Part shown: positions 1 to 64,000 of the stretch, piece by piece
How the letters are laid out: the number at the start of each line of letters is the position of its first letter
Position numbering within the stretch: the first letter of the stretch is position 1
Source: Myxococcota bacterium
GTDB lineage: Bacteria > Myxococcota_A > UBA796 > UBA9615 > JAKLKC01
Direction of reading: 5' to 3'
NCBI GenBank assembly: GCA_023150875.1
Contig: JAKLKC010000001.1
Span: 186,001-250,000 of the forward strand
Length of the DNA stretch: 64,000 nucleotides
Notes under the pieces: generated by a model
Database searches by the model: none
What the model saw: only the letters and a program-made list of their open reading frames with translations
Told to the model about the DNA's origin: nothing
Made by a program: the position numbers and the translations under genes

Positions 1-291
1 GATCTGGACCTCGTCGCCCGCGTGCGGACGCGGGGAACCGTCGCCCTGGCGGGGGCGCCGGTGGTCACCTCCGCCCGCGCCTGGGCCCGCCGGGGACTCG
101 TCCGCCAGACCCTGGAGAACGGGTGGCTGGCGGTGTCCTACGCGGTACGGGGGCCCTCGCCCTTCGACCTCGGCGAGGGTTCCCTCGGGGACGGGATCCC
201 CCTCTCCGAGCCCTCCGACCCCGCAAGAGTTTTCATTGAACCTGAAAACTTTGCGCAGTGTGTCACGCCGCGTTCCACGCCAGAGGGGTGA
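1..291 (+). CDS. Glycosyltransferase C-terminal fragment (TIGR04283-like), partial
   Basis: The reading frame is open from the first base of the window to a TGA at 289-291, so the start lies upstream. The visible 96 residues carry the pattern PVVTSARAWARRGLVRQTLENGW followed by a tail with SYAVRGPSP. This resembles the end of family 2 glycosyltransferases of the TIGR04283 type, where a line such as APVxTSARRWxRxGxxRTTLRN closes the catalytic domain. The nucleotide-sugar site and DxD motif would be upstream and are not visible. The call rests on recall of the family tail only. It converges with the sigma factor gene, leaving 14 bases between them. Confidence 0.6.
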   Translation, partial: DLDLVARVRTRGTVALAGAPVVTSARAWARRGLVRQTLENGWLAVSYAVRGPSPFDLGEGSLGDGIPLSEPSDPARVFIEPENFAQCVTPRSTPEG

Positions 292-305
292 AGGGCGGGT
301 GAGGG

Positions 306-1175
306 TCAGTTCTCGAGGAAGCTCTCCAGCGCCTGGCGCCGCCGGTTCAGGCGCAGCTTCTTGAGGGCCTTGATCTCGATCTGGCGGATGCGCTCCCGGG
401 TCAGGCTGAACTGGGAGCCGATCTCCTCCAGGGAGTAGGCCGCCTGCTCGCCGATCCCGTAGCGCATGCGGATGACCTTCTCCTCCCGGGGGGTCAACGT
501 GGACAGGACGTCGTCGATCTGGTCCCGGAGGGCGGTCTCCACGAGTTGCCCCGCGGGGGACTCGGCCCGCTCGTTCACGATGAACTCGCCCACCGTCGAC
601 TCGCTGTCGTCGGTGATGGTCGCCTCCAACGAGATGGGCTCCCGAGTCAGGCGGAGCAGCTCCTCGATACGCTCCACCGGCATCTCCAGGCGGTGGGAGA
701 TCTCGGCGAGGGACGGCTCCCGCCCCAGGTCCTGGAAGAGCTTCCGGCTGACCTGGTGGAGGCGGTTGATCGCTTCGAGCTTGTAGATTGGGATGCGGAT
801 CGTGCGGATCTGGCTCTCGATGGCGCGGATGATCGACTGCCGGATCCACCAGCTCGCGTAGGTGCTGAACTTGAACCCCTTGGTGAAGTCGAACTTCTCC
901 ACCGCCCGGATCAGCCCGAGGTTCCCCTCCTGGATCAGGTCCGACAGCGGCATTCCGCGGTACACGTACTGCTTTGCGATGCTCACCACGAGGCGGAGGT
1001 TGGCGTTGATCAGCACCTCCTTCGCCGCCTCGGACTCCGGGGGAGATCCTTCCTTGATCCGCCGCGCGATGTCGACCTCGTCGTCGCGGCTCAGGAGCGG
1101 GATCTGACCCATCGTCTTCAGGTACTTCTGGAGGATGCCGTTCGCCGCCGCACTCCGCGTCCGATCCGTGGTCAT
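306..1175 (-). CDS. RNA polymerase sigma-70 family factor (RpoD/RpoS group)
   Basis: A 289-residue sigma factor with region 1.2 (LQKYLKTMGQIPLLSRDDEV), region 2 with NLRLVVSIAKQY, DLIQEGNLGLIRAVEKFD and FSTYASWWIRQSI, region 3, and a region 4 helix-turn-helix (YSLEEIGSQFSLTRERIRQIE). It binds core polymerase and reads -10/-35 promoters. It lacks region 1.1 and the long non-conserved insert of a housekeeping RpoD, so it is more likely an RpoS-like or group 2 factor than the sole vegetative sigma. I chose the ATG at 1175 because GGAG lies six bases upstream; a GTG at 1193 is in frame. The gene stands alone, about 130 bases downstream of the aminopeptidase gene on the same strand. Confidence 0.95.
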   Translation of the reverse strand: MTTDRTRSAAANGILQKYLKTMGQIPLLSRDDEVDIARRIKEGSPPESEAAKEVLINANLRLVVSIAKQYVYRGMPLSDLIQEGNLGLIRAVEKFDFTKGFKFSTYASWWIRQSIIRAIESQIRTIRIPIYKLEAINRLHQVSRKLFQDLGREPSLAEISHRLEMPVERIEELLRLTREPISLEATITDDSESTVGEFIVNERAESPAGQLVETALRDQIDDVLSTLTPREEKVIRMRYGIGEQAAYSLEEIGSQFSLTRERIRQIEIKALKKLRLNRRRQALESFLEN

Positions 1176-1302
1176 CGCGCGCACTCCGGTCACGATCCCT
1201 CATCCCCGGCCGAACGCAGAGCTAGCAAGCCAGGTGCCACCGGTGGCGGCCCCGCCCGAGCGTCGGGGGGAGGATCGAGCTTCGTCAGGCCGACTCCCTC
1301 GC

Positions 1303-2403
1303 CTACGTCGTATCGGCGGGGAAGAGGGAGCCCATGAGCTGGAAGGGGTCCCCATCCGAACGCCGGAGGAGGACCTTCAGCTCCTTCATGCGGCTCACGA
1401 ACTCCCGCAGGTCTCCTCCCACCAGGTCCAGCAGGCGGGCGAACTCCTCCTGGCCGCGGTGGTAGCGGCGCCAGCCCAGGAGGCTCGCGTTGTTCAGCGG
1501 GTTGCGTTCCAGGTAGGTACGGAGGCGTGGGGACGCAAGGGGAAGCTCCGCGAAGCGCCGCGTGGCCGAGGAGATGCGGCGCGCCTTCTCCTGGAGCACC
1601 CGGTCCCGGGGCGCCCCGGACTCGTAGACGCCCTGAAGCTCGTGGTAGACGTCGTCGAGGAAGGACTCGAGCAGCCGTCGGTCCCGGGCGCTCTCTCGGG
1701 AACGCTGGAGGTCCTCGGGGGAGAGACCCCGGGAGCGGGAGGCCAGGTACCGCGCCTCGGCCTCGTCCCCGACGAAGTTGGCGAAGCTCTCGTTCCACTC
1801 GACCTGCCCGGGGACGAACAGCGTGGCGTGGGTCAGCTCGTGGAGGACCGTGTTGGCGAGGTCCCCCACGGGCCACTCCAGCATCGCCGGGGTGACGGGG
1901 TCGCGGAACCAGCCCAGGGTGGAGTAGGCGCCGGCGGTGCGGACCCGTACGTCCAGCCCCTCGGACTCCAGTTCCCCGGCGACCCGGCGGGCGTCCGCTT
2001 CGGCGAAGAAGCCCAGGTAGGGCACGCGGCCGACGATGGGGAACCACCACTCCCTCGCCTCGAAGCGATCGGGGGCGCTGGCGCTGACGTTCCAGACGAC
2101 CTTGGTGAACGTCGGGTTGACGGTGGTGTAGTTGTCGTTCGAGGCGAGCCCCACCTCCCGCTCGCCGAACGCCCTGATCTCGGCGATCTCTCGGAGGCGC
2201 TCGGCGGCGACACCGGTGACGAGGCCGTCGCGGATGGCGACGTCGTTGGGGATCCGCCCGGAGAGGAGCTCGACCTGGTGTCGGGCCTGGACGGCGACGT
2301 AGGCGAACGGGGAACCGGGCCACGCGAAGGCCAGCGCCAGCGCGGCGGCGATGACGCCGGCGGCATGGAGGCGCCACCTCGGGCGGCGGGAGGATCGGCT
2401 CAC
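1303..2403 (-). CDS. Predicted aminopeptidase, PF10023 (DUF2265) family
   Basis: A 366-residue protein. An N-terminal membrane helix (about residues 14-35) is followed by a region with VQARHQVELLSGR, typical of this family. The zinc-peptidase motif HELTH sits near residue 190, and NESFANFVG follows as the likely third-ligand glutamate region. The fold is therefore a membrane-anchored metallopeptidase facing the periplasm; the substrate is unknown. The GTG at 2403 was chosen because GGAGG is seven bases upstream and the protein then begins directly before the membrane helix. It diverges from the FtsB-like gene across a 199-base spacer. Confidence 0.85.
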   Translation of the reverse strand: MSRSSRRPRWRLHAAGVIAAALALAFAWPGSPFAYVAVQARHQVELLSGRIPNDVAIRDGLVTGVAAERLREIAEIRAFGEREVGLASNDNYTTVNPTFTKVVWNVSASAPDRFEAREWWFPIVGRVPYLGFFAEADARRVAGELESEGLDVRVRTAGAYSTLGWFRDPVTPAMLEWPVGDLANTVLHELTHATLFVPGQVEWNESFANFVGDEAEARYLASRSRGLSPEDLQRSRESARDRRLLESFLDDVYHELQGVYESGAPRDRVLQEKARRISSATRRFAELPLASPRLRTYLERNPLNNASLLGWRRYHRGQEEFARLLDLVGGDLREFVSRMKELKVLLRRSDGDPFQLMGSLFPADTT

Positions 2404-2498
2404 GGGACCTCCGGGGGGCGATGACTCCAGCTTGGGGACGGTGACGGCCCGGGACAAGTGGGGCGGGGCTCCGAGGCCAGTCGACCTCCCCCAGAAGA

Positions 2499-2518
2499 AA
2501 GGGACTCGCGTGTCCCTT
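2499..2518. promoter_or_regulatory. Hairpin in the divergent aminopeptidase/ftsB spacer
   Basis: AAGGGAC and GTCCCTT form a perfect 7-base stem around TCGCGT. It lies in the 199-base divergent spacer, so it is more likely a regulator site or leader hairpin than a terminator. A TTGACT hexamer lies just downstream near 2544, but no convincing -10 follows. Confidence 0.25.
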
Positions 2519-2602
2519 GGCAGGGTACACGCGCCCCTGTATGTTGACTTTTCGTGACGGGCGGATCGGGTGGACGGTCCCCCGCCGGCGGGCGACCACG
2601 GG

Positions 2603-2947
2603 ATGCGACTTCCGGCCCTCGACTCCTCACTGCTGATCAGGACCCTCCCGGTGGCGGCGATCTGCCTGGTGGCGGGGATCGCCGTCTTCGGTGACGGAGG
2701 GTTGCGCAGCAACCGCGCCCGGGCGGGCGAGGTCCGCCTCCTCACCGCCGAGGCCGAGCGGATCGAGTCGGCCAACGCGGCGCTCCGGGAGCGGATCTCG
2801 GAGCTCCAGAGGGATCCGGAGGCCGTCGAGCGCCTGGCGCGCGGCGATCTCTCCTGGGTGCGCGACGGCGAGATCGTGTTCAAGTTCAAGGGGGAGACCG
2901 GCGGGGACGGCCGGACGGCCGCGGCCGCCGCGGTGGGGCGGGACTGA
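2603..2947 (+). CDS. FtsB/DivIC-like septum formation initiator
   Basis: A 114-residue protein with a short cytoplasmic start, one membrane helix (about residues 10-31) and a coiled coil (about 40-75, RLLTAEAERIESANAALRER) ending in ERLARGDLSWVRDGEIVFKF. This is the standard FtsB layout of anchor, leucine-rich coil and a short globular cap, which in the known family links FtsL to FtsQ in the divisome. The Gly/Ala-rich tail is probably disordered. The ATG at 2603 starts the protein directly before the helix; an upstream in-frame ATG at 2570 adds a Pro-rich stretch and seems less likely. It is followed on the same strand after 58 bases by the GGDEF gene. Confidence 0.8.
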   Translation: MRLPALDSSLLIRTLPVAAICLVAGIAVFGDGGLRSNRARAGEVRLLTAEAERIESANAALRERISELQRDPEAVERLARGDLSWVRDGEIVFKFKGETGGDGRTAAAAAVGRD

Positions 2948-3005
2948 CCGCGACGCGCTCCCGGGGGGGGAGAGCCCGCTCGCCCCACAGGGGACGGCTC
3001 CGCCC

Positions 3006-5222
<2,217 letters not shown>

Positions 5223-5881
5223 GGGCCAACGACGACGACCTCCCGCGGCGGCAGGCGGAGCACGCGGGATGCGTGCTCCGCCTTGGATGCGCCGCCTTCC
5301 CGAGCGCCGGGGGGGGAGGGTCGACCCGCCCGTCCTGGGCTCCGAGCGTCGTCCTGACGCCCTTCAACCCACCCGCCCCGGAGGATGAGCCGGGACACGG
5401 GGAACCCCGACGGGATCCCCGTCCTGGTCGATGCGCCCCGTGGGCGCGCGGTGCGCCCTCGCATCGTGCGAGTCCCGCCTTCCTGGGCCGGCCCCTCGCG
5501 CGCCGTCCGCGGACGTCCTCCCGCCTTCCTGTGCGGGCCGTCGGGGGCGTCCCCGTGTCACCGCTCGCCCCGTCCCCGTCGCACGCGCCGTGCCAGGAGG
5601 AGCCCGAGGACCCCGCCTGGGGCTCGCCCCCCGGGGGCCGACCGCGGGAACCCGGGTCCGTCGGCCGCTCCCGCTTCTGGACACTCCTCGGTGGGGGGCA
5701 AGGGCGGGGCCGCGCCACCGCCATCCGAGGCACGTCCGCCACGGAGCGATGCCCTCCCCAGGGGGGCGCACCGGGTTAGCTTCCTGGCGGCACGCCCCGG
5801 GCGAGTCGCCCTCCGTCCCCGAGACACCGCCCCGGGGGGCCGGAGTCCGAGCGCGACGGTCCCGGCCGGCCCGAGACGAGC
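5223..5881. other. Intergenic stretch, 659 bases, no convincing gene
   Basis: Open frames here are arginine/proline/glycine-rich translations of G+C-rich DNA with no domain-like pattern or convincing start. The only structure I can support is the hairpin at 5254-5282 just after the cyclase gene. Confidence 0.6.
5254..5282 (+). terminator. Hairpin terminator after the cyclase gene
   Basis: A perfect 12-base stem (GGCGGAGCACGC with GCGTGCTCCGCC) encloses the 5-base loop GGGAT, 31 bases after the stop codon. There is no T-run, so intrinsic termination would be weak. Confidence 0.5.
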
Positions 5882-6838
5882 GTGACCGACGCCTCCCCGC
5901 CCCCCACGGTCCTGGCCCCGGTCCGGTCGTTGCCGGCGACGGGGCTGGTGGTGGCCCTGGCGTTCTCCCCCGACGGCACCCGCCTGGCGTCCCTCGAACA
6001 GGACGGGCGCCTCCGGGTCCTGGAAGTCGCCTCCGGCCGACTGGTGGCCTCGGCACCCGGCTCGGGCGGGATCCCGTGGACGGACGGGATCTCGTTCACC
6101 GCGGACGGCGCGGACGTCCTCTGCCGCCCGGGCCCGGGGGCGATCGCCCGGGCGCGGGGGGCCCGCCTGCGGCCCGTGGACCCGATCCCGCCGCCCGCCC
6201 GGGATGTCCGGGGAGTACGGGGCTCGCCCGGAGGAGCGGAGATGGTCGCCTGGGGACCGGCGGGGGCCTTCCTCGCCCGGCTCGACGGAGGCCGGTCCGC
6301 CTGGGAGTCGGTGACTTCCCGACCGGTGGCGGACGCCTCCTTCTCGGAGGACGGGGCGCAGCTCGGCATCGCGGACGAGGACGGAGGAGTCCTCGTGCTC
6401 CCCCGGCCCCTCGGCCCGGGAGGCGCCGCGATCCGCCTCGGTGCTCCCGCGACGACCTTGCGCTCCGCCGGCCGGGCCTGGCTCGCCGCCCTGGCGGACG
6501 GCCGCCTGGCGTGGCTCCGGCCCGGCGCCCCTCCCCACGTCTGGGACGCCGGCCACCAGGCGCTGGAGGGGGCGGTCCCCCTCCTCGGCGCGGGGGCGGC
6601 CGTCAGCTTCGGCGAGGGCCCGACCGCGCGGCTCTGGGCCCTCCGGCTGGAGGGAGGGGTGCCAGGAGGCGCGTTCACGCCACCCTCCAGGACCGGTGCG
6701 GCGGGAGCCGCCTGTGCCGCGGCGTCGCCCGACGGCGCCCTCATCGCCCTCGGCGGCACCCGGAGGATCTGGTGCCTCTCGGCGGTGCCCGCCGCCGGGG
6801 CCCCGTCGGGATGGTCGGAGGAGCCGGTGATCGGCTGA
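5882..6838 (+). CDS. WD40/PQQ-like beta-propeller protein
   Basis: A 318-residue protein with repeated blade-like segments such as VVALAFSPDGTRLASLEQDGRLRV, ISFTADGADVLCR and AAASPDGALIALGG. The pattern FSPDG...LAS..DG.L.V is typical of WD40 or eukaryote-like propellers used for protein contacts. No signal peptide is visible, so it is probably cytoplasmic. It starts at a GTG with a weak upstream site. Function and partner are unknown. Confidence 0.7.
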   Translation: MTDASPPPTVLAPVRSLPATGLVVALAFSPDGTRLASLEQDGRLRVLEVASGRLVASAPGSGGIPWTDGISFTADGADVLCRPGPGAIARARGARLRPVDPIPPPARDVRGVRGSPGGAEMVAWGPAGAFLARLDGGRSAWESVTSRPVADASFSEDGAQLGIADEDGGVLVLPRPLGPGGAAIRLGAPATTLRSAGRAWLAALADGRLAWLRPGAPPHVWDAGHQALEGAVPLLGAGAAVSFGEGPTARLWALRLEGGVPGGAFTPPSRTGAAGAACAAASPDGALIALGGTRRIWCLSAVPAAGAPSGWSEEPVIG

Positions 6839-6950
6839 GCCGGGGAGACGCGGAGGCGGGACGGAGCCCGACGCGGGGCCTCAAGGGGCGGCGAGGGCCT
6901 CCGATGGGCTACGTGCGGTGGAGGGGCCTTCCAGTCCGACTGGAGGTCCC

Positions 6951-7595
6951 GTGGCCGCCGCTCCATCCTCCCCCGTCCTCGCCACCCTCGCCCTGCTCCT
7001 CGTCGCCGGGTGCGCCGCCAGCGGTCCTGACGCGGAGCCCACAGCCGACGGCGACGGGTCCGAGGCGGACCCTGCGACCGAGGGGATCGTGGAGGATCCC
7101 GCCGGCGCGGACGGCGAGGACACGACCGCGCCGCCCCTGGACACCGACGGCCTCGCCGATCCCGACGGGCCGTGGAACCGAGGAGAACTCCCCGACACCT
7201 GGGACGAGGTGTCCGGTGGCTACGACTCGGTGCTCCGGTGGTACGGCACCTCGAGCTCGGGCAGCGTCTGCACCACGCTCCACCTCCAGCCGTCGGCCTG
7301 CTCCCCCGCCGAGGTCCTGATCGGCGCGAGCTGGCCCTGGGTCGGGGCCGACGGCACGAAGAGGGTCTGGGTCCTGGAGGCCGACACCTGGCGCTCCTCG
7401 TTCTCGGACACCTGGTCGGAGCCGGTGGGCCCCCCGATCTCCGCCTCCTCCGCCGCCGAGGCCGCCGCCAAGGCTCGGGACCTGGCGGAGAGCTTCATGC
7501 AGGCCCGGTACTACGACGTCGACCTGGACCGCGAGCCCCGCACACTCGTGGAGTGGACCTCGAGCGCGACCGGAGGCTCCTGGATCGCCTACTGA
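6951..7595 (+). CDS. Hypothetical lipoprotein
   Basis: A 214-residue protein starting at a GTG with GGAGG six bases upstream. The signal peptide ends in LLLVAGCAASG, a lipobox with the lipidated cysteine near residue 20. An acidic Asp/Glu/Gly-rich linker follows (about residues 22-75), then a domain with several Trp and Tyr residues (EVSGGYDSVLRWYG, IGASWPWVGADGTKRVW). I do not recognise the family. It meets the kinase gene tail to tail with only 11 bases between. Confidence 0.75.
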   Translation: MAAAPSSPVLATLALLLVAGCAASGPDAEPTADGDGSEADPATEGIVEDPAGADGEDTTAPPLDTDGLADPDGPWNRGELPDTWDEVSGGYDSVLRWYGTSSSGSVCTTLHLQPSACSPAEVLIGASWPWVGADGTKRVWVLEADTWRSSFSDTWSEPVGPPISASSAAEAAAKARDLAESFMQARYYDVDLDREPRTLVEWTSSATGGSWIAY

Positions 7596-7606
7596 GCCCG
7601 GCCCCC

Positions 7607-10600
7607 CTAGCCCTCGCCCAGTCCGTCCCGCAGCCGGCAGATCTCGCGCATCCTCTCTTCCACGGGCAGGGCCCCGCCCACCCCCCGGGACCCCTCCCTC
7701 GCGAGCTGCGTCGCCGCCCCCGATCGCGCCGCCGCCGCCGCCCGGCCCCGCTCCTCGGGATCCGCCGCGCACCGGGAGCGGACCCACTCCACCTGCCACT
7801 CGATGTCCGCCGCCTCCGCCGTCCGGACGAGCTCCAGGGCGCGGCGGGACGCGTGATCGGCGGCGCGGGGACGCCCCATCTGGGCGCTGGCCAGGGCCAG
7901 GCGGGCGTAGGCCAGGGCCGTCAACTTGCGGTTCCCCAGGGCTTCGTACAGGTCGGCGGCCCGCTCCGCGCTGCGGGCCGCCGAGGTCGGTGTCCCTTCG
8001 AGTCCCCCCGCGCGGGCGAGGGCCAGGTGGGCCGACGCCTCCAGCTCCGGGATCTGGAGCCGCGACGCGTATCGGAGCACGTCCTGGGCCAGCGCGAAGG
8101 GGGGCCGGCCCGTCCTGCACGCGAGGGTGAGGGCCGCGCTGCGGTTGTAGGCCAGGGCCTGGAGGTCGCCCGCCCCCAGGAACCGCTCCCGGGCCGCCTC
8201 CAGCGCCGCGAGCGCCTGCATGATCTCTCCCCGGTCCGCCAGCGCGATCCCCAGCAGGTGCCAGGAGTGGGCGGCGTGGGCGCTCTCCTCGGGCTCGTTC
8301 CACGACTGGACAGCCCGCCTCGCCAGCTCCACCGCCCGGTCGTACTCGCCCCGCCGGTACTGGACCGAGGCGGCGACCTGCAGCGCCTTCGCCACGCCCC
8401 GGCGGTCTCCGATGCCGCCGTAGGCGTCCAGCGCGGCCTCCGCGTGCTCCGCCGCCTCCTTCAGCCGGCCGGAGCGCGCGAACATCTGGACGCGACGGAG
8501 GTGGACGGCGCCGCGGGCCGCGGGGTCCTCCAACGCGAGCAGGGCGGCGTCGCGGATCAGGTCCTCGGCGCGCCCCACCTCCCCCCGGTCCAGGGCGAGG
8601 GAGGTGACCAGCAGCACGGCGTCCACCCTCGCCGCCGCCGACAGCCCGTCCGGGGGGCGCAGCAGGACGCCCTCCGCCTCGCCGGTCTGGCCCAGTTCTC
8701 CGCAGCGCCGGGCCCCCCGGCACACCGCTCGACTGGCCTCCCACCTCAGCTTCCCGTCCCTGGACAGCTCCATCGCCCGGCGCCCGTACTCCAGCGCCCC
8801 GGTGGGGTCGTGGTCGGCCAGCGCCCTCTCCGCCGCCCGAGCCAGGGCGCGGGCCGCCTCCTCGTCCCCCCCTGCCCGGACGAGGTGCTGGGCGACGGTC
8901 TCGTCCGGCGCCCCCTCCCCTCGCAGCGCGTCGGCCACCCTCTCGTGGGCCCGTGCCGCGTCCGCCCCCGTCCAGTCCCGGCGGGCGAGGGGCCCGACGA
9001 CGGGGTGCACGGGCTGGAAGCGTCCACCCCGGGCGTCGTAGAGCAGCACGCCCGCCTCCACCAGGTCCTCCAGGGCCCCCATCAGCGACCACTCGTCGAG
9101 GCTGCACGCCCGGGCCAGGGCCGCGAGGGACAGGGGGAAGTCCGCCATGCTGACGGTCCCCAGCACCCTCCGGGCGCCGCCGGCCAACGCCCCGACGACG
9201 GGTGCCCATCGCTCCGCCGCCTCCTGCCCCGCTCGCCACCCGCCCTCCGCCCAGGCGGCCTTGGACTCCCGGCCCCGCCGGCTCACCGCGTACCCGCCGG
9301 GGACCGCGTGCACCAGCCCCGCCCGGGCCCACTCGTCCAAGGTGGAGGCCACCTGGGCGGGGACTCCCCGGGACCTCTCATGGAGCAGGCGGGCTGCCCG
9401 GACGTCGTCGACCCCGAGCTGCCCCCTCTCGGGGAAGACGTCCTCGACCTCCTGGAGCGTGAGTCGGCGGAGTTCGACGTCGGGGTGGGGGCCGGCGCGC
9501 AGCACCAGCACCTTGGACCCGGAGTCGACCACCGCCGCCGACGCGTGCTCCGCCAGCTCCCGCCAGGGTCGCTCCAGGCGATCGACGTGCTCCAGCAGCA
9601 GGGCGACGGGCCCCCCAGCCGCCGAGTCCAGCAGCAGTCGGGCCCAGCCGCTCAACCCGGCGCGGCGGTCGGCGCGGTACTCCCCGCCGGCCTCGGCGCC
9701 GAGCTCCTCCCGGCGGGGGTCGGGCTCGCCACCCAGCCGCGCCACCAGGGGACCGTACTCCTCGGCCCGCGCAGACGTCGTCCGGAGGAGCTCCGCCGTC
9801 AGCCCTGCCCAGCCGGCGGCACCCGGGACCAGCAGCGCCTCGGGCCGTGCCGGGAACACCGCCCAGCCCCGACCCCGCAGCCACGCCCCCGCCTCGCGCA
9901 GGAAGCGGCTCGCGCCGCATCCGGGGCCGCCGCCCACCCTCAGCACCGCGGACCGCCCGTCCTCCACCGCCTCCGCCGCCCGGCCCAGGGCCTCCCATGC
10001 CTCCTCCCGTCCCAGGAGGGGGATGTCCTCGCCGGGGGAGCCCGCCCTCCCGCTCCCGGCCACCGCAGGAGGCGCCGCACCGTCCAGGAGTCCGGCGCTC
10101 CGAAGGACCTCCAACACCTCCAGGGCCCCCCGGGGCCTGTCGACCGCGTCGAAGGCGAGCAGGCAGTCCACGACGTCCACCAGGGCCGGGTGGAGGTCCG
10201 GCCGGACCGCGTCCAGGCGGCAGGCCCGTCGCGGCTCCGGCCAGCGGGGCCCCAGAGTGCCCGGCGCCGCCGGCGGGAAGGGCTGCACGCCGGTCAACAG
10301 CTCGTAGACGACCACCCCCACCGAGTACAGGTCCGCCCTCCCATCCGGGGCGGTGCCCCTCAGGACCTCGGGGGCGACGTAGGCGGCGGTGCCCACCGCG
10401 GCGTCGTCGGGGACCATCCCCATCTCGTCGGGCTCGTCCAGCCGCACCGCGCCGAAGTCCAGGATCGACAGGTGGCCTTCGGAGGAGACCAGCAGGTTCT
10501 GGGGCTTGAGGTCGCGGTGGACGAGGCCGCGGCCGTGCACCGTCGCCAGGGCCTCCAGGAGCTGCCCCAGGATGGGAAGGACCGCCCCGGGCGGGGCGGG

Positions 10601-10918
10601 GAGCGGCGCCAGGGCCAGGTGCAGGGGCAGGCCCTGGGCGAGGTCCATGGCGATGAGGGGCTTCGAGCCATGGCGCGCGAACGCCCGCGCCGCCACCACG
10701 TTGGGGTGGTTCAGGCGCCGCAGGGCTCGGTATTCCAGGTAGAAGCGCCCGAGGGGCCGCCCCTCCGCCCGGTGCAGCAGCTTCACCGCCGCGAGGTCCC
10801 CCCGCAGCAGGTCGTCGCACGCGTACACCGCCCCGAAGGCACCCCTGCCCAGCGCGTTCCGCACGCGGAACCGCCCCGCGAGCACGGTCCCCGGCCGCGG
10901 ACTGTCGTTGACGGTCAT
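7607..10918 (-). CDS. Ser/Thr protein kinase with ATPase-like and TPR regions
   Basis: An 1103-residue multidomain protein. The kinase domain (about residues 16-270) has the glycine loop GRGAFGAV, lysine K46, HRDLKPQN at 134-141 and DFG at 154-156, so it should be active. It is followed by an AAA/STAND-like domain opening with LLGREEAW. Its P-loop position reads GGGPGCGASRF near residue 330, where the expected GKT/S is GAS, so nucleotide binding may be lost. LLLEHVDRL resembles Walker B. Residues about 640-1060 are TPR-like helical repeats. This is the Myxobacterial kinase-AAA-TPR architecture used in signalling. The ATG at 10918 was chosen because it leads straight into the kinase fold. Confidence 0.9.
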   Translation of the reverse strand: MTVNDSPRPGTVLAGRFRVRNALGRGAFGAVYACDDLLRGDLAAVKLLHRAEGRPLGRFYLEYRALRRLNHPNVVAARAFARHGSKPLIAMDLAQGLPLHLALAPLPAPPGAVLPILGQLLEALATVHGRGLVHRDLKPQNLLVSSEGHLSILDFGAVRLDEPDEMGMVPDDAAVGTAAYVAPEVLRGTAPDGRADLYSVGVVVYELLTGVQPFPPAAPGTLGPRWPEPRRACRLDAVRPDLHPALVDVVDCLLAFDAVDRPRGALEVLEVLRSAGLLDGAAPPAVAGSGRAGSPGEDIPLLGREEAWEALGRAAEAVEDGRSAVLRVGGGPGCGASRFLREAGAWLRGRGWAVFPARPEALLVPGAAGWAGLTAELLRTTSARAEEYGPLVARLGGEPDPRREELGAEAGGEYRADRRAGLSGWARLLLDSAAGGPVALLLEHVDRLERPWRELAEHASAAVVDSGSKVLVLRAGPHPDVELRRLTLQEVEDVFPERGQLGVDDVRAARLLHERSRGVPAQVASTLDEWARAGLVHAVPGGYAVSRRGRESKAAWAEGGWRAGQEAAERWAPVVGALAGGARRVLGTVSMADFPLSLAALARACSLDEWSLMGALEDLVEAGVLLYDARGGRFQPVHPVVGPLARRDWTGADAARAHERVADALRGEGAPDETVAQHLVRAGGDEEAARALARAAERALADHDPTGALEYGRRAMELSRDGKLRWEASRAVCRGARRCGELGQTGEAEGVLLRPPDGLSAAARVDAVLLVTSLALDRGEVGRAEDLIRDAALLALEDPAARGAVHLRRVQMFARSGRLKEAAEHAEAALDAYGGIGDRRGVAKALQVAASVQYRRGEYDRAVELARRAVQSWNEPEESAHAAHSWHLLGIALADRGEIMQALAALEAARERFLGAGDLQALAYNRSAALTLACRTGRPPFALAQDVLRYASRLQIPELEASAHLALARAGGLEGTPTSAARSAERAADLYEALGNRKLTALAYARLALASAQMGRPRAADHASRRALELVRTAEAADIEWQVEWVRSRCAADPEERGRAAAAARSGAATQLAREGSRGVGGALPVEERMREICRLRDGLGEG

Positions 10919-11115
10919 GTCCCTGGAGACGGTCCTCGTCCCCCCGAACTCCGGGGCGATGATGTCCCGGCTCGCGCCCGACCACAAGCGGGATCCCCTT
11001 CGTACCGGCGCCCTGCCGCCCACGCCGCCGTTTGACACCCGGTCGGAGCCGAGGTCATGCTCCGACCGGCGGCGGCGGCCCTGGGACGGAGGCCGCGGCG
11101 CGCGACCGGAGTCCC

Positions 11116-12612
11116 ATGCGGCTGCTGTTCGTGATCCCACCGCCCCAGTACAACAGCCAGGGCGTGGCCATCGACCGCGTTTACGGCTGCAACTACGGCT
11201 TCGACTACAAGCCGCCGATCCACCACCTCCAGCTCGCCACGTGGGCCCGGACCTTGGGTGCCGAGGTCCGCTTCCTGGACTGCCCGGCCGAGGGGATGAA
11301 CGCCCGTTCCTTCGAGGCCTTCGCCCGGGCCCGCCGCTTCGACGCCGCGGTCTTCCACTCGGTGTACATCTCCGCCGAGGAGGACCTCCGGGCCGCCCGC
11401 TTCATCCGCGACGAGACGCGCTGGGGCCGCCGCGCCCGTTTCCTCTTCTGGGGCACGGCGCCCGGCTGGAGGCCGGAGCGGTTCCGGGTGGACGACGCCA
11501 CCGCGGTCCTGCTCGGGGAGCCCGAGGCCGCCTTCGCCGACTGGTACGCGGCGGTCCGCGACGAGGTTTCCCTGGAGGGGATCGCCGGGCTGGGGTGGTA
11601 CGGAGCCCAGGGCTTCGTCCGGGGGCCCGCCCGCCCCCTCCTGGACGTCACGACGCTGCCCTCACCGGATCGGGGCCTGCTCCGGGGGAGCGGGTACCGG
11701 CTGAACCGGTTGGGCGCCCGGCCCATCACCGTCGCGTGCTTCAGCCGCGGCTGCGGGTGGCGCTGTACCTTCTGCACCCCCATGGCGCTGGACCAGTCCA
11801 TCGAGCTCGAGTTCAAGCGGGGCCAGCAGCGGTACGTCCGGCGCCCCCCCCTGCGCAAGCGGACCGTCCCCCAGGTGGTCGCCGAGTTCCGCTCCATGGC
11901 CGCCATGGGCTACCGGGCCGTGGAGGTGGCGGACAACATGTTCACCGACGATCCGGCGCGGGTCGCGGAGATCTGCGACGCCATCGCCCCCCTGGGGCTG
12001 GAGTGGACGTGCCTGGGCCGCGCCCCGCAGCTCGCCGACCCCGAGGTGGCCCGGGCCCTGGCACGGGGGGGGTGCCGCATGGTCTACATGGGGACCGAGT
12101 CCTTCGACGACGAGCACCTGAAGGACATGAAGAAGGGCATGAGGTCGAAGGAGATCTACGCCGCCGTCGAGACGCTGCGCGCAGCCGGGGTCGAGCCGGA
12201 GATCAGCGTGCTCATGGGCGCATCGGCCAGGGAGACGCCGGAGTCCGTGGAGCGGAACATCGCCGAGGCCAGGCGCCTCGGCACCCGCTTCGTCCACTAC
12301 AGCGTGGTGCTCCCCACGCCGTCCACCGAGCTGTACGACGAGGCCAAGGCGAAGGGCTGGTTCGTGGGCGGCGAGTTCGAGCCCGTGGACAACGCCAAGG
12401 ACGCCATCGTGAACCTCCCGGGGATCAGCGCCCGGGAGATGCGGACGAGGGTGCTGCGGGCATACCGCGAGCAGTACGCCTCGCCCCGGGGCATGCTCCG
12501 GCAGCTCCGCCAGGTCCGGGGCCCCCGGGACCTCCTGCACAAGGTCCGCTCGGGCGTGAACCTGCTCCGGTTCTCGGCGGCGGATCGCGTCCGGCCGGCC
12601 GAGGCGCTATAA
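11116..12612 (+). CDS. B12-binding-type radical SAM protein
   Basis: A 498-residue protein. Residues 1-150 look like a cobalamin-binding Rossmann fold (MRLLFVIPPPQYN at the start). A radical SAM core follows with CGWRCTFC, the CxxxCxxC ligands of the [4Fe-4S] cluster, near residues 213-220, and later GCRMVYMGTESFDDEHLKDMKKG, typical of this class. Members include methyltransferases and lipid, hopanoid or pigment modifying enzymes; the substrate cannot be read from sequence. The ATG at 11116 matches the usual family start. It is divergent from the kinase gene and is followed after 51 bases by a glycosyltransferase, which hints at cell-surface or lipid chemistry. Confidence 0.88.
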   Translation: MRLLFVIPPPQYNSQGVAIDRVYGCNYGFDYKPPIHHLQLATWARTLGAEVRFLDCPAEGMNARSFEAFARARRFDAAVFHSVYISAEEDLRAARFIRDETRWGRRARFLFWGTAPGWRPERFRVDDATAVLLGEPEAAFADWYAAVRDEVSLEGIAGLGWYGAQGFVRGPARPLLDVTTLPSPDRGLLRGSGYRLNRLGARPITVACFSRGCGWRCTFCTPMALDQSIELEFKRGQQRYVRRPPLRKRTVPQVVAEFRSMAAMGYRAVEVADNMFTDDPARVAEICDAIAPLGLEWTCLGRAPQLADPEVARALARGGCRMVYMGTESFDDEHLKDMKKGMRSKEIYAAVETLRAAGVEPEISVLMGASARETPESVERNIAEARRLGTRFVHYSVVLPTPSTELYDEAKAKGWFVGGEFEPVDNAKDAIVNLPGISAREMRTRVLRAYREQYASPRGMLRQLRQVRGPRDLLHKVRSGVNLLRFSAADRVRPAEAL

Positions 12613-12663
12613 CCAGCGCCGGGCCGCGACGTCACCCCCACCCTCCCGCCGCCGCCCCCCGCC

Positions 12664-13428
12664 GTGGACACGAACCGCATGGAACTGCTGGGGATCCCCA
12701 TCGACCCCGTGGACCTCGAGGGCCTCTTCGCCTTCGTGGACGACCGCGTCCGGCGCCGCCATCGCGCCACGGTGATGTACGCCAACATCCACACCGTGAA
12801 CAGCGCCGTCGCCGATCCGGTCCTCCTCTCGGCGATGCGGGGCGCGGACCTGCTCTACTGCGACGGGGAGGGGATCCGCAAGGGAGTCGCGCTGCTGGGC
12901 GGCACCCTGCCCCCCCGCATGACCGGCGCCGACTGGATCTGGGACTACGCCCGCTTCGCGGCGGCCCGGGGCCACCGGATCTACTGGATCGGCGCCCAGC
13001 CGGGGATCGCCGAGGACTGCATGCGCCGCCTGGCCGAGCACGCCCCGGGCCTCCCCGTCGCCGGGAGCCACGACGGCTTCTTCGACAAGCGGGGCCCCGA
13101 GAACGACTCGGTGATCGCCGCCATCAACGCGGCGCGCCCCGACGTGCTCGTCGTCGGCTTCGGCACCCCCCTGCAGGAGACGTGGATCGCCGCGAACCGA
13201 GGGCGCCTGGACGTCCCGGTGGTTTGGGCCGTCGGCGCCACCGCCGACTTCGTCACCGGGCACGTCCCCCGGGGGCCGGCCTTCCTCTACGACACCGGCT
13301 TCGAGTGGTTGGCGCGCCTGATGGTGGACCCGAAGCGGCTCTGGCGCCGCTACGTCATCGGCAACCCCCTCTTCTTCGCCCGGGTGGCCGCCGCCCGCCT
13401 GCGAGGTCACCGCGCCCGGGGGACGTGA
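12664..13428 (+). CDS. WecG/TagA/CpsF family glycosyltransferase
   Basis: A 254-residue GT26 enzyme. Family features are MELLGIPIDPVDL at the start, ANIHTVNSA, DLLYCDGEGIRKG, TGADWIWD, RIYWIGAQPG, DVLVVGFGTPLQETWI and the C-terminal basic segment WLARLMVDPKRLWRRY. These enzymes add N-acetylmannosamine(uronic acid) or similar sugars to lipid-linked intermediates in envelope polysaccharide synthesis at the inner membrane. The GTG at 12664 gives MDTNRMELLG; an ATG at 12679 would also fit. It is probably cotranscribed with the radical SAM gene. Confidence 0.93.
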   Translation: MDTNRMELLGIPIDPVDLEGLFAFVDDRVRRRHRATVMYANIHTVNSAVADPVLLSAMRGADLLYCDGEGIRKGVALLGGTLPPRMTGADWIWDYARFAAARGHRIYWIGAQPGIAEDCMRRLAEHAPGLPVAGSHDGFFDKRGPENDSVIAAINAARPDVLVVGFGTPLQETWIAANRGRLDVPVVWAVGATADFVTGHVPRGPAFLYDTGFEWLARLMVDPKRLWRRYVIGNPLFFARVAAARLRGHRARGT

Positions 13429-13462
13429 CCGCCGCGGGGGAGCCCCTCGCCCACCTCGCGGT

Positions 13463-13478
13463 CCTCCGAACCCGGAGG
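13463..13478. terminator. Small hairpin between convergent genes
   Basis: CCTCCG and CGGAGG pair around AACC in the 56-base gap between the convergent glycosyltransferase and MopE-type genes. It could serve both strands, but no T-run is present. Confidence 0.3.
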
Positions 13479-13484
13479 GCGCCC

Positions 13485-14525
13485 TCAGCCGTCCGCGCCG
13501 TCGCAGTCCGAGTCGACGCCGTCGCCGTCCACGTCGGTGGCGCCGGGGTAGACCGCCGGATCCGAGTCGTCGCAGTCGCCGTGGCAGGGGGCCTGGCCGT
13601 CGCCGTCGGCGTCGTGGTCGCCGGGGAGGCCGTCGCAGTCCCGGTCGATGCCGTCGCACGCCTCCTCGCCCCCGGGATGGGCGGCGGGCTCGGCGTCGTC
13701 GCAGTCGCCGGCGCACGGGCTCGCGCCGTCCCCATCGCCGTCGACCTCGTCCTCCTCCGGCGCGCCGCTGCAGTCGTTGTCCTGGCCGTCGCAGACCTCG
13801 GGGTTGCCCGGGAAGTTCGCGCCGTCGGCGTCGTCGCAGTCGTCGTCGTTGGACACCCGGGCGACGTCGCCGGGCAGGAAGTCCGCCGAGCACGCCTCCA
13901 CCGGCGATCCGGCGGGATCCCCCTTCCCGTCCCCGTCGGCGTCGGGCCACCACAGGAAGTACTGGGCGTCCTCGTCCAGCTCGCCGTCGCAGTCCTCGTC
14001 GACCCCGTCGCACCCGTCGACCTCCACCCCGGGGTTCACCGCGGGCTCGGAGTCGTCGCAGTCGGGGGCGTCGCCACAGGCGAGGAAGCCGTCCCGGTCC
14101 CGGTCCTCGTCCCCCTCCACCACCGTCCCGGGATCGCAGTCGGTGTCGACCCCGTCGCAGGCCTCCACCGCCCCCGGGTGGACCGCGGGATCGGCGTTGG
14201 CGCAGTCGCCGTCGCAGGAGCGGACCCCGTCCCCGTCGGTGTCGAAGCCCTCGTCCGCGGCACCGTTGCAGTCGTTGTCCAGCCCGTCGCACACTTCGGC
14301 CCGGTGGGGAGAGATCCGGGGATCGGCGTCGTCGCAGTCGGAGGGCTCCGAGCAGGGACGGGATCCGTCCCCGTCGGCGTCGAAGAACGCGGGATCGTCG
14401 GTCAGGGACTCGGGATCCGCCGCGATGCAGGGGTCATCCTCGCCACAGCCCGGCGAGCCCACCGCCGCACCCGCCAGCAGCCCCGCCACCAGCACCCATG
14501 CCCATCCCGCGCGAACGTCCACCAT
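13485..14525 (-). CDS. MopE-type metal-binding-motif lipoprotein
   Basis: A 346-residue protein with an N-terminal membrane/lipoprotein signal (VLVAGLLAGAAVGSPGCGEDD, likely lipidated Cys near residue 27). The rest is six Cys/Asp-rich units of the type DADGDG...C..DCDD.DP...P...E.CDG.DNDCNG. In known proteins of this class (MopE of Methylococcus, many Myxococcota surface proteins) such units bind calcium or copper and often act as rigid stalks. No catalytic domain is visible, so the whole mature protein is repeat. The ATG at 14525 follows a GGGGGAGG ribosome site. It diverges from zapE. Confidence 0.88.
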   Translation of the reverse strand: MVDVRAGWAWVLVAGLLAGAAVGSPGCGEDDPCIAADPESLTDDPAFFDADGDGSRPCSEPSDCDDADPRISPHRAEVCDGLDNDCNGAADEGFDTDGDGVRSCDGDCANADPAVHPGAVEACDGVDTDCDPGTVVEGDEDRDRDGFLACGDAPDCDDSEPAVNPGVEVDGCDGVDEDCDGELDEDAQYFLWWPDADGDGKGDPAGSPVEACSADFLPGDVARVSNDDDCDDADGANFPGNPEVCDGQDNDCSGAPEEDEVDGDGDGASPCAGDCDDAEPAAHPGGEEACDGIDRDCDGLPGDHDADGDGQAPCHGDCDDSDPAVYPGATDVDGDGVDSDCDGADG

Positions 14526-14616
14526 CGCCGACCTCCCCCCGACCACCACCCACCGCGCCGGGGACGCCGGGATGCTACCACAGCCGGCCCCCACTCCCGT
14601 GCCCCCACCCGCGCCC

Positions 14617-14652
14617 GCGCCCGGGTCCCTGCCCGCGCCCGGGTCCCTGCCC
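14617..14652. repeat. Tandem 18-base repeat in the mopE/zapE spacer
   Basis: Two perfect copies of GCGCCCGGGTCCCTGCCC stand back to back and continue into degenerate GCGCCC runs to about 14672. They lie in the 248-base divergent spacer upstream of zapE. This is probably a slippage product; whether it affects expression is unknown. Confidence 0.5.
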
Positions 14653-14773
14653 GCGCCCGTGCCCGCGCCGCCGTTCGCGCCCCCACCCGCCCCCCCACCT
14701 CCCTCCGAAGCCCTCCCCCCCGTAGACGAGCCCCACCCGCGCGACTATCTTCCACCCCGTCCAGGACGCTCCG

Positions 14774-15949
14774 GTGAACGCACGCCTCCCCTCCCCTCCA
14801 CCCGACGCGACCGCCACTGCCGTCTCCGGCGGCCCCCTCCCCGCGTGGCGAGCCCGGGTCGCCGCCGGTGAGATCCGCCACGACCCTGCCCAGGAGGCCG
14901 CCACGACACGCCTCCAGGCCCTCTGGGAGCGGCTGTCCGACGATGCCCCCAGAGCCACCCCGGCGGCCATCCGCTCCTGGCTGGCGCGGGTCCGCCGCCG
15001 CGGCTCCCCGGGGCCCCAGGGAGCCTACCTGTACGGGGGCGTCGGCCGCGGGAAGTCCATGCTCATGGACCTCTTCTTCGCGTCGGTGCCCGATGCTCGG
15101 AAGAGGCGACAGCACTTCAACGCCTTCATGCTGGACCTCCATCACCGGATCCACGGGTGGAGGGGCTCACCGGACGAGGCGGCGGAGGGCGCCGATCCCA
15201 TCCCCCCCATCGCCCGGCGGATCGCCTGGGACGCGCGGCTCCTCTGCCTGGACGAGCTCCAGGTCCACGACCTCCCCGACGCCCTGGTGCTCGGCCGTCT
15301 CTTCCGGGAGCTGCTGGACCGCGGCGTGACCGTGGTGGTCACCTCGAACCGGGCCCCCGAGGGCCTTTACGAGCACGGCCTCCAGCGCGAGCTGTTCCTT
15401 CCCTTCGTCGCCCTGATGCGGGAGCGCCTGGAGGTGATTGAGGTCGACGCCGGGATGGACCACCGCCTGGCCCTGCTGCGGGAGGCTCGGGTGTATCACG
15501 TGTCCCGGGACGCCGAGGACGTGTTGGACGCGGCCTTCACCCGCCTCGGCGGCGGGACCGAGGAGCCCGGGGAGCTGGACGTGGCGGGGCGGACCCTCGC
15601 CCTCACCCGCACCTCGGGGGGTGTCGCCCGGGCGACCTTCGCGGAGCTGTGCGAGCGCCCCCTGGGCGCCGCCGACTACATCGCCCTGGCGCGGCGTTAC
15701 CACACCCTGGTGCTCTCGGGGATCCCCCGCCTCTCCCCGGACCGGCGGGACGCCGCCCGGCGGTTCGTCCTGCTGGTGGACGAGCTGTACAACCACGGGG
15801 TCAAGCTGGTGGCGTCGGCGGAGGCGGAGCCCCAGGCCCTCTACCCCTCGGGGACGGGCGCCTTCGAGTTCCGGCGCACGGCCTCCCGCCTGGTGGAGAT
15901 GAGCGGAGAGAAGTACCTCGCGGGGGAGCACCGTCCGCGGGGGAGCTGA
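14774..15949 (+). CDS. zapE: Cell division protein ZapE (AFG1-like ATPase)
   Basis: A 391-residue AFG1/ZapE family AAA ATPase. Walker A is YLYGGVGRGKSMLMD near residues 86-97, followed by the family signature HFNAFMLDLHHRIH, Walker B LLCLDELQVHD, sensor VVTSNRAPEGLYEHGLQRELFLPF, and the C-terminal RFVLLVDELYNHGVKL. In E. coli ZapE binds FtsZ and destabilises polymers during constriction. The GTG at 14774 has AGG eight bases upstream. The first 25 residues are Pro/Ala-rich and probably flexible. Confidence 0.93.
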   Translation: MNARLPSPPPDATATAVSGGPLPAWRARVAAGEIRHDPAQEAATTRLQALWERLSDDAPRATPAAIRSWLARVRRRGSPGPQGAYLYGGVGRGKSMLMDLFFASVPDARKRRQHFNAFMLDLHHRIHGWRGSPDEAAEGADPIPPIARRIAWDARLLCLDELQVHDLPDALVLGRLFRELLDRGVTVVVTSNRAPEGLYEHGLQRELFLPFVALMRERLEVIEVDAGMDHRLALLREARVYHVSRDAEDVLDAAFTRLGGGTEEPGELDVAGRTLALTRTSGGVARATFAELCERPLGAADYIALARRYHTLVLSGIPRLSPDRRDAARRFVLLVDELYNHGVKLVASAEAEPQALYPSGTGAFEFRRTASRLVEMSGEKYLAGEHRPRGS

Positions 15950-15974
15950 CCCTCGCGCTCCCTCCCGGAATGGC

Positions 15975-16328
15975 TCAGTCCGGCCGCCCGGTGCGGCGCC
16001 TGCCCGCGGGCTCGCCGGGAAGCCGCGGTCGGGAGTCGGTCAGGGGGGCGCCGCAGTGGCGGCAGGTGGAGGGCGCCTCGGGAAGGACGAGGCAGCGGGG
16101 GCACGCCCTCTCGAAGCAGCCACCCCGGCCACAGGCGGCGCAGGCGGCGCGTGCGTGGCGGCGGAGCCCCGGCGCGCCCGCGCAGGCGCCGACCACCGCT
16201 CCCCCCTCCTGGGCCGGCCCCACCCTCGGCAGGTCCGGCGCCTCGCGGTCGGCGTCGAACCGGCGCCGGAAGGCCCGCCACGACACGACCAGCAGGGCCA
16301 CGAAGGCCCCCACGACGATCCAGCGCAT
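15975..16328 (-). CDS. Small membrane protein with zinc-ribbon-like cysteines
   Basis: A 117-residue protein. One N-terminal membrane helix (VVGAFVALLVVSWRAF, residues 5-20) is followed by a cytoplasmic part with cysteine groups CAACGRGGC, CPRC and CRHCG (about residues 63-92), consistent with one or two zinc ribbons, and a basic tail. I do not recognise a family. It meets zapE tail to tail with 25 bases between. Confidence 0.6.
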   Translation of the reverse strand: MRWIVVGAFVALLVVSWRAFRRRFDADREAPDLPRVGPAQEGGAVVGACAGAPGLRRHARAACAACGRGGCFERACPRCLVLPEAPSTCRHCGAPLTDSRPRLPGEPAGRRRTGRPD

Positions 16329-16374
16329 GGACGTCCGCCCTCCCCTCCCCCCCTCCGCCCCCTTCAGGGAGTCA

Positions 16375-16401
16375 GTGACGAGGACCAGACGTTGCCGTCA
16401 C
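16375..16401 (-). terminator. Possible terminator after pilY1
   Basis: GTGACG and CGTCAC pair across a 15-base loop, about 20 bases past the pilY1 stop. The stem is short and lacks a T-run. Confidence 0.25.
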
Positions 16402-16421
16402 GCCCTGACGAGCGGCGGCGT

Positions 16422-19400
16422 TCAGAAGATGTTGCGCCAGTTGCTGAAGACGTGTCGCGCCATCTCGCTCCCGGTGGGGGCGACCCGGATGGGGTCCAGC
16501 ACCGACGGGGCCGCGCCCGGGCTGGTGGTCGACACGTAGATCGAGTCGTTGGCGAAGGTCAGCTCGGACGGGATGCCGGGGATGGTGATGGAGGAGCCGG
16601 AGTCGACGGTGTAGGAGTCGCCGTCGTAGTCGTACAGCGCCCCCGTGCAGTCGTCGATGGAGAGGCCCCACAGGCGGCCGTCCCCGACCTCGCAGGGGTT
16701 CGAGTCGCCGACGTAGGTGGTGAAGTAGAGCACGCCCGCCGCCACCACGGGGTTCCCCACCAGCTTCTCGCCGTCGGCCAGGGTGAGGACTCCGTCCACC
16801 ACCGCGGGGTTGGCGCAGTCGGCGGGGACACCCGCGTCACACTGGAAGGGCGAGGCGTCCTCGTACATGTAGACCAGCCCCGGCGTCCGGTAGTTGTTCA
16901 AGCTCAGGGGGCTGCCGGTGCCATAGAAGACCTTCAGCGTGCCGTCGAGGTCGAAGGTCACCGTCGGCCGGTAGTAGAGCCCGTAGGTGTCGTCCTCGAC
17001 GAAGGTCAGGCCGGTGTGGGTGGCGGGGGACGAGAAGAGGCACTTCGTCGGATCGTTGAGATCGGCATTGTTCATCACGTACTTGTAGAGGTGGCCCGAG
17101 CGATCGCCGATGTAGACGACGTCGATGCCGCCGTCGCCGTCCACGTCCACCGAGGCCGGGCTCCCGAAGAGGGCCGCCTCCTGGGTCGGGTCGTACTCGG
17201 GCTCGGGATCGGCGTCGGGGTCCGGCGAGACGACCAGCGACGTGTTCTCGGCGCTCAGCGGGATGGAGAACCCGCGCTCGTCCAGGACCCCCTCGTCCGC
17301 GGGGGAGCTGGGGTCCGTGCCGAAGGGATCGAGGAGGTCGACCATGTAGAGGTTCGGGTGGACGTAGTACTGGGCGCCCCGGGTCCTCACGTTGTCGAAG
17401 GGCAGACCCGAGCCCCAGAAGGCCACCCACCGCTGGGGGCTGTCGGGCCGGGTGTCGTCGTACACCACGCCCACCGACGGCCTGGAGACCGTCTGCCCCC
17501 GGCCCCATGCGGTGTAGGCCGCGACGTTGGCGGCGTAGTCGTCGAGCCCGTCGGACCCGCCGGGGACCTCCCACAGGAAGAGGGGGTGGCTGGGGTTGCA
17601 GACGTCCAGGGCGAACACGTGGCGGCTGCCGCCTCCCATGGTCACCACCAGCACCCGGTGCCACTCGGCGCCGCTCACCGCGGGCACGTTGTCGTCGTCC
17701 ACGTCGGCGCAGTTGTCCGTCGCTCCGGGGTCGTCGGGGTTCGCGAGGTAGTTGCAGACGTTGTCCATCCACACGTACTCGAGGTTGACCGAGCCGTCGT
17801 TGGTGAACGTCTCCCCGGCGAACCGCTGCTGGATGGACCGGTTCTCCCTCTCTGCCCACACCGACTCGTAGTCGTAGGCGAGCAGGTGGCGAGGCATGTA
17901 GGCCCACCACTCCCAGCCGCCGTTGATGTTGTTGGAGTCCCCCGGCGTCTCGGGCACGTTGAAGGCGTGGAGCATGCCGTCGTTGGACGTCACGTAGAGC
18001 ATCGACGACAAGCCCTTGATCTTGTTGAGGAAGTTATAGAAGTCGGGCTTGCTGGTCAGCATGTCGGGCTCGCCGGGGGCGTAGGCCATCTTGGAGTGGT
18101 TGATGCTGCCCAGCTTCCACGAGTCCCGCCGGTGGTCGGGGTTCTCCTTGCCGAAGGAGCCCGCCGCGGGGTTGGCCGGGTCCTGGAGCTCGTTGACGCC
18201 CCGCAGGAAGTCCACCACGAGCTGGGCGTCGTCGGGGTCGACGTCGCAGTCCTGGTCCAGGTCGTAGTCCAGGTCGTCGCAGTCGGTGATGTCCGTGGGC
18301 GCCTGGGGCACCAGGAGGTCCACCAGGTCTCCGGCCTCACCCGGGTCCATGTAGTCTCCGTCGGAGTTGAGGTCGGTGGACTCGACGCTCGACCGGTCGA
18401 AGGGCACCAGCTCGGCGGGCGCCGCGTCGTAGGGGAAGCCGGTCCCGGCGGCGTGGGTGTAGATCGCCCGGGGATTGGTGTAGTCGATGATCGACACGTC
18501 GGCGGAGTCGGTGTTGTACTCGGCGTGGACCGCGTAACGGGAGGCGAGGATCTCCCCAGCGTCCCAGAGCGACGCGTCGGGACCGCCGCCGTCGAGGATC
18601 TGCCCGTAGTTCTCGTCCGCCGGGTCGTCCTCGAGGGCGTAGTACCGCAGGTGCCCCTGGAAGAGGGGGTTGCCCGCGACGATCTCGAAGTAGCCCTGGA
18701 AGAGGTAGTCGAGGCCGGTGCTCACCACCGGCCCCGAGCGGGTGACCTCTCCGTCGTAGGCGTTGGTGATGATCTTGTTGAGGGCGATGGCGACGTCGTG
18801 GACCTGGTTCGCCTCGAAGTAGAGCCCCCCGCCGGCGTTGGCGGTGGCCTCGAAGAGGGACAGTGCGTAGGACTCGGCGAAGGTGGCGTCCACGAGGATG
18901 GTGTCGGTCACCACCGTCTGGGGGACGCCCCCCGGGTCCGCCAGGGCGCTGAGGTCATTGTTGTGGGCGTACCACGCGATGTTGTCGAGGCGAGTCTGGG
19001 TGTCCGTCGCGGCCGGGAACCGGTAGTCGTCGGGGGTGGTGTAGCTGGGCGAGGTCAGGACCCAACTGGAGTTGTAGCCGTTGTCGGAGTAGCCGATCCC
19101 GCTGCCGATCACCACGACGTGGACCTCGGAGCAGTCGTTGTCGAAGGGGGAGCGGCTCCACCCGGAGTGGACGCCATCGGTCACGCCGGTCGCCGAGAGG
19201 TAGTGGTAAATCAGGTTCGAGTAGGACTCGGACCAGGCCATGTCCTGGCCCTGGGCGTCGGCGGTGACGTCGTACTCCTGGTCCAGCAGGTACAGCAGCT
19301 CGGTCCGCGTGGAGTCGACGGGGGCCACCTGGTGGACCGAGGCGGAGCCGGGGTAGGGTCCGTTCTGCCAGGTCTTCCAGATCCCGAACCTGACCTCGGC

Positions 19401-19655
19401 GGGGGCATTGGTGACGACCTGCTTGATGGCGTCGATGACCACCTGGTCCCGGGGGGTGCCCACCCCCTGCCAGGGGTAGGTCATGCCCATGGCACCGCCG
19501 GTCCGGTCGACGGTGTTGTTGGCGAGCAGCAGGATGAAGCGGGGGCCCGCCGGCTCCGCGGTCGCCTGGGCGGCGGCGGGGCGTACCGGGAGGGCCCCGA
19601 GCGCGCTCGCGACCAGGATGAGGGCAGCGAGGCGAGACCATCCAGGGCTCTTCAT
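16422..19655 (-). CDS. pilY1: PilY1-like type IV pilus assembly/tip protein
   Basis: A 1077-residue exported protein with a signal peptide (LAALILVASALGALPVRPAAAQA). An N-terminal von Willebrand A-like region (RFILLLANNTVD) lacks the DxSxS metal site normal for PilY1. The C-terminal half is the PilY1 propeller: MLYVTSNDGMLHAFNV, HRVLVVTMGGGSRHVFALDV and the calcium loop DVDGDGGIDVVYIGD near residue 840. Residues about 425-490 contain two F-hand-like loops (DLNSDGDYMDPGE and DLDQDCDVDPDDAQL) resembling a dockerin, an unusual insertion. The ATG at 19655 has GGAGG six bases upstream; an ATG at 19688 overlapping the pilX stop is the alternative. It is the last gene of the pilin operon and likely the pilus tip adhesin or priming factor. 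Confidence 0.9.
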   Translation of the reverse strand: MKSPGWSRLAALILVASALGALPVRPAAAQATAEPAGPRFILLLANNTVDRTGGAMGMTYPWQGVGTPRDQVVIDAIKQVVTNAPAEVRFGIWKTWQNGPYPGSASVHQVAPVDSTRTELLYLLDQEYDVTADAQGQDMAWSESYSNLIYHYLSATGVTDGVHSGWSRSPFDNDCSEVHVVVIGSGIGYSDNGYNSSWVLTSPSYTTPDDYRFPAATDTQTRLDNIAWYAHNNDLSALADPGGVPQTVVTDTILVDATFAESYALSLFEATANAGGGLYFEANQVHDVAIALNKIITNAYDGEVTRSGPVVSTGLDYLFQGYFEIVAGNPLFQGHLRYYALEDDPADENYGQILDGGGPDASLWDAGEILASRYAVHAEYNTDSADVSIIDYTNPRAIYTHAAGTGFPYDAAPAELVPFDRSSVESTDLNSDGDYMDPGEAGDLVDLLVPQAPTDITDCDDLDYDLDQDCDVDPDDAQLVVDFLRGVNELQDPANPAAGSFGKENPDHRRDSWKLGSINHSKMAYAPGEPDMLTSKPDFYNFLNKIKGLSSMLYVTSNDGMLHAFNVPETPGDSNNINGGWEWWAYMPRHLLAYDYESVWAERENRSIQQRFAGETFTNDGSVNLEYVWMDNVCNYLANPDDPGATDNCADVDDDNVPAVSGAEWHRVLVVTMGGGSRHVFALDVCNPSHPLFLWEVPGGSDGLDDYAANVAAYTAWGRGQTVSRPSVGVVYDDTRPDSPQRWVAFWGSGLPFDNVRTRGAQYYVHPNLYMVDLLDPFGTDPSSPADEGVLDERGFSIPLSAENTSLVVSPDPDADPEPEYDPTQEAALFGSPASVDVDGDGGIDVVYIGDRSGHLYKYVMNNADLNDPTKCLFSSPATHTGLTFVEDDTYGLYYRPTVTFDLDGTLKVFYGTGSPLSLNNYRTPGLVYMYEDASPFQCDAGVPADCANPAVVDGVLTLADGEKLVGNPVVAAGVLYFTTYVGDSNPCEVGDGRLWGLSIDDCTGALYDYDGDSYTVDSGSSITIPGIPSELTFANDSIYVSTTSPGAAPSVLDPIRVAPTGSEMARHVFSNWRNIF

Positions 19656-19687
19656 CGCAGCCTCCACGTTCGGTGCCGGGTGTGCCA

Positions 19688-20248
19688 TCAGTACATGGCT
19701 CCGCCGCAGAGTTCGCGGCCGACCCAGCGGACGTAGCCTCCGCTGCGCGCCCGGGCGGGCGAGACCTGGTTTCCGACCCCGTCGACGTGGGTGGCCTCGG
19801 CCACCCAGTCCATGAACACTGCGTCGAAGTCGCCGTCCTCCTCCACGGAGTACCCCGCCACGTTGCTGGCGCACTGCCGGTATCCCACCCGCAGCTCGTA
19901 GGACGCGAGGGAGTAGCCGCCGGTCTCCACGGGATCCCCCTCGCCGACGTCCAGCCACTGGACGTAGTCGCCGGTGGAGAAGCCCGCCATCAGGGTCTGC
20001 ATGTCCGCCTCGGTCATCTGGGAGGACTCGATGCGGGCTCGGTCGAGCCCCGCCTGCGCCCCGAAGAAGACCTGCCGGCTCCGCCGCACGTTGTGGGCGA
20101 TCTTGAGGTCCACGTTGGACACCGTGACCGCCGTCACCCCGAGCACCGTGAGGATCACCAGGGCGAACAGCGCCAGGATCAGGGCGAAGCCCGCCTCGTC
20201 GCCGAGGGAGGTCGTGCGCCGCACGTGGGGAGGGGCGGCGGTGCGCAT
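19688..20248 (-). CDS. pilX: PilX-like minor pilin
   Basis: A 186-residue protein. After a 20-residue basic leader comes GFALILALFALVILTVLGVTAVTVS, the PilX N-terminal helix, which lacks Glu at position +5 as is common in PilX. VSNVDLKIAHNVRRSRQVFFGAQAGLDRA matches the PilX_N domain. It should be a prepilin-peptidase substrate and a minor pilin that helps initiate pilus assembly. Start and stop overlap their neighbours as TGATG on the upstream side (pilW) and at 19688 on the downstream side, so translation is coupled. Confidence 0.85.
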   Translation of the reverse strand: MRTAAPPHVRRTTSLGDEAGFALILALFALVILTVLGVTAVTVSNVDLKIAHNVRRSRQVFFGAQAGLDRARIESSQMTEADMQTLMAGFSTGDYVQWLDVGEGDPVETGGYSLASYELRVGYRQCASNVAGYSVEEDGDFDAVFMDWVAEATHVDGVGNQVSPARARSGGYVRWVGRELCGGAMY

Positions 20249-21366
20249 CAGTAGACCTGGCTCGTCTGCCACGCCGCCTGGGCGTTGCGGAGGAGCACGT
20301 CGGTGGAGGCGACCCGGCGGTGGTAGCCGTCGGGATCCGCCGCCTCGGTGTTGTAGGGGTCCGAGGGGCTCAGGTCGACGCGGCGAGACACGGCGCTGCG
20401 CTTCACGTCGGTCCGCAGGGAGCGGGACATCATGCGGACCCCCAGGACCTGGAGCGTCGAGAAGTCGGTGGACCGGGTGTCGAGGGCGTCGAAGTCGGTC
20501 TCGTAGCCGGTGCTCCGGCAGTCGTTCCCGACGCGGCAGAGCTCGAACTGCATGTCCTCGATGCCCAGCGCGATGGGGATGTCGTCGGCGTGGGGCCAGG
20601 TCGACTCGAACGAGAGCATGAGGACCGGCTGGGCCGCCGAGCCCGGCCCGATCCCGTCGGAGTCGTCGCTGTCGATGTAGTAGGCCACGCCGACGAGGGC
20701 CCCGCAGGTCATCTCCCGGGAGAGGCCCTGGCCGGTGCCGTCGTTGCAGCGGGCCGTGAAATCGGCCTGGCTGTTGGCGGTCACGGGGATCTGCCCCGTC
20801 CCGGGATCGCCGGTGCCCGAGACGTCCCAGACGAAGGCCCGGGCGCCGGCCCGGAAGCCGGGGTCGTAGCAGATCAGCCGGTCCTCGGCGGAGAACCGGG
20901 GGACGGTCTCGAAGTCGTCCTCGTCGGCCTGGACGACCGCGGTGTCGCAGCTCGGGGGCACCCCCGGGAAGGCGATCACCCAGGAGTCGTTGTCCGGGTC
21001 CATGTAGGCGATCTGCACCGCGTCGGTCCCGTCGCCGCTCCAGTTCTGCCGCACGTACAGCGCGGCGAGGGGCTGGTCCTCGGCGGCGCCGTAGCTGGAC
21101 GACGCTCCCCACGCCTGCCCCTCCGCGGAGAGGCCGAAACCCGCCATCCCCACGTCCCGGGTGACGATCTCCATGGCGAGGCGGATGTTCTGCTGGGCCC
21201 GGGCGACGTCCTCCTGCTGGCGGTAGGACTCGGCCTGGGCGGTGAACACCGTCATCACCAGGAGAGCCACGAGGGACGTCACGAAGAGGGCGATCAGGAG
21301 CTCCACGAGGGTGAAACCCGCCCCCGGCGCGCCCCTCCGCTCTCCTCTCGCGTGCTCCGGCTGCAT
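20248..21366 (-). CDS. pilW: PilW-like minor pilin
   Basis: A 372-residue protein with prepilin motif GAGFTLVELLIALFVTSLVALLVM; cleavage is expected after G17, with the conserved Glu at +5. QQEDVARAQQNIRLAMEIVTRDVGMAGFG is the typical PilW segment after the helix. The long C-terminal part has several paired cysteines (CNDGTGQG, TCGAL, LCRVGNDC) that may form disulphides in the periplasm. It is coupled to pilV upstream and pilX downstream by TGATG overlaps. Confidence 0.9.
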   Translation of the reverse strand: MQPEHARGERRGAPGAGFTLVELLIALFVTSLVALLVMTVFTAQAESYRQQEDVARAQQNIRLAMEIVTRDVGMAGFGLSAEGQAWGASSSYGAAEDQPLAALYVRQNWSGDGTDAVQIAYMDPDNDSWVIAFPGVPPSCDTAVVQADEDDFETVPRFSAEDRLICYDPGFRAGARAFVWDVSGTGDPGTGQIPVTANSQADFTARCNDGTGQGLSREMTCGALVGVAYYIDSDDSDGIGPGSAAQPVLMLSFESTWPHADDIPIALGIEDMQFELCRVGNDCRSTGYETDFDALDTRSTDFSTLQVLGVRMMSRSLRTDVKRSAVSRRVDLSPSDPYNTEAADPDGYHRRVASTDVLLRNAQAAWQTSQVY

Positions 21367-21896
21367 CAGTTGTTCGAGTAGGTGTCGAGGGTTCGGGTCT
21401 GGGCCACGGTCACGCCCTGACGCGCGCCGTTCGCGGGGTTCTCGAAGGTCACCCGCACCTTCAGCGCGATCCGCGAAGCGTCGGTCGCGTCCACGTACTC
21501 GGTGACGTAGCTGCGGGTGTAGATCGGAGTGCCGAAGTCGCCGTCGGTCGACCCCATGGCGTTCAGCAGGATCCCCGACTCCCCGGGCAGGGAGCGCGAG
21601 AAGGGCTTGAGGGGATCCGCGGGCGAGGTGTCGTCCACGCTGCCATCGGGGACGATGACCGCGTCCTGGCTCTCGGGGTTGAAGTCCAGGCTGAGCAGGT
21701 ACTCCATGGCGTCCTCGGCCAGGAGGGTGGCGACGTTGAAGCGGTAGGCGGTGGCGTTGCTGTGGAGGGCGGTGTTGTGGAGCACGAAGAGGCCGAGGAT
21801 CCCCACGGTGAGCACCACCATGGCGATGAGGGCCTCGACGAGGGTGACCCCCGCCTCGCCCCGGAGGGCGCCCGTCGGGCAGGGAGGCGCGGTCAT
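21366..21896 (-). CDS. pilV: PilV-like minor pilin
   Basis: A 176-residue protein with a 16-residue leader and prepilin motif GVTLVEALIAMVVLTVGILGLFVLH, Glu at +5. ALHSNATAYRFNVATLLAEDAMEYL matches PilV helix continuation. The ATG overlaps the fimT stop as ATGA. As a minor pilin it would join PilW, PilX and FimT in the priming complex beneath PilY1. Confidence 0.88.
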   Translation of the reverse strand: MTAPPCPTGALRGEAGVTLVEALIAMVVLTVGILGLFVLHNTALHSNATAYRFNVATLLAEDAMEYLLSLDFNPESQDAVIVPDGSVDDTSPADPLKPFSRSLPGESGILLNAMGSTDGDFGTPIYTRSYVTEYVDATDASRIALKVRVTFENPANGARQGVTVAQTRTLDTYSNN

Positions 21897-22573
21897 GGGG
21901 GCGGCTGCACCAGGCGGGCGTCCCCCCCGGGCCGCACCAGGATGGCGCGCCTCTCGACACCCGGGTTCGCGGCGCGGCTCCGCAGCAAGACGCGGATCTC
22001 CCCGCCCTGGTAGTCCGAGCCGGGGTTCAGGAGGATCCCCCGGGGGCTGAACACGAGGGTCGAGGGCAGGTCGTACCCGGAGGGCCCCGCCATGGGCGTC
22101 CAGGACTCGATGCTCACGCCCGGCCAGCCGTTCGCCCGGGACGAGAGGTCGTGGGTGCCCTCGTCCTCCCCCGGACCGACGGGGAGCACGTCCCAGGAGG
22201 TCGAGCGCACCGCGGCGTTGCCGGCCATCACCCGGTAGCTCCCCACGCTCTCCCCCGCGCCGGGGGAGCCGGGATCGGGGTCCGCCTCCACGAGCTGGAG
22301 CGCGTACTCCCGGTTGGTGCTGATCGCGAGCAGCCGACACGCCTCGATCTCCGCTACGAGTTCCTTCGACGCCCCGTTGAGTCGATACCGGCCGAGGTGG
22401 GACGAGATGTCCGGGCCCGCCAGCGCCGCCAGGACCGCCATGATGGCGATCACGACCGCCAGCTCCAGCAACGTGAACCCGCGTTCGTCCCGCCTTCCCG
22501 AGCGGCCGGACCCGGGCCTGGGAGTGGGTTTAGCAAGAAGCGTTCCCGTAAAGGACGCACCCCCGGAGGTCAT
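21893..22573 (-). CDS. fimT: FimT/GspH-like minor pilin
   Basis: A 226-residue prepilin with motif RGFTLLELAVVIAIMAVLAALAGPDIS; cleavage is expected after G32, an unusually long leader, so the true start may be later at a rare codon. The segment YRLNGASKELVAEIEACRLLAISTNREYAL and the C-terminal GDARLVQPPP are typical of GspH/FimT. It heads the minor pilin genes, 98 bases after the membrane TPR gene. Confidence 0.85.
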   Translation of the reverse strand: MTSGGASFTGTLLAKPTPRPGSGRSGRRDERGFTLLELAVVIAIMAVLAALAGPDISSHLGRYRLNGASKELVAEIEACRLLAISTNREYALQLVEADPDPGSPGAGESVGSYRVMAGNAAVRSTSWDVLPVGPGEDEGTHDLSSRANGWPGVSIESWTPMAGPSGYDLPSTLVFSPRGILLNPGSDYQGGEIRVLLRSRAANPGVERRAILVRPGGDARLVQPPP

Positions 22574-22671
22574 GGGGGCATGATAGCCGCGGAATTCCGC
22601 CCTGTCCCGGGGGAACCGCTCCGCCCGCGACGAGGCCGCTATGAAAAGAGTGCGGAGTGCGTGAAAAGAAG

Positions 22672-23655
22672 TCAGGGAGATCGGGGCGCTCCCGCCGCTC
22701 GTTCGTCGGCCTCGATGCGCTGTATGGCCTCCCGCTGCCTCTCGACGCCGCGCCTCGCCCGGGTGAGGGCCGCCTGTTCGAGGCCCAGGCGCGACGCGTC
22801 CTGGAGGTGGGCGTCGGCGCGGTCCAGGTGGCGGCGCGCGCGTTCCCGCCGTTCGGCGGAGGGGACCTGCCCATCGACCGCGGACACCTCCCGCTCGGCG
22901 CGGAGGAGGGCAACGCGGGCCCGGATCTCCCCCACCCCGACCCGGAAGCGGACCTCGCGGAATGCGAGCGGCTCCGCCTCGTCGAGGGTGCGCTCGGCGG
23001 CTTCCAGGTCCCCCCGGGCCAGCATCATCTCCGCCAGGCCGATCCGGTACTCCCCCCGGTCGGGCTCCCGGGAGATGGCGCGCCGGTACAGGTCCTCGGC
23101 CTGTTCGAAGCGGCCGGCCCGGGTGTACAGCTCGGCGAGGCTGCTGAGCACGCCGGCGTCGTCGGGGGCGAGCTCCCAGGCCCTCCGGAGGTGCCGCTCC
23201 GCCACGATCACCGCGCCGTCCGCGAGGGCCAGGGCGCCCAGGCCCCGGTGACAACCCGCGGTCTCCGGTGCGACCTCGACGCAGCGCTGGAAGCGGATCC
23301 GCGCCTCCCCCTCGAGCCCCGCCAGCAAGTAGGCCCAACCGATCCCGTAGAGGGCGGAGGGGCGCCGGGGATCGGTCTGGAGGGCCCGGTTGTAGGCGTT
23401 CTCGGCCTCCACGAGGCGGGAGTCCCGGAGGAACGCGTCCCCCCGGGCGGTCCATCCCGCAGCGCTCCGCCGGGAGAGGGCGAGCGCCCCGCTGGCGGCG
23501 GCGAGGACCGCCAGCGCCAGGACCGCCACTCCCAGAGGGCGCCGGCCGAGGGCGCCGAGGGGCCGGCGACGGGGGCCAGACCGGGCCGGCTCCCCCGGGG
23601 CGGGCTCGCTCGGGAGGGGGGCGGAGGAACGCGGCCCCGCGGCGGACCGGGGCAT
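22672..23655 (-). CDS. Membrane-anchored TPR protein
   Basis: A 327-residue protein: a Pro/Arg-rich cytoplasmic start (1-40), one membrane helix (LGVAVLALAVLAAASGALAL, about 41-60), then about five TPR units (WTARGDAFLRDSRLVEAENAYNRALQTDP, LYGIGWAYLLAGLEGEARIRFQRCVEVAP, LSSLAELYTRAGRFEQAEDLYRRAI, and others) and a charged helical tail. This layout suggests a periplasmic or envelope scaffold. It starts seven bases after the stop of the NtrC-type regulator with GAGG before the ATG, so the two are surely cotranscribed. Its place in front of the pilins hints at a pilus role. Confidence 0.82.
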   Translation of the reverse strand: MPRSAAGPRSSAPLPSEPAPGEPARSGPRRRPLGALGRRPLGVAVLALAVLAAASGALALSRRSAAGWTARGDAFLRDSRLVEAENAYNRALQTDPRRPSALYGIGWAYLLAGLEGEARIRFQRCVEVAPETAGCHRGLGALALADGAVIVAERHLRRAWELAPDDAGVLSSLAELYTRAGRFEQAEDLYRRAISREPDRGEYRIGLAEMMLARGDLEAAERTLDEAEPLAFREVRFRVGVGEIRARVALLRAEREVSAVDGQVPSAERRERARRHLDRADAHLQDASRLGLEQAALTRARRGVERQREAIQRIEADERAAGAPRSP

Positions 23656-23662
23656 TCGGCCC

Positions 23663-25102
<1,440 letters not shown>

Positions 25103-25205
25103 GTCGGCGGTGCGGGCCCGGCGTCGGCCGGCGGGACGTCGGGGACGGGGCCGCGTCCCCGAGGATAGCCGCCCCGGCGCCTCGCCGGCAACCTGCCCCC
25201 TCGGA

Positions 25206-26510
25206 TCAGTCGGAGGCTCCGTCGAACACCCTGCGGAACACCTCGTCCCGGTGGGCGACGTAGGCCGACGGATCGAAGAGGGCGTCCAGCTCGGGCGGCT
25301 CGAACCGGCCGGCGAGGGCGGGGTCCTCCTCGATGGCCTGGCGGAAGGGGACCCGCTCCGCCCACACCCGCATCGCCGCTGCCTGGACGGCGCGGTAGGC
25401 GTCCTCGCGGCTCGCCCCCTTCTCCACCAGGGCGAGCAGGACGCGCTGGGAGTAGAAGATCCCGCCGAGCAGCCCCAGGTTCCGCCGCATGTTCTCGGGG
25501 TAGACCACGAGCCCCTCCACCAGCCCCCCGAGGCGGTGGAGCATGAAGTCCACGAGGATCGTGGCGTCGGGGGCGATCACCCGCTCGACGGAGCTGTGGG
25601 AGATGTCGCGCTCGTGCCACAGGGCGACGTCCTCCATGGCGGCGATGGAGTAGGAGCGCACCAGGCGGGCGAGGCCCGTCAGGTTCTCGGAGAGGATGGG
25701 GTTGCGCTTGTGGGGCATGGCCGAAGAGCCCTTCTGCCCCGGGGTGAAGGGCTCCTCGGCCTCCAGGACCTCGGTGCGCTGGAGGTGGCGGACCTCGACG
25801 GCGAACTTCTCGACGCTGCTGGCCAGCAGCGCCAGCGCGGTGAAGTAGGCGGCGTGCAGGTCCCGGGACACGACCTGGGTGGCGGCCTTGGCGGGCGCCA
25901 GGCCCAGGGCGGCGCAGACCCGGGCCTCGACGTCCGGATGGACGAAGGCGTAGGTGCCCACGGCGCCCGAGAGCTTGCCGACGGCGACGTCCCGGACCGC
26001 CCCCACGATGCGGGCGCGGTGGCGGGACAGCTCGTCGTACCAGCCGGCGAGCTTCAGCCCGAAGGTGGTGGGTTCGGCGTGGATGCCGTGGGAGCGGCCG
26101 ATGCAGACGGTGTCCTTGTGCTCGAAGGCCCGGGCCCGCACCGCCGCCATCACCCGGTCCACCCCCGTGAGGATCAGCTCGCCGGCCCGGACGAGCTGGA
26201 CCGCGAACGCGGTGTCGAGCACGTCGGAGCTGGTCATGCCCTTGTGGACGAAGCGGGCGGGCTCCCCCACCTTCTCGGCCACGGCGGTCAGGAAGGCGAT
26301 CACGTCGTGCTTCAGCTCCCTGTCCAACTCGTGGACGCGGTCCAGGTCGAAGTCGGCGCGTTCCCGGACGGCGCTGGCCGCTTCCAACGGCACCTCGCCG
26401 CGGGCGGCCATCGCCTCGACGGCGAGGACCTCAACTTCCAACATGACGCGGAGGCGGGCCTCCTCGGTCCAAATGGCGGCCATCTCGGGCCGGGTGTAGC
26501 GGGGGATCAC
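25206..26510 (-). CDS. purB: Adenylosuccinate lyase
   Basis: A 434-residue fumarase/aspartase-superfamily enzyme. Signatures: MTSSDVLDTAFAVQL, GRSHGIHAEPTTFGLKLAGW and the flexible loop GSSAMPHKRNP. It splits SAICAR to AICAR and adenylosuccinate to AMP, both with release of fumarate, in purine synthesis. It starts at a GTG with AAGGA eight bases upstream, only three bases after the upstream WalJ-like gene, so they form an operon. Confidence 0.97.
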   Translation of the reverse strand: MIPRYTRPEMAAIWTEEARLRVMLEVEVLAVEAMAARGEVPLEAASAVRERADFDLDRVHELDRELKHDVIAFLTAVAEKVGEPARFVHKGMTSSDVLDTAFAVQLVRAGELILTGVDRVMAAVRARAFEHKDTVCIGRSHGIHAEPTTFGLKLAGWYDELSRHRARIVGAVRDVAVGKLSGAVGTYAFVHPDVEARVCAALGLAPAKAATQVVSRDLHAAYFTALALLASSVEKFAVEVRHLQRTEVLEAEEPFTPGQKGSSAMPHKRNPILSENLTGLARLVRSYSIAAMEDVALWHERDISHSSVERVIAPDATILVDFMLHRLGGLVEGLVVYPENMRRNLGLLGGIFYSQRVLLALVEKGASREDAYRAVQAAAMRVWAERVPFRQAIEEDPALAGRFEPPELDALFDPSAYVAHRDEVFRRVFDGASD

Positions 26511-26513
26511 GGA

Positions 26514-27344
26514 TCAGGTCCTTCCCGGTTCGTGGACTTCGCCGTCCGCGACCCGATAGACGGGGGAGGCTTCGTACTGCCCGAGGACGCCCAGGGCCAC
26601 GTCCTCGCGGCCCAGGGCGAGCATCCGGGTCCTCGCCTCCGACAGGGCGAGGGCGGGGCGGTTGTTGTGCTGGGAGAGGTGGGCCAGGAGCACTCGCCGG
26701 AGCGTGGGTCCGAGGCCTTCCAACACCTCGAGCGCCTGCGGGTTGCTCAGGTGCCCGAGGGGACCCCGCACCCGCCGCTTGACGAAGGCAGGATAGGGCC
26801 CCTCCGCGAGCATGACGGGGTCGTGGTTGAACTCCAGCATCACCAGGGCGCAGGCGGCCAGCTTCTCCACCAGGAGGCCCGTCGGCTCCCCGATGTCCGT
26901 CGCCACCGCCGCCCGGTCCCGGCCGTCGCCGACGACGTACGCGACGGGGTCCTGGGTGTCGTGGGGGATGGAGACCGGCTCGACGGTCAGCCCGGCGGCG
27001 GTGAAGGGCTCGCCGGCGCGGATCTCCCGGAGCGTCGGCAGGTCGCGGATCCCGGCGCCCGCGGCGGTCCCCGCGGTGGCGTACACGGGGAGCCCCCACC
27101 GGTCCGCGAGGCGGCGCGCCGCGTGGACGTGGTCGCCGTGCTCGTGGGTGAGCAGGATCCCCTGGACCGCGCCATCGGGGATCCCCCGGGCCGCCAGGCG
27201 GAGCCGGATCTGGCGGACCGTCAGACCCGCGTCCACCAGGAGCCCCCGCCCCCCGCGGCCGACGTAGGTGGCGTTCCCCCGGGACCCCGAGCCGAGGTTG
27301 CACAGGACGAGGTCGCCGGAGGCGGAGTCGAGGGGGAGGTCCAT
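26514..27344 (-). CDS. Metallo-beta-lactamase fold protein, WalJ/YycJ-like
   Basis: A 276-residue protein with metal motif THEHGDHVHAA, an N-terminal NLGSGSRGNATYVGRGGRGLLVDAGL, VATDIGEPT and a C-terminal HLSQHNNRPALA. The SGSxGNxT start with HxHxDH is that of YycJ/WalJ DNA exonuclease-like proteins in bacteria. It is predicted to be a soluble di-metal hydrolase acting on nucleic acids. It is cotranscribed with purB. The start codon shares bases with an ATG on the opposite strand. Confidence 0.85.
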   Translation of the reverse strand: MDLPLDSASGDLVLCNLGSGSRGNATYVGRGGRGLLVDAGLTVRQIRLRLAARGIPDGAVQGILLTHEHGDHVHAARRLADRWGLPVYATAGTAAGAGIRDLPTLREIRAGEPFTAAGLTVEPVSIPHDTQDPVAYVVGDGRDRAAVATDIGEPTGLLVEKLAACALVMLEFNHDPVMLAEGPYPAFVKRRVRGPLGHLSNPQALEVLEGLGPTLRRVLLAHLSQHNNRPALALSEARTRMLALGREDVALGVLGQYEASPVYRVADGEVHEPGRT

Positions 27345-27411
27345 GGAGCAGGGGCGCCGGGGTGCGGCGCAGGATACCCCCCGGCGGCCCCCGGGGGAAG
27401 GCGGATTCGCC

Positions 27412-27873
27412 GTGCTCCGGGACCGCCTGGCGGAGAGATTCGAGGCGTTCCATGGTCGTGTCGGGGCTGAGAGTTTCGTCGACGCCCTCGCCCTCGATGA
27501 CTACATCGATCTCTGCTCCGGCCGCACGGTGTCACGGAGCTGGGCGTTCCGCGTCGAGGTCTCCGTCCCGGGACTTCCCCCGGTCGAGCGGCTGGCCTGG
27601 GTGGGATATCGGACCGCCGAGCTGCGGAAGGCACTCCATGTCCCCAGCGAGTTCGCCCCGTCGCTCTTCTGGTCGACTCGGAACAGGGAAGGGTATCCGC
27701 CGTGGACTCGTTCGGTCGAGGACGCTCCGGGCCTGGCAGAGTTGAGCATCTCGACCACCGACGGCGACGAATGGCACGCGCTGACGACGGCCGGCGAGTA
27801 CAGGGCCCTCTCGACGGTGAACGCCGCGTCCGCCGTGGCGGATGGCTTCGTGCGGCTCGTCTCGGAGGGGTAG
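27412..27873 (+). CDS. Hypothetical protein, lower G+C than neighbours
   Basis: A 153-residue protein of unknown family. It has a mixed composition (LRDRLAERFEAFHGRVGAESFVDALALDDYIDLC near the start, VERLAWVGYRTAELRKALHV in the middle) and looks like a compact soluble protein; there is no signal or membrane segment. The G+C content is visibly lower than in the genes on either side, hinting at recent transfer. I chose the GTG at 27412 because GGGGGAAGG lies upstream and the N-terminal part before it is arginine/proline-rich; an ATG at 27343 is in frame. Confidence 0.55.
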   Translation: MLRDRLAERFEAFHGRVGAESFVDALALDDYIDLCSGRTVSRSWAFRVEVSVPGLPPVERLAWVGYRTAELRKALHVPSEFAPSLFWSTRNREGYPPWTRSVEDAPGLAELSISTTDGDEWHALTTAGEYRALSTVNAASAVADGFVRLVSEG

Positions 27874-27949
27874 CCCGGGCTCGCCCGATCCCGCCCTTGC
27901 CGGGACGTCCTCCCCGGGGGATCATCGCGCCTCCTGGAGCGGAGGCCGG

Positions 27950-30166
27950 GTGATCGCTTCGCCGAAGAGACAGCGCGCCCGCGACGGCGTTCTACTGGCT
28001 GCGGCCGGGGTGGTCCTCGGCCTCTGCTACGTGAGGCCTGCCCTGCCGGTGCCCTCCAGCGACTTCCCCAGCTACTGGCTCGCGGGGCGGCTGGCGGCGG
28101 AGGGGCGCCTGGACGGGCGGGTGTACGACTACGCCTGGTTCCAGGTCCAGGGGGACGCCGCGCCGGGGCCGGAGACCCTCTACAGCTTCACGCCCCAGCC
28201 CCCCACGGTGGCCCTGGCGTTCCTCCCCCTGGGGGCGCTGGACGTGGCCACCGCGGCGCGGACCTGGCTGGGGATCCAGGCCGCGGCGGCGGTGGCGCTG
28301 GTGCCGGCCCTGGCGGCGGCGGCGGGGATCTCCGGCCCGGCGGCGGCGGCGGCCCTGCTGGCGTCGGGGGCGATGCTCTCCCGGGACCTGGCGGTGGGCC
28401 AGGTGTACCTGCCCGTGCTGCTGGCGGTGGTGGGGGCGGCCCTGCTGCTGGCCCGGGGGAGGGACGGGGCCGGGGGAGGGCTGCTGGGGGCGGCGGCGGC
28501 GTTCAAGCTCTTCCCCGCCCTGCTGCTGGTGCCCCTGGCGCTGGCGGGACGGTGGCGGGCGCTGGCGGGGGCGGCGGCGGCGGGGCTCGGGCTGCTGGGG
28601 GCGTCGGTGGCGGTGCTGGGGCCGGACGTCCACGCCGCCTGGCTGGGGGCGGTCCTGCCGGGGACCACGGGCGGCGGCTTCGCGGCCCTGTTCCACCCCG
28701 GGGGGGAGTCCTTCCTCGCCCTCGCCCTCCAGGCCTTCCACGCCGATCCCGTGCGGAACCCCGATCCCTGGGTCCACCGGCCCCGGCTGGCGGCGTTGGC
28801 GTGGGGGCTGGCCCGGCTGGCGGTGGTGGCGGCGGCCCTCCGGGCGACGGCGCGGGCCCGGGGGGGAGGACCCGGGACCGGGCCGGCGGTGATGGCGCTG
28901 TGGCTCCAGGCGGCGCTCCTCCTCAGCCCCATCGTGACCACCTACCACAACCTGCTGGCCCTGTTCCCCGCGACGGTTGGGGCGGCGCGTCAGGCACGGC
29001 GTGGGGGGATCGGGTGGGCGTGGGCCGCGGCCGTCGCCGGGGCGTGGCTGGCGGTGGCCTTCGTCCAGCCCCACTTCCTCGTCCAGCAGCACGCCCTCGC
29101 CCGGGGCCCCACCCTGCCCCTGGCCTTCGGTCGCCTGTGGATGGACCTGCTGGTCTTCGCCTCGCTGGCGTCGTCCCTGGCGGGACCCCGGGGGGAGGAG
29201 GCGGGGACGTCCCGCGGGTGGGAGCGGGGGGGGGCGGTGGCGGTCGGGCTCGCCGCCGCCCTCGCCTTCGTGGTCGCCCCGCTCCTTGGGGGGCGGGCTG
29301 AGGTCCCCGGGGCGGGCAGCGCCGTCCCCCTGCCCGACGACGGCTGGGAGATCGCCACGCGCCTCGCCCCCGCCGCCGCCCCCGGGGAGGAACCGACCTT
29401 CGCGGCCATGGACTGGAAGCTCTACACGGTCCACCGCGGGCGGGGCGTGCGGGCGGAGGTCGCCGGGGCCGATCTCTTCGACCCCGCGCCGCTGCCGGGG
29501 GGCGGGCTGGTGTTCGCCGCCGTGCGCCGGGGGGGACCGGCGGCGTCGGAGGTGATGGTCCAGGACCGCGGCGGGGCGAGGAGGACGGTCTCCCCCGCCG
29601 GGGCGTGGTGCGACGGGCCCACCGCGGGGGGCTCCCGGGTGCTGTTCACCTGCCGGGAGGGGCCCGACGGGCCCGGGCGCGTCCACGTCGGATCCGCCAC
29701 CGGGGCGGCGGGCGGGGCGGTACCGGGGCTGGGCCCGGTCGCCGAGGCGGCCGTCTCCCCGGGCGGAGACCTCCTGGCCCTGGTCCCGCCGGGGCGGGAG
29801 GGGCTGGAGGTCCGGACCGCCCCCTGGGCGGAGGCGAGCGGGGCGAGGGTGTCGTGGTCGGATCCGCGCTGGGCGAGGGTGGAGAGGCCCCGCTTCTCGC
29901 CCGACGGCTGCCGGATCGCCTTCGTCGCCTGGCCCCGGGGCGGCCCGGTGGCGTCGTCCCGCTCCCGGATCTGGATCGGCGACGCCTGCGGAGGCGGAGC
30001 CCCGGCGCCCCTACCTTCCGGGCCCTGGCGGGACCGGGACCCTTCCTTCGCCCCGGACGGGAGCCTCCTCTTCGCCAGCGACCGGGGCGGGGGGGTCCAC
30101 GGGTACCGGGTCTTCGCCTGGCCCCTGCCCCTCCCTTCCCCGGGAGCGGTTACATCGGGACGGTGA
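27950..30166 (+). CDS. GT87-like glycosyltransferase fused to TolB/WD40-like propeller
   Basis: A 738-residue protein starting at a GTG with GGAGG five bases upstream. Residues 1-440 are strongly hydrophobic with about ten membrane helices and the pattern of GT87/DUF2029 polyprenyl-phosphate mannosyltransferases (SSDFPSYWLAGRLAAEGRLDGRVYDY, AAAFKLFPALLLVPLALAGRWRAL, TYHNLLALFPA). Residues about 460-738 are a soluble region with blade motifs such as SPGGDLLALVPPG, FSPDGCRIAFVAW and FAPDGSLLFASDRGG. The fusion suggests membrane sugar transfer joined to a periplasmic binding propeller. It heads an operon with the next three genes. Confidence 0.75.
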   Translation: MIASPKRQRARDGVLLAAAGVVLGLCYVRPALPVPSSDFPSYWLAGRLAAEGRLDGRVYDYAWFQVQGDAAPGPETLYSFTPQPPTVALAFLPLGALDVATAARTWLGIQAAAAVALVPALAAAAGISGPAAAAALLASGAMLSRDLAVGQVYLPVLLAVVGAALLLARGRDGAGGGLLGAAAAFKLFPALLLVPLALAGRWRALAGAAAAGLGLLGASVAVLGPDVHAAWLGAVLPGTTGGGFAALFHPGGESFLALALQAFHADPVRNPDPWVHRPRLAALAWGLARLAVVAAALRATARARGGGPGTGPAVMALWLQAALLLSPIVTTYHNLLALFPATVGAARQARRGGIGWAWAAAVAGAWLAVAFVQPHFLVQQHALARGPTLPLAFGRLWMDLLVFASLASSLAGPRGEEAGTSRGWERGGAVAVGLAAALAFVVAPLLGGRAEVPGAGSAVPLPDDGWEIATRLAPAAAPGEEPTFAAMDWKLYTVHRGRGVRAEVAGADLFDPAPLPGGGLVFAAVRRGGPAASEVMVQDRGGARRTVSPAGAWCDGPTAGGSRVLFTCREGPDGPGRVHVGSATGAAGGAVPGLGPVAEAAVSPGGDLLALVPPGREGLEVRTAPWAEASGARVSWSDPRWARVERPRFSPDGCRIAFVAWPRGGPVASSRSRIWIGDACGGGAPAPLPSGPWRDRDPSFAPDGSLLFASDRGGGVHGYRVFAWPLPLPSPGAVTSGR

Positions 30167-30185
30167 CTTGGCCGACACTGCCGCC

Positions 30186-30719
30186 ATGGTCCGCCCCCTC
30201 CCCCGCCGGCCCGCGGGCCCGGTCCTCGTCCTCGCCGCGGCGGTGCTGGGGGGGTGCGGCGGTCCGGCTCCGGCGTCCCCGGAGGGTTGCGGAGGCGGGC
30301 CGGCGCCGGCCTCGCCCCTCGCCTTCGTGGACCTGTACGACGCGGCGCTGAGCGGCCAGGATCCGGACCGGCTCCCGCTGCTGCTGCACGCCGAGGGGTT
30401 GATGGCGGGCAGGGCGGAGGCGGGGACCCTGAGCGCGGCGGAGCTGGCGGCGAGCACCGCCGAGTACCGGGGCCGGGTGGGACCGGTGACGTGGCGCACC
30501 CGGGGGGCGGTGTTCCGGGAGGTCGGAGGGAGGGTGGTGGTGGCGGGGCGGGGGATCGAGGAGCGCTCCTCCGGTCCCGATCCCCGGACCGCCGAGGGGC
30601 GCCGGGTGCTGGTGCTGGACCCCGGCGGACCTTGCGGTTGGCGCCTGGTGGCGGAGGCATGGGGTGGCCCCCAGGAGCCCCCCGGGGACGCGGCCGGCCG
30701 AGACGGGAGGAGCCCGTGA
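30186..30719 (+). CDS. Lipoprotein with NTF2/SnoaL-like domain
   Basis: A 177-residue protein with a lipobox (VLVLAAAVLGGCGG, Cys near residue 22) and a Gly/Pro/Ala linker. The rest, starting FVDLYDAALSGQDPDRLPLLLHAEG, is spaced like an NTF2/SnoaL-type domain (helical start, then WRTRGAVFREVGGRVVVAGRG strands). The domain call is by pattern only. The stop overlaps the next start as GTGA. It is in the glycan operon. Confidence 0.6.
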   Translation: MVRPLPRRPAGPVLVLAAAVLGGCGGPAPASPEGCGGGPAPASPLAFVDLYDAALSGQDPDRLPLLLHAEGLMAGRAEAGTLSAAELAASTAEYRGRVGPVTWRTRGAVFREVGGRVVVAGRGIEERSSGPDPRTAEGRRVLVLDPGGPCGWRLVAEAWGGPQEPPGDAAGRDGRSP

Positions 30720-32404
30720 GCCCCTCCCGGGGGACCGGATCCGCCCGCGCCGGCCTCCGGGGGTTGTGGCTGGCGGCGGCGGCGATGGCGGCCCTCTCCC
30801 AGGTCTTCATCGCGTGGGAGTGGTCCCTCGGTCCCCTGTCGGCGCCGCTGGCGGACTGGGGGGGGGTCCTGCTCGTCGGCCTCTTCCCCCTGTGCGTCGC
30901 CGCCGGCGTGGCGCCCCGGCGACTCCCACCGGCGCCCGCCGCCGCCGCGGTCTTCCTGGCGGTCGTGGGGCTCGCCGCCGCGACCGCCCCCGAGCCGGGA
31001 CCCTCCCTCCACGAGTGGGCCCGCAAGGGGGTGTTCAACTACCTCGCCTACGGCGCCGCCCTGGCCGCCGCCGTGTCGGTCCTCCCCGAGCGGGGAGCGC
31101 GCCGGGGCGTGGCGGCGGTGGTGCTGGCGCTGGCGGCCATGTCCGTCGTCACCTCATTGGACCGCGTCGCCCGCTTCGGCCCCGGAGAGGTCCGCGCCAT
31201 CGGCGGGCTGGTGAACAACCACAAGACCCTGGCGGTGGCCCTGGCGCCCCAGCTCCCCCTGGCGCTGTGGGCGTGGCGCGGCGAGTCCCGCGGGGCGTGG
31301 CGGAGGATCGCCGCCCTCGGGGCCCTGCTGCTGCCCGCCGCCGTCGTCCTGTCCCACTCCAAGACCGCCATGGTGGTCCTCGCCGTCGCCGTGGCGCTGG
31401 ACCGGCTGCGCGCCCGCGGGGCGAGGCGCCTGGTCCTGGCCGCCGCCGTGGCGCTGCCCCTGGTGCTGGCGGCGGTGGGGATCGGGTGGCTGGGGGGCGA
31501 GCGGCAGCGGGACGCCACCTCGGCCCGCCACTCCCTGGACCTGCGGGCGTGGGAGCTGGTCCAGACACGCCCCCTGCTGGGCCACGGGCCCGGGGCGTCG
31601 GTGCGGCACGTCGCCGAGGACTGGCCCCACCTGCGGGTCAACGGGGTGGAGGCCCACGGCGTGCTCCAGAAGGTGGCCGCCGAGGCGGGACTGGCGGGCC
31701 TGCTGGCGTGGGGGGCGCTGGCCCTGGCCCTCCTGCGCCACCTCGCCCGGGGGCCCACGGCGGCCCTGGACGCGGGGATCCTGCTCCACGGGACGCTGCT
31801 CCTCAGCACCGAGGCCTTCACCGCGAGCCACTGGGTACCCCTCGGGATCGCCCTGGGGATCGCCTCCCGGTGGGGGGCGGTGGCAGGCGTGGACGGAGGA
31901 GACGCCCGGGAGGACCTGCCCGCCGGGGCGGCGGCGGGGCTCGGACTGGGGGCGGCGGTCTTCGCGGGCGCGCTGGTCTGGGGGGAGATCCGGCCCGGAG
32001 CACCTCCGCCCCCGGCGGCGCTGACGGCGGCGGTCGCGGACTTCGAGCAGGCCCTGGCCCGGGGGGACGGGAGGGCCCTGGCCGCCTTCGCCTCCGGCGG
32101 CGACCTGGTGCTGGGGTGGCGCGGTGAAGCCGTCCCGGGCCCCGCCTGGGCCGCCGGGCGGGGAGGGTCCGGCGCTCGCGCCGCGCCCGGGCCAGGTGGC
32201 GCCATCGGACTCTCTCCGGTCCGGTGCGCTTCCCGCTGGGACGACGGGGCCGCGGTCCTGCTCTGCGACCTCGTCCCCCTCCTCCCGCTGGACGCTCCCG
32301 CCCGGGTCCCGCCGGGGTCCGGCGCCTCCAGGGGGCTCTACGTGGTCGCCCGGGAGGGCCTGGGGCTGCGGGTGGTCGCCGCCGTGCGCGACGGGCTGCC
32401 GTGA
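30716..32404 (+). CDS. O-antigen ligase/polymerase-like membrane protein with soluble tail
   Basis: A 562-residue protein. About ten hydrophobic helices span residues 10-425. The pattern VNNHKTLAVALAPQLPLALWAW, SHSKTAMVVL and the periplasmic loop RAWELVQTRPLLGHGPGASVRHVAEDWPH with EAHGVLQKVAAEAGLAGLLAW is typical of Wzy/WaaL (PF04932) proteins, which polymerise or ligate lipid-linked O-units. Residues about 435-562 are soluble and begin ADFEQALARGDGRALAAFASGGD, again like an NTF2-type domain. GTG start with GGGAGGAG upstream. Translation is coupled on both sides by GTGA overlaps. Confidence 0.8.
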   Translation: MSPSRGTGSARAGLRGLWLAAAAMAALSQVFIAWEWSLGPLSAPLADWGGVLLVGLFPLCVAAGVAPRRLPPAPAAAAVFLAVVGLAAATAPEPGPSLHEWARKGVFNYLAYGAALAAAVSVLPERGARRGVAAVVLALAAMSVVTSLDRVARFGPGEVRAIGGLVNNHKTLAVALAPQLPLALWAWRGESRGAWRRIAALGALLLPAAVVLSHSKTAMVVLAVAVALDRLRARGARRLVLAAAVALPLVLAAVGIGWLGGERQRDATSARHSLDLRAWELVQTRPLLGHGPGASVRHVAEDWPHLRVNGVEAHGVLQKVAAEAGLAGLLAWGALALALLRHLARGPTAALDAGILLHGTLLLSTEAFTASHWVPLGIALGIASRWGAVAGVDGGDAREDLPAGAAAGLGLGAAVFAGALVWGEIRPGAPPPPAALTAAVADFEQALARGDGRALAAFASGGDLVLGWRGEAVPGPAWAAGRGGSGARAAPGPGGAIGLSPVRCASRWDDGAAVLLCDLVPLLPLDAPARVPPGSGASRGLYVVAREGLGLRVVAAVRDGLP

Positions 32405-33696
32405 GCCCGGTGGGATCACCGGCGGGGGCACCGCGGCGGGGGGCGCCGGGGGCGGCGGTGGCGGTCCTGGTGGGCGCCACCCTGGCCTGGCAGGCGTTCG
32501 TGCCCCTGGAGGTGAGCCTCGGCTCCCTCGACGTGCCCCTGGCCGACGGGGCGGCGATGGGAGTGGCTCTGGCGTGGGGGCTGGACCGGTGGGCGGGGCG
32601 GCGGCGGTCCGGGGGAGGCTGGGCCCGGCCCCCGGCCGTGGGAAGAGGGGTCGCGCTGCTCGCCGTCTCCCTGGTGGCGTGGGCCCTGGTGGCGGCGGTG
32701 TGGGCCGGCGACGGCGGGGCGCCCCCCTGGCTGGGCTTTCCGGTGCGGGTCCACGACTGGGCGAGGTGGCCCCTCTTCGACGTGGTGGTCTACGGCGTGG
32801 CCCTGCGGGCGGCCGTCGCCGCTCTGGGCGCCCCCGCCGTGCTGGGTGCCGAGGCGGCGTGGTTCGTCGGTCTCTCCGCCTTCTGCCTCGCCACCAGCGC
32901 CTACCGGATCCTGGGCGGGGGCGCGACGTGGATCCACGTCCTGCTCCCCTGGGCCCACAACCACAAGTCCCTGGCGATCTGCCTCGGGGTGTCGTGGCCC
33001 CTGGTGTGGGCCTGGGGCCGGGACGAGGGCGCCGGCCCCCGCCGCCGCGCCGCGTCCCGCGCCCTCGTCGCCCTGGGGATCGCCGCGGTCCTGCTCAGCT
33101 TCTCGCGCACCGCCCTCCTCGCCGCCGCCGCGGGGGGAGCGGCCCTGTGGCTCGGGGGCGCCCGCCCCCGCCCGGGACGGCTCTCGTCTCGCCCCCTGGT
33201 CACCGGCGCCCTGGCCGCGGGCCTCGCCGCCGCCGCCCTGGCGGTCCTGCCCCGCCTCCTGGGCCTGGAGAGGCTGGTGGACTCCACGTCCACGCGGATC
33301 TGGCTGCTGGGCAAGGCGTTCTCCCTCGTGGGGGAGAGCCCGTGGACCGGCGTGGGACCGGGGGGCTTCGTCGGTGCTTCGGCCCCTGTCCCCGCCCCTT
33401 CCGAGGTCGTCGCCGGCCTCGGGCCCCACGGGCTCCTGGAGTCACTGGCGGCGGAGCTGGGCCTCCCCGGCCTGCTCCTCGGGGGCGCGCTCGCGGCGAC
33501 GACCCTCCTCCGCCTGGTCCCGGCGACCACCGGCCCCGTCCCCCGGGCATGCTTCGCCACCGGGGCGGCGCTGCTCCTCTCGGTCCTCCTCAGCACCGAG
33601 ACGTGGACCCACACCACCTGGATCCCCTGGGCGATCTGCCTCGGCCTGTCTCCGGCCCCGTCGGGAAAGAGCGGCGCGAGCAGAGGGTCGCCGTAG
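32401..33696 (+). CDS. Second O-antigen ligase/polymerase-like membrane protein
   Basis: A 431-residue paralogue of the preceding gene. It shares AHNHKSLAICLGVSWPLVWAW, SFSRTALLAAAAG, STRIWLLGKAFSLVGESPWTGVGPGGF and GPHGLLESLAAELGLPGLLL. It lacks the soluble tail. About ten membrane helices are expected. The last ten or so codons (SGKSGASRGSP) lie in DNA that on the other strand matches a sigma-54-type activator, so the natural C-terminus may have been replaced. The start overlaps the previous stop as GTGA. Confidence 0.8.
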   Translation: MSPVGSPAGAPRRGAPGAAVAVLVGATLAWQAFVPLEVSLGSLDVPLADGAAMGVALAWGLDRWAGRRRSGGGWARPPAVGRGVALLAVSLVAWALVAAVWAGDGGAPPWLGFPVRVHDWARWPLFDVVVYGVALRAAVAALGAPAVLGAEAAWFVGLSAFCLATSAYRILGGGATWIHVLLPWAHNHKSLAICLGVSWPLVWAWGRDEGAGPRRRAASRALVALGIAAVLLSFSRTALLAAAAGGAALWLGGARPRPGRLSSRPLVTGALAAGLAAAALAVLPRLLGLERLVDSTSTRIWLLGKAFSLVGESPWTGVGPGGFVGASAPVPAPSEVVAGLGPHGLLESLAAELGLPGLLLGGALAATTLLRLVPATTGPVPRACFATGAALLLSVLLSTETWTHTTWIPWAICLGLSPAPSGKSGASRGSP

Positions 33697-33725
33697 GCGA
33701 CGTGACGCAGCAGGTGCGCCGCCAT
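33645..33725 (-). pseudogene. Relic of a sigma-54-type activator, fragment
   Basis: On the minus strand these bases translate to AAHLLRHVAYGDPLLA then PDG, which matches AAHLLRRVASGDPLLA in the regulator at 34137-35714. The DNA also matches 34603-34672 closely. No flanking AAA motifs remain, so it is a fragment of a paralogous or duplicated gene, overlapped by the 3' end of the ligase gene. Confidence 0.7.
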
Positions 33726-34136
33726 GAAGCAGCAGGATGAGCCCGACTTTCGCGTGTTTCGCGTGTTTCGTAGTTTCAACCATGCCTATCCGGATGCCAC
33801 CCAGGGCGGTTCGTGACGACTGCCAGCCGTCGTGAATGGCTCGCCGTCCTTGGCTCGCCCACAGAGGCACAGAGCGGCCCGTCCGGGGCCCACGGAGAAC
33901 ACAGAGGGAAGGGCGGGGAGGCCCGGAGCTTTGGGCGCCAAACGGACAGGCAATGTTTCAGCATCCTGCAGGCCAACAAGTTCAGTGCCGACAGCGTTGA
34001 GGTCCGGCTCTCTGCGCCTGCGGGCGGAACAGGACTGCGGACACCTGGGGGGCCACCCCGCAACCCACAGGTCAGCGATCGCGCTGTACGGGCGAAGGAG
34101 TCGGGGCCTGTCCCCCTTGCCCGGCCCACTTCCCGA
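33697..34136. other. Mosaic non-coding stretch, 440 bases
   Basis: The G+C content is lower than around it and no credible gene is seen. It holds two short repeat-like blocks: TTTCGCGTGTTTCGCGTGTT at 33748-33767 continuing to 33781, and a block at 33859-33908 with CACAGAGGCACAGAG and CACGGAGAACACAGAGG. Blocks of this kind (ACACGAAA-type and ACACAGAGG-type) recur between genes in many environmental genomes as I recall them. The stretch begins with the activator relic. Confidence 0.5.
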
Positions 34137-35714
34137 TCAGCCCCCCCCCTCGCCGTCGGCGCCGCCCCGGCCCCGCACCGCCAGGCCGTAGCGCTTGACC
34201 AGGCGGGTCAGCACGTGACGGCTGGTGAGCCCCAGCTCCCGCCACGCCGGCTCCTGACGGCCGCCGTGGCGGTCGAGGCACTCCTGGATGACCTCGGGGG
34301 CGATGCTGAGGGGGTCTACGCCCGGGGCCTCCGGGACGGAGGGGGTGGGAGGGACCGAGGCCGTGGGGACCCCCGGGGACGCGGACCCCGGCTGGGTGGC
34401 GGGGGCGGGCGCGGGGGGGAGGGGATCGGGGGAGTCGCCGGGGGGCGGGAACCCCTCCCAGACGTCAAGAGTCTCCCCCCGGGACCGGGACATCGCCTGC
34501 CAGAGCAGGGCGTCCAGCTCGCGGATGTGGGTGGTGTAGCGGTGGCGGACCAGCGCGCTCATCAGCGTGGAGGAGATCCGGGGGAAGGAGCGGGGATCCC
34601 CGTCGGGGAAGTACCGGCCCGCGAGCAGCGGATCGCCGGAGGCGACGCGGCGCAGCAGGTGCGCCGCCAGCAGGGGGACGTCCTCGCGCCGGTCGTTCAG
34701 GTCGGGGACCTCCACGCGGATCCGCAGGCGGGCCAGCACGTCCTCCTTGAGGGCGGCCTCGGGGCGGTTGGTGGCGGCGACGAGGCGGAAGTCGGCCCGG
34801 CGGGACTTGGACTCCCCGAGCCGCTGGTACTCCCCCTGGTCCAGGACCCGGAGCAGGTGGGCCTGGAGGGCCTGGGGCAGCTCGCCGAACTCGTCCAGGA
34901 ACAGGGTGGACCCGTCCGCCTCTCCGATCAGGCCCGGCCGCTCGGGCATGCCGGGGTTGGGGTAGCTCCGGGCGTTGCCGAACAGCTCGGCGTCGATGAG
35001 GCCCTCGGGGAAGGTGGCGGCGTTCCGGGAGACCATGGGCCGCCCCCCTCGGGGGGAGCCGGCGTGGATCGCCTGGGCGACCAGCTCCTTGCCGGTGCCG
35101 CTGGCGCCGCGGACGAGGACGTGGGCGGTCCGCCCGGCCACGAACGCGATCCGCTCCCGCAGCTCCCAGGCCGCCGGGCTCTCCCCCACCAGGCCGCTCG
35201 GGTCCGGCCCGCCGAAGGCATGGAGGGGCGGGGCGGGCGTGCCCGGCGCGAAGGAGCGCAGCGCCCACGGGCGGGCGGCGCAGAGCATGACCGCCTGGTG
35301 GCGGATCTCCAGCACGTCCCCGGGGGCGAGCTCCGCGCTTTGGGTCTCGCTCCCGTTGTGGAGCACCGGGCACCGCCCCACGTTCTCCACCCGCAGCGAG
35401 CCCGCCGATCCGCCCTCGAACCGGAGCTGGTCCCGGGAGATCCGCGGGGAACGCAGGGGTCCCGTCGGGATCGTGAGCCCGGGCCGGTGCCGCGCCCACT
35501 CGGCGCGGGTCCCGGCGTCGTCCGGGGTCGCCTCCCGGCGCCCCAGCACCATCGAGACGCCGGGGTGCCCCCCGGGGACCAGGGCCACCTCCCCGATCCT
35601 CCCGGGTTCGTCCACGGACCACACCAGCACCAGCGCCGTGACGGCGCGGGGCGCGCCCGGCGCCGCCTCCCTCCAGGCGCTACCCGAGTTCAGGAACGTG
35701 ACCGTCACCGTCAT
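34137..35714 (-). CDS. FHA-AAA-HTH regulator, sigma-54-activator-like but without GAFTGA
   Basis: A 525-residue protein. Residues about 15-145 form an FHA-like domain (PRISRDQLRFEGG, LRVENVG, NGSETQSAELAPGDVLEI), which binds phosphothreonine in known proteins. Residues about 165-395 form the AAA domain with RGASGTGKE, STLFLDEFGELPQ and RLVAATNRPEAALKEDV. The loop where GAFTGA should be reads NARSYPNPGMPERPGL, so the usual sigma-54 contact is missing. A Pro/Ala-rich linker and a C-terminal HTH (WRELGLTSRHVLTRLVKRYGL) follow. The ATG at 35714 lies 11 bases from the end of an inserted repeat element and has no clear ribosome site. It is on the same strand as the repeat-protein gene and close to it. 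Confidence 0.88.
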   Translation of the reverse strand: MTVTVTFLNSGSAWREAAPGAPRAVTALVLVWSVDEPGRIGEVALVPGGHPGVSMVLGRREATPDDAGTRAEWARHRPGLTIPTGPLRSPRISRDQLRFEGGSAGSLRVENVGRCPVLHNGSETQSAELAPGDVLEIRHQAVMLCAARPWALRSFAPGTPAPPLHAFGGPDPSGLVGESPAAWELRERIAFVAGRTAHVLVRGASGTGKELVAQAIHAGSPRGGRPMVSRNAATFPEGLIDAELFGNARSYPNPGMPERPGLIGEADGSTLFLDEFGELPQALQAHLLRVLDQGEYQRLGESKSRRADFRLVAATNRPEAALKEDVLARLRIRVEVPDLNDRREDVPLLAAHLLRRVASGDPLLAGRYFPDGDPRSFPRISSTLMSALVRHRYTTHIRELDALLWQAMSRSRGETLDVWEGFPPPGDSPDPLPPAPAPATQPGSASPGVPTASVPPTPSVPEAPGVDPLSIAPEVIQECLDRHGGRQEPAWRELGLTSRHVLTRLVKRYGLAVRGRGGADGEGGG

Positions 35715-35725
35715 GACGGCGCATT

Positions 35726-35936
35726 CTAGTACGTCGTTCCAGAGAAAGTTCCCCAGTTTCCGAGTTCGTACTCGGGGTCGTCGGCGTCGCGAACCCGTAA
35801 GCGGACAGCCCGGTAGGGCGGGGGCTTGTCCCCCGCCGAAGCCCTGCGGCGGGGGACGAGCCCCCGCCCTACGTTCCGGATCGGGTGGGCCTGGGAACGG
35901 AGAAACTGGGGAGGAACCTTCGGAACGACGTACTAG
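35726..35936. mobile_element. MITE-like element with 15-base perfect terminal inverted repeats
   Basis: CTAGTACGTCGTTCC at 35726-35740 is the exact complement of GGAACGACGTACTAG at 35922-35936. The match continues inward imperfectly (CCCAGTTTC on the left, GAAACTGGG on the right). There is no transposase gene inside, so this is a non-autonomous element of about 211 bases. A TA at each tip would suit a TA-targeting (IS630/Tc1-like) transposase. Its left end is 11 bases upstream of the regulator start codon. Confidence 0.7.
35813..35872. repeat. Large palindrome inside the MITE-like element
   Basis: Two 26-base arms (35813-35838 and 35847-35872) are complementary at 25 of 26 positions around an 8-base centre. 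Each arm is itself a hairpin (GGCGGGGG with CCCCCGCC). It resembles REP-doublet type palindromes and would form a strong RNA or DNA hairpin. Confidence 0.8.
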
Positions 35937-36005
35937 TACGTCGCCACGGGGAGAGTCGCGCCGTTCCCGAGTCCGCGTCCCGGTTCGTGGGCGTCGCGGA
36001 TCCCG
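35935..36005. repeat. Diverged direct copy of the element's left end
   Basis: CTAGTACGTCG recurs at 35934-35944, and the bases that follow align with the element's left arm: CCGAGTCCGCG here against CCGAGTTCGTA, and GGGCGTCGCGGATCCC against CGGCGTCGCGAACCC. Identity is about 70% over 45 bases by eye. The joint CGACGTACTAGTACGTCG is a perfect 18-base palindrome at 35927-35944. Confidence 0.5.
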
Positions 36006-36125
36006 GCGCGGCGGATCCTGCCCCGGGGGCAGGGGGGTGCCGACGGGTCAGGCGGTACCGGCAAGAACGCCACGAGCCCCGATCCGGCGAGTTGCCGATC
36101 GGGGCCGGGCTGACGATCCGCCGGC

Positions 36126-36530
36126 TCAGTCCGCGCGGACGGCGGAGCGGACGCGGAGGCCGTGGTTGTCGGTGAGGGAACCGGCGCGGACGGCGGAGCG
36201 GACGCGGAGGCCGTGGTTGTCGGTGAGGGAACCGGCCCGCACCGCCGAGCGGACGCGGAGGCCGTGGTTCTCGGTGATCGCGCCGGCACGCACCGCCGAG
36301 CGGACACGCAGGGAGTGGTTGTAGCTCCCACCGGCACGCACCGCCGAGCGGACACGCAGGGAGTGGTTGTAGCTCCCACCGGCTCGCACCGCCGAGCGGA
36401 CACGCAGGCCGTGATTGAAGCTCCCGCCGGCACGCACCGCCGAGCGGACCCGCAGGCCGTGGTTCTCGGTGATCGCGCCAGCCCGCACGCCGCTCTTCAC
36501 CCGCAGGGAAGGAGTCGACTCGGACGAACG
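36126..36530. repeat. Tandem 48/51-base DNA repeats coding the repeat protein
   Basis: The coding DNA is built of 48- or 51-base units, with adjacent copies nearly identical (for example the two copies starting near 36133 and 36184). Third-position differences exist between the early and late units, so part of the array is old and part is recently duplicated. Copy number may vary between strains. Confidence 0.8.
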
Positions 36531-36581
36531 GGGGGCGAGGGTGGTGGGGAGGGCGCGGAAGCAGGGGGTGAGGGTCGTCAT
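36126..36581 (-). CDS. Repeat protein of eight 16-17 residue LRVRSAVRAG..NH units
   Basis: A 151-residue protein. A 24-residue Thr/Pro-rich leader (MTTLTPCFRALPTTLAP start) precedes eight units. The first is SLRVKSGVRAGAITENH; the others are GLRVRSAVRAGGSFNH, GLRVRSAVRAGGSYNH, SLRVRSAVRAGGSYNH, SLRVRSAVRAGAITENH, two of GLRVRSAVRAGSLTDNH, and a shortened last unit GLRVRSAVRAD. It is highly basic, with a single Cys in the leader. Every unit but the last has AG followed by G, A or S, which is like double-glycine processing sites, and ends in NH. ATG with GGAG eight bases upstream. It lies behind a sigma-54-type promoter. I recall uncharacterised short proteins with similar LKVK/VKAGG-NHN repeats in other bacteria but cannot verify. 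A secreted peptide precursor or a small solenoid are both possible. Confidence 0.8.
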   Translation of the reverse strand: MTTLTPCFRALPTTLAPRSSESTPSLRVKSGVRAGAITENHGLRVRSAVRAGGSFNHGLRVRSAVRAGGSYNHSLRVRSAVRAGGSYNHSLRVRSAVRAGAITENHGLRVRSAVRAGSLTDNHGLRVRSAVRAGSLTDNHGLRVRSAVRAD

Positions 36582-36652
36582 GGCGAAGTCTCCGGGAGAG
36601 AGGGGGTTTCTTTTCTCGGGGCCGCTCGTTGCCGGCCGCGTCCTACCCCTAG

Positions 36653-36668
36653 AGCACGGGCCGTGCCA
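36653..36668 (-). promoter_or_regulatory. Candidate sigma-54 promoter of the repeat-protein gene
   Basis: Read on the minus strand: TGGCACGGCCCGTGCT. Against the consensus TGGCACGNNNNTTGCW only one position differs (G for the first T), and GG and GC are separated by exactly ten bases. Transcription would start near 36641, giving a leader of about 60 bases before the ATG at 36581. Coded next to a sigma-54-activator-like regulator. Confidence 0.7.
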
Positions 36669-36777
36669 GGATCCGATCACAATCTGCATGTCATTGAAAC
36701 TACAGTGTTTTTACGTACACGAACGGAGGGATCCCCCCCTCCGGTCCCCCGTTCGCGCGGCGAGGGGCCACACGGGA

Positions 36778-36793
36778 CGATGCGCGCGCATCG
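36778..36793. promoter_or_regulatory. 16-base perfect palindrome upstream of kinase-SUMF1
   Basis: CGATGCGCGCGCATCG is its own complement. A partial copy, CGATGCGCGCGCGG, starts at 36821, and GCGCAT pairs with ATGCGC across the intervening bases (36809-36828). It may be an operator about 130 bases before the ATG, or simply G+C-rich chance. Confidence 0.35.
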
Positions 36794-36924
36794 CCCCCGC
36801 GCATCTCGGCCGATGCGCGCGCGGCCCGTCCCCACTTTGCCCGCGGTGACGGGATGGGACCCGGCGGCCGGGACTGGTATCCTCGGGACGCCCGGCGGGG
36901 ACGTCGGGGACGGAGAGACGAGGG

Positions 36925-39666
36925 ATGCCGACCTACGACCCCTGGGGACAGGCCGCGGCCCACTTCGCCGCCCGCCACGGCCTCGATCCCGGCGCCGCCC
37001 GGGAGCTGGTGGACCTGGTGTCCTCCGCCCTCTCCGTCCCGGCCAGCCCCGTGACCCTGCCCTGGGAGTCCGGGATCCACGAGGCCCCGGCTCCGGCGAC
37101 CACGGTGTTCACCGCCGTCTCCCTGGGGGGCGGTCCGGCGGCCCCGTCCCCCGCCGGAGGCGGAGCGGCGCCGGATCCCTCGGCCCCCCCTCGGGCCCAA
37201 GGCGCCGAGACTGCCCCCTCGGCGCCCCCGCCCGCCGGCGAGCCCCTGGGCGCCTACGCGGACCTCGGGCCCCTCGGGCAGGGGGGAATGGGGGAGGTCC
37301 GCAGGGTGTGGGACTCCACGCTGCGCCGCGCCCTGGCCCTGAAGGTCATCCACCCCGGGCTTGCCGCCCGCGCGCAGGCCCGGGAGCGCTTCTACGAGGA
37401 GGCGCGGGCCACCGCCCAGCTCCAGCACCCCGCCATCGTGCCCATCCACGAGATGGGGACCCTCCCCGACGGCCGGCCCTACTACACCATGAAAGAGGTG
37501 CAGGGGCGCACCCTCGACGAGCTGATCCTGGAGGCCCACGCCCCCCGGGCGGAGGAGGACGGCGGCGGTCCCGCCCGGGTCCGGCGGCTGGTGGAGGTCT
37601 TCTCGCGGGTCTGCGAGGCGGTCGCCTACGCCCACTCCCGGTCCGTCATCCACCGGGACCTGAAGCCGGCCAACGTGATGGTCGGCGACTTCGGCGAGGT
37701 CCTGGTCCTGGACTGGGGTCTCGCCAAGGTCCTCGGGGCGGGCGAGGAACGGGAGGGCGGCGACGGCGGGGACCCAGCCTCGCCCGAGGCGCCCCTGCAG
37801 GACCCCCTGCTGACGCGGCCGGGATCGGTCCAAGGGACGCCCGCCTACATGCCGCCGGAGCAGGCCCGCGGCGAGTCCCACCGGGTGGGGCCGGCGTCGG
37901 ACGTGTACGCCCTGGGCTGCGTCCTGTACCAGTTGCTCTCCGGGAGGCCGCCGTACCGGGGGGCCAGCGCCTGGGCCGTGCTCGTCCAGGTCAACCAGGG
38001 GCCTCCCCCTCCCCTGGCCGAGGTCGCCGCCCGCGGGGGGGCCCCTCCGGTCCCCGAGGAGCTGCGCCGGATCGTGGCCCGGGCGATGGACCGGGACCCG
38101 GAACGGCGCCACCCCGACGCGGGCGCCCTCGCCCGGGACGTGTCGGCGTGGCTGGACGGCGCCCGCCGGCGCGAGGCGGCCCTGGCGCTGGTCGCCCGGG
38201 CCGACGCCCTGGCCCCCGAGGTGACGGCGCTCCGGCGGCGGTCGGCGGAGCTGAGGGCGGAGGCGGAGCGCGCCCTGGAAGGGGTCCCCCCCGCCGCCCC
38301 CCTGGACCGCAAGCGCCCGGGATGGCTGCTGGAGGACGAGGCGGCGCGGCTGGGTCGGGAGGCCAACGTCCGGGAGGTCGAGTACGTCCAGACGCTCCGG
38401 GCGGCCCTGGTGCAGGTGGAGGACCTCCCCCTGGCCCACGACCGCCTCGCCGACCTCTACCGGGCGAGGCTGGAGGCGGCGGAGGCCGCCCGGGACGAGG
38501 CGACGGCGGCGGAGAACGAGGCACTGCTCCGCGCCCATGGCCGGAGCCGCCACCTCGCCTGGCTGCGGGGCGACGGCGCCCTGACGCTCCTGACCGATCC
38601 CCCGGGGGCGGAGGTGGTCCTCGAACGCTACGTCGAGCAGGACCGCCGGCTGGTCGCGGTGGAGGATCGGGTGCTGGGGCGGACGCCGCTCCGCGGGGTC
38701 GCGCTGCCCCGGGGCAGCTACCGCCTGCGGCTGCGCGCCCCGGGCCGCGCCGAGGTCCTCTACCCGGTCCGCGTCGGCCGGGGCGAGCACTGGGACGGCG
38801 TGCCCCCCGGCGAGGCGGATTCGCGGCCCATCGCGCTCCCCTCCCCCGCGGACCTGGCCCCTGGCGAGGTCTACGTCCCCGGCGGCTGGATGATCGCGGG
38901 AGGAGATCCCGCGGCCAGCGGGCTCCCCCGGTGCCGGCTGTGGGTGGACGGGTTCGTGGTACAGCGTTTCCCCGTCACCAACGCCGAGTACATCGAGTTC
39001 CTGGACGACCTGGTGGCCCGGGGCCGCGAGGAGGAGGCCCTGCGCGCCGCCCCCCGGGAGCGGGCCGTGGACGGAGAGGAAGCACCGCTGGTCTACGGCC
39101 GGGACACCGCGGGCCGTTTCATGCTGAGGCCCGACGCCGACGGCGACCTGTGGGGACCCGACTGGCCCGTGGTCCTGGTGGATCACGGCGCGGCCAGCGC
39201 CTACGCCCGGTGGCTCGGGGAGCGGCGGCGGCAGGCGTGGCGGCTGCCCGGGGAGCTGGAGTGGGAGAAGGCGGCCCGGGGCGTCGACGGCCGGGACTTC
39301 CCCTGGGGCGACTTCCTCGACCCCACCTGGTGCCTCATGCGGGACAGCTACGTCGGCAGGCCCACGGCCCTCTCCGTGGACAACTACCCCACCGACGAGA
39401 GCCCCTACGGGGTGCGGGGGATGGCCGGCGGCGTGCGGGACTGGTGCGCCGACCCCTACGCGGTGGGCGGTCCGCCCGTGTCCGGCGGCCGGGCGGAGAT
39501 CCCCTCGTTCGGGGGCGACGGCCTGCCCCCCGAGACCCGGCGGGCGGTCCGCGGGGGCGGCTGGGGGGCGTCCTCCGCGTCCTGCCGGGTGACGAACCGC
39601 AACGGCTTCTCCGGCCGGACCCGCTACCCGGTCTTCGGCTTCCGGCTGGCCCGCTCCTTCCCCTGA
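36925..39666 (+). CDS. Ser/Thr kinase - PEGA - SUMF1 (FGE-like) fusion
   Basis: A 913-residue protein. A Pro/Ala-rich start precedes the kinase domain (about 110-415): glycine loop GPLGQGGMGEV, ALKVI lysine near 139, HRDLKPANV near 242 and DWG in place of DFG near 262, as in many planctomycete-type kinases. A helical, charged stretch (415-540) is probably coiled coil. A PEGA-like domain follows (about 550-625, TDPPGAEVVLERY, GSYRLRLRAPG), then a SUMF1/formylglycine-enzyme-like domain (about 645-912: PVTNAEYIEFLDDL, WRLPGELEWEKAARG, RGGGWGASSASCRV, FGFRLARS). No membrane helix is evident. ATG with GGAG upstream. It is convergent with the transporter operon, 11 bases apart. Confidence 0.9.
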   Translation: MPTYDPWGQAAAHFAARHGLDPGAARELVDLVSSALSVPASPVTLPWESGIHEAPAPATTVFTAVSLGGGPAAPSPAGGGAAPDPSAPPRAQGAETAPSAPPPAGEPLGAYADLGPLGQGGMGEVRRVWDSTLRRALALKVIHPGLAARAQARERFYEEARATAQLQHPAIVPIHEMGTLPDGRPYYTMKEVQGRTLDELILEAHAPRAEEDGGGPARVRRLVEVFSRVCEAVAYAHSRSVIHRDLKPANVMVGDFGEVLVLDWGLAKVLGAGEEREGGDGGDPASPEAPLQDPLLTRPGSVQGTPAYMPPEQARGESHRVGPASDVYALGCVLYQLLSGRPPYRGASAWAVLVQVNQGPPPPLAEVAARGGAPPVPEELRRIVARAMDRDPERRHPDAGALARDVSAWLDGARRREAALALVARADALAPEVTALRRRSAELRAEAERALEGVPPAAPLDRKRPGWLLEDEAARLGREANVREVEYVQTLRAALVQVEDLPLAHDRLADLYRARLEAAEAARDEATAAENEALLRAHGRSRHLAWLRGDGALTLLTDPPGAEVVLERYVEQDRRLVAVEDRVLGRTPLRGVALPRGSYRLRLRAPGRAEVLYPVRVGRGEHWDGVPPGEADSRPIALPSPADLAPGEVYVPGGWMIAGGDPAASGLPRCRLWVDGFVVQRFPVTNAEYIEFLDDLVARGREEEALRAAPRERAVDGEEAPLVYGRDTAGRFMLRPDADGDLWGPDWPVVLVDHGAASAYARWLGERRRQAWRLPGELEWEKAARGVDGRDFPWGDFLDPTWCLMRDSYVGRPTALSVDNYPTDESPYGVRGMAGGVRDWCADPYAVGGPPVSGGRAEIPSFGGDGLPPETRRAVRGGGWGASSASCRVTNRNGFSGRTRYPVFGFRLARSFP

Positions 39667-39677
39667 ACCCGCCCCCG

Positions 39678-41756
39678 TCAGGGGTGCGCGATGACCACCA
39701 GGGCCCGGGCCCGGTCCAAGGTGACCCCCATGGCGCGCCTCAGGGTGGCGGGGTCCAGGGCCCCGAAGGTCTCGTCCAGGACGACGAGGTCCGCCCCCTG
39801 GAGCAGGGCCCGGGCCAGGAAGACGCGGCTCCGCTCCCCGTGGGAGAGCTGCCAGCCCGTCTCCCCCACCACCTGGAGCATCCCCGACGGCATCCGGTCC
39901 AGGAGGGGGCCCAGCTCGAGCGCCCGCAGCAGCTCCTCCGCCTCCCGCACCACGGCGTCGGTGGCGGGCCAGCCCCGCCCCATGAGGACGTTGAACGCCA
40001 GGGTCCCGGTGAGCACGTGGTTCTCGTGGAACTGGGGCGCCGAGGCGACCCGCCGCCGCCACGCCGCCGCCCCCAGGGTGCGGTGGTCGATGCCCGACAG
40101 CCGGACGAGGCCCGAAGTGGGGGTCCTCAGCCCGGTGAGGAGCGAGGCGAGGGTGGACTTCCCCGCCCCCGAGGGCCCGAGGAGCAGCACCCGGTCCCCC
40201 CGGTCCACCCGGAGGTCGACCCCCTGGAACACGGGGCGGGGCTGGCCGGGGTGACGGTACGAGACCTGGCTGGCGTGGACCACGGCGGCCCCCTCCGAGG
40301 TCGGCAGCCGCTCCACCCCCGTCGCGGCGGCGGGGGCGCGGCGCTCGGCGGCCCGGAACAGGTCCCGGACCTGCTCCCAGGCGAGGGCGGACCCCATCAG
40401 CCCGGTGATCGCCGGGGTCAGCCCGCTCCAGGCCCGGGAGCCCAGCATCGCCGCTGCGATCCCCCCGGCGACGGCCGCCGTCGACCCGCCCCCGGACACG
40501 AAGCCGGGCAGCGCCGCGCCCAGGGCCACGACGAGGAAGCCCCTCGCCCCCGCCAGTTGCAGGGCGACCTCCCAGGCGTCCATCCTCCGGGACGAGCCGA
40601 GGTAGGCCTCCAGCGCCGCGTCCTCCTCCAGGTGCCACAGGGAGGGGGACTCCTGGGCGAGGCGGGTGCGGTGCCCCACCAGGCGCTCCACCAGTCCGTG
40701 GGTCATCTCCAGGCGCTGCCGCGTCCACTCCTTGCGGGCGCGCCAGGCACCCCGGGCGATCCAGGCGACGGCGAGGGCGTGGACCGCGACCGCGGCGGCC
40801 CCCGCGGGGCCCAGGACGCCGGTGAGGATCGCCCCCGCGACCCCCAGCTCCAACAGGCCGGCGGTGGCCAGGAAGCCCGCCTGGGTCGCCAGGGTCTCCA
40901 CCTCGTCCGACTCGATGACCCGCGCCATGTGGAGGCCCGCCCCCGCGTGGCGCACCTCGCCGGGCTCGAGGGCCAGGGCCCCCGCCAGCAGGCGGCGCTT
41001 GAGGGCGGCCCCGAGGTCCAGGGCCACCAGCCCCGCCCACCACACCCCGGCGGCGTGGATGGGGACGGCGGTGGCCAGCACCAGCGCCCAGCCCCACAGC
41101 CACCCCCAGTCCAGACGCCCCGCCAGCGCCCCCCGGCCCAGCATCACCCACGCCGTCACCTCCAGGGCCAGGGCCACCAGGAAGGCCGCCCCGTGGGCCA
41201 GGGCCCGCCCCGGGACCCGCGCCTCGGAGAGCTGGGCGGGGAACGAGTCCCCGGGCTCCCGCCGGACGGCCCAGGCCCGGCCCAGCTCCGCCGATCCGGA
41301 CCGGGCCTCCATCAGGCGCTCCCGGGCCGCGCCGCGGCGGCGCTCGGGGATCCCGGCGGCGTCCAGGACCCTCTCGATCCCCGGGCCGTGCTGGGCTTCC
41401 AAGGCGCCGGAGAGCAGCGCCCGCAGCTCCCGGGTGGGGACCCTCCGCACCGAGAGATCGGGGGCGAGCACCCGGGGGCGGCCCCTCCCCGGGGCCAGCA
41501 GGACCAGGAACCCGGAGTCGCCGGCGGCGAGGAGGGCCGGGCCCGCCCCCTCCAGCACGTCCCCCGCGTCCGCGAACCGCACCGCCAGGGGTTCCAGCTC
41601 GATGCCCAGGGGGGAGGCCCATCCGCCGAGCCAGCGGTCCACGTCCTCGCCCGGCCCCAGGCGTCCCGGGGGCGCCGGGCCGTCCACGCCGGCGGCCCGG
41701 GCCAGCGCCTGGGCGGCCTCGCCCAGCCGTTCCCGGGGCCAGAGCAGGGCGGTCAC
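39678..41756 (-). CDS. ABC exporter with cysteine-less C39-like N-terminal domain
   Basis: A 692-residue ABC protein. Residues 1-170 look like a C39 peptidase-type domain without any cysteine (GPALLAAGDSGFLVLLAPG, VLAPDLSVRRVP), hence non-catalytic. Residues about 175-440 are membrane helices. The ATPase domain has Walker A GPSGAGKSTLA, signature LSHGERSR (a variant of LSGGQ), Walker B LVVLDETFGALD, and ends abruptly at VVIAHP, just at the H-loop histidine. It lacks the usual 40 or so residues beyond. GTG start overlaps the upstream stop as GTGA. It is the last gene of the HlyD-ABC-ABC operon. It may pair with the C39 ABC as a heterodimer. Confidence 0.88.
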   Translation of the reverse strand: MTALLWPRERLGEAAQALARAAGVDGPAPPGRLGPGEDVDRWLGGWASPLGIELEPLAVRFADAGDVLEGAGPALLAAGDSGFLVLLAPGRGRPRVLAPDLSVRRVPTRELRALLSGALEAQHGPGIERVLDAAGIPERRRGAARERLMEARSGSAELGRAWAVRREPGDSFPAQLSEARVPGRALAHGAAFLVALALEVTAWVMLGRGALAGRLDWGWLWGWALVLATAVPIHAAGVWWAGLVALDLGAALKRRLLAGALALEPGEVRHAGAGLHMARVIESDEVETLATQAGFLATAGLLELGVAGAILTGVLGPAGAAAVAVHALAVAWIARGAWRARKEWTRQRLEMTHGLVERLVGHRTRLAQESPSLWHLEEDAALEAYLGSSRRMDAWEVALQLAGARGFLVVALGAALPGFVSGGGSTAAVAGGIAAAMLGSRAWSGLTPAITGLMGSALAWEQVRDLFRAAERRAPAAATGVERLPTSEGAAVVHASQVSYRHPGQPRPVFQGVDLRVDRGDRVLLLGPSGAGKSTLASLLTGLRTPTSGLVRLSGIDHRTLGAAAWRRRVASAPQFHENHVLTGTLAFNVLMGRGWPATDAVVREAEELLRALELGPLLDRMPSGMLQVVGETGWQLSHGERSRVFLARALLQGADLVVLDETFGALDPATLRRAMGVTLDRARALVVIAHP

Positions 41757-44344
41757 GAGGGGACCTCCGCCGCCGCCACCTCGTGGTGGCGCCAGCGCGG
41801 GTCCTCCCACACCTCGGCCCGCAGCGCCGCCTCCTCGTCCAGGAGGGCGCGGTAGCGGCCGGCGGGGTCCGCGGCCAGGGCGGCGGGATCCCCGTCCTCC
41901 ACCAGCCGCCCTCCCTCGATCACCAGCACCCGGGGCATGTCCCGGGTCTCCTCGATGTCGTGGGTGATGCACAGGACCGTCGCCTGGGACCAGCGGGCCC
42001 TCACCCTCGCCAGGAGGGCCCGGCGCCGGTCCCGGTCGAGCCCCCGGAAGGGCTCGTCCAGGACCACCAGGCGCGGCGCGGGGCGGTGGAGGGCCCGCCC
42101 CAGGCGGACCCGCTGCCCCTCCCCTCCCGACAGGGCGCCCCCGCCCTCGCCGATGGGCGTCCCCAGGCCCTGGGGGAGGCGCACCAGCACCCCCTCCAGC
42201 TCGGCGTCCCGCAGGGTGAGGTCCAGGGGCTCCGGCGAGGAGTCCCCCGCGCCGTAGGTGAGGTTCTCGAGGAGTCCCCGGTTCCAGAGCTGCACCCCGG
42301 GGTCCACCCAGGCGGTGGCGGCCCGGAGGGCCTCCAGGCCCGCCTCGTCCAGGGGCGCCCCGTCCACCAGCACCCGCCCCGCCGCCGGCCTGTGCCAGCC
42401 CAGCAGGAGCCCCACCAGGCTCGACTTCCCCGCCCCCGACGGGCCAACCACCGCCACGTGGCCCCCGGCGGGGACCTCCAGGGACACCGCGGAGAGGACC
42501 GGGTGCCCCCCGGCGACCACGTCGACCTCCTCCAGGCGGATCGCCACCCCGTGGGCGTTGGACGGCCGGACCGGCGCCTGCGCCGCGCCCGGAAGGGGCG
42601 CCTCTTCCAGGGCGCCCAGGGGTTCCAGGAGGCGCAGGGTGACGTTGCGCAGGTGGGGGAGCTGCCGCAGTCGCCGGCCCAGCTCCTGCCCCAGGAAGGG
42701 GAGCTGGAGGGCCCACCAGGCGAAGAGGAGCATCCCTCCCCCGTCCGAAGCCCGGGAGGCGTGGGAGCCGACGAGGACCGCGGCGACGGCCAGGGGCAGG
42801 GCGCCCTGGAGGGCCTCAACCGCCACCGCCGTCCGCAGCAGGGCGCGCCCGGTCAGGGCCCAGTCCACCAGCAGCGACTCGTGCTCCCGCCGCACCGACC
42901 GCTCGGCGGCGTGGGCCCGGATGGGCACCAGCCCCAGCAGCGCGTCCAGGTAGAAGCGGAAGAGCGCACCTCCGTGGACCCTCAGCCTCAGGTCCCGCTC
43001 CTCCAGGGCCGGCAGGCACGCGAGGGGGATCCCCACGCAGGCCGCCGCCCCCACCAGCACCAGGGGAGCCCCCGGCGGGTCCAGCCACACCAGGCCCACC
43101 GCGGTCGCCAGCAGGGCGGCGCCGGTCCTCGCGCCGTCGGCCACCAGCTCCACGAGGGAGCGCAGCCGATGGAGGGCGTGGGCCCGCTGGGCCATGTCGG
43201 ACACCGGCCGGCTCGCCAGGTAGCGGTCCCCCAGGCGGGGCACCTTGGCCTGGAAGGCCGCCCGCACCCTCGCCTCCACCAGGCGGCCCAGGCGGCGGGT
43301 GGCGGCGCGGATGGGGACCTCCAGGAGCGTCACCAGGACCAGCCAGGCCAGCAGCAGCGCCGCGGCGGCGAGCCTCTGGCGGAAGGGCCCCAGCTCCCGG
43401 CCGAGGTCCAGGGCCCCCCGGAAGAGCAGGGCCTCCACCAGGGCCGACGCCGCGGCGACCCCCACCGCCGCCCCCAGGAGCCACGGCGGGCGCAGGCCCG
43501 AGATCCGCCAGAGGTCCCGCCAGGGGGACGCCCGCGCCGTGGTGACCGCCGCCCTCAGCTCGGGGGAGAGGTCCTGGGACGGGCCCTCGGGCCGGGGCCC
43601 CACCACCTTCAGGCAGATGGCGCCCCTCACCCTCGCCTCCCCGTCCGGCAGGGGCTCGATGGCCCGCTGGGAGGCGGGCAGGACCCCCGCGTCCCCGCGG
43701 GCCTGCTCCCGCAGAGAGGCCAGCACCCGCTCCGCCTCGCCTCCCCGGCGCACCGCTCCGGCCTCCACCAGGTCGGTCACGGCCCGGAGCGCGGCGTCCA
43801 GGGAAGCGGCCCCCTGGACCCCCTCCGGCGCGAGGAAGGCCGCCGGGTCCACGCCGAGCCCCCTGAGGCGGCCCGCCTGGACGGTCCGGAAGGTCTCCTG
43901 CCCCGTCCACTCCGCCACCTGGTCGCCGGGCAGGACGAGGGTGTGGACGTAGACCTGGGCCAGGAACTCCCTCACCGGCAGGAAGCGCCGGCCCACGGCG
44001 GGGTCCATGACCTGGATCCAGGACCCGTGGAGCCGCCAGGCGACGACGAAGTGGGTCAGCCCGTTCCCCGCGCGCACCACCACGATGGCGGGGAGGGTCT
44101 TCGCCTCGGGGAGGAGGAGGTGATCGAGAGGGGAAAGAGTCTGCTCCACCTCCAGGCCGAGGCGGTTCCCCACGTCCTCCAGCACGTCGATGGAGGTGCC
44201 GTCCACGTCGGTCTGGCAGGCCTCCCGGAGCCGGCCGTAGTGGGCGGGGATCCCGTGGCCCGAGAGGAGGCAGGTGAGCGCCGCCGGGCCGCAGTCCATC
44301 TCCGAGGTCTGGACGACCTCCGGGGCGAAGAAGCTCCTCCTCAT
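41753..44344 (-). CDS. Peptidase-C39 ABC exporter
   Basis: An 863-residue protein. The N-terminal domain (1-145) is a C39 bacteriocin-processing peptidase with Q12, C18 (SEMDCGPAALTCLL), H98 (GLTHFVVAW) and D114 (VMDPAVG), so the catalytic set is complete. C39 domains cut leaders after GG, GA or GS while the peptide is exported. A long linker (about 150-275) is unusual. Membrane helices span about 290-560, and the ATPase domain has GPSGAGKSSLVG, LSGGEGQRV, LVVLDEPFRGLD and ITHDIEE, all intact. ATG overlaps the upstream hlyD-like stop as ATGA. Cargo is likely the repeat protein, by inference. Confidence 0.92.
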   Translation of the reverse strand: MRRSFFAPEVVQTSEMDCGPAALTCLLSGHGIPAHYGRLREACQTDVDGTSIDVLEDVGNRLGLEVEQTLSPLDHLLLPEAKTLPAIVVVRAGNGLTHFVVAWRLHGSWIQVMDPAVGRRFLPVREFLAQVYVHTLVLPGDQVAEWTGQETFRTVQAGRLRGLGVDPAAFLAPEGVQGAASLDAALRAVTDLVEAGAVRRGGEAERVLASLREQARGDAGVLPASQRAIEPLPDGEARVRGAICLKVVGPRPEGPSQDLSPELRAAVTTARASPWRDLWRISGLRPPWLLGAAVGVAAASALVEALLFRGALDLGRELGPFRQRLAAAALLLAWLVLVTLLEVPIRAATRRLGRLVEARVRAAFQAKVPRLGDRYLASRPVSDMAQRAHALHRLRSLVELVADGARTGAALLATAVGLVWLDPPGAPLVLVGAAACVGIPLACLPALEERDLRLRVHGGALFRFYLDALLGLVPIRAHAAERSVRREHESLLVDWALTGRALLRTAVAVEALQGALPLAVAAVLVGSHASRASDGGGMLLFAWWALQLPFLGQELGRRLRQLPHLRNVTLRLLEPLGALEEAPLPGAAQAPVRPSNAHGVAIRLEEVDVVAGGHPVLSAVSLEVPAGGHVAVVGPSGAGKSSLVGLLLGWHRPAAGRVLVDGAPLDEAGLEALRAATAWVDPGVQLWNRGLLENLTYGAGDSSPEPLDLTLRDAELEGVLVRLPQGLGTPIGEGGGALSGGEGQRVRLGRALHRPAPRLVVLDEPFRGLDRDRRRALLARVRARWSQATVLCITHDIEETRDMPRVLVIEGGRLVEDGDPAALAADPAGRYRALLDEEAALRAEVWEDPRWRHHEVAAAEVPS

Positions 44345-45534
44345 GGGGGGTCCGGCGCCACACCCGGCGCCGCCGGGGGGCCGCCCCCCTGGACCGCCCG
44401 GCCGGCGAGGCGGAGCACCAGGGTGGCGGGGCTCACCCTCTCCACCTCCACCTCGACCACCCCCGTCAGCCCGTGCTGGACCGGGAGCGACGGCGGGACA
44501 GCGGACGGCAGGACCTCCAGCTCGACCCGCACCAGGCCCCCTTCGGCCTCGGTGCCGACCCCGGAGACCCGGGCGGGGAGGGACCCGTAGACCAGCGACG
44601 GGAAGCCGTCCAGGCGCACGCGGGCGGCCCGGGAGGGCAGCACCCTGCCGACGGCCCGGGCCGCGGGGAACGCCGCCACCACCCTCAGGGCCCCCTCGGG
44701 CACCACCAGGGCGACCACCTCCCCCGGGTCCAGGGCGCTGCCCGGGCGGATCGGCGAGACCGAACCCAGGCGGCCGGCGACGGGGGCGCGGACCGTGCGC
44801 CGCTCCAGGTCCTCGGCGGCCCGGTGGACGGCGGCGCGGGCGGCGGCCACCTCCCCCTCGGCCCTCGCGGCGTCCGTCAGCGCCTCCTGGTGCTCCGCCC
44901 GGGCCGCCTCCAGCGCCGCCCGCCTCTCGTGGCCCAGGCGGGCCAGGACCTGGGCGGAGGCCTGGGCGGCGGAGTCGGCGCGGCTCCTCTCGGCCTCGAT
45001 GCCCCGGTACTCCAGGTCCGCGACCAGCCCCGAGGCGTGGAGCGTGGAGAGGCGCTCGACCTGCACCTGGGAGTAGGCGGAGGTGGCCCGCGCCGAGTCC
45101 AGCGCCGCCCGGGCCTCTCCCAGGGCCCCCTCCAGGGTCCGCTCCTCCTCCGCCACCGCCCGGCCCGACGCCTCCGCACGGGCGCGGGCCCGCTCGGCGC
45201 CGGCCGCCGCCGCCGCCAGCCTCAGGTCCGCCTCGTCCTTCAGGGCGCGCTGGACGCCGGACTCCAACTCCACCAGCGCCTCGCCCCGGGCCACGGCGCC
45301 CCCCAGGACCAGGTGGGAGGCGACCACCCTGCCCCCGTCCAGGGCGGCGGCGGAGTGGGGAGCCGCGCCGACCTCCAGGCGAGCCCACGCGCTGGGCTCC
45401 ACGACCGTCACCCCCGCGCCGAGGAACCACGCCAGCCACGCGCCCACCCCGAGCACGGCCACGACGAGGCCCCCCCGGGCGGGTCGACCCTCCCGGGCGG
45501 CGATGGACCTCAGCGTGCGCGGGAAGTGGTTCAA
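44341..45534 (-). CDS. HlyD-family membrane fusion protein
   Basis: A 397-residue protein. A short cytoplasmic start (NHFPRTLRSIAAREG) precedes a membrane helix (GGLVVAVLGVGAWLAWFLGAG, about 19-40), a beta/lipoyl segment (VASHLVLGGAVARGEALVELES), a long coiled coil (about 95-245) and RTVRAPVAGRLGSVSPIRPGSALDPGEVVALVVPEGAL, the classical second lipoyl half. It should link the inner-membrane ABC exporter with an outer-membrane channel, which is not in the window. The start is uncertain: TTG at 45534 fits the family N-terminus, but no ribosome site precedes it. First gene of the transport operon. Confidence 0.85.
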   Translation of the reverse strand: MNHFPRTLRSIAAREGRPARGGLVVAVLGVGAWLAWFLGAGVTVVEPSAWARLEVGAAPHSAAALDGGRVVASHLVLGGAVARGEALVELESGVQRALKDEADLRLAAAAAGAERARARAEASGRAVAEEERTLEGALGEARAALDSARATSAYSQVQVERLSTLHASGLVADLEYRGIEAERSRADSAAQASAQVLARLGHERRAALEAARAEHQEALTDAARAEGEVAAARAAVHRAAEDLERRTVRAPVAGRLGSVSPIRPGSALDPGEVVALVVPEGALRVVAAFPAARAVGRVLPSRAARVRLDGFPSLVYGSLPARVSGVGTEAEGGLVRVELEVLPSAVPPSLPVQHGLTGVVEVEVERVSPATLVLRLAGRAVQGGGPPAAPGVAPDPP

Positions 45535-45571
45535 CGCAGTGCGTCCGGCGGGGAGGATACACGGGGCCGCG

Positions 45572-45638
45572 GTCGTCGTCGTGAACGTGGACGTGAAGGT
45601 GAACGCGGACGTGAACGCGACCGTGGACGCGACCGCGC
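45572..45638. repeat. Degenerate short tandem repeat upstream of hlyD-like and TPR genes
   Basis: A run of GTGAAC, GTGGAC and GTGAACGCGGAC-like units with a 6/12-base period lies in the 166-base divergent spacer. It is low-complexity sequence with no clear open frame of its own. Confidence 0.5.
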
Positions 45639-45700
45639 TCGTGGCATACTCGGCGCACCCCAAGCCCTCCCCCTGCCCCCTCCCCCGCCGAGGCGATCCC

Positions 45701-46789
45701 ATGTCCTCCGATCCCCGCGTCGTCCCCGATCCCGACGAGGAAGCCTGGTCCGCCGCGGCGGAGGCCCTCGACCGCGCTGCGGACCTCCTGGACGCGGGGC
45801 GCGTGGACGACAGCGCCCGCGAAGCCCTCCAGGCGGCGTCGACCCTGGCCCGGGTCGTCGGCCCGGACCACCCGGACCACGGCAACGCCCTCGCCACCCT
45901 GGGGGCCGCCCTGGCCGCCTCGGGGGACGTGCGGGGGGCCATCGACGCCACCCGCCGGGCCCTGGCGGTCCACGACCTGTGGCCGGGGGAGGAGAGCGTC
46001 GCTCCCCTGGCCGCCGCCGCCCGGGCACAGCTCGGCGACCTGTTGATGAAGTCGGGCGCCTACGCCGAGGCGATCCGCCTGGCCGAGGAGGTGCGGGACG
46101 ACGCGGTGGCCCGGTGCGGCCCCGACTCCCCCGAGGCGGCCCGGGCGTGGAACTCCATCGGCGTCTGCTGGAAGCTCCAGGGGCGGTGGGCCGATGCCCG
46201 GGAGGCATACTCCCAGGCGGAAAAGGCGTGGGAGCGCGCCGGGGCGCCCCTCCCCGCGACGCTGTTCCACAACCTCGCCGGGCTGGCCTGCGCCACGGAC
46301 GACTTCGCCGCCGCCGAGGTCCACGCCCGCGCCGCCGTGGAAGCGCGCCGGGGCGAGGGGGATCCCTTCGCCCTCGGGACCGACCTCGCCGGACTCGGCG
46401 ACGCCCTGGCGGGCCAGGGGAGGCTCCCGGAGGCGGTCGAGACGTACCGGGAGGCCATCCAGCTCCTGGGATCCGCCCGCCCCCACCACCCCGAGATCGC
46501 TTACGCGCTCCACAACCTGGGGGACGCCCTGGCGGACCTGGGGAAGGCACGGGAGGCGGAGGCCGCCTACCGCGACTCCATCCAGCGCAAGGTCCGGGCC
46601 TTCGGCGAAGAGGACGGCGAGGTGGCCGCCTCCCGGAACAACCTGGCGGCGCTGCTGGCGACGGCGGGGCGGCGGGAGGAGGCGAAGCTCCTCTCGCGGC
46701 GGGCGGTCCGCGCCGCGCGGCGCCTGCCCGCGGGCCATCCCGTGCGCTCGGGGTGCGAGGCCCTGGCGCGGGAGCTGGGCGTCCGCTGA
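45701..46789 (+). CDS. TPR protein (TPR_12/NB-ARC-partner type)
   Basis: A 362-residue soluble protein made of about seven TPR units of the longer 42-residue type (ALATLGAALAASGDVRGAIDATRRALAVHD, AWNSIGVCWKLQGRWADAREAYSQAEKAW, DLAGLGDALAGQGRLPEAVETYREAIQLL, ALHNLGDALADLGKAREAEAAYRDSI). Such arrays bind peptides or partner proteins. It has no signal peptide or catalytic domain. ATG at 45701. It diverges from the transport operon, so a shared regulatory region is possible. Confidence 0.82.
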   Translation: MSSDPRVVPDPDEEAWSAAAEALDRAADLLDAGRVDDSAREALQAASTLARVVGPDHPDHGNALATLGAALAASGDVRGAIDATRRALAVHDLWPGEESVAPLAAAARAQLGDLLMKSGAYAEAIRLAEEVRDDAVARCGPDSPEAARAWNSIGVCWKLQGRWADAREAYSQAEKAWERAGAPLPATLFHNLAGLACATDDFAAAEVHARAAVEARRGEGDPFALGTDLAGLGDALAGQGRLPEAVETYREAIQLLGSARPHHPEIAYALHNLGDALADLGKAREAEAAYRDSIQRKVRAFGEEDGEVAASRNNLAALLATAGRREEAKLLSRRAVRAARRLPAGHPVRSGCEALARELGVR

Positions 46790-46907
46790 CGCGTCCCGGG
46801 GACGACCGCGGCGGGATGGGCATGGCGACCCGGACGCTTGCGTGTATCATGGCCGTTGCCCGCCGCGTCCACCCGTTCGGCACCGCCGACAGAGGAGTCT
46901 GGTCCCC

Positions 46908-47267
46908 ATGAACGACTTGCAGTTGCAGAAGTCATCCACCGGCCTCGACGCCAACGTGGCGGCCGCCATCGCCTACGTCCCCATCGTCGCCCTGGTGTTC
47001 CTGCTCATCGAGAAGACGAGCCGGTTCGTGAAGTTCCACGCCGTGCAGTCCCTCGGCCTCGCGGTGGGGTGGATGGTGATCTGGTTCGCCCTGATGGTGA
47101 TCGGGATGATCCCGGTGGTGGGCTGGCTCACGGTGCTGCTGTGGCCGATCCTCGGCATCGGCATGTTCGTCCTTTGGGTGGTGGCGCTGGTCAAGGCCTT
47201 CCAGGGCCAGCAGTGGAAGCTGCCGGTCCTGGGCGACATCGCCGCGAAGCAGAGCACGAACCTCTGA
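46908..47267 (+). CDS. DUF4870-like small membrane protein
   Basis: A 119-residue protein with three membrane helices and the motif sequence IAYVPIVALVFLLIEKTSRFVKFHAVQSLGL, typical of DUF4870 (Tic20-like) proteins. The FVKFHAVQSL segment after the first helix is the most conserved part of the family. Function is unknown. GAGGAG lies in the leader 12 bases before the ATG. Confidence 0.85.
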   Translation: MNDLQLQKSSTGLDANVAAAIAYVPIVALVFLLIEKTSRFVKFHAVQSLGLAVGWMVIWFALMVIGMIPVVGWLTVLLWPILGIGMFVLWVVALVKAFQGQQWKLPVLGDIAAKQSTNL

Positions 47268-47352
47268 TCCTTTCCGAGCGACCGAGGCTCCGGGCCCCGG
47301 GACGTCTCCCGGCGATGGCCTCGTCGCCCCTGCGCGCCGTCCCGGGCGCCCC

Positions 47353-48801
47353 GTGGACATGAACCCCCTCCTCACCGCCTCCGCCGCCCGCCTCGCCGCG
47401 ATGGTCCGCACCGGCCAGGTCTCCTCCCGGGAGGTGGTGGAGGTCCACGTCGAGCGGATCCGCTCCCTGAACCCGACCCTGAACGCCCTGGTCGCCGACC
47501 GTTTCCACGATGCCCTCGTCGAGGCGGACGCCGCCGACCGCCGGGTGCGGGAGGAGGGCCCGGAAGGGCTGCCACCCCTGCTGGGGGTCCCCTGCTCCAT
47601 CAAGGAGTCCTTCGCGCTCCGGGGCATGCCCTGGACCTCGGGGCTGGTGGCCCGGACGGGGGTGGTGGCCGAGGACGACGCCACGGCCGTCTCGCGCCTC
47701 CGGGCCGCGGGCGCCATCCCCCTCGGCGTGACCAACACCTCCGAGCTCTGCATGTGGATGGAGACCTACAACCGGGTGTACGGGCGCACCAACAACCCTT
47801 ACGACCGCCGGAGGATCGTGGGGGGCAGCTCCGGGGGCGAGGGGGCGATCGTCGGGGCCGGGGGGACCCCCTTCGGGCTCGGCGCCGACGTGGGCGGATC
47901 CATCCGCATGCCCGCGTTCTTCAACGGCGTGTTCGGCCACAAGCCCACCGGGGGGCTGGTCCCCAACTCCGGCCAGTTCCCCATCGCCGAGGGCGAGGGC
48001 CTGCGCTACCTCACCACCGGCCCCATCGCCCGCCGGGCCGAGGACCTGATGCCCCTCCTCCGCGTCCTCGCGGGGCCCGACGGGTTGGACGCGCGGTGCC
48101 AGGAACTCCCCCTCGGGGACCCCGCCGAGGTCGACCTCTCGGAGCTGACGGTGTTGGACGTGGAGGGCAACGGCGCGAACCGCGTCGCGGAAGACCTCCG
48201 GGCCGCCCAGCGCCGCGCCGCCGAGGCGCTGGAGTCCAAGGGAGCCAAGGTGGTCCGCACCCGCATCGAGGGCCTGCGCTCCTCCTTCGAGATGTGGTCG
48301 ACGATGCTCTCCCGGGCCAGCGAGACGTCCTACTCGACCCTGCTGGGCAACGGCACGGCGGTGAACGCCCTGCGCCTCCTCCCCGCCTGGCTGGTCCGCC
48401 GCTCCCCCCACACCCTCCCCTCCATCGCCCTCGCCCTGGGCGAGCACGTCGCCGTGGCCCGGGGCAGCAAGGGCGAGAAGGTGGCGGCCGCCACCCGTGC
48501 CCTCCGGGAGGAGATCTCCTCCCGCCTGGGGCCGATGGGGGTGATGCTCTACCCCTCCCACTCCCGGCCCGCCCCCCGGCACCGCGCTCCCCTGCTGACC
48601 CCCACGGCGTGGGTCTACACCGCCATCCTCAACGTGCTGGAGCTCCCCGCCACCCAGGTCCCCCTGGGCCTGGACCGCAGGGGGATCCCCCTCGGCGTCC
48701 AGGTGGTGGCGAACCACGGCCGGGACCACGTCTCCATCGCCGTCGCCCTGGCCCTGGAGGAGGCGTTCGGGGGATGGGTGCCACCCCCCGCGACGGCCTG
48801 A
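47353..48801 (+). CDS. Amidase (amidase signature family)
   Basis: A 482-residue enzyme of the Ser-cisSer-Lys family. The lysine is in GVPCSIKESFALRG, the cis-serine in IVGGSSGGEGAIVGAGG, and the nucleophile region in GADVGGSIRMPAFFNGVFGHKPT. EDDATAVSRLRAAGAIPLGVTNTSE and the C-terminal LELPATQVPLGLDRRGIPLGVQVV also match. It is closer to FAAH2-like general amidases than to GatA, as it stands alone without gatB or gatC. Substrate unknown. GTG at 47353 or ATG at 47359 could both be used. Confidence 0.9.
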   Translation: MDMNPLLTASAARLAAMVRTGQVSSREVVEVHVERIRSLNPTLNALVADRFHDALVEADAADRRVREEGPEGLPPLLGVPCSIKESFALRGMPWTSGLVARTGVVAEDDATAVSRLRAAGAIPLGVTNTSELCMWMETYNRVYGRTNNPYDRRRIVGGSSGGEGAIVGAGGTPFGLGADVGGSIRMPAFFNGVFGHKPTGGLVPNSGQFPIAEGEGLRYLTTGPIARRAEDLMPLLRVLAGPDGLDARCQELPLGDPAEVDLSELTVLDVEGNGANRVAEDLRAAQRRAAEALESKGAKVVRTRIEGLRSSFEMWSTMLSRASETSYSTLLGNGTAVNALRLLPAWLVRRSPHTLPSIALALGEHVAVARGSKGEKVAAATRALREEISSRLGPMGVMLYPSHSRPAPRHRAPLLTPTAWVYTAILNVLELPATQVPLGLDRRGIPLGVQVVANHGRDHVSIAVALALEEAFGGWVPPPATA

Positions 48802-48903
48802 CGGGGCGGTCCCCGGGGCTCCAGCGGATCTCGTGCTTCCACGCGCCGTCGGATCGCGCGTGCGGAGGGTCGGACTGCGGGGGAGTGGGGCACGTGCAGG
48901 TGT

Positions 48904-49015
48904 GCGGGCACGAGGCACGAGCGCAAGGCACGGGGCGCGAGCGCGAGGCGCAAGCACGAGGCGCGGGCACGAGACTCGAGCACGAGGCGCGGGCACGAGG
49001 CATGAGGCACGGGCT
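48904..49015. repeat. Degenerate 12-base tandem repeat, amidase/lipoprotein gap
   Basis: About nine imperfect copies related to GCGGGCACGAGG lie in the 280-base gap between the amidase stop and the convergent lipoprotein stop. The repeat leaves three frames open on the minus strand, but they code low-complexity Arg/Cys/Ser/Pro peptides. Confidence 0.55.
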
Positions 49016-49081
49016 CGGGGTGGGGGGACTCGGCCGAGGATGCGTCCGACGGCGCCGGCGACCCCCGGGTCGCCGATTCGG

Positions 49082-51283
49082 TCAGATCCCCAGCAGCACG
49101 AACACGGCGCCGGCGTCGGCCCCCCCCTCGTCCCAGCCGGGCGCGGCGATCACCAGGTCGGCGCGGCCGTCGCCGCTCAGGTCCCCGGGGGCGGCCAGGC
49201 GCTCCCCCACCCGGTCACCGGCGTGCTCGCCCACGAAGGCCACGGCGCCGGTGCCCAGCAGGACCTCGCCCGCGAGGGCGTGGAGGGGGCCGGGGACGAC
49301 GAAGACGCCACCGGGCGCGACGTCGCCCCCGGGGGCGCCCACCGCCGCGTCCGACGTGCCGTCCCCGTCCAGGTCCCCCGCCACCACCAGCACCGAGGCG
49401 GCGGATCCGGGGATCCCCACGAAGGAGACCTCCGCGTCCGCGGAGTCCCGGAGCGCGCCGAAGCCCCCGGCGGCCCCCCGGAAGACCGAGACCCTCCCCG
49501 AGCCCGACACCGCGCCGGGAGCCCCCATCCAGATCTCCCCGCGACCGTCGCCGTCCACGTCGCCGAGCCCCCCGACCTGCGCCCCCAGCTCCTCGTGCTC
49601 CCCGGTGGTGACGAACACGGTGTTGGCGTCTTCCATCAGGGTCAGCGACCAGCTCGCGGCGCTCCGCCCCAGGAAGAGGGCGACGCGGCCGTCGCCGGCT
49701 CCGTAGCCGGGGCTCCCCACCAGCAGGTCCGCCACGCCGTCGCCGTCCACGTCCGGCACCACGGCGACCGCGCCCCCGACCCCGGCGCCGTCCGACGGGC
49801 TCCCCAGCAGCGCCACGTCGGCCTGGGAGTCGTCCGAGATCCCCCCCCACGCCCCGCCGAGGAACACGTAGGCGGCGCCCGCCCCCGCGCCGGGGGCACC
49901 CACCACCAGGTCGTCGGTCCCGTCGCCGTCCAGGTCCCCGGCCCCCAGAGCCGCCCCGAAGGCCGATCCCGCCGACGTCCCCTCGATGGCCACCGCCGAG
50001 GCGAGGGGGAAGTCCCCGGCCCCGAACGCCCCCATCACCAGGTAGATCCGACCGAGCCCCCCCGCCGCCCCGGGCGCCCCCACGGCGACGTCGGGCTGCC
50101 CGTCCCCGTCGAAGTCGCCCACCGCCAGCGATGCCCCCGCCTCGTCCCCCGCGGCGCCTCCCAGGAGCAGGGCGTCGGCCAGCAGGTCCAGGGTGAAGGG
50201 ATCGCCGGCCACACCGGGGACCCTCTCGGCCCTCCCCGCCTCCGCCGCCGCCCCACCGCCCCCCGGGGCGCCCACCACCAGGTCCGGCAGGGCGTCGCCC
50301 GCCAGGGCTGCCGCCGCCAACGAGGCGCCCAGCCGGTCGCCGGGCCCCCCGAGCCGCGCCGTGGGGAAGGTGGACAGCGAGATGGGCCCCGCCGCGGGGA
50401 AGGCGTCCACGCGGCCGTCGCAGTCCTCGTCGGTCCCGTCGGCCACGTCCAGGGCGTGGGGACCGATCCCCGGATCGCCATCGTCGCAGTCGCCTTCGCA
50501 GGGGCCGGTCCCGTCGCCATCGCCGTCGGGCACGTCGTCGGGGACCCCGTTGCAGTCGCCGTCGGCCCCGTCGCAGACCTCGACGCCCCCCGGCACCACG
50601 TCGGCCCGACCGTCGTCGCAGTCACCCCCGCAGGTCGTGTAGCCGTCGCCGTCCAGGTCGAACCCCTCGTCCGCCTCCCCGTCGCAGTCCTGGTCCACCC
50701 CGTCGCACGCCTCGACGCCCCCCGGCGCCACGTCGGCCCGGTGGTCGTCGCAGTCGCCCCCGCAGCTCGTGTAGCCGTCGCCGTCCAGGTCGAACCCCTC
50801 GTCCACCTCCCCGTCGCAGTCCTGGTCCACCCCGTCGCACGTCTCCGCGGCGGCGGGGTGCACTCCCGGGTGGGCGTCGTCGCAGTCCCCCTCCCCCTCG
50901 CAGGCCCCGTCCCCGTCGACGTCCAGCCCCGGGTCCTCGTCCGCGTCGCCGTCGCAGTCCTCGTCGGCGTGGTCACACGTCTCGACGGCACCGGTGTACA
51001 CGCCGGGATCGGCGTCGTCGCAGTCCCCGAAGCAGGTCGCCACGCCGTCCCGGTCCGCGTCGAACCCCTCGTCCACCTCGCCGTCGCAGTCGTTGTCCAG
51101 GCCGTCGCACCCCTCCGAAGCATGGGGAGAGACCGACGCCTCGAAGTCGTCGCAGTCCCCCTCCGCCGCGGTGACGCCGTCGCCGTCCGCGTCCCCGCCC
51201 GGGGTGTGTCCGGGGGAGCACCCGGCGGCGAGGGCCAGCGCGGCGAGCAGAGAGGTCATCGCACGGATCGGGCTTTGTCCCAT
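49082..51283 (-). CDS. Lipoprotein with six MopE-type units and FG-GAP repeats
   Basis: A 733-residue surface lipoprotein. Lipobox LALAAGCSPG near residue 20. Residues about 30-290 contain six Cys/Asp-rich units (DADGDG...GDCDD...E.CDGLDNDCDGE). Residues about 310-730 contain about seven FG-GAP/integrin-alpha-like blades with calcium loops (SLAVGDFDGDGQPDVAVGAPG, GDLDGDGTDDLVVGAPG, PDVDGDGVADLLVGSPG). Both parts suggest calcium-dependent binding on the cell surface. ATG with GAGGAGG upstream. It follows the kinase gene on the same strand. Confidence 0.9.
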   Translation of the reverse strand: MGQSPIRAMTSLLAALALAAGCSPGHTPGGDADGDGVTAAEGDCDDFEASVSPHASEGCDGLDNDCDGEVDEGFDADRDGVATCFGDCDDADPGVYTGAVETCDHADEDCDGDADEDPGLDVDGDGACEGEGDCDDAHPGVHPAAAETCDGVDQDCDGEVDEGFDLDGDGYTSCGGDCDDHRADVAPGGVEACDGVDQDCDGEADEGFDLDGDGYTTCGGDCDDGRADVVPGGVEVCDGADGDCNGVPDDVPDGDGDGTGPCEGDCDDGDPGIGPHALDVADGTDEDCDGRVDAFPAAGPISLSTFPTARLGGPGDRLGASLAAAALAGDALPDLVVGAPGGGGAAAEAGRAERVPGVAGDPFTLDLLADALLLGGAAGDEAGASLAVGDFDGDGQPDVAVGAPGAAGGLGRIYLVMGAFGAGDFPLASAVAIEGTSAGSAFGAALGAGDLDGDGTDDLVVGAPGAGAGAAYVFLGGAWGGISDDSQADVALLGSPSDGAGVGGAVAVVPDVDGDGVADLLVGSPGYGAGDGRVALFLGRSAASWSLTLMEDANTVFVTTGEHEELGAQVGGLGDVDGDGRGEIWMGAPGAVSGSGRVSVFRGAAGGFGALRDSADAEVSFVGIPGSAASVLVVAGDLDGDGTSDAAVGAPGGDVAPGGVFVVPGPLHALAGEVLLGTGAVAFVGEHAGDRVGERLAAPGDLSGDGRADLVIAAPGWDEGGADAGAVFVLLGI

Positions 51284-51338
51284 GGCGAGGGTCCTCCTCG
51301 GTTCTCGGCTGCGGGCCAGCCCGGTGTGCGGCGGCTCC

Positions 51339-52550
51339 TCAGCCGGAGGCGCGCCCCCCCTTCCGGGAGGGGATCGTCTCGTCTTCCTCCGACCCGTCCT
51401 CGCGGGAGGGCAGGACCTCGATCTGGACGGAGGGCAGGTCCAGCGTGGAGTCCCCGGAATCCGAGCCGTCCGTAGCGATGGACGGCGCGGTCCGGGATGG
51501 ATCCACGGGGGTGAAGAACGCGCTTGTGGACTCGCCGGGGCCCGGATCCGAGGGCCGGGACGGGCTCCCGCCCCGGGAGGCGCCGGCGATCCGCTCGCGG
51601 CGGATCGCCGCCTCCGCGGCCCGGACGTCGGCGACGAAGGCGGCGACGGACCTCCCGAAGGCCACCCGGTCCCGCAACTCCTCCATCGCCCGCAACATCT
51701 CCCGGGCGTCGGCGAAGCGGTCTTCGGGGGCGCTCATCAGGCACCGCTCCAACAGGCCGTGGAAGAGGGGGTGCTCGGCCCGGATCCTCCCCAGCGCCGG
51801 CCCCACCTCGGCGCGGGCGACCCGCTCCAGCAACTCCACCAGGTCCTCCTCCTCCCGGGGCTCGAACAGGCGGTCCCCGGTCAGCATCTCGAAGACGATC
51901 ACGCCCAGGCTGAACAGGTCGGAGGGGGGACCGAGGCGTTCCCCCCGGACCTGCTCCGGGCTCATGTACATCGGGGTCCCCCGGGTCAGCCCCTCGCTCG
52001 TCTTGAAGAGGTTGAACTCCGACTTGGCGATCCCGAAGTCCATGACCTTCACCATGTCGGTGGTGGTCAGCATCAGGTTCGCCGGTTTCAGGTCCCGGTG
52101 GACCAGGTGGTGGACGCGGCCGTTCTCGTCCACCAGGCGGTGGGCGTGGTCCAGGCCCCGGCAGACCTGGGTGGCGATGGTCAGCGCCAGCCCCGGCGGG
52201 ATTCTCCTGCGCCCCAGGCGGCACACCCGCAGCGCCCGGGACAGGGGTACCCCGTCGAGGAACTCCATGGAGATGTAGTAGTAGCCGTCGGAGCAGCCGA
52301 ACTCGTAGACCTCGCAGAGGTTCGGGTGCTGGAGGCGCCCGCCGATCCGCGCCTCGTTCACCAGCGCCTGGACCTGCCGGGCGTTGATGCCCGTCGGGGG
52401 AGCCGGCAGGAGCTTCAGCGCGACCTGCTTGCTGAAACCCATCGTCCCGGCGAGGTGGGCCCGGTACACCTCGGCGCCGGAGCCCGCGCCGACGAACTCC
52501 ACCACGGTCAGGCGCCCGATCTCTACAGGCAGCTTGGAAATCGCTGGCAT
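51339..52550 (-). CDS. Ser/Thr protein kinase with disordered tail
   Basis: A 403-residue kinase. Residues about 10-285 form the domain with GAGSGAEVYRA glycine loop, QVALKLLP lysine, HRDLKPANLML, VMDFGIAKS and GTPMYMSPEQVRGE. All catalytic residues are present. Residues 300-403 are Ser/Pro/Asp/Glu-rich and probably disordered; no membrane helix. The ATG at 52550 (MPAISKLPVEIG) fits the family. It lies 55 bases before the MopE/FG-GAP lipoprotein gene on the same strand, so the two may be cotranscribed. Confidence 0.92.
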   Translation of the reverse strand: MPAISKLPVEIGRLTVVEFVGAGSGAEVYRAHLAGTMGFSKQVALKLLPAPPTGINARQVQALVNEARIGGRLQHPNLCEVYEFGCSDGYYYISMEFLDGVPLSRALRVCRLGRRRIPPGLALTIATQVCRGLDHAHRLVDENGRVHHLVHRDLKPANLMLTTTDMVKVMDFGIAKSEFNLFKTSEGLTRGTPMYMSPEQVRGERLGPPSDLFSLGVIVFEMLTGDRLFEPREEEDLVELLERVARAEVGPALGRIRAEHPLFHGLLERCLMSAPEDRFADAREMLRAMEELRDRVAFGRSVAAFVADVRAAEAAIRRERIAGASRGGSPSRPSDPGPGESTSAFFTPVDPSRTAPSIATDGSDSGDSTLDLPSVQIEVLPSREDGSEEDETIPSRKGGRASG

Positions 52551-52689
52551 CGCGTGTGGCCCCCCGTGGCCCACAGGTTAGCACCGATCCCCGTCGTTCC
52601 CCTCCGGCCTCAGGGAAGGGAGGGCGGGACGGACCCTGGAACCCAACAACGGCGCGCGGTCGGCTGCCCGCCGCCGGAGATCCGGGGGC

Positions 52690-54663
52690 TCAGATCGCGT
52701 CCGGGCCGACGATCCGCCCCACCACCGCCGAGGCCGCCACCACCAGCGGGCTGGCGAGGTAGACCTTCCCGGGACCGCTCCGCCCGGGGAAGTTCCGGTT
52801 GATGGCCGACACCGTCACCTGTTCCGGATCCTGGCTGACCCCCGGTCCCGCCTTGATGCAGGCGCCGCAGGAGGGGTCGATCAGGCGGGCCCCCACCCGC
52901 CGGAAGAGCTCGACGTAGCCCCTCTCCTCCGCGTAGCGCTTGATCTTCTGGCTCCCGAACTGGATGTAGAGCTGGACGCCCTCGTGGACCCGCAGCCCCC
53001 TCTCGTCGGCCCGGCGCAAGACCCGGGCGTACATGTCCATGTCCTCCATCTTGCCGCCGGTACACGAGCCGCCGTAGGCGATCTGGATGGGCACCTCCTC
53101 CAGTCCATCGATGGGGATCCCGTTCCGGGGGTCGCCGGGCCGGGCGACCATCACCGGCACCGAGGCCAGGTCCACGTCGAAGGTCCGGGCGTAGGAAGCC
53201 CCCTCGTCGGAGCGCAGCAGGCGCCCCTCCAGGTCCCCGCGGGTGAGACCCGGACGGTTGGCCAGCAGGTAGCGGACGACGACGTCGTCGGCCTCGATGA
53301 TCCCCGTGAACGCGCCGGCCTCCACGGCCATGTTCGTCAGGGTGGCGCGCTCGTCGACGGAGAGGCCGGCGACGCCGGGGCCGGTGAACTCCAGCACCTT
53401 CCCGATCCCCCCGCCCTGGCGGAAGAACGCGTCCGACATCAGGTGGAGGATCAGGTCCTTGGCCGCCACCCCCTCCCGCAGGTGGCCCGAGAGGCGGAAG
53501 CACACCGTCTCGGGGACGGCGACCCGCACGTCCCGGGTGAACCAGGCGTTCGCCATGTCGGTGGAGCCGACGCCGAACGCGAAGGCGCCCAGGGCCCCCG
53601 CGGTGCAGGTGTGGCTGTCGGTCCCGGCGACGACGTCCCCGGGAAGGGCCAGGTCCTCGATCACCGCGTTGTGGCAGATCGCCTCGGAGCCCCCGTCCGG
53701 GGACTCGTCGTACAGGCGGATCCCATGGGCGCGGGTGAACTCCCGCTGGGTGACGGCGAGGCCGTCGGCCCGCTCCAGCAGGCCCATCCTGCGGTGGGCC
53801 TCGGGCATGACCTGGCCGAGGAAGGTCAGGTGGTCCCGGAACGCGAACACCGACTCCGGCTCGGACACCCGGGCGTCGGGCCCGAAGCCCATCCGGAACA
53901 GGGCCGCCGCCATGGGCGTGACGTAGTCGTGGGTGAAGCGGATGGAGGTCCGGACGAACAGGGCGTCGCCGGGGCGCACCGCGGGCACCCCCACGGCGCC
54001 GGTGCCGGCGTCGGCGATGGCCTGGCGGGCCAGGATCTTCTCGGCGATCGTCATGGCCCGGGGTGCCGTGGCGACGGCGGGGGGCCGGACCTCTCCCCTC
54101 AGGCGGGCGCGGTTGTACTGGAAGAGGCCCCCGTACTCGACGATGTCGCGGCTGATGGGATCGAGGCCGCCGGTGAACTCCGCGAGGGGGATCTCCTCCC
54201 CCGCGAGGATCCGGGGCACCAGGCCGAAGTCCGTGGACGTCAGCAGGCCGATGTTCTGGCTGTTCTGGCCGTAGATCTTCTCGATGGAGCGGGCGATCAC
54301 CAGCCGGATCCCCGCCCAGAACTCCGCGTAGGGCGCCGTCTCGCGGGAGGATCCGCAGCCCTTGCTGAGCCCCGAGACCACCACCCCGAAGCCCCCGCCC
54401 TTCACGTCGTCCTTGAGGACGCACCCGCCCCGAAGTCCGATCAGGGCGTACTCCGCCAGGGTCTCGTCGTAGTAGAAGCACACCCAGCCCGGCGTGATCT
54501 CGTCGGTGCTGATGTTGTCCATCAGCGCGCGCTCGGGGTCCCAGGGGAGGTCCTCCCCCACGAACTGGCGCCGGACGAGGTCCGTGTCGGCGGTGAGCTG
54601 GAGGATCCGACCGTCGAACCTCACGGTGGCGGGACGGCGGGGGATCTTCGTCGGGGCGTCCAT
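52690..54663 (-). CDS. One-chain aconitase-superfamily dehydratase, LeuD-LeuC order
   Basis: A 657-residue protein. The swivel domain comes first (residues about 10-200: MDNISTDEITPGW, GVVVSGLSKGCGSSRETAPYAE), then the catalytic LeuC/aconitase domain (about 205-657) with VRTSIRFTHDY, GTDSHTCTAGALGAFAFGVG and DPSCGACIKAGPG. The Cys in SHTC and the CxxC pair are the [4Fe-4S] ligands. This is the reverse of normal aconitase order. The substrate may be isopropylmalate, homocitrate or a related hydroxyacid. ATG at 54663 gives MDAPTKIPRRPATVRF; an upstream ATG at 54756 would add a Pro/Arg-rich tail. No other leu genes are nearby. Confidence 0.9.
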   Translation of the reverse strand: MDAPTKIPRRPATVRFDGRILQLTADTDLVRRQFVGEDLPWDPERALMDNISTDEITPGWVCFYYDETLAEYALIGLRGGCVLKDDVKGGGFGVVVSGLSKGCGSSRETAPYAEFWAGIRLVIARSIEKIYGQNSQNIGLLTSTDFGLVPRILAGEEIPLAEFTGGLDPISRDIVEYGGLFQYNRARLRGEVRPPAVATAPRAMTIAEKILARQAIADAGTGAVGVPAVRPGDALFVRTSIRFTHDYVTPMAAALFRMGFGPDARVSEPESVFAFRDHLTFLGQVMPEAHRRMGLLERADGLAVTQREFTRAHGIRLYDESPDGGSEAICHNAVIEDLALPGDVVAGTDSHTCTAGALGAFAFGVGSTDMANAWFTRDVRVAVPETVCFRLSGHLREGVAAKDLILHLMSDAFFRQGGGIGKVLEFTGPGVAGLSVDERATLTNMAVEAGAFTGIIEADDVVVRYLLANRPGLTRGDLEGRLLRSDEGASYARTFDVDLASVPVMVARPGDPRNGIPIDGLEEVPIQIAYGGSCTGGKMEDMDMYARVLRRADERGLRVHEGVQLYIQFGSQKIKRYAEERGYVELFRRVGARLIDPSCGACIKAGPGVSQDPEQVTVSAINRNFPGRSGPGKVYLASPLVVAASAVVGRIVGPDAI

Positions 54664-54777
54664 TCGGGGGGCGTCTCCATCCGGGGCCGCCGCCGTGCGG
54701 GGGCGGGGCGGGCGCCCGGGCGCGGTGATTCTAGGCACCCGCGGGGGGTGTCGCAACGCGGGGTCGCCGCGTCGGGC

Positions 54778-55203
54778 TCAGGGCTCGAGGCTGTCCCGGA
54801 TCTCGATGTGCCCCTCCAGGGTGCGCGCCACCGGGCAGCGGCCGGCGATCTCCAGGAGGCGGCGGACCTGGTCGTCGTCCAGGGGGCCGTGGAAGCGCAG
54901 GCGCCGGGTGAGGGCCGAGAGCTTCATGGGCTTCTCGTCACAGCCCTCGCAGTCGGTGCGGTGCTCGCGGGAGTGGGCCAGGAAGACCTCGACCTCCCTC
55001 AGGGGCCAGCCCTTCCGGTCGGCATAGAGGCGGACGGTCATCGCCGTGCACGCGCCGAGGGAGGAGAGCAGGAGGGCGTATGGATCGGGACCGGTGTCCG
55101 TCCCCGAGACCTCCTTGGGCTCGTCGGACGTCCACTGGTGCCGCCCGTCGCGGGCGAAGACCTGGAGTCCGGCGGTGGTGTGGACGTGGACCTCTCGACT
55201 CAC
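54778..55203 (-). CDS. OsmC-family peroxiredoxin-like protein
   Basis: A 141-residue OsmC fold protein. The first redox Cys is in LLSSLGACTAMTVRLYADRKGW and the second in IAGRCPVARTLEG. The insertion DCEGCDEKP belongs to the YhfA-like subgroup with HxxDCxxC. It should reduce organic hydroperoxides or handle related thiols in the cytoplasm. GTG at 55203 with GGAGGGG nine bases upstream. Divergent from the YceI-type lipoprotein. Confidence 0.93.
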   Translation of the reverse strand: MSREVHVHTTAGLQVFARDGRHQWTSDEPKEVSGTDTGPDPYALLLSSLGACTAMTVRLYADRKGWPLREVEVFLAHSREHRTDCEGCDEKPMKLSALTRRLRFHGPLDDDQVRRLLEIAGRCPVARTLEGHIEIRDSLEP

Positions 55204-55319
55204 GGGATCCCCCTCCGTTCGTGCATCGGGGCACGGGAGACGTTTCCGTTGACAGCCCGGACGGCGACCTCTAACGTCGGTCGGATCGCCGCCCCGGGCG
55301 ATGCGGAGGAGACGACGAC

Positions 55320-56060
55320 ATGGACCCCGGCCGAGACCCCTGCCCCCGAGCCGCGACGGCGCTCCTGGCCGCCGCGCTGGCGTGGGGTTGCGGCGGCGCG
55401 AAGCCCGAGGCTCCCGCCGAGGCCGCGCCGCCCGCTGCCCCTCCAACGTCCTCCCTCCCGGGGGAGTGGGCGGTCGCTCCACCGTCGAAGGTGGAGTTCG
55501 TGGCCGTGAAGGACGGCGACAAGAAGGTCCCGGGGGCCTTCCCCGGGGTTCGGGGGCGGATCTCCGCCGATCCCGGCCGCCTCGGGGCGACCCGCGGCTG
55601 GTTCGAGGTGGACCTCTCGACCCTCGACACCGGGCTCCCCCCGCGGGACGCCAACATCGTCGGCACGTTCTTCGATGTGGCGACCGGGACGTTCGGGGTC
55701 GCGCGCTTCGCCTTCGATTCCGTCGAGCCCGCCTCCCCCTCCCTGGACGTCGGGGGGACGGTGGAGGCCCTGGCCCGGGGCCGGCTCACCCTCCACGGGA
55801 CCGAGAGGCCCCTGGACGCGAGGCTGACGGTGGAGAGGCCCGACGAGGGCACCCTGAGGGTCCGGACGGCGGCCCCGTTCGAGGTGGACGGCGGGTCCTT
55901 CGGCATGGAGCCCCAGCGCCTGGCCTTGGTGAAGCTGTGCGGTCACGCGGACCTCTCCTCGAAGTTCCCCACCACCCTCGACCTGGTGCTCCATCCCGCC
56001 GCCGCTCCGGCCCCGGTGGCCGGCGCCCCTCCCGGGGAGGGCGGAGCGCCTCCCCCCTGA
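55320..56060 (+). CDS. YceI-domain lipoprotein
   Basis: A 246-residue protein. Lipobox LAAALAWGCGG with Cys near residue 24, Pro/Ala linker, then a YceI-like lipocalin fold (about 48-225): SKVEFVAVKDGDKKVPGAFPGVRGRIS, GWFEVDLSTLDTGLPPRDANI and GRLTLHGTERPLDARLTV. YceI domains bind isoprenoid lipids in the periplasm. The DxxRD-type segment after DLSTLDTG is conserved. ATG with GGAGGAG upstream. Confidence 0.88.
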   Translation: MDPGRDPCPRAATALLAAALAWGCGGAKPEAPAEAAPPAAPPTSSLPGEWAVAPPSKVEFVAVKDGDKKVPGAFPGVRGRISADPGRLGATRGWFEVDLSTLDTGLPPRDANIVGTFFDVATGTFGVARFAFDSVEPASPSLDVGGTVEALARGRLTLHGTERPLDARLTVERPDEGTLRVRTAAPFEVDGGSFGMEPQRLALVKLCGHADLSSKFPTTLDLVLHPAAAPAPVAGAPPGEGGAPPP

Positions 56061-56078
56061 GTTCCGGAACCCGGGGGC

Positions 56079-56762
56079 TCAGTCCGCGAGGTGCACGCCC
56101 ACCAGGGCGCTGAAGTAGAGGCCCACCTGCTGGGTGGCGCCGCTGATCACCACCGAGGGGCCCGCCCCGAGGCGGGCGAAGACCGTGGCGGCCTCGCTGG
56201 CGCGGTACTCGATGCCCCCGGACAGGGCTATGGGCCACTCGACGTACCACTGGAAGCCCTGGGAGAGGAACATCCAGAACACGACGGGGTTGCTCCAGCC
56301 GACGGTGACGTCCAGCTTGGGCGCGGCGTGGACCGACGCCTGGACGCCCAGATCGATGCCCGGCCCTAGCGAGAAGAGGAAGGATCGGCTCCGCCCCCAT
56401 CGGGTGTCGGCGTAGAAGGCCCGGGCGCCGCCGAAGAAGCCGACGTAGAGCAGGGGGCCGACGACCCCGGAGAGGGTCACCTTGTCCCACCGCCGGGCGA
56501 CGCGGCGGTGGACGTAGCCGACGTGGGCGGAGAGGGGCCAGACCAGCAGCCCGGCGCGGATGGCGTGGGTGGCTGTGCCGTTGGTGGGGAAGGAGTGCTG
56601 CCAGGTGATCTCGGGGAACCCGAGCATCAGGTCGTCCGCCGCCGTCTTGGGGGGGTCGTGCTCCCCCCCGATGGGGCTCGCGGCGCGGGCGGGCGCGGCG
56701 AGGGAGGCGGCGAGGACGGCGACGGCGGACAGCAGGGCGAGGGGGCGGTGGCGCCGCGTCAC
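56079..56762 (-). CDS. Exported barrel-like protein of unknown family
   Basis: A 227-residue protein with signal peptide (ALLSAVAVLAASLAAPARAA). The mature part is rich in Gly, Trp, Tyr and Phe in alternating stretches (GPLLYVGFFGGARAFYADTRWGRSRSFLFSLGPG, LYFSALVGVHLAD end), as in small outer-membrane barrels. No named family recognised. GTG at 56762. It lies on the minus strand downstream of the carbamoyltransferase gene. Confidence 0.65.
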   Translation of the reverse strand: MTRRHRPLALLSAVAVLAASLAAPARAASPIGGEHDPPKTAADDLMLGFPEITWQHSFPTNGTATHAIRAGLLVWPLSAHVGYVHRRVARRWDKVTLSGVVGPLLYVGFFGGARAFYADTRWGRSRSFLFSLGPGIDLGVQASVHAAPKLDVTVGWSNPVVFWMFLSQGFQWYVEWPIALSGGIEYRASEAATVFARLGAGPSVVISGATQQVGLYFSALVGVHLAD

Positions 56763-56853
56763 TCGGGGCCTCCCGGGGCGGTGTGGCGTGGGGGAGGGGG
56801 ATGATATCGGAGGCGGGGCGTGCCGGCCATCCCCCGCGGGCGCGGGGGGCGCG

Positions 56854-59517
56854 TCAACGACGGGAGATCGCCCGGGCCACCGCCTCGGCGGGATCGGCGC
56901 CGGGTTCCACGGGGGCCCGGAGGGAGGCGGGGACGGCGTCGCCGAAGGCGCGGTCCAGCTCCGCGGCGGCGCGGCGGTCGTCGGCGGTGGCCCGGGGAGG
57001 GAGCAGGTCGGCGGCGGGCACGACGAGCACCCGTGCCCCCCAGGTCCCGGCGAGGGCGACGGAGTCCCTGAGCGTGGCGCCGTGCCGGGCGGCGGCGTCC
57101 GGGGGGACGGGGCCGCGGTCCAGGGAGTCCGGGGGCCGGAGCCAGGCGTCGAGGCGGCCGAGGGCGCGGCTCAGGCGTCGCAGCGCGTCGCCCCCGGGGG
57201 AGGACAGGGGGACGTCCGGCTCCCCCCGGGCCCGGCGCCGGGCGGCGGCCAGGTCCTCGGCGCCGGGGACCAGCACCACCACCGCCGGGCGGAGGGGGGC
57301 GACGACGTTCCGGAGGCGTGCCAGGGCCCCCTCCGCCGTCTGCCCGGGGACGGCGGCGTTGACGACCTCCACCCCCGTCGCCCCCTCGGGGGGGCGGACC
57401 CGGGAGGCGAGGCGGGACGGCCAGGCGAGGGCGTCGGAGCCGGCGCCGGGGTCGAAGGCGGCGGTGCCCCCCAGCACGGCGATCCGGTGGACCCCGGGCG
57501 CCGGGGCCAGGTCCACCCCCGTTCCCCGAAGGCCCCTCTCGTCCAGGTGGATCCGGTCCCCCCAGCGGGCGCCGGGGACGGTGGTCCTCCCCTGGTGGGG
57601 ATCGGAGGCGGTGAGGCCGACGGGGGCCGTGGCGTGTCCCCACAGGCGATCCACGCCGCGGGCCCCCAGCTCCGCCACCACCGCCAGCACCAGCAGGACC
57701 TCCAGGGCCGTCTTGAGGAGGGAGGGGCGGGCGCGAGGGGGGTAGAAGGTCCGGGCCTCTTCGGGGGGACGACCGGGGACATGCTCGAAGGCCCAGGGAG
57801 CGTCCACGGGGCCGCACCCCTTGTCCTCCACGAGGAAGGAGCCCAGGGCCAGGGCGTCGATCCCGCTGCGGGCGAAGCAGTTCCAGGCGTCCCGGGGGGT
57901 GCACACCACGGGCTCCCCCCGCACGTTGAACGAGGTGTTCACCACCGCCGGCAGCCCGGTGCGGGCGTCGAAGGCCGAGATCAGGCCGTGGAACAGGGGG
58001 TCCAGGTCCCGGTCGACGGTCTGGACCCTCGCCGTCCCGTCCACGTGGGTGACGGCGGGCAGGTCCCCCCGACGCTCGGGGCGCACGTTCGGGACCAGGA
58101 GCATGTAGGGGCTGTCCACGTGCAGGTCGAACAGCTCCCCTGCCCTCTCCTCGAGGACCGACGGGGCGAAGGGGCGGAACGCCTCGCGGAACTTCACCTT
58201 CTGGTTGATGAGGTCCTTCATGGCGGGGGACCCGGGGTTGGCGAGGATCGAGCGGCCCCCGAGGGCCCGGGGACCGAACTCCATGCGCCCCTGGAACCAC
58301 CCCACCACGCGGTCCGCGGCCAGCAGGTCCGCGGTCGCCTCCACCAGGTCGGGGCCCGCCAGGTGCCGGTAAGGGATCCGGTGGGCGTCCAGGAAGGCGC
58401 GGATCGCCTCGTCGGAGTAGGCGGGACCCCACCGGGCGTGCTCCATGCGGAAGCGGCGCTCTCCCCCCAGCAGCACGTTCCACACCCAGAAGGCGGCGCC
58501 CACGGCGCCCCCGTCGTCCCCGGAGGCGGGCTGCACGAACAGGTCCCGGAAACCGGAGCGCTCCAGGACGCGCCAGTTGGCGACGGAGTTCAGGCCGACG
58601 CCGCCGCCGAGGCACAGGAAGTCCGCCCCGGTGCGGCGCCGGGCGTCCGTGGCCAGGCGGACCACCACCTCCTCCACCACCTGCTGCCCCGAGCGGGCGA
58701 GGTCCTGGTGGAAGGGGAGGATCTCCGACTCCGGGTCCCGGGGGGGATGGCCGAGGAGCTGGGCCCACCTGGGGGTGAAGGCGACGTCCACGGAGCGGTG
58801 GTGGGCGAAGTACTGCAGGTCCAGGCGGAAGGAGCCGTCCTCGGCGACGTCGATCATCCGGCGGAGGGCGTCCACGAGGGTGGGCCGTCCGTAGGGTGCG
58901 AGGCCCATCACCTTCCACTCGGCGTCGTTGACCTCGAAGCCCAGGTAGGCGGTGAGGGCCGAGTAGAAGAGGCCCAGGGAGTGGGGGAAGCGGATCTCCC
59001 GGTCGATGAGGATCCGGTTGCCCTCCCCCACCCCGCCGGTGGCGGTGCCCCACTCGCCGACCCCGTCCAGGGTGAGGATGGCGGCCCTCTCGAAGGGGGA
59101 CACCAGGAACGCGCTGGCGGCGTGGGCCATGTGGTGCTCGCAGAAGAGCACCGGGCAGTCCCGATCGACCCCCAGCTCCCGCCGGACCTCGTCGCCGATC
59201 CACAGCTTGCGGGCGAGCCACTCCGGGATCCCGCGGCGGAAGGCGCGGTAGGAGCGGGGGAAGGTGGCGACGGCGCTGGTCAGGATCCGCTCGAACTTGA
59301 TCCAGGGCTTCTCGTAGAAGACGACGTGGGAGAGCTCGTAGGGGGAGATCCCCGCCTGGTCCAGGCAGTAGCGCACGGCGTTGCGGGGGTAGGAGGCGTC
59401 GTGCTTCTTGCGGGTGAACCTCTCCTCGGCGGCGGCGGCCACCAGCACCCCGTCCCGCACCAGGGCCGCGGCGGAGTCGTGGTACCAGGCGGAGATCCCG
59501 AGGATGTACGACGTCAT
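56854..59517 (-). CDS. NodU-type carbamoyltransferase fused to SGNH-like domain
   Basis: An 887-residue protein. Residues 1-580 are a NodU/CmcH/TobZ carbamoyltransferase: ILGISAWYHDSAAALV, FCEHHMAHAASAF (metal site), LCLGGGVGLNSVANW, QGRMEFGPRALGGRSILANP and LPAVVNTSFNVRGEPVV. It should carry a carbamoyl group from carbamoyl phosphate to a hydroxyl of a glycan or natural product. A membrane segment (ALEVLLVLAVVAELGA, about 597-612) is followed by an SGNH-hydrolase-like part (about 640-880, HRIAVLGGTAAFDPGAGSDALAWPSRLASRV, VEVVNAAVPGQTAEGALARL). The second domain is less certain. ATG at 59517. Follows the small membrane gene by 10 bases. Confidence 0.88.
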   Translation of the reverse strand: MTSYILGISAWYHDSAAALVRDGVLVAAAAEERFTRKKHDASYPRNAVRYCLDQAGISPYELSHVVFYEKPWIKFERILTSAVATFPRSYRAFRRGIPEWLARKLWIGDEVRRELGVDRDCPVLFCEHHMAHAASAFLVSPFERAAILTLDGVGEWGTATGGVGEGNRILIDREIRFPHSLGLFYSALTAYLGFEVNDAEWKVMGLAPYGRPTLVDALRRMIDVAEDGSFRLDLQYFAHHRSVDVAFTPRWAQLLGHPPRDPESEILPFHQDLARSGQQVVEEVVVRLATDARRRTGADFLCLGGGVGLNSVANWRVLERSGFRDLFVQPASGDDGGAVGAAFWVWNVLLGGERRFRMEHARWGPAYSDEAIRAFLDAHRIPYRHLAGPDLVEATADLLAADRVVGWFQGRMEFGPRALGGRSILANPGSPAMKDLINQKVKFREAFRPFAPSVLEERAGELFDLHVDSPYMLLVPNVRPERRGDLPAVTHVDGTARVQTVDRDLDPLFHGLISAFDARTGLPAVVNTSFNVRGEPVVCTPRDAWNCFARSGIDALALGSFLVEDKGCGPVDAPWAFEHVPGRPPEEARTFYPPRARPSLLKTALEVLLVLAVVAELGARGVDRLWGHATAPVGLTASDPHQGRTTVPGARWGDRIHLDERGLRGTGVDLAPAPGVHRIAVLGGTAAFDPGAGSDALAWPSRLASRVRPPEGATGVEVVNAAVPGQTAEGALARLRNVVAPLRPAVVVLVPGAEDLAAARRRARGEPDVPLSSPGGDALRRLSRALGRLDAWLRPPDSLDRGPVPPDAAARHGATLRDSVALAGTWGARVLVVPAADLLPPRATADDRRAAAELDRAFGDAVPASLRAPVEPGADPAEAVARAISRR

Positions 59518-59527
59518 GGGGCGAGGT

Positions 59528-59743
59528 TCAGAAGGGATGGGTGTGCCGCTCGACGCCGCCCTTCACGGGGTGGTGGGGCAGCCAGTACGAGTCCCTCCGC
59601 CCCCCCCTCGCCCCCAGCGGATCCCGCAGCCGGATCCACGCCACCAGCGGCACGACCGCGAAGTAGACCAGCGTCACCAGCACGGCGGTCTGCACGGCCA
59701 GTACGCGGCGGGCGATGGACCGGACGCGGGAGCCTTCGGGCAT
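59528..59743 (-). CDS. Small membrane protein of the carbamoyltransferase cassette
   Basis: A 71-residue protein with one membrane helix (VLAVQTAVLVTLVYFAVVPLVAWI) and the tail DPLGARGGRRDSYWLPHHP. In my memory small proteins ending with DPL...SYW commonly sit next to NodU-type carbamoyltransferases in glycan clusters, which fits the 10-base spacing here. Role unknown, perhaps complex assembly at the membrane. Confidence 0.7.
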   Translation of the reverse strand: MPEGSRVRSIARRVLAVQTAVLVTLVYFAVVPLVAWIRLRDPLGARGGRRDSYWLPHHPVKGGVERHTHPF

Positions 59744-59902
59744 AGTCGGGGATCCGGGGAACCCCTCCGCGGCGGGCGGCGAGGGCGGGACCATCCTACC
59801 GGGCGCCGAGGGGGGCGACAAACGAAGGAGGGAGTGCGGTCCCCACGACCGAGTGCGCCGGAAGGTCGTCGCGGTCACCCCTGGCGAGCGGACGAGGTCG
59901 CG

Positions 59903-60325
59903 TCAGCCTGCACCGGCCGCCAAGTCGTCCGCCACCGCCCCCGCCACGTCGTCGACCGACTCACGGTCCACGGAGAGGTGCTGCTGCGCCCGGAGCCCGA
60001 ACGGCAGTTCGGCCCAGGGGACCGCCCCCACCAGCACCGGTACGAGCCGCTTGCCCTGCCTCCGGCTCGCGTTCAGCGCCGCGCCGAGTTCGATGGCGGT
60101 CCAGGAGCCATCGACGTAGTCCTGCGACACGAGGAGCACGAGGCTCCGGCTCTCCTCCATCGCACGCTGCACCGCCACGTCCCAGTCGTCCCCGGCGAGG
60201 AGTTCTTCATCCGTCCAGACCTTCAGTCCCCTGCCACGAAGCGCGGATGCGATCTCCCGCGCGATGTCCGAATCGCTGCGGGCGTGGGAGATGAACACGT
60301 CGTAGGCGCGATTAGCCATCTTCAC
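59903..60325 (-). CDS. TIR-domain protein (second of pair)
   Basis: A 140-residue protein that is almost only a TIR domain: YDVFISHARSDSDIAREIASALRGRGLKVWTDEELLAGDDWD, LVLLVSQDYVDGSWTAIELGAALNAS with the catalytic-type Glu in the AIELG helix, and KRLVPVLVG. Bacterial TIR domains cut NAD+ or signal in antiviral defence. No partner domain is present in the chain. GTG at 60325 (ATG at 60319 possible), overlapping the end of the other TIR gene by 14 bases. Confidence 0.9.
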   Translation of the reverse strand: MKMANRAYDVFISHARSDSDIAREIASALRGRGLKVWTDEELLAGDDWDVAVQRAMEESRSLVLLVSQDYVDGSWTAIELGAALNASRRQGKRLVPVLVGAVPWAELPFGLRAQQHLSVDRESVDDVAGAVADDLAAGAG

Positions 60326-60743
60326 GACCCTTTCCCCCGACCCGCGCGCGGAGTTGGGAGAGGTAGCCCTCGATCTCGTTGAGCTCCAGGAAGTGGGTCC
60401 GCTTCAGGCGAACGGGCATCGCCGCATCGGCCCCGATGGACTCCGCCGACTCGCCGTGGAGGAGGACGACGATGCGCTTCCGCTGGCCCCAGAAGATCCC
60501 GATCTCCATGAGCAGGTACCGGCTCTGCTTCGCCCACGGGGTCAACAGCACGAGGGCCTCGTCCGCCCCATCCGCCGCCTCCAGGATCCGGTCCTCGAAG
60601 TCGTCCCCGTGGTCGATGTCTGCCGCGTCCAGGAAGGCCGACGCACCGGCCTCCTCGACGTGCCGCGCGATCTGCCGTGCCACCCACGTGTCAACCGAAG
60701 AGTGGGAGATGAAAACAGAATAGCGATCCCGGACCTTGACCAT
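60312..60743 (-). CDS. TIR-domain protein (first of pair)
   Basis: A 143-residue TIR domain: YSVFISHSSVDTWVARQIARHVEEAGASAFLDAADIDHGDDFED, LVLLTPWAKQSRYLLMEIGIFWGQRKRIVVLL with Glu in LLMEIG at the catalytic place, and a C-terminal helix. It differs substantially from the second TIR protein, so the pair is not a recent duplication. The overlap of the genes suggests one transcript. Both are somewhat lower in G+C than their neighbours. Confidence 0.9.
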   Translation of the reverse strand: MVKVRDRYSVFISHSSVDTWVARQIARHVEEAGASAFLDAADIDHGDDFEDRILEAADGADEALVLLTPWAKQSRYLLMEIGIFWGQRKRIVVLLHGESAESIGADAAMPVRLKRTHFLELNEIEGYLSQLRARVGGKGREDG

Positions 60744-60953
60744 GCCTGAGCCCCGCCCCCACTCGTCTCCACCGACGGAGGTTAGCACTCGATCCCGTCC
60801 CCCGCAAGGCTGAACCGGGCGCGAACCCACCGGACCCGGCTCGGCCAGCCCCAACCGTCAGGGCGTCCGCCCCCACTCTCGCCCGCCCGCCGGGACGCCC
60901 CGACGCCATCGTTGATCCCGCCCGCTCCCTGCCTTAAATTCCCGGTTCCTCCG

Positions 60954-62222
60954 ATGCCACGCCCCCTCCCCAGCCCCCTCGCCGCCCTGGTCCTGGCCGC
61001 CGCCGTCGGCGCGGGGTGCGCGTCCGGTGGGGAGGGGCCCCAGGGGGACGACGACTCGAACTCGCCGCCCCGGGGGGCCTTCGCCGTCCACTTCTTCGAC
61101 GTGGGCACCGCCGACGCGACGCTGGTGGTCTCGCCCACGGGGGAGACCCTGCTGGTGGACCTGGGGGTGCCCCAGGTGGTGGTGGAGAGGGTGGAGGCGA
61201 GCGCCGAGGAGGTGGTCCGGCGGATCGAGGAGATCACCGGCGAGCGGCGGGTGGACGCCTTCCTGCTCACCCACTTCCACAGCGACCACGCGGGCACCAT
61301 CGAGGGGGGCGCGCCCACCGGGGGCCTGCCCTACGCCGTGGACGTCCTCGGCCTGGAGGTGGGGGCCTTCCTGGACCGGGGCTCGGTGCCCGTGTCCGAC
61401 AGCGGCACCCAGGCCCGGCACCTGTCGTGGCTGCTGGGGCGGGAACACGTCGTGGTGGACGGCCCCGGCTCCCACTGGATCGACCTGGGCCCCGAGGTCC
61501 GGGCCGACGTGCTGGCCGCGGCCGGGGGGAGCGGCCTCCAGGGCGAGGAGGGGGAGATCGAGGAGAACAACTACTCCCTCGCCGTCCGGATCACTTACGG
61601 GGACCTGGAGATCAGCCTGTGCGGCGACCTGCCGGGGGACTACACGGCCCGGGACCACGCCCTGGACTACCAGGACGTGGAGACCGGCCTGGCCCCCCTG
61701 ATGGGGACGGTCGAGGTCCTCAAGCCCAACCACCACGGCTCCCAGTCCAGCAGCAACGTCACCTGGCTCCAGGCCCTCTCGCCCCAGGTCGCCGTGTTCG
61801 CCCTCGGCCCCAACGAGTACGGCTACCCCCACGAGGTCACCTGGGACCGCGTCGTCGCCGCGACCGCGGCCCGGGGCGGGAGGGCGTACCGGACCCGGGA
61901 CGACGCCTTCGTCCCCGTGGACGGCGAGGTGGTGGTCCTGTCGGACGACGGCGTCGCCTACACCGTGAACGGGGACGCCTACGAGGCCCACTCGGACGAG
62001 GCCGAGGCGGGGCTGGCTCCGGTGCTGCCCGGCGTGTCCGACGAGTCCACGGACGCGGCGTGCAGCGACGGCCGGGACGGCGACGGCGACTGCTACTGCG
62101 ACTGCGACGACTGGAGCTGCGCCCTGAGCCCCGCGGTCACCGTCTGCGACGGCCCGGCTGCGTCCTACTGCGGCTACGCGCAGGGGCCGTGGTGCGACGG
62201 CGTGCGGGAGGGGATCGACTGA
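60954..62222 (+). CDS. ComEC-like metallo-beta-lactamase-fold lipoprotein
   Basis: A 422-residue protein. Lipobox AAAVGAGCASGG (Cys near residue 22), acidic linker, then a beta-lactamase fold of the ComEC/Rec2 type: FAVHFFDVGTADATLVVSPTGETLLVDLG, LLTHFHSDHAGT, SLCGDL, LKPNHHGSQSSSNVTWLQALSPQVAVFALG and YGYPHEVTWDRV. In that family this domain degrades one DNA strand during uptake or acts on other phosphodiesters. The last 60 residues are Cys/Asp-rich (GDGDCYCDCDDWSC), similar in spirit to MopE units. It acts outside the cytoplasmic membrane. Confidence 0.88.
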   Translation: MPRPLPSPLAALVLAAAVGAGCASGGEGPQGDDDSNSPPRGAFAVHFFDVGTADATLVVSPTGETLLVDLGVPQVVVERVEASAEEVVRRIEEITGERRVDAFLLTHFHSDHAGTIEGGAPTGGLPYAVDVLGLEVGAFLDRGSVPVSDSGTQARHLSWLLGREHVVVDGPGSHWIDLGPEVRADVLAAAGGSGLQGEEGEIEENNYSLAVRITYGDLEISLCGDLPGDYTARDHALDYQDVETGLAPLMGTVEVLKPNHHGSQSSSNVTWLQALSPQVAVFALGPNEYGYPHEVTWDRVVAATAARGGRAYRTRDDAFVPVDGEVVVLSDDGVAYTVNGDAYEAHSDEAEAGLAPVLPGVSDESTDAACSDGRDGDGDCYCDCDDWSCALSPAVTVCDGPAASYCGYAQGPWCDGVREGID

Positions 62223-62394
62223 GAGTCGAACACGGAATGCGGTCGCACACCTGGGCGACGATGCATCCCGCCTCGCAGCGTCACCCGTGCTTTCGCTCGG
62301 TCGAGATACGCTCGGTATCCCTTCCCTCGCGAAATCGCGGTGTTCCTTGCGATCCGGGCGCCTCGCCGCCGATCCGTGCGACCGCCGGTCGTCA

Positions 62395-62418
62395 CGGCCG
62401 TTGCGAAGGCAACGACCG
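62395..62418. terminator. Hairpin downstream of the MBL lipoprotein
   Basis: CGGCCGTTGC and GCAACGACCG pair with one mismatch around GAAG in the 266-base gap between convergent genes. No T-run. The rest of the gap shows no gene. Confidence 0.35.
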
Positions 62419-62488
62419 CGCCAACCTATTCCGTGTCCGACTCTGACGCCGGGGGCGGCCTGCCCCGCGGTGCGGGTGCGCCGTCGGA

Positions 62489-62785
62489 TCAGGCGGGCAG
62501 CTCGATCCGGGGCTCCTCGGGGTGGCGCCGGTAGAGCAGGACGGTGCGCCCCAGCACCTGCACCACGGCGCTGGAGGTGCGCCGGGCCAGCTCCTCCGCG
62601 GCCTCCCCCCGCTCCCCTTCGAAGGAAGGCCCGAGCTTGAGCTTGACCAGCTCGTGGTGCCCCAGGGCCAGGTCCAGGGCCGCCACGGCGGCGTCCGAGA
62701 CGCCCTCCTTGCCGAACTGGAGGGCGACGGGGCGGTGGTGCCCCAGGGCGCGGAGGTGGCGGCGCTGGCGACCGGTGAGGATCAT
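62489..62785 (-). CDS. yhbY: YhbY-family RNA-binding (CRM) protein
   Basis: A 98-residue CRM-domain protein: LTGRQRRHLRALGHHRPVALQFGKEGVSDAAVAALDLALGHHELVKLKLG and VVQVLGRTVLLYRRHPEEPRI. The GKEG motif lies where the family has its GxxG RNA contact loop. In E. coli YhbY associates with pre-50S particles. ATG at 62785. Confidence 0.93.
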   Translation of the reverse strand: MILTGRQRRHLRALGHHRPVALQFGKEGVSDAAVAALDLALGHHELVKLKLGPSFEGERGEAAEELARRTSSAVVQVLGRTVLLYRRHPEEPRIELPA

Positions 62786-62899
62786 CGCGGCAGGATACTC
62801 GCTCGTCGCGGTGGAAGCGACGGGGGGAGGGCGGGCGCGGGGGAAGAGGGGGGGAGAGGGCGGGAGAGGGCGGGAGGGGGCGCTACGACCGGGCCGGGA

Positions 62900-64000
62900 T
62901 CAGCCGTGGCGGCGGCGGCGCAGGACGGTCAGGGCGAGGAGCCCGGCGGGGATGGCGGCGGACAGGGGAGGCCCGCCCGGCGGCGCCGAGGCCTGGCAGC
63001 CGCAGGTGTTCACCTGCTCGCTGCCGCCGGAGCCGGCGTCGTCCGGGTCCTCGCCCGGGGCCGCGGTGTCGTCGTCCCCCGCCACGTCGTCGTCCCCGGT
63101 GGTGTCGTCGTCCCCGGCGGTGTCGTCGTCCCCAGGCTCCCCGCCGTCGTCCGGGGCGAAGCGCGCGTAGACCCCCACGTCGTCGAGGGTCCACCCCCCC
63201 ATCTGGAGGGATCCGTCGGTCTCCAGCTCGAATCGGATCCGGACGTCGGCGCCAGAGCCCGCGGCGTCCAGGATGTCCACGTCGTGGAGCTCCCACTCCA
63301 GGTCCTGGTGGTGGACCGTCCGCTCCGCCTCGGGGACGCTGGCGGGGGAGGCGTAGCTGGTCCAGACCGGCTCTTCGCCGACGTACACCGTCGCCCGGTC
63401 GTAGGCGCCGTCCTGGACGGAGAGCCAGCGCCGGAACTGGAGGCGTGCCGCCGTCGCTCCCTGGAGGTCGATGGGGGGGGACACCAGGGCGTTCATCGCG
63501 CCGGGCCCGTAGGCGCCGTCGCTCTCGGCGGCGCCGAGGTCGTTGGCCCACGCCTTCACCCCCGAGGCGGCGAAGGCGGGGTCCCCGACCCGCCCCCGGG
63601 GCAGTCCCCGCTGCCAGTCGTCGGACCCGGCCCCACCCCCCAGGTTCTCGTGGGTCCAGGCCGACGTCTCCCCCTCGAAGTCGTCGAAGAACACCGGGAC
63701 CAGCTCACCCACGTAGAACATGTGGTACGGCATCGCCGGGTTCTCGGGGGAGGAGTAAGCGATCCCCCCCTCGCCGTCCAGCACCCGCACCGCGTAGAGG
63801 ACCTGGGTCCCGTCGGCCTGCGCGGGGATCGCCGCCGCCACCTCGTCGGCCCCCACCGCCGCCATGGCGGCCGTCTGCCACGAGGCCCCGCCGTCGGTGG
63901 ACCAGCGCAGCTCGGTGCCGCCGACCCCGTGGGGGACGCACTCGGGGTTGCCCACCGACACCGTAGCCCGGACCGGGATCGTCGCGCCGGCGGCCTGGTT
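62900..64000 (-). CDS. MYXO-CTERM-like surface protein, C-terminal part (partial)
   Basis: The frame stays open to the window edge; the visible 366 residues are the C-terminus. They contain a fibronectin/Ig-like segment (LRWSTDGGASWQTAAM), a jelly-roll-like domain (FFDDFEGETSAWTHENLG, DWQRGLPRGR, PIDLQGATAARLQFRRWLSV, GWTLDDVGVYARF), an Asp/Thr-rich linker (GDDDTAGDDDTTGDDD) and the end TCGCQASAPP + hydrophobic stretch + RRRRHG, typical of MYXO-CTERM sorting. The N-terminal catalytic part, possibly a protease, is outside. A GTG at 63961 is internal, not the start. Confidence 0.85.
   Translation of the reverse strand, partial: NQAAGATIPVRATVSVGNPECVPHGVGGTELRWSTDGGASWQTAAMAAVGADEVAAAIPAQADGTQVLYAVRVLDGEGGIAYSSPENPAMPYHMFYVGELVPVFFDDFEGETSAWTHENLGGGAGSDDWQRGLPRGRVGDPAFAASGVKAWANDLGAAESDGAYGPGAMNALVSPPIDLQGATAARLQFRRWLSVQDGAYDRATVYVGEEPVWTSYASPASVPEAERTVHHQDLEWELHDVDILDAAGSGADVRIRFELETDGSLQMGGWTLDDVGVYARFAPDDGGEPGDDDTAGDDDTTGDDDVAGDDDTAAPGEDPDDAGSGGSEQVNTCGCQASAPPGGPPLSAAIPAGLLALTVLRRRRHG

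Follow-up and report, generated by a model that had tools for sequence, protein, structure and literature searches.

The gene studied here raises the question of what a cell makes from a protein that consists almost entirely of one short unit repeated in tandem. It lies in a 64,000-nucleotide stretch of DNA that was analysed as a whole and is called the window below. The first-pass annotation had left two answers side by side, a multi-core peptide precursor or a small solenoid. Of these, the first is well supported, by relatives with other unit numbers, by co-occurrence with a C39 exporter and by a motif shared with the leader-core junction of microviridins, while the solenoid is the weaker of the two, with a beta model of low-to-moderate confidence behind it. 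The product is probably a tandem precursor of secreted peptides in which each unit brings its own copy of the exporter's cutting signal.

The peptide gene and its repeat array

The ORF is a real gene at the coordinates first given for it (Table 1), with its ATG at 36581, its stop codon at 36126-36128 and a Shine-Dalgarno sequence, GGAG, at 36590-36593. The leader, originally given as 24 residues, counts 25. The description of the protein as eight near-identical units holds for the LRV[RK]S starts, of which there are eight; the first unit is diverged and the eighth truncated, which leaves seven full units of 16-17 residues and a partial one. The 10-residue core is identical across units 2-7, and TRF reports the array with a 48-bp period and 86-87% matches (scores 295 and 322). 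A strict form of the motif, searched in six-frame translation across all 64 kb, gave 7 matches, all inside the peptide ORF, and none in shuffled sequence.

The DNA of neighbouring units had been described as almost identical and that of early and late units as different, and this agrees with the mean core identity, which declines from 0.87 between adjacent units to 0.57 at a distance of seven, as is expected of a locally expanding array. The further claim that the array is under selection is upheld by the core of units 2-7, where 54 synonymous and 0 nonsynonymous nucleotide differences were counted, whereas neutral change would give a synonymous fraction of 0.34; the differences were counted by unit pair and are not independent of each other. 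The genome has a second array, with units 91% identical and a homologous 3' flank, at the start of contig C132, and the hairpin behind the stop codon is present in this copy too. Behind the peptide gene lies an inverted-repeat element at 35714-35945 (gtacgtcgttcc ... ggaacgacgtac), and a related stretch in the opposite orientation is found near the C132 copy (L068 387-447).

Table 1. Positions of the peptide gene, its units and the neighbouring genes in the window
Feature	Position	Strand	Details
Sigma54-activator-like AAA protein	34137..35714	-	PF00158 2.8e-40
Hairpin 3' of the stop codon, possible terminator	36077..36104	-	read from sequence
Multi-unit precursor peptide gene (probable)	36126..36581	-	151 aa, pI 12.0
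Unit 8, truncated	36129..36158	-	stop after LRVRSAVRAD
Unit 7	36159..36209	-	LRVRSAVRAG-SLTDNHG
Unit 6	36210..36260	-	LRVRSAVRAG-SLTDNHG
Unit 5	36261..36311	-	LRVRSAVRAG-AITENHG
Unit 4	36312..36359	-	LRVRSAVRAG-GSYNHS
Unit 3	36360..36407	-	LRVRSAVRAG-GSYNHS
Unit 2	36408..36455	-	LRVRSAVRAG-GSFNHG
Unit 1, diverged core	36456..36506	-	LRVKSGVRAG-AITENHG
N-terminal extension	36507..36581	-	25 residues, MTTLTPCFRALPTTLAPRSSESTPS
Sigma54 (-24/-12) promoter	36653..36669	-	CTGGCACGGCCCGTGCT; 12/13 consensus positions, 71 nt upstream of ATG
Ser/Thr kinase fused to FGE-sulfatase domain	36925..39666	+	PF00069 1.3e-34, PF03781 2.1e-32
ABC2, second ABC protein of exporter	39678..41756	-	PF00005 1.6e-23; conserved third operon gene
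C39 peptidase / ABC exporter (PCAT)	41753..44344	-	PF03412 6.8e-20, PF00005 6.6e-21
HlyD-type membrane-fusion protein	44341..45555	-	PF13437 5.5e-8; start codon uncertain
TPR protein	45701..46789	+	PF13424 9e-38; blastp 1.6e-21 to L132 TPR

An unnamed family with a patchy distribution

No family in Pfam, NCBIfam or the PDB convincingly covers the window protein, and for the relative L006 no curated family of Pfam or NCBIfam rises above its cut-off. The Pfam family GBR2_CC reached 27.6 against a cut-off of 25 bits (E 2.6e-6) and was rejected as a composition match, given that no stretch passes alone and the best one spans 9 residues. Phage_XkdX, CHB_HEX_C, phrog_6592 and others from Pfam, NCBIfam and PHROGs were also short composition-type matches with no stretch passing alone. 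Plasmid matches in Rhodococcus and others (26-40% identity; annotation examined for one Rhodococcus ruber locus) were taken as low-complexity, as was a match in a Microcystis phage, which runs antisense to the annotated gene. No family member was confirmed in the viral contigs searched, and the motif strings had no match in the literature searched.

Relatives with the same unit do exist. A profile search with the unit, as had been proposed, found homologues that differ in unit number and keep the VRAG and NH positions. The first was found in an Acidobacteriia MAG (G039) and has 13 units of the form LxVKSxVKAGGLxxxNHNQG; this genome matches at 21 places spread over 14 contigs, with the weakest matches uncertain. 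With a two-unit profile the family was detected in 6/379 genomes of the window's phylum, with positives spanning five genera, in 1/297 of an even draw from the phylum of G039, and in 8/150 of the order of G039 (Acidobacteriota). The two phylum samples have no genome in common and are, therefore, taken as different phyla; that of the window may, to guess by its gene content, be Myxococcota. The 38 nearest relatives searched hold no convincing member, weak matches in L003-L005 being left out of the counts for want of VKAG..NH units, and the distribution of the family is for this reason patchy. The window protein is thus placed in an unnamed family that occurs in at least two bacterial phyla and that probably yields secreted 16-17-residue peptides.

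The anatomy of the unit was studied in 185 units from 43 proteins. The family core is [LM]x[VI][KR][ST]x[VLI][KR]AG, usually followed by 4-5 variable residues and NH. Position -1 is Gly in 185/185 units, an invariance that is partly owed to the search pattern, and position -2 is Ala in 175. Ser or Thr, half each, stands at -6 in 184 units, and V, L, I or M at -4 in the same number, with K/R dominant at -3 and -7, V/I/L at -8 and L/M at -10. The segment from AG to NH takes 130 different strings, and NH, often as NHNQ, is present in 174 units. The family proteins have from one to about 18 units, and many have only 1-2 (35-60 aa). Most relatives have no 25-residue extension and start straight at a form of MxxKTxVKAG (e.g., MKTKTNVKAG...), which means that a leader of about 10 residues suffices.

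Linkage to a C39 peptidase-ABC exporter

In the window, an operon of HlyD, C39-ABC and ABC2 genes lies 3.1-9 kb from the peptide gene on the shared strand, separated from it by the divergent kinase-FGE gene. The C39 site of the exporter has its Cys (in DCGPAAL), His and Asp, and the protein is 45-52% identical to the exporters of G258, G721 and G788. The TPR protein is a homologue of one encoded within the peptide-exporter operon of G721 (L132), a genome from the order of G039, where peptide, peptide, TPR, HlyD, C39-ABC and ABC2 follow each other on one strand, next to a divergent FHA-GAF-sigma54 activator. The exporter set, or the part of it held by the contig, is also close to family peptides in G258 (L063), G788 (L125) and G371 (L067), and to motif peptides lacking NH in G800 (L164). 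The usual cassette of G039 is an ECF sigma factor, a Ser/Thr kinase and the peptide, with the exporter elsewhere in the genome. Beside the window peptide gene no modifying enzyme or immunity gene was recognised. Farther along the window there are a protein with MopE-type metal-binding motifs and FG-GAP repeats and with 132-bp DNA repeats (49082-51283, minus strand), a NodU-type carbamoyltransferase (56854-59517, minus strand; PF02543, PF16861) and two adjacent TIR-domain proteins (59906-60854, minus strand; PF13676 5e-25 and 4e-16).

The exporter was then followed across genomes with a profile of the C39 domain and linker (A5). It is present in 13/14 peptide-positive genomes, and overall in 7% of the phylum sample and 13% of the order sample. 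In tests that ignore phylogeny, on evenly drawn samples, it was found in 5/6 peptide-positive versus 21/373 other genomes of the window's phylum (Fisher p=5.9e-6) and in 8/8 versus 12/142 of the Acidobacteriota order (p=2.4e-8); once the genomes that supplied the profile are removed, the values are 9e-4 and 1.4e-6, respectively. The exception is G214, which has two repeat loci and no match to the A5 profile.

The motif in single-core precursors

Genomes that have the exporter and lack the repeat family contain small ORFs with a ribosome site that carry the motif once, followed by unrelated tails. The search for motif ORFs near the exporter returned 8 matches versus 0 in a reversed-sequence control. 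In three genomes (G015, G218, and G086), microviridin precursors lie beside this exporter type (NF033738, 44.8-57.8 bits versus a cut-off of 26) and have V[KR]TxVKAG at the junction of the PFFxRF leader with the core, as in PFFMRF..EVKTDVKAG-AESG..TMKYPSDGDDD. The cluster of G015 (L159 9123-13369, minus strand; core TMKYPSDGDDD) is of microviridin type, with four ATP-grasp-like genes between precursor and exporter. The motif sits at the point where the microviridin leader is expected to be cut and is, therefore, read as the processing signal of the exporter in every unit of the window protein.

Other precursors with the motif are a small Cys-rich one near the exporter in G803, LSVRSRLRAG-AVAACCSCRDCCNNH (L232 9483-9638, plus strand), which matches no family, and a microviridin-like one beside an ATP-grasp gene in G214, PFFSRF..LAIKTNLRAG-AALQAKVTLKYPSDSDE. 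Small ORFs that carry the motif once and end in unrelated tails also occur near this exporter type, at L220 5088-5282, L217 13065-13196 and L157 12474-12596, and these are possible new RiPP-like precursors. In most exporter-only genomes (e.g., L213-L216) the stretch examined holds no motif ORF, indicating that the exporter has some cargo that is encoded elsewhere or carries a different signal.

Structure models

The AlphaFold2 model of the window protein, from a 15-sequence alignment, is beta-rich (pLDDT 67.7, pTM 0.54), and that of the 13-unit relative L006, from its single sequence, is a regular beta-solenoid (pLDDT 78.9, pTM 0.76). This suggests another fate for the array, in which the exporter trims an N-terminal leader only and the intact array, once outside the cell, would fold or polymerise into matrix or surface material, similar to a functional amyloid. 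The abundance of N, H and Q in the turns is in line with it, and C39 peptidases are also mentioned for an amyloid (Fap) secretion system (PMC5557850). Nonetheless, AlphaFold2 yields confident but unrealistic beta-solenoids on repeats (PMC11795689), so that the models neither establish nor exclude such a fold, and neither of them has a match in the PDB by Foldseek at E<=0.001. Against an intact array there are also the many family members with one or two units, the segment after AG, which is highly variable inside an otherwise conserved repeat, and the use of the motif as a leader-core junction in unrelated single-core precursors. Altogether, a secreted solenoid or amyloid-like material is unlikely.

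Promoter and regulation

The sigma54 promoter of the peptide gene is the sole site of 12/13 or better within the window. Sites of the same type are found 36-50 nt from the ATG of the G721 peptide genes (13/13 and 11/13) and of those in G214 (12/13 twice), and for each of these five sites the empirical p is 0.003-0.048. The remaining peptide genes tested, including those linked to ECF factors, have no comparable sigma54 site at that distance. The AAA protein at 34137-35714 is a possible regulator of the peptide gene; it has NARSYPNPGMP in place of the GAFTGA loop and may not act on sigma54, and for this reason the real activator may lie elsewhere. The kinase-FGE gene is a probable regulator.

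Kinase genes are recurrent neighbors of the family. In G039, of 12 contigs with an identified peptide, 9 have an adjoining kinase and 9 an ECF factor, and kinase genes are near the peptide in the window, L065, L067 and L135. Together with the nearly constant Ser/Thr at -6, this could point to an intracellular partner of the kinases, either a scaffold or a substrate phosphorylated at multiple sites, in which the S/T of K[ST]xV would be the phosphorylated residue. However, the same residue occurs in microviridin precursors that adjoin ATP-grasp-like genes and an exporter and not a kinase, it is simpler to take the kinase and ECF/sigma54 genes as regulators, and the co-occurrence with the exporter would be left unexplained, which makes this role very improbable.

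Proposed mechanism

For the multi-core precursor favored here, LRVRSAVRAG in each unit would be the signal by which the C39 peptidase-ABC exporter recognises and cleaves its cargo, and a short segment ending in NH would come after it. The exporter, composed of HlyD, C39-ABC and ABC2, would dock on the motif and cut past each ...VRAG, giving a series of peptides of 16-17 residues, for instance GSYNHSLRVRSAVRAG. Transcription would start from the sigma54 promoter, probably under control linked to the Ser/Thr kinase. We infer that it is the window exporter that cuts the peptide, at every unit and with the bond after VRAG as the predicted site, and the role of the peptides would most likely be that of a signal or an antimicrobial.

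Several observations run counter to the multi-core precursor. The signal is non-canonical, with AG instead of GG/GA/GS, K/R in the place of a hydrophobic residue at -7 and a length of about 10 residues (cf. PMC7018657, PMC10885120); the predicted peptides still end in the motif, so that its most conserved part stays in the product; and the peptide gene of the window lies outside the exporter operon. The G214 peptides have no exporter match at all, neither a modifying enzyme nor an immunity gene was recognised, and the model of L006 is a beta-solenoid. A further reading is that the peptide is exported and that its repeats are mostly replication slippage, with the first motif alone used and the rest functionless. 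Neighbouring units are indeed most alike and the array is duplicated at C132, but the core varies at synonymous positions only and the unit is kept across phyla, which shows selection on the units and makes this reading highly improbable.

More tentatively, and with somewhat less confidence than an even call would need, these genes may represent an undescribed and widespread class of poly-peptide precursors. Each unit would carry a PCAT signal, and one exporter would cut chains of as many as about 18 units, releasing mixed short peptides that vary at the N-terminus and are constant at the C-terminus, with transcription wired to Ser/Thr kinases via ECF sigma factors or sigma54. G039 alone would have over a dozen such genes, which, if true, might fit a peptide-signalling repertoire.

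Comparison with known systems

Class II microviridins are multi-core precursors with several consecutive cores, double-glycine-type motifs and a cognate C39 transporter (PMC13039773). The window protein would resemble them in having several consecutive cores on one precursor, and the microviridin precursors linked to this exporter type share its motif in the form V[KR]TxVKAG, but the window protein has neither the PFFxRF leader nor the TxKYPSDxED core, and its family reaches about 18 short units. Membership of the microviridins or graspetides was rejected, given that the protein does not match NF033738 and that a G015 ligase query found no ATP-grasp ligase in the window's own genome at 1e-5.

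With the double-glycine peptides of peptidase-containing ABC transporters such as ComAB/BlpAB, the unit shares a hydrophobic -4, a small -2 and Gly at -1. It differs from them by AG in place of GG/GA/GS, by K/R at -7, by a signal of 10 residues and by having one signal per unit and not per protein. Of the hydrophobic positions of a double-glycine signal, -4 is kept (V/L/I/M), -7 is K/R and -12 lies beyond the unit motif. PCAT-exported peptides are recognised by a C39-peptidase ABC exporter that is genetically linked to them or co-occurs with them, and this is found here. The window peptide would work like a double-glycine peptide; the ending is AG in 175/185 units and not GG/GA/GS, and it is therefore not filed as a canonical one.

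The three genes for HlyD, peptidase-ABC and ABC proteins recall the NHLP/NHLM export system, but no leader of Nif11 or nitrile-hydratase type was seen. Membership by TIGR03796/03797/03794 was rejected, with 175.9 versus 853.3 and 93.2 versus 709.4 for the first two and TIGR03794 absent for the window HlyD. The amyloid repeats of curli and Fap have about 20 residues and contain N, Q and G. The window array is similar in repeat length and in N/Q/G content, and the C39 peptidase mentioned for Fap adds to the likeness; it differs in showing no fold or sequence match, in bearing a processing motif in each unit and in having one- and two-unit members.

From known multi-core C39 precursors this family is set apart by the signal, the number of units and the absence of a linked ligase. 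The motif [LM]x[VI][KR][ST]x[VLI][KR]AG predicts cargo of one exporter type, among it microviridins and other RiPP-like precursors, in at least two phyla. It makes small genes that annotation usually misses findable, among them this previously unannotated precursor family.

What the first reader, a model, noticed from the sequence alone, without database searches (positions are those of the whole stretch)
56854..59743. Carbamoyltransferase fused to a membrane-tethered SGNH-like domain
NodU-type enzymes are normally about 580 residues. Here about 300 extra residues include a membrane helix and an SGNH-like region. A single protein might add a carbamoyl group and also act on esters of the same glycan.
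Basis: partly seen in the sequence, partly recalled or inferred. Interest (0 to 1): 0.5.

Follow-up and report, generated by a model that had tools for sequence, protein, structure and literature searches.

The report
Carbamoyl-transferase fused to dead SGNH domain
A bacterial enzyme that attaches carbamoyl groups is fused, through one predicted membrane helix, to a domain shaped like an esterase; in this organism that domain appears to have lost its catalytic residues, while two related fusions elsewhere keep them.

Summary
The gene is real: one 887-residue reading frame, minus strand, 56854-59517. Residues 5-564 are a class III (TobZ/GdmN-type) carbamoyltransferase with the catalytic His and four metal ligands in place. 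A predicted membrane helix follows (about 600-621), then a domain that AlphaFold models with an SGNH fold (best solved match CgnD of crocagin biosynthesis, Z 19.5). So the proposed architecture is confirmed. The esterase activity is not: against 12 chosen homologues the nucleophile Ser (12 of 12) is Thr685, His (12 of 12) is Glu871, Asn (12 of 12) is Glu754 and Asp (9 of 12) is Ala868; in a wider set Ser and His are kept wherever aligned (47 of 47, 36 of 36), Asn and Asp less so. Two fusions with the same order, in two MAGs of another family of the phylum, keep all four. Apart from these, none showed in 80 related genome loci, 376 other same-phylum genomes or 343 Planctomycetota genomes, within the limits of capped lists. 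Elsewhere separate SGNH genes lie beside such carbamoyltransferases, sometimes in an SxtJ-CTase-DUF5989-SGNH row. Most likely: a membrane-tethered carbamoyltransferase with a non-catalytic SGNH-fold domain. A rare variant; modest interest.

The parts
56854..59517 (-). Whole gene: carbamoyltransferase - membrane helix - SGNH-like protein, 887 aa, ATG start
   Evidence: codon-position G+C
57826..59505 (-). Class III carbamoyltransferase, residues 5-564 (Carbam_trans_N 5-342, Carbam_trans_C 396-564). Base His13; metal ligands His128, His132, Asp151, Asp334 by alignment to GdmN
   Evidence: Pfam; PDB alignment with residue roles from PMC9633730 (passages); invariance in 14 sequences
57655..57720 (-). 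Predicted single membrane helix, residues 600-621
   Evidence: hydropathy 1.94 over residues 600-618; helix in models
56857..57552 (-). SGNH-fold domain with N-terminal extension, residues about 656-887; lacks the catalytic residues
   Evidence: model and fold searches; profile search
57463..57465 (-). Thr685 in place of the SGNH nucleophile Ser (block I, GGT for GGS)
   Evidence: Ser in 12 of 12 chosen homologues; 47 of 47 with a letter there in the wider set
57256..57258 (-). Glu754 in place of the oxyanion Asn (block III, GAED for GxND)
   Evidence: Asn in 12 of 12 chosen homologues; 36 of 44 in the wider set
56905..56916 (-). Ala868-x-x-Glu871 in place of the block V Asp-x-x-His
   Evidence: His in 12 of 12, Asp in 9 of 12 chosen homologues; His 36 of 36 and Asp 24 of 36 in the wider set, where the window's own tail is left unaligned

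Best explanation
A class III O-carbamoyltransferase anchored in the inner membrane by one helix. Shown by sequence and model: the carbamoyltransferase half has the known catalytic residues, and the C-terminal half has an SGNH fold without the catalytic Ser and His. Inferred: the N-terminal half works in the cytoplasm, where ATP and carbamoyl phosphate are, makes carbamoyl-AMP and carbamoylates a hydroxyl of a membrane-associated acceptor (lipid-linked sugar or lipid-like product). The SGNH-fold half, probably across the membrane, no longer catalyses but is kept as an anchor or ligand-binding part. The fusion joins two genes that lie side by side in some other bacteria. In the two relatives with an intact triad the second half is probably an active hydrolase or acyltransferase on the same product.
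For: Catalytic residues of the carbamoyltransferase kept (roles from PMC9633730, passages). Predicted membrane helix. SGNH fold: Foldseek 48 chains at E <= 0.001, the 50 rows shown being chiefly GDSL/SGNH esterases, thioesterase I and acetylxylan esterases; VIA-align best Z 19.5 to CgnD over 233 residues. Loss of Ser and His. Two fusions with intact motifs; beside one of them lies a gene like a polysaccharide flippase (Polysacc_synt E 3e-7). Adjacent separate SGNH genes: 8 of 78 non-fused loci have an SGNH ORF within 300 bp of the carbamoyltransferase, all on the same strand, against 17 SGNH ORFs further out (Fisher p 0.009 on related data). SxtJ-CTase-DUF5989-SGNH rows confirmed by Pfam.
Against: The closest carbamoyltransferases read in the same class are stand-alone, so the extra part is not needed by this enzyme type. 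70 of 78 non-fused loci have no SGNH ORF within 300 bp. Charges beside the helix do not settle the topology (4 Lys/Arg and 4 Asp/Glu before, 3 and 2 after). No glycan or lipid gene was recognised among the window neighbours scanned. Selection on the SGNH-like domain could not be tested for want of close relatives.
Confidence: 0.5

Rival explanations
1. Bifunctional enzyme: it carbamoylates a glycan and also cleaves or transfers its esters.
For: SGNH fold; intact motifs in the two other fusions.
Against: Nucleophile, oxyanion Asn, Asp and His all replaced in this protein; Ser and His are kept in every wider homologue that has a letter there; no displaced block V nearby.
Confidence: 0.06
2. The SGNH half is a decaying remnant with no function; only the carbamoyltransferase matters, like its stand-alone relatives.
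For: Active-site residues lost and 75 residues shorter than L134 (887 against 962); stand-alone enzymes do without it.
Against: Frame open with a coding pattern to its end; the model keeps a confident SGNH core.
Confidence: 0.28
3. The SGNH half is a dimerisation or substrate-binding part on the same, cytoplasmic side as the transferase, like the extra C-terminal domain of GdmN.
For: GdmN dimerises through a C-terminal auxiliary domain, and a strain with GdmN cut at residue 575 is described as failing to accumulate product (PMC9633730, passages). CgnD, the best structural match, forms a dimer and belongs to a pathway that also has the carbamoyltransferase CgnI (PMC10070186, passages).
Against: The hydrophobic helix between the halves suggests membrane insertion. 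The other crocagin-like clusters carry a glycosyltransferase instead of the carbamoyltransferase, so CgnD is not tied to one. GdmN's extra domain was not compared with this one here.
Confidence: 0.12
4. Assembly or annotation artefact that joins two neighbouring genes.
For: The assembly is a fragmented draft in 180 contigs.
Against: Continuous coding pattern; the same order in two other genomes.
Confidence: 0.03

Closest known systems
Class III O-carbamoyltransferases (TobZ, GdmN; NodU-like)
   Same: Both Pfam domains; His13 and the four metal ligands align with GdmN
   Different: A predicted membrane helix and an SGNH-fold domain are added; scores 160.7 against the NodU cut-off of 1000, so it is not filed as NodU
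CgnD (crocagin biosynthesis, PDB 8a2n)
   Same: Best structural match, Z 19.5 over 233 residues including the N-terminal extension; the family profile aligns over nearly its whole length; its pathway also has a carbamoyltransferase, CgnI
   Different: CgnD is a separate protein with a catalytic triad and classed as SGNH/GDSL (PMC10885120, passage); the window's domain lacks the triad and follows a hydrophobic helix
AT3-SGNH and MBOAT-SGNH acyl-transfer systems (OafB, PatA/PatB)
   Same: A group-transfer module coupled to an SGNH domain behind a membrane helix (OafB: PMC9833829, passages) or working with an SGNH partner (PatA/PatB: PMC12148441, start of abstract)
   Different: The donor module here is a carbamoyltransferase, not a multi-helix membrane acyltransferase; OafB needs its SGNH triad, which is lost here
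SxtJ - carbamoyltransferase - DUF5989 - SGNH gene rows
   Same: The same two enzyme types encoded side by side (L147; without a called SxtJ gene in L146 and L152)
   Different: Separate genes, with small proteins between them

Membership tests
Class III carbamoyltransferase | Carbam_trans_N and Carbam_trans_C above cut-off | tested here: met
   257.3 and 242 bits against 24 and 27
Class III carbamoyltransferase | Catalytic His and 2 His + 2 Asp metal site | tested here: met
   H13, H128, H132, D151, D334 align with GdmN H27, H133, H137, D156, D333
NodU (NCBIfam NF041651) | Score over the equivalog cut-off | tested here: not met
   160.7 against 1000
SGNH hydrolase superfamily | SGNH fold | tested here: met
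   Foldseek top matches and VIA-align Z 19.5 on a predicted model
SGNH hydrolase superfamily | Block I nucleophile Ser | tested here: not met
   Thr685; Ser in 12 of 12 and 47 of 47
SGNH hydrolase superfamily | Block II Gly | tested here: met
   Gly725
SGNH hydrolase superfamily | Block III Asn | tested here: not met
   Glu754; 8 of 44 wider homologues also lack Asn
SGNH hydrolase superfamily | Block V Asp and His | tested here: not met
   Ala868 and Glu871
SGNH hydrolase superfamily | Pfam gathering score of Lipase_GDSL or NonGDSL | tested here: not met
   17.9 against 23.6 and 20.2 against 80 for the whole protein
AT3-SGNH acyltransferase | Acyltransferase-3 domain | tested here: not met
   No such family among the five Pfam matches at E <= 1
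Carbamoyl transfer to a glycan | Product | not testable with these tools
   needs biochemistry

The most novel reading that the evidence does not exclude
Fused carbamoyltransferase-SGNH proteins form a transmembrane carbamoylation machine analogous to AT3-SGNH and MBOAT-SGNH acyltransferases: in the intact relatives the outer SGNH domain places or removes carbamoyl groups on exported molecules, and in the window the dead domain is kept to hold the acceptor. The SxtJ-CTase-DUF5989-SGNH rows would be the split form of that machine.
Probability: 0.08. Interest if true: 0.65.

Novelty: new variant of a known kind. Interest (0 to 1): 0.34.

Why it matters
The fusion strengthens the case that a carbamoyltransferase and an SGNH protein work together, which gene neighbourhood alone only suggests. 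It offers single-protein handles (L134 and L135 with intact motifs, the window with a natural loss) to ask what the SGNH partner does in the SxtJ-CTase-DUF5989-SGNH rows. A search of the held paper library for DUF5989 found 0 papers, and four searches combining carbamoyltransferase with SGNH, GDSL or related terms listed no paper whose title or abstract start describes such a fusion; subscription papers are mostly not held.

Tried and rejected
Frameshift or displaced block V: three minus-strand frames from 57300 to 56600 read; the only DxxH is an unrelated one past the stop.

Fusion elsewhere. 20 top carbamoyltransferase loci of the same class were read: no SGNH match in their called genes. 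40 loci in all were read in that call (also those); none of the called carbamoyltransferase genes carries the SGNH match, though the caller missed the transferase in L122-L124. 141 relatives searched with the C-terminal part: 58 match (own genome included); compared by eye with the carbamoyltransferase places, only the window's gene is shared among listed rows (the list is cut). 377 same-phylum genomes (own included) searched with the whole protein: 169 match at E <= 1e-150; only the own genome, G249 and G195 reach beyond query residue 700 without stops among listed rows (list cut, at most two candidates scored per genome). G009 reaches 788 with stops; tblastn on that locus (L136) gives the transferase alone. 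Family f12 has 22 genomes, 19 match, 2 fused. 343 Planctomycetota genomes: 14 match at E <= 1e-190; 13 stop at query residue 582 or before, one reaches 808 with two stops inside.

Single or repeated fusion: the transferase tree (34 rows) does not put the window with L134/L135, but does not reject it (p-AU 0.364). In the SGNH tree the window sits on a long branch, its nearest rows are L134 and L135, and the group with them and L152 has support 47; the clade test there did not finish. Undecided.

Neighbours: those scanned in the window are a porin-like protein, a YceI-like protein, two TIR proteins, an aconitase-like protein, a metallo-beta-lactamase-fold protein, an InhA-MAM-like protein, a protein kinase and one without a match; no operon partner recognised. 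Not all window genes were scanned.

Limits: gene calls come from a G+C-based script of mine that fails on low-GC loci (5 of 80 loci unlisted; six-frame ORFs used). The SGNH profile was built from L134/L135 and hits in the same loci. The 12 homologues were picked by me from the 27 SGNH ORFs; one search repeats the count on 49 rows besides the window (L154/L155 dropped as the same contigs as L135/L134), some of which may be chance hits. L211 counts an SGNH gene between two transferases.

Full report
Observation. The frame 56854-59517 on the minus strand is open for 887 codons from ATG. Codon-position G+C shows a coding pattern throughout, also over the extra part. Pfam finds both carbamoyltransferase domains, residues 5-342 and 396-564, far above cut-off, and only faint Lipase_GDSL and NonGDSL matches behind them. 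The most hydrophobic 19-residue stretch is 600-618.

The transferase half. It aligns with solved class III enzymes over about 550 residues (7xb6 E 4.9e-97, GdmN E 3.7e-90, TobZ E 6.4e-88). The GdmN paper names H27 as the base and H133, H137, D156 and D333 as metal ligands (PMC9633730, passages); these align with H13, H128, H132, D151 and D334 here, all invariant in a 14-sequence alignment. It falls far short of the NodU equivalog (160.7 against 1000).

The extra half. AlphaFold with 13 sequences gives mean pLDDT 77.9, a helix at the expected membrane segment and an alpha/beta domain. Foldseek lists chiefly GDSL/SGNH esterases, thioesterase I and acetylxylan esterases (48 chains at E <= 0.001; TM-scores in the rows shown 0.25-0.42 by the query's length and 0.32-0.61 by the target's). 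VIA-align ranks CgnD of crocagin biosynthesis first, Z 19.5, rmsd 3.9, 233 aligned, above the next row at 16.0. A profile of the family aligns with CgnD over nearly its full length (E 2.1e-10), while shorter stretches of other SGNH esterases score better (best E 1.7e-20). So the fold is SGNH, with an N-terminal extension shared with CgnD. The whole-protein model has a confident transferase, an unreliable linker (572-604) and a helix at 600-621.

Active site. In the alignment of the window with 12 homologues that I picked, Ser, Asn and His of the SGNH blocks are present in 12 of 12 and the block V Asp in 9 of 12; the window has Thr685, Glu754, Glu871 and Ala868. In a wider, profile-aligned set of 49 other rows, Ser is present in 47 of the 47 with a letter there and His in 36 of 36, but Asn only in 36 of 44 and Asp in 24 of 36. 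Loss of Ser and His is therefore the telling part. Block II Gly725 is kept. The minus-strand frames near the 3' end hold no lost block V. This protein's SGNH domain is very unlikely to be a hydrolase.

Related fusions. A search of 377 same-phylum genomes with the whole protein found two others reaching into the SGNH half without stops, G249 and G195, read as L134 (962 aa) and L135 (968 aa as called, 965 from the next ATG). Contigs of the same lengths and matches appear among the GTDB loci as SXRM01000022.1 and CAIPXZ010000673.1, both MAGs. They are 70% identical to each other and 48-49% to the window, and keep GGS, GxND and DxxH. Among 80 loci of that scan only these two are fused by six-frame analysis. 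In their family 2 of 22 genomes have it, and none of 14 strong Planctomycetota matches is fused in one frame. The fusion is rare and patchy. Trees leave open whether it arose once: the transferase data neither group the three nor reject the group (p-AU 0.364), while the window's SGNH domain is nearest to those of L134 and L135 on a long branch with weak support (47).

Split forms. In 8 of 78 non-fused loci an SGNH ORF lies within 300 bp of the transferase on the same strand: L188, L189 and L227 (Acidobacteriota), L194, L206 and L211 (Planctomycetota), L215 (Desulfocicer vacuolatum) and L230 (Archangium MAG). In 70 it does not. The Fisher p of 0.009 is indicative only, since loci are related and the profile was partly built from them. 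L147 has SxtJ, transferase, DUF5989 and SGNH in a row; L146 and L152 have transferase, DUF5989 and SGNH; L131 has transferase, SxtJ and DUF5989. A gene of L167 of the size and place of SxtJ matched Tetraspanin below cut-off and not SxtJ.

Surroundings. No window neighbour that was scanned points to a glycan or lipid pathway. Near L134 lie a polysaccharide-flippase-like protein, a methyltransferase, an RNA-ligase-like protein and an alpha/beta hydrolase; near L135 a FeeM-like synthase and a methyltransferase. None of the window neighbours scanned is a flippase, methyltransferase or FeeM-like protein.

Mechanism. A cytoplasmic carbamoyltransferase held at the membrane is the simplest reading, since ATP and carbamoyl phosphate are cytoplasmic. 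The other side of the membrane for the SGNH half is inferred; flanking charges are not decisive. Two known systems show how such parts can be paired. [quoted passage not shown] In crocagin biosynthesis the SGNH-type hydrolase CgnD releases the core scaffold and CgnI of the same pathway carbamoylates it, in an order that the authors leave open; they also note that the other crocagin-like clusters have a glycosyltransferase in place of the carbamoyltransferase (PMC10070186, passages), which weakens that parallel. Neither is a fusion with a carbamoyltransferase. In the window the lost triad leaves anchoring or ligand binding (0.5), decay (0.28) or a same-side dimerisation part (0.12). On checking I lowered the first from 0.55 and the last from 0.15, because the crocagin parallel is weaker than I had written and the odds overlapped.

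Verdict. The fusion is a rare variant of known parts; its value is as a handle on why carbamoyltransferases and SGNH proteins keep company.

Noticed in passing
window 59903-60325 and 60312-60854, minus strand: Two overlapping TIR-domain genes upstream of the fusion gene (Pfam TIR_2 E 5e-25 and 4e-16), with a 116-residue ORF without Pfam match between them and the fusion gene; possibly a defence or signalling pair.
   Followed up: partly
L120:2477-5326 (+), genome G083: A different fusion: carbamoyltransferase with a C-terminal Trm112-like stretch (below cut-off) and methyltransferase domain, 950 aa.
   Followed up: no
L115:7369-9444 (-), genome G115: An SGNH domain fused to an FGE-sulfatase-type domain (692 aa), encoded next to a carbamoyltransferase.
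   Followed up: no
L135:3749-5698 (-): Beside one intact fusion lie a FeeM-like N-acyl amino acid synthase with a cyclic-nucleotide-binding domain and a methyltransferase.
   Followed up: partly
window 52690-54756, minus strand: Aconitase-like protein in which the Aconitase_C match (125-173) precedes the Aconitase match (271-680).
   Followed up: no
window 49082-51283, minus strand: 733-residue ORF with many DGDGD-type, calcium-binding-like repeats (by eye).
   Followed up: no
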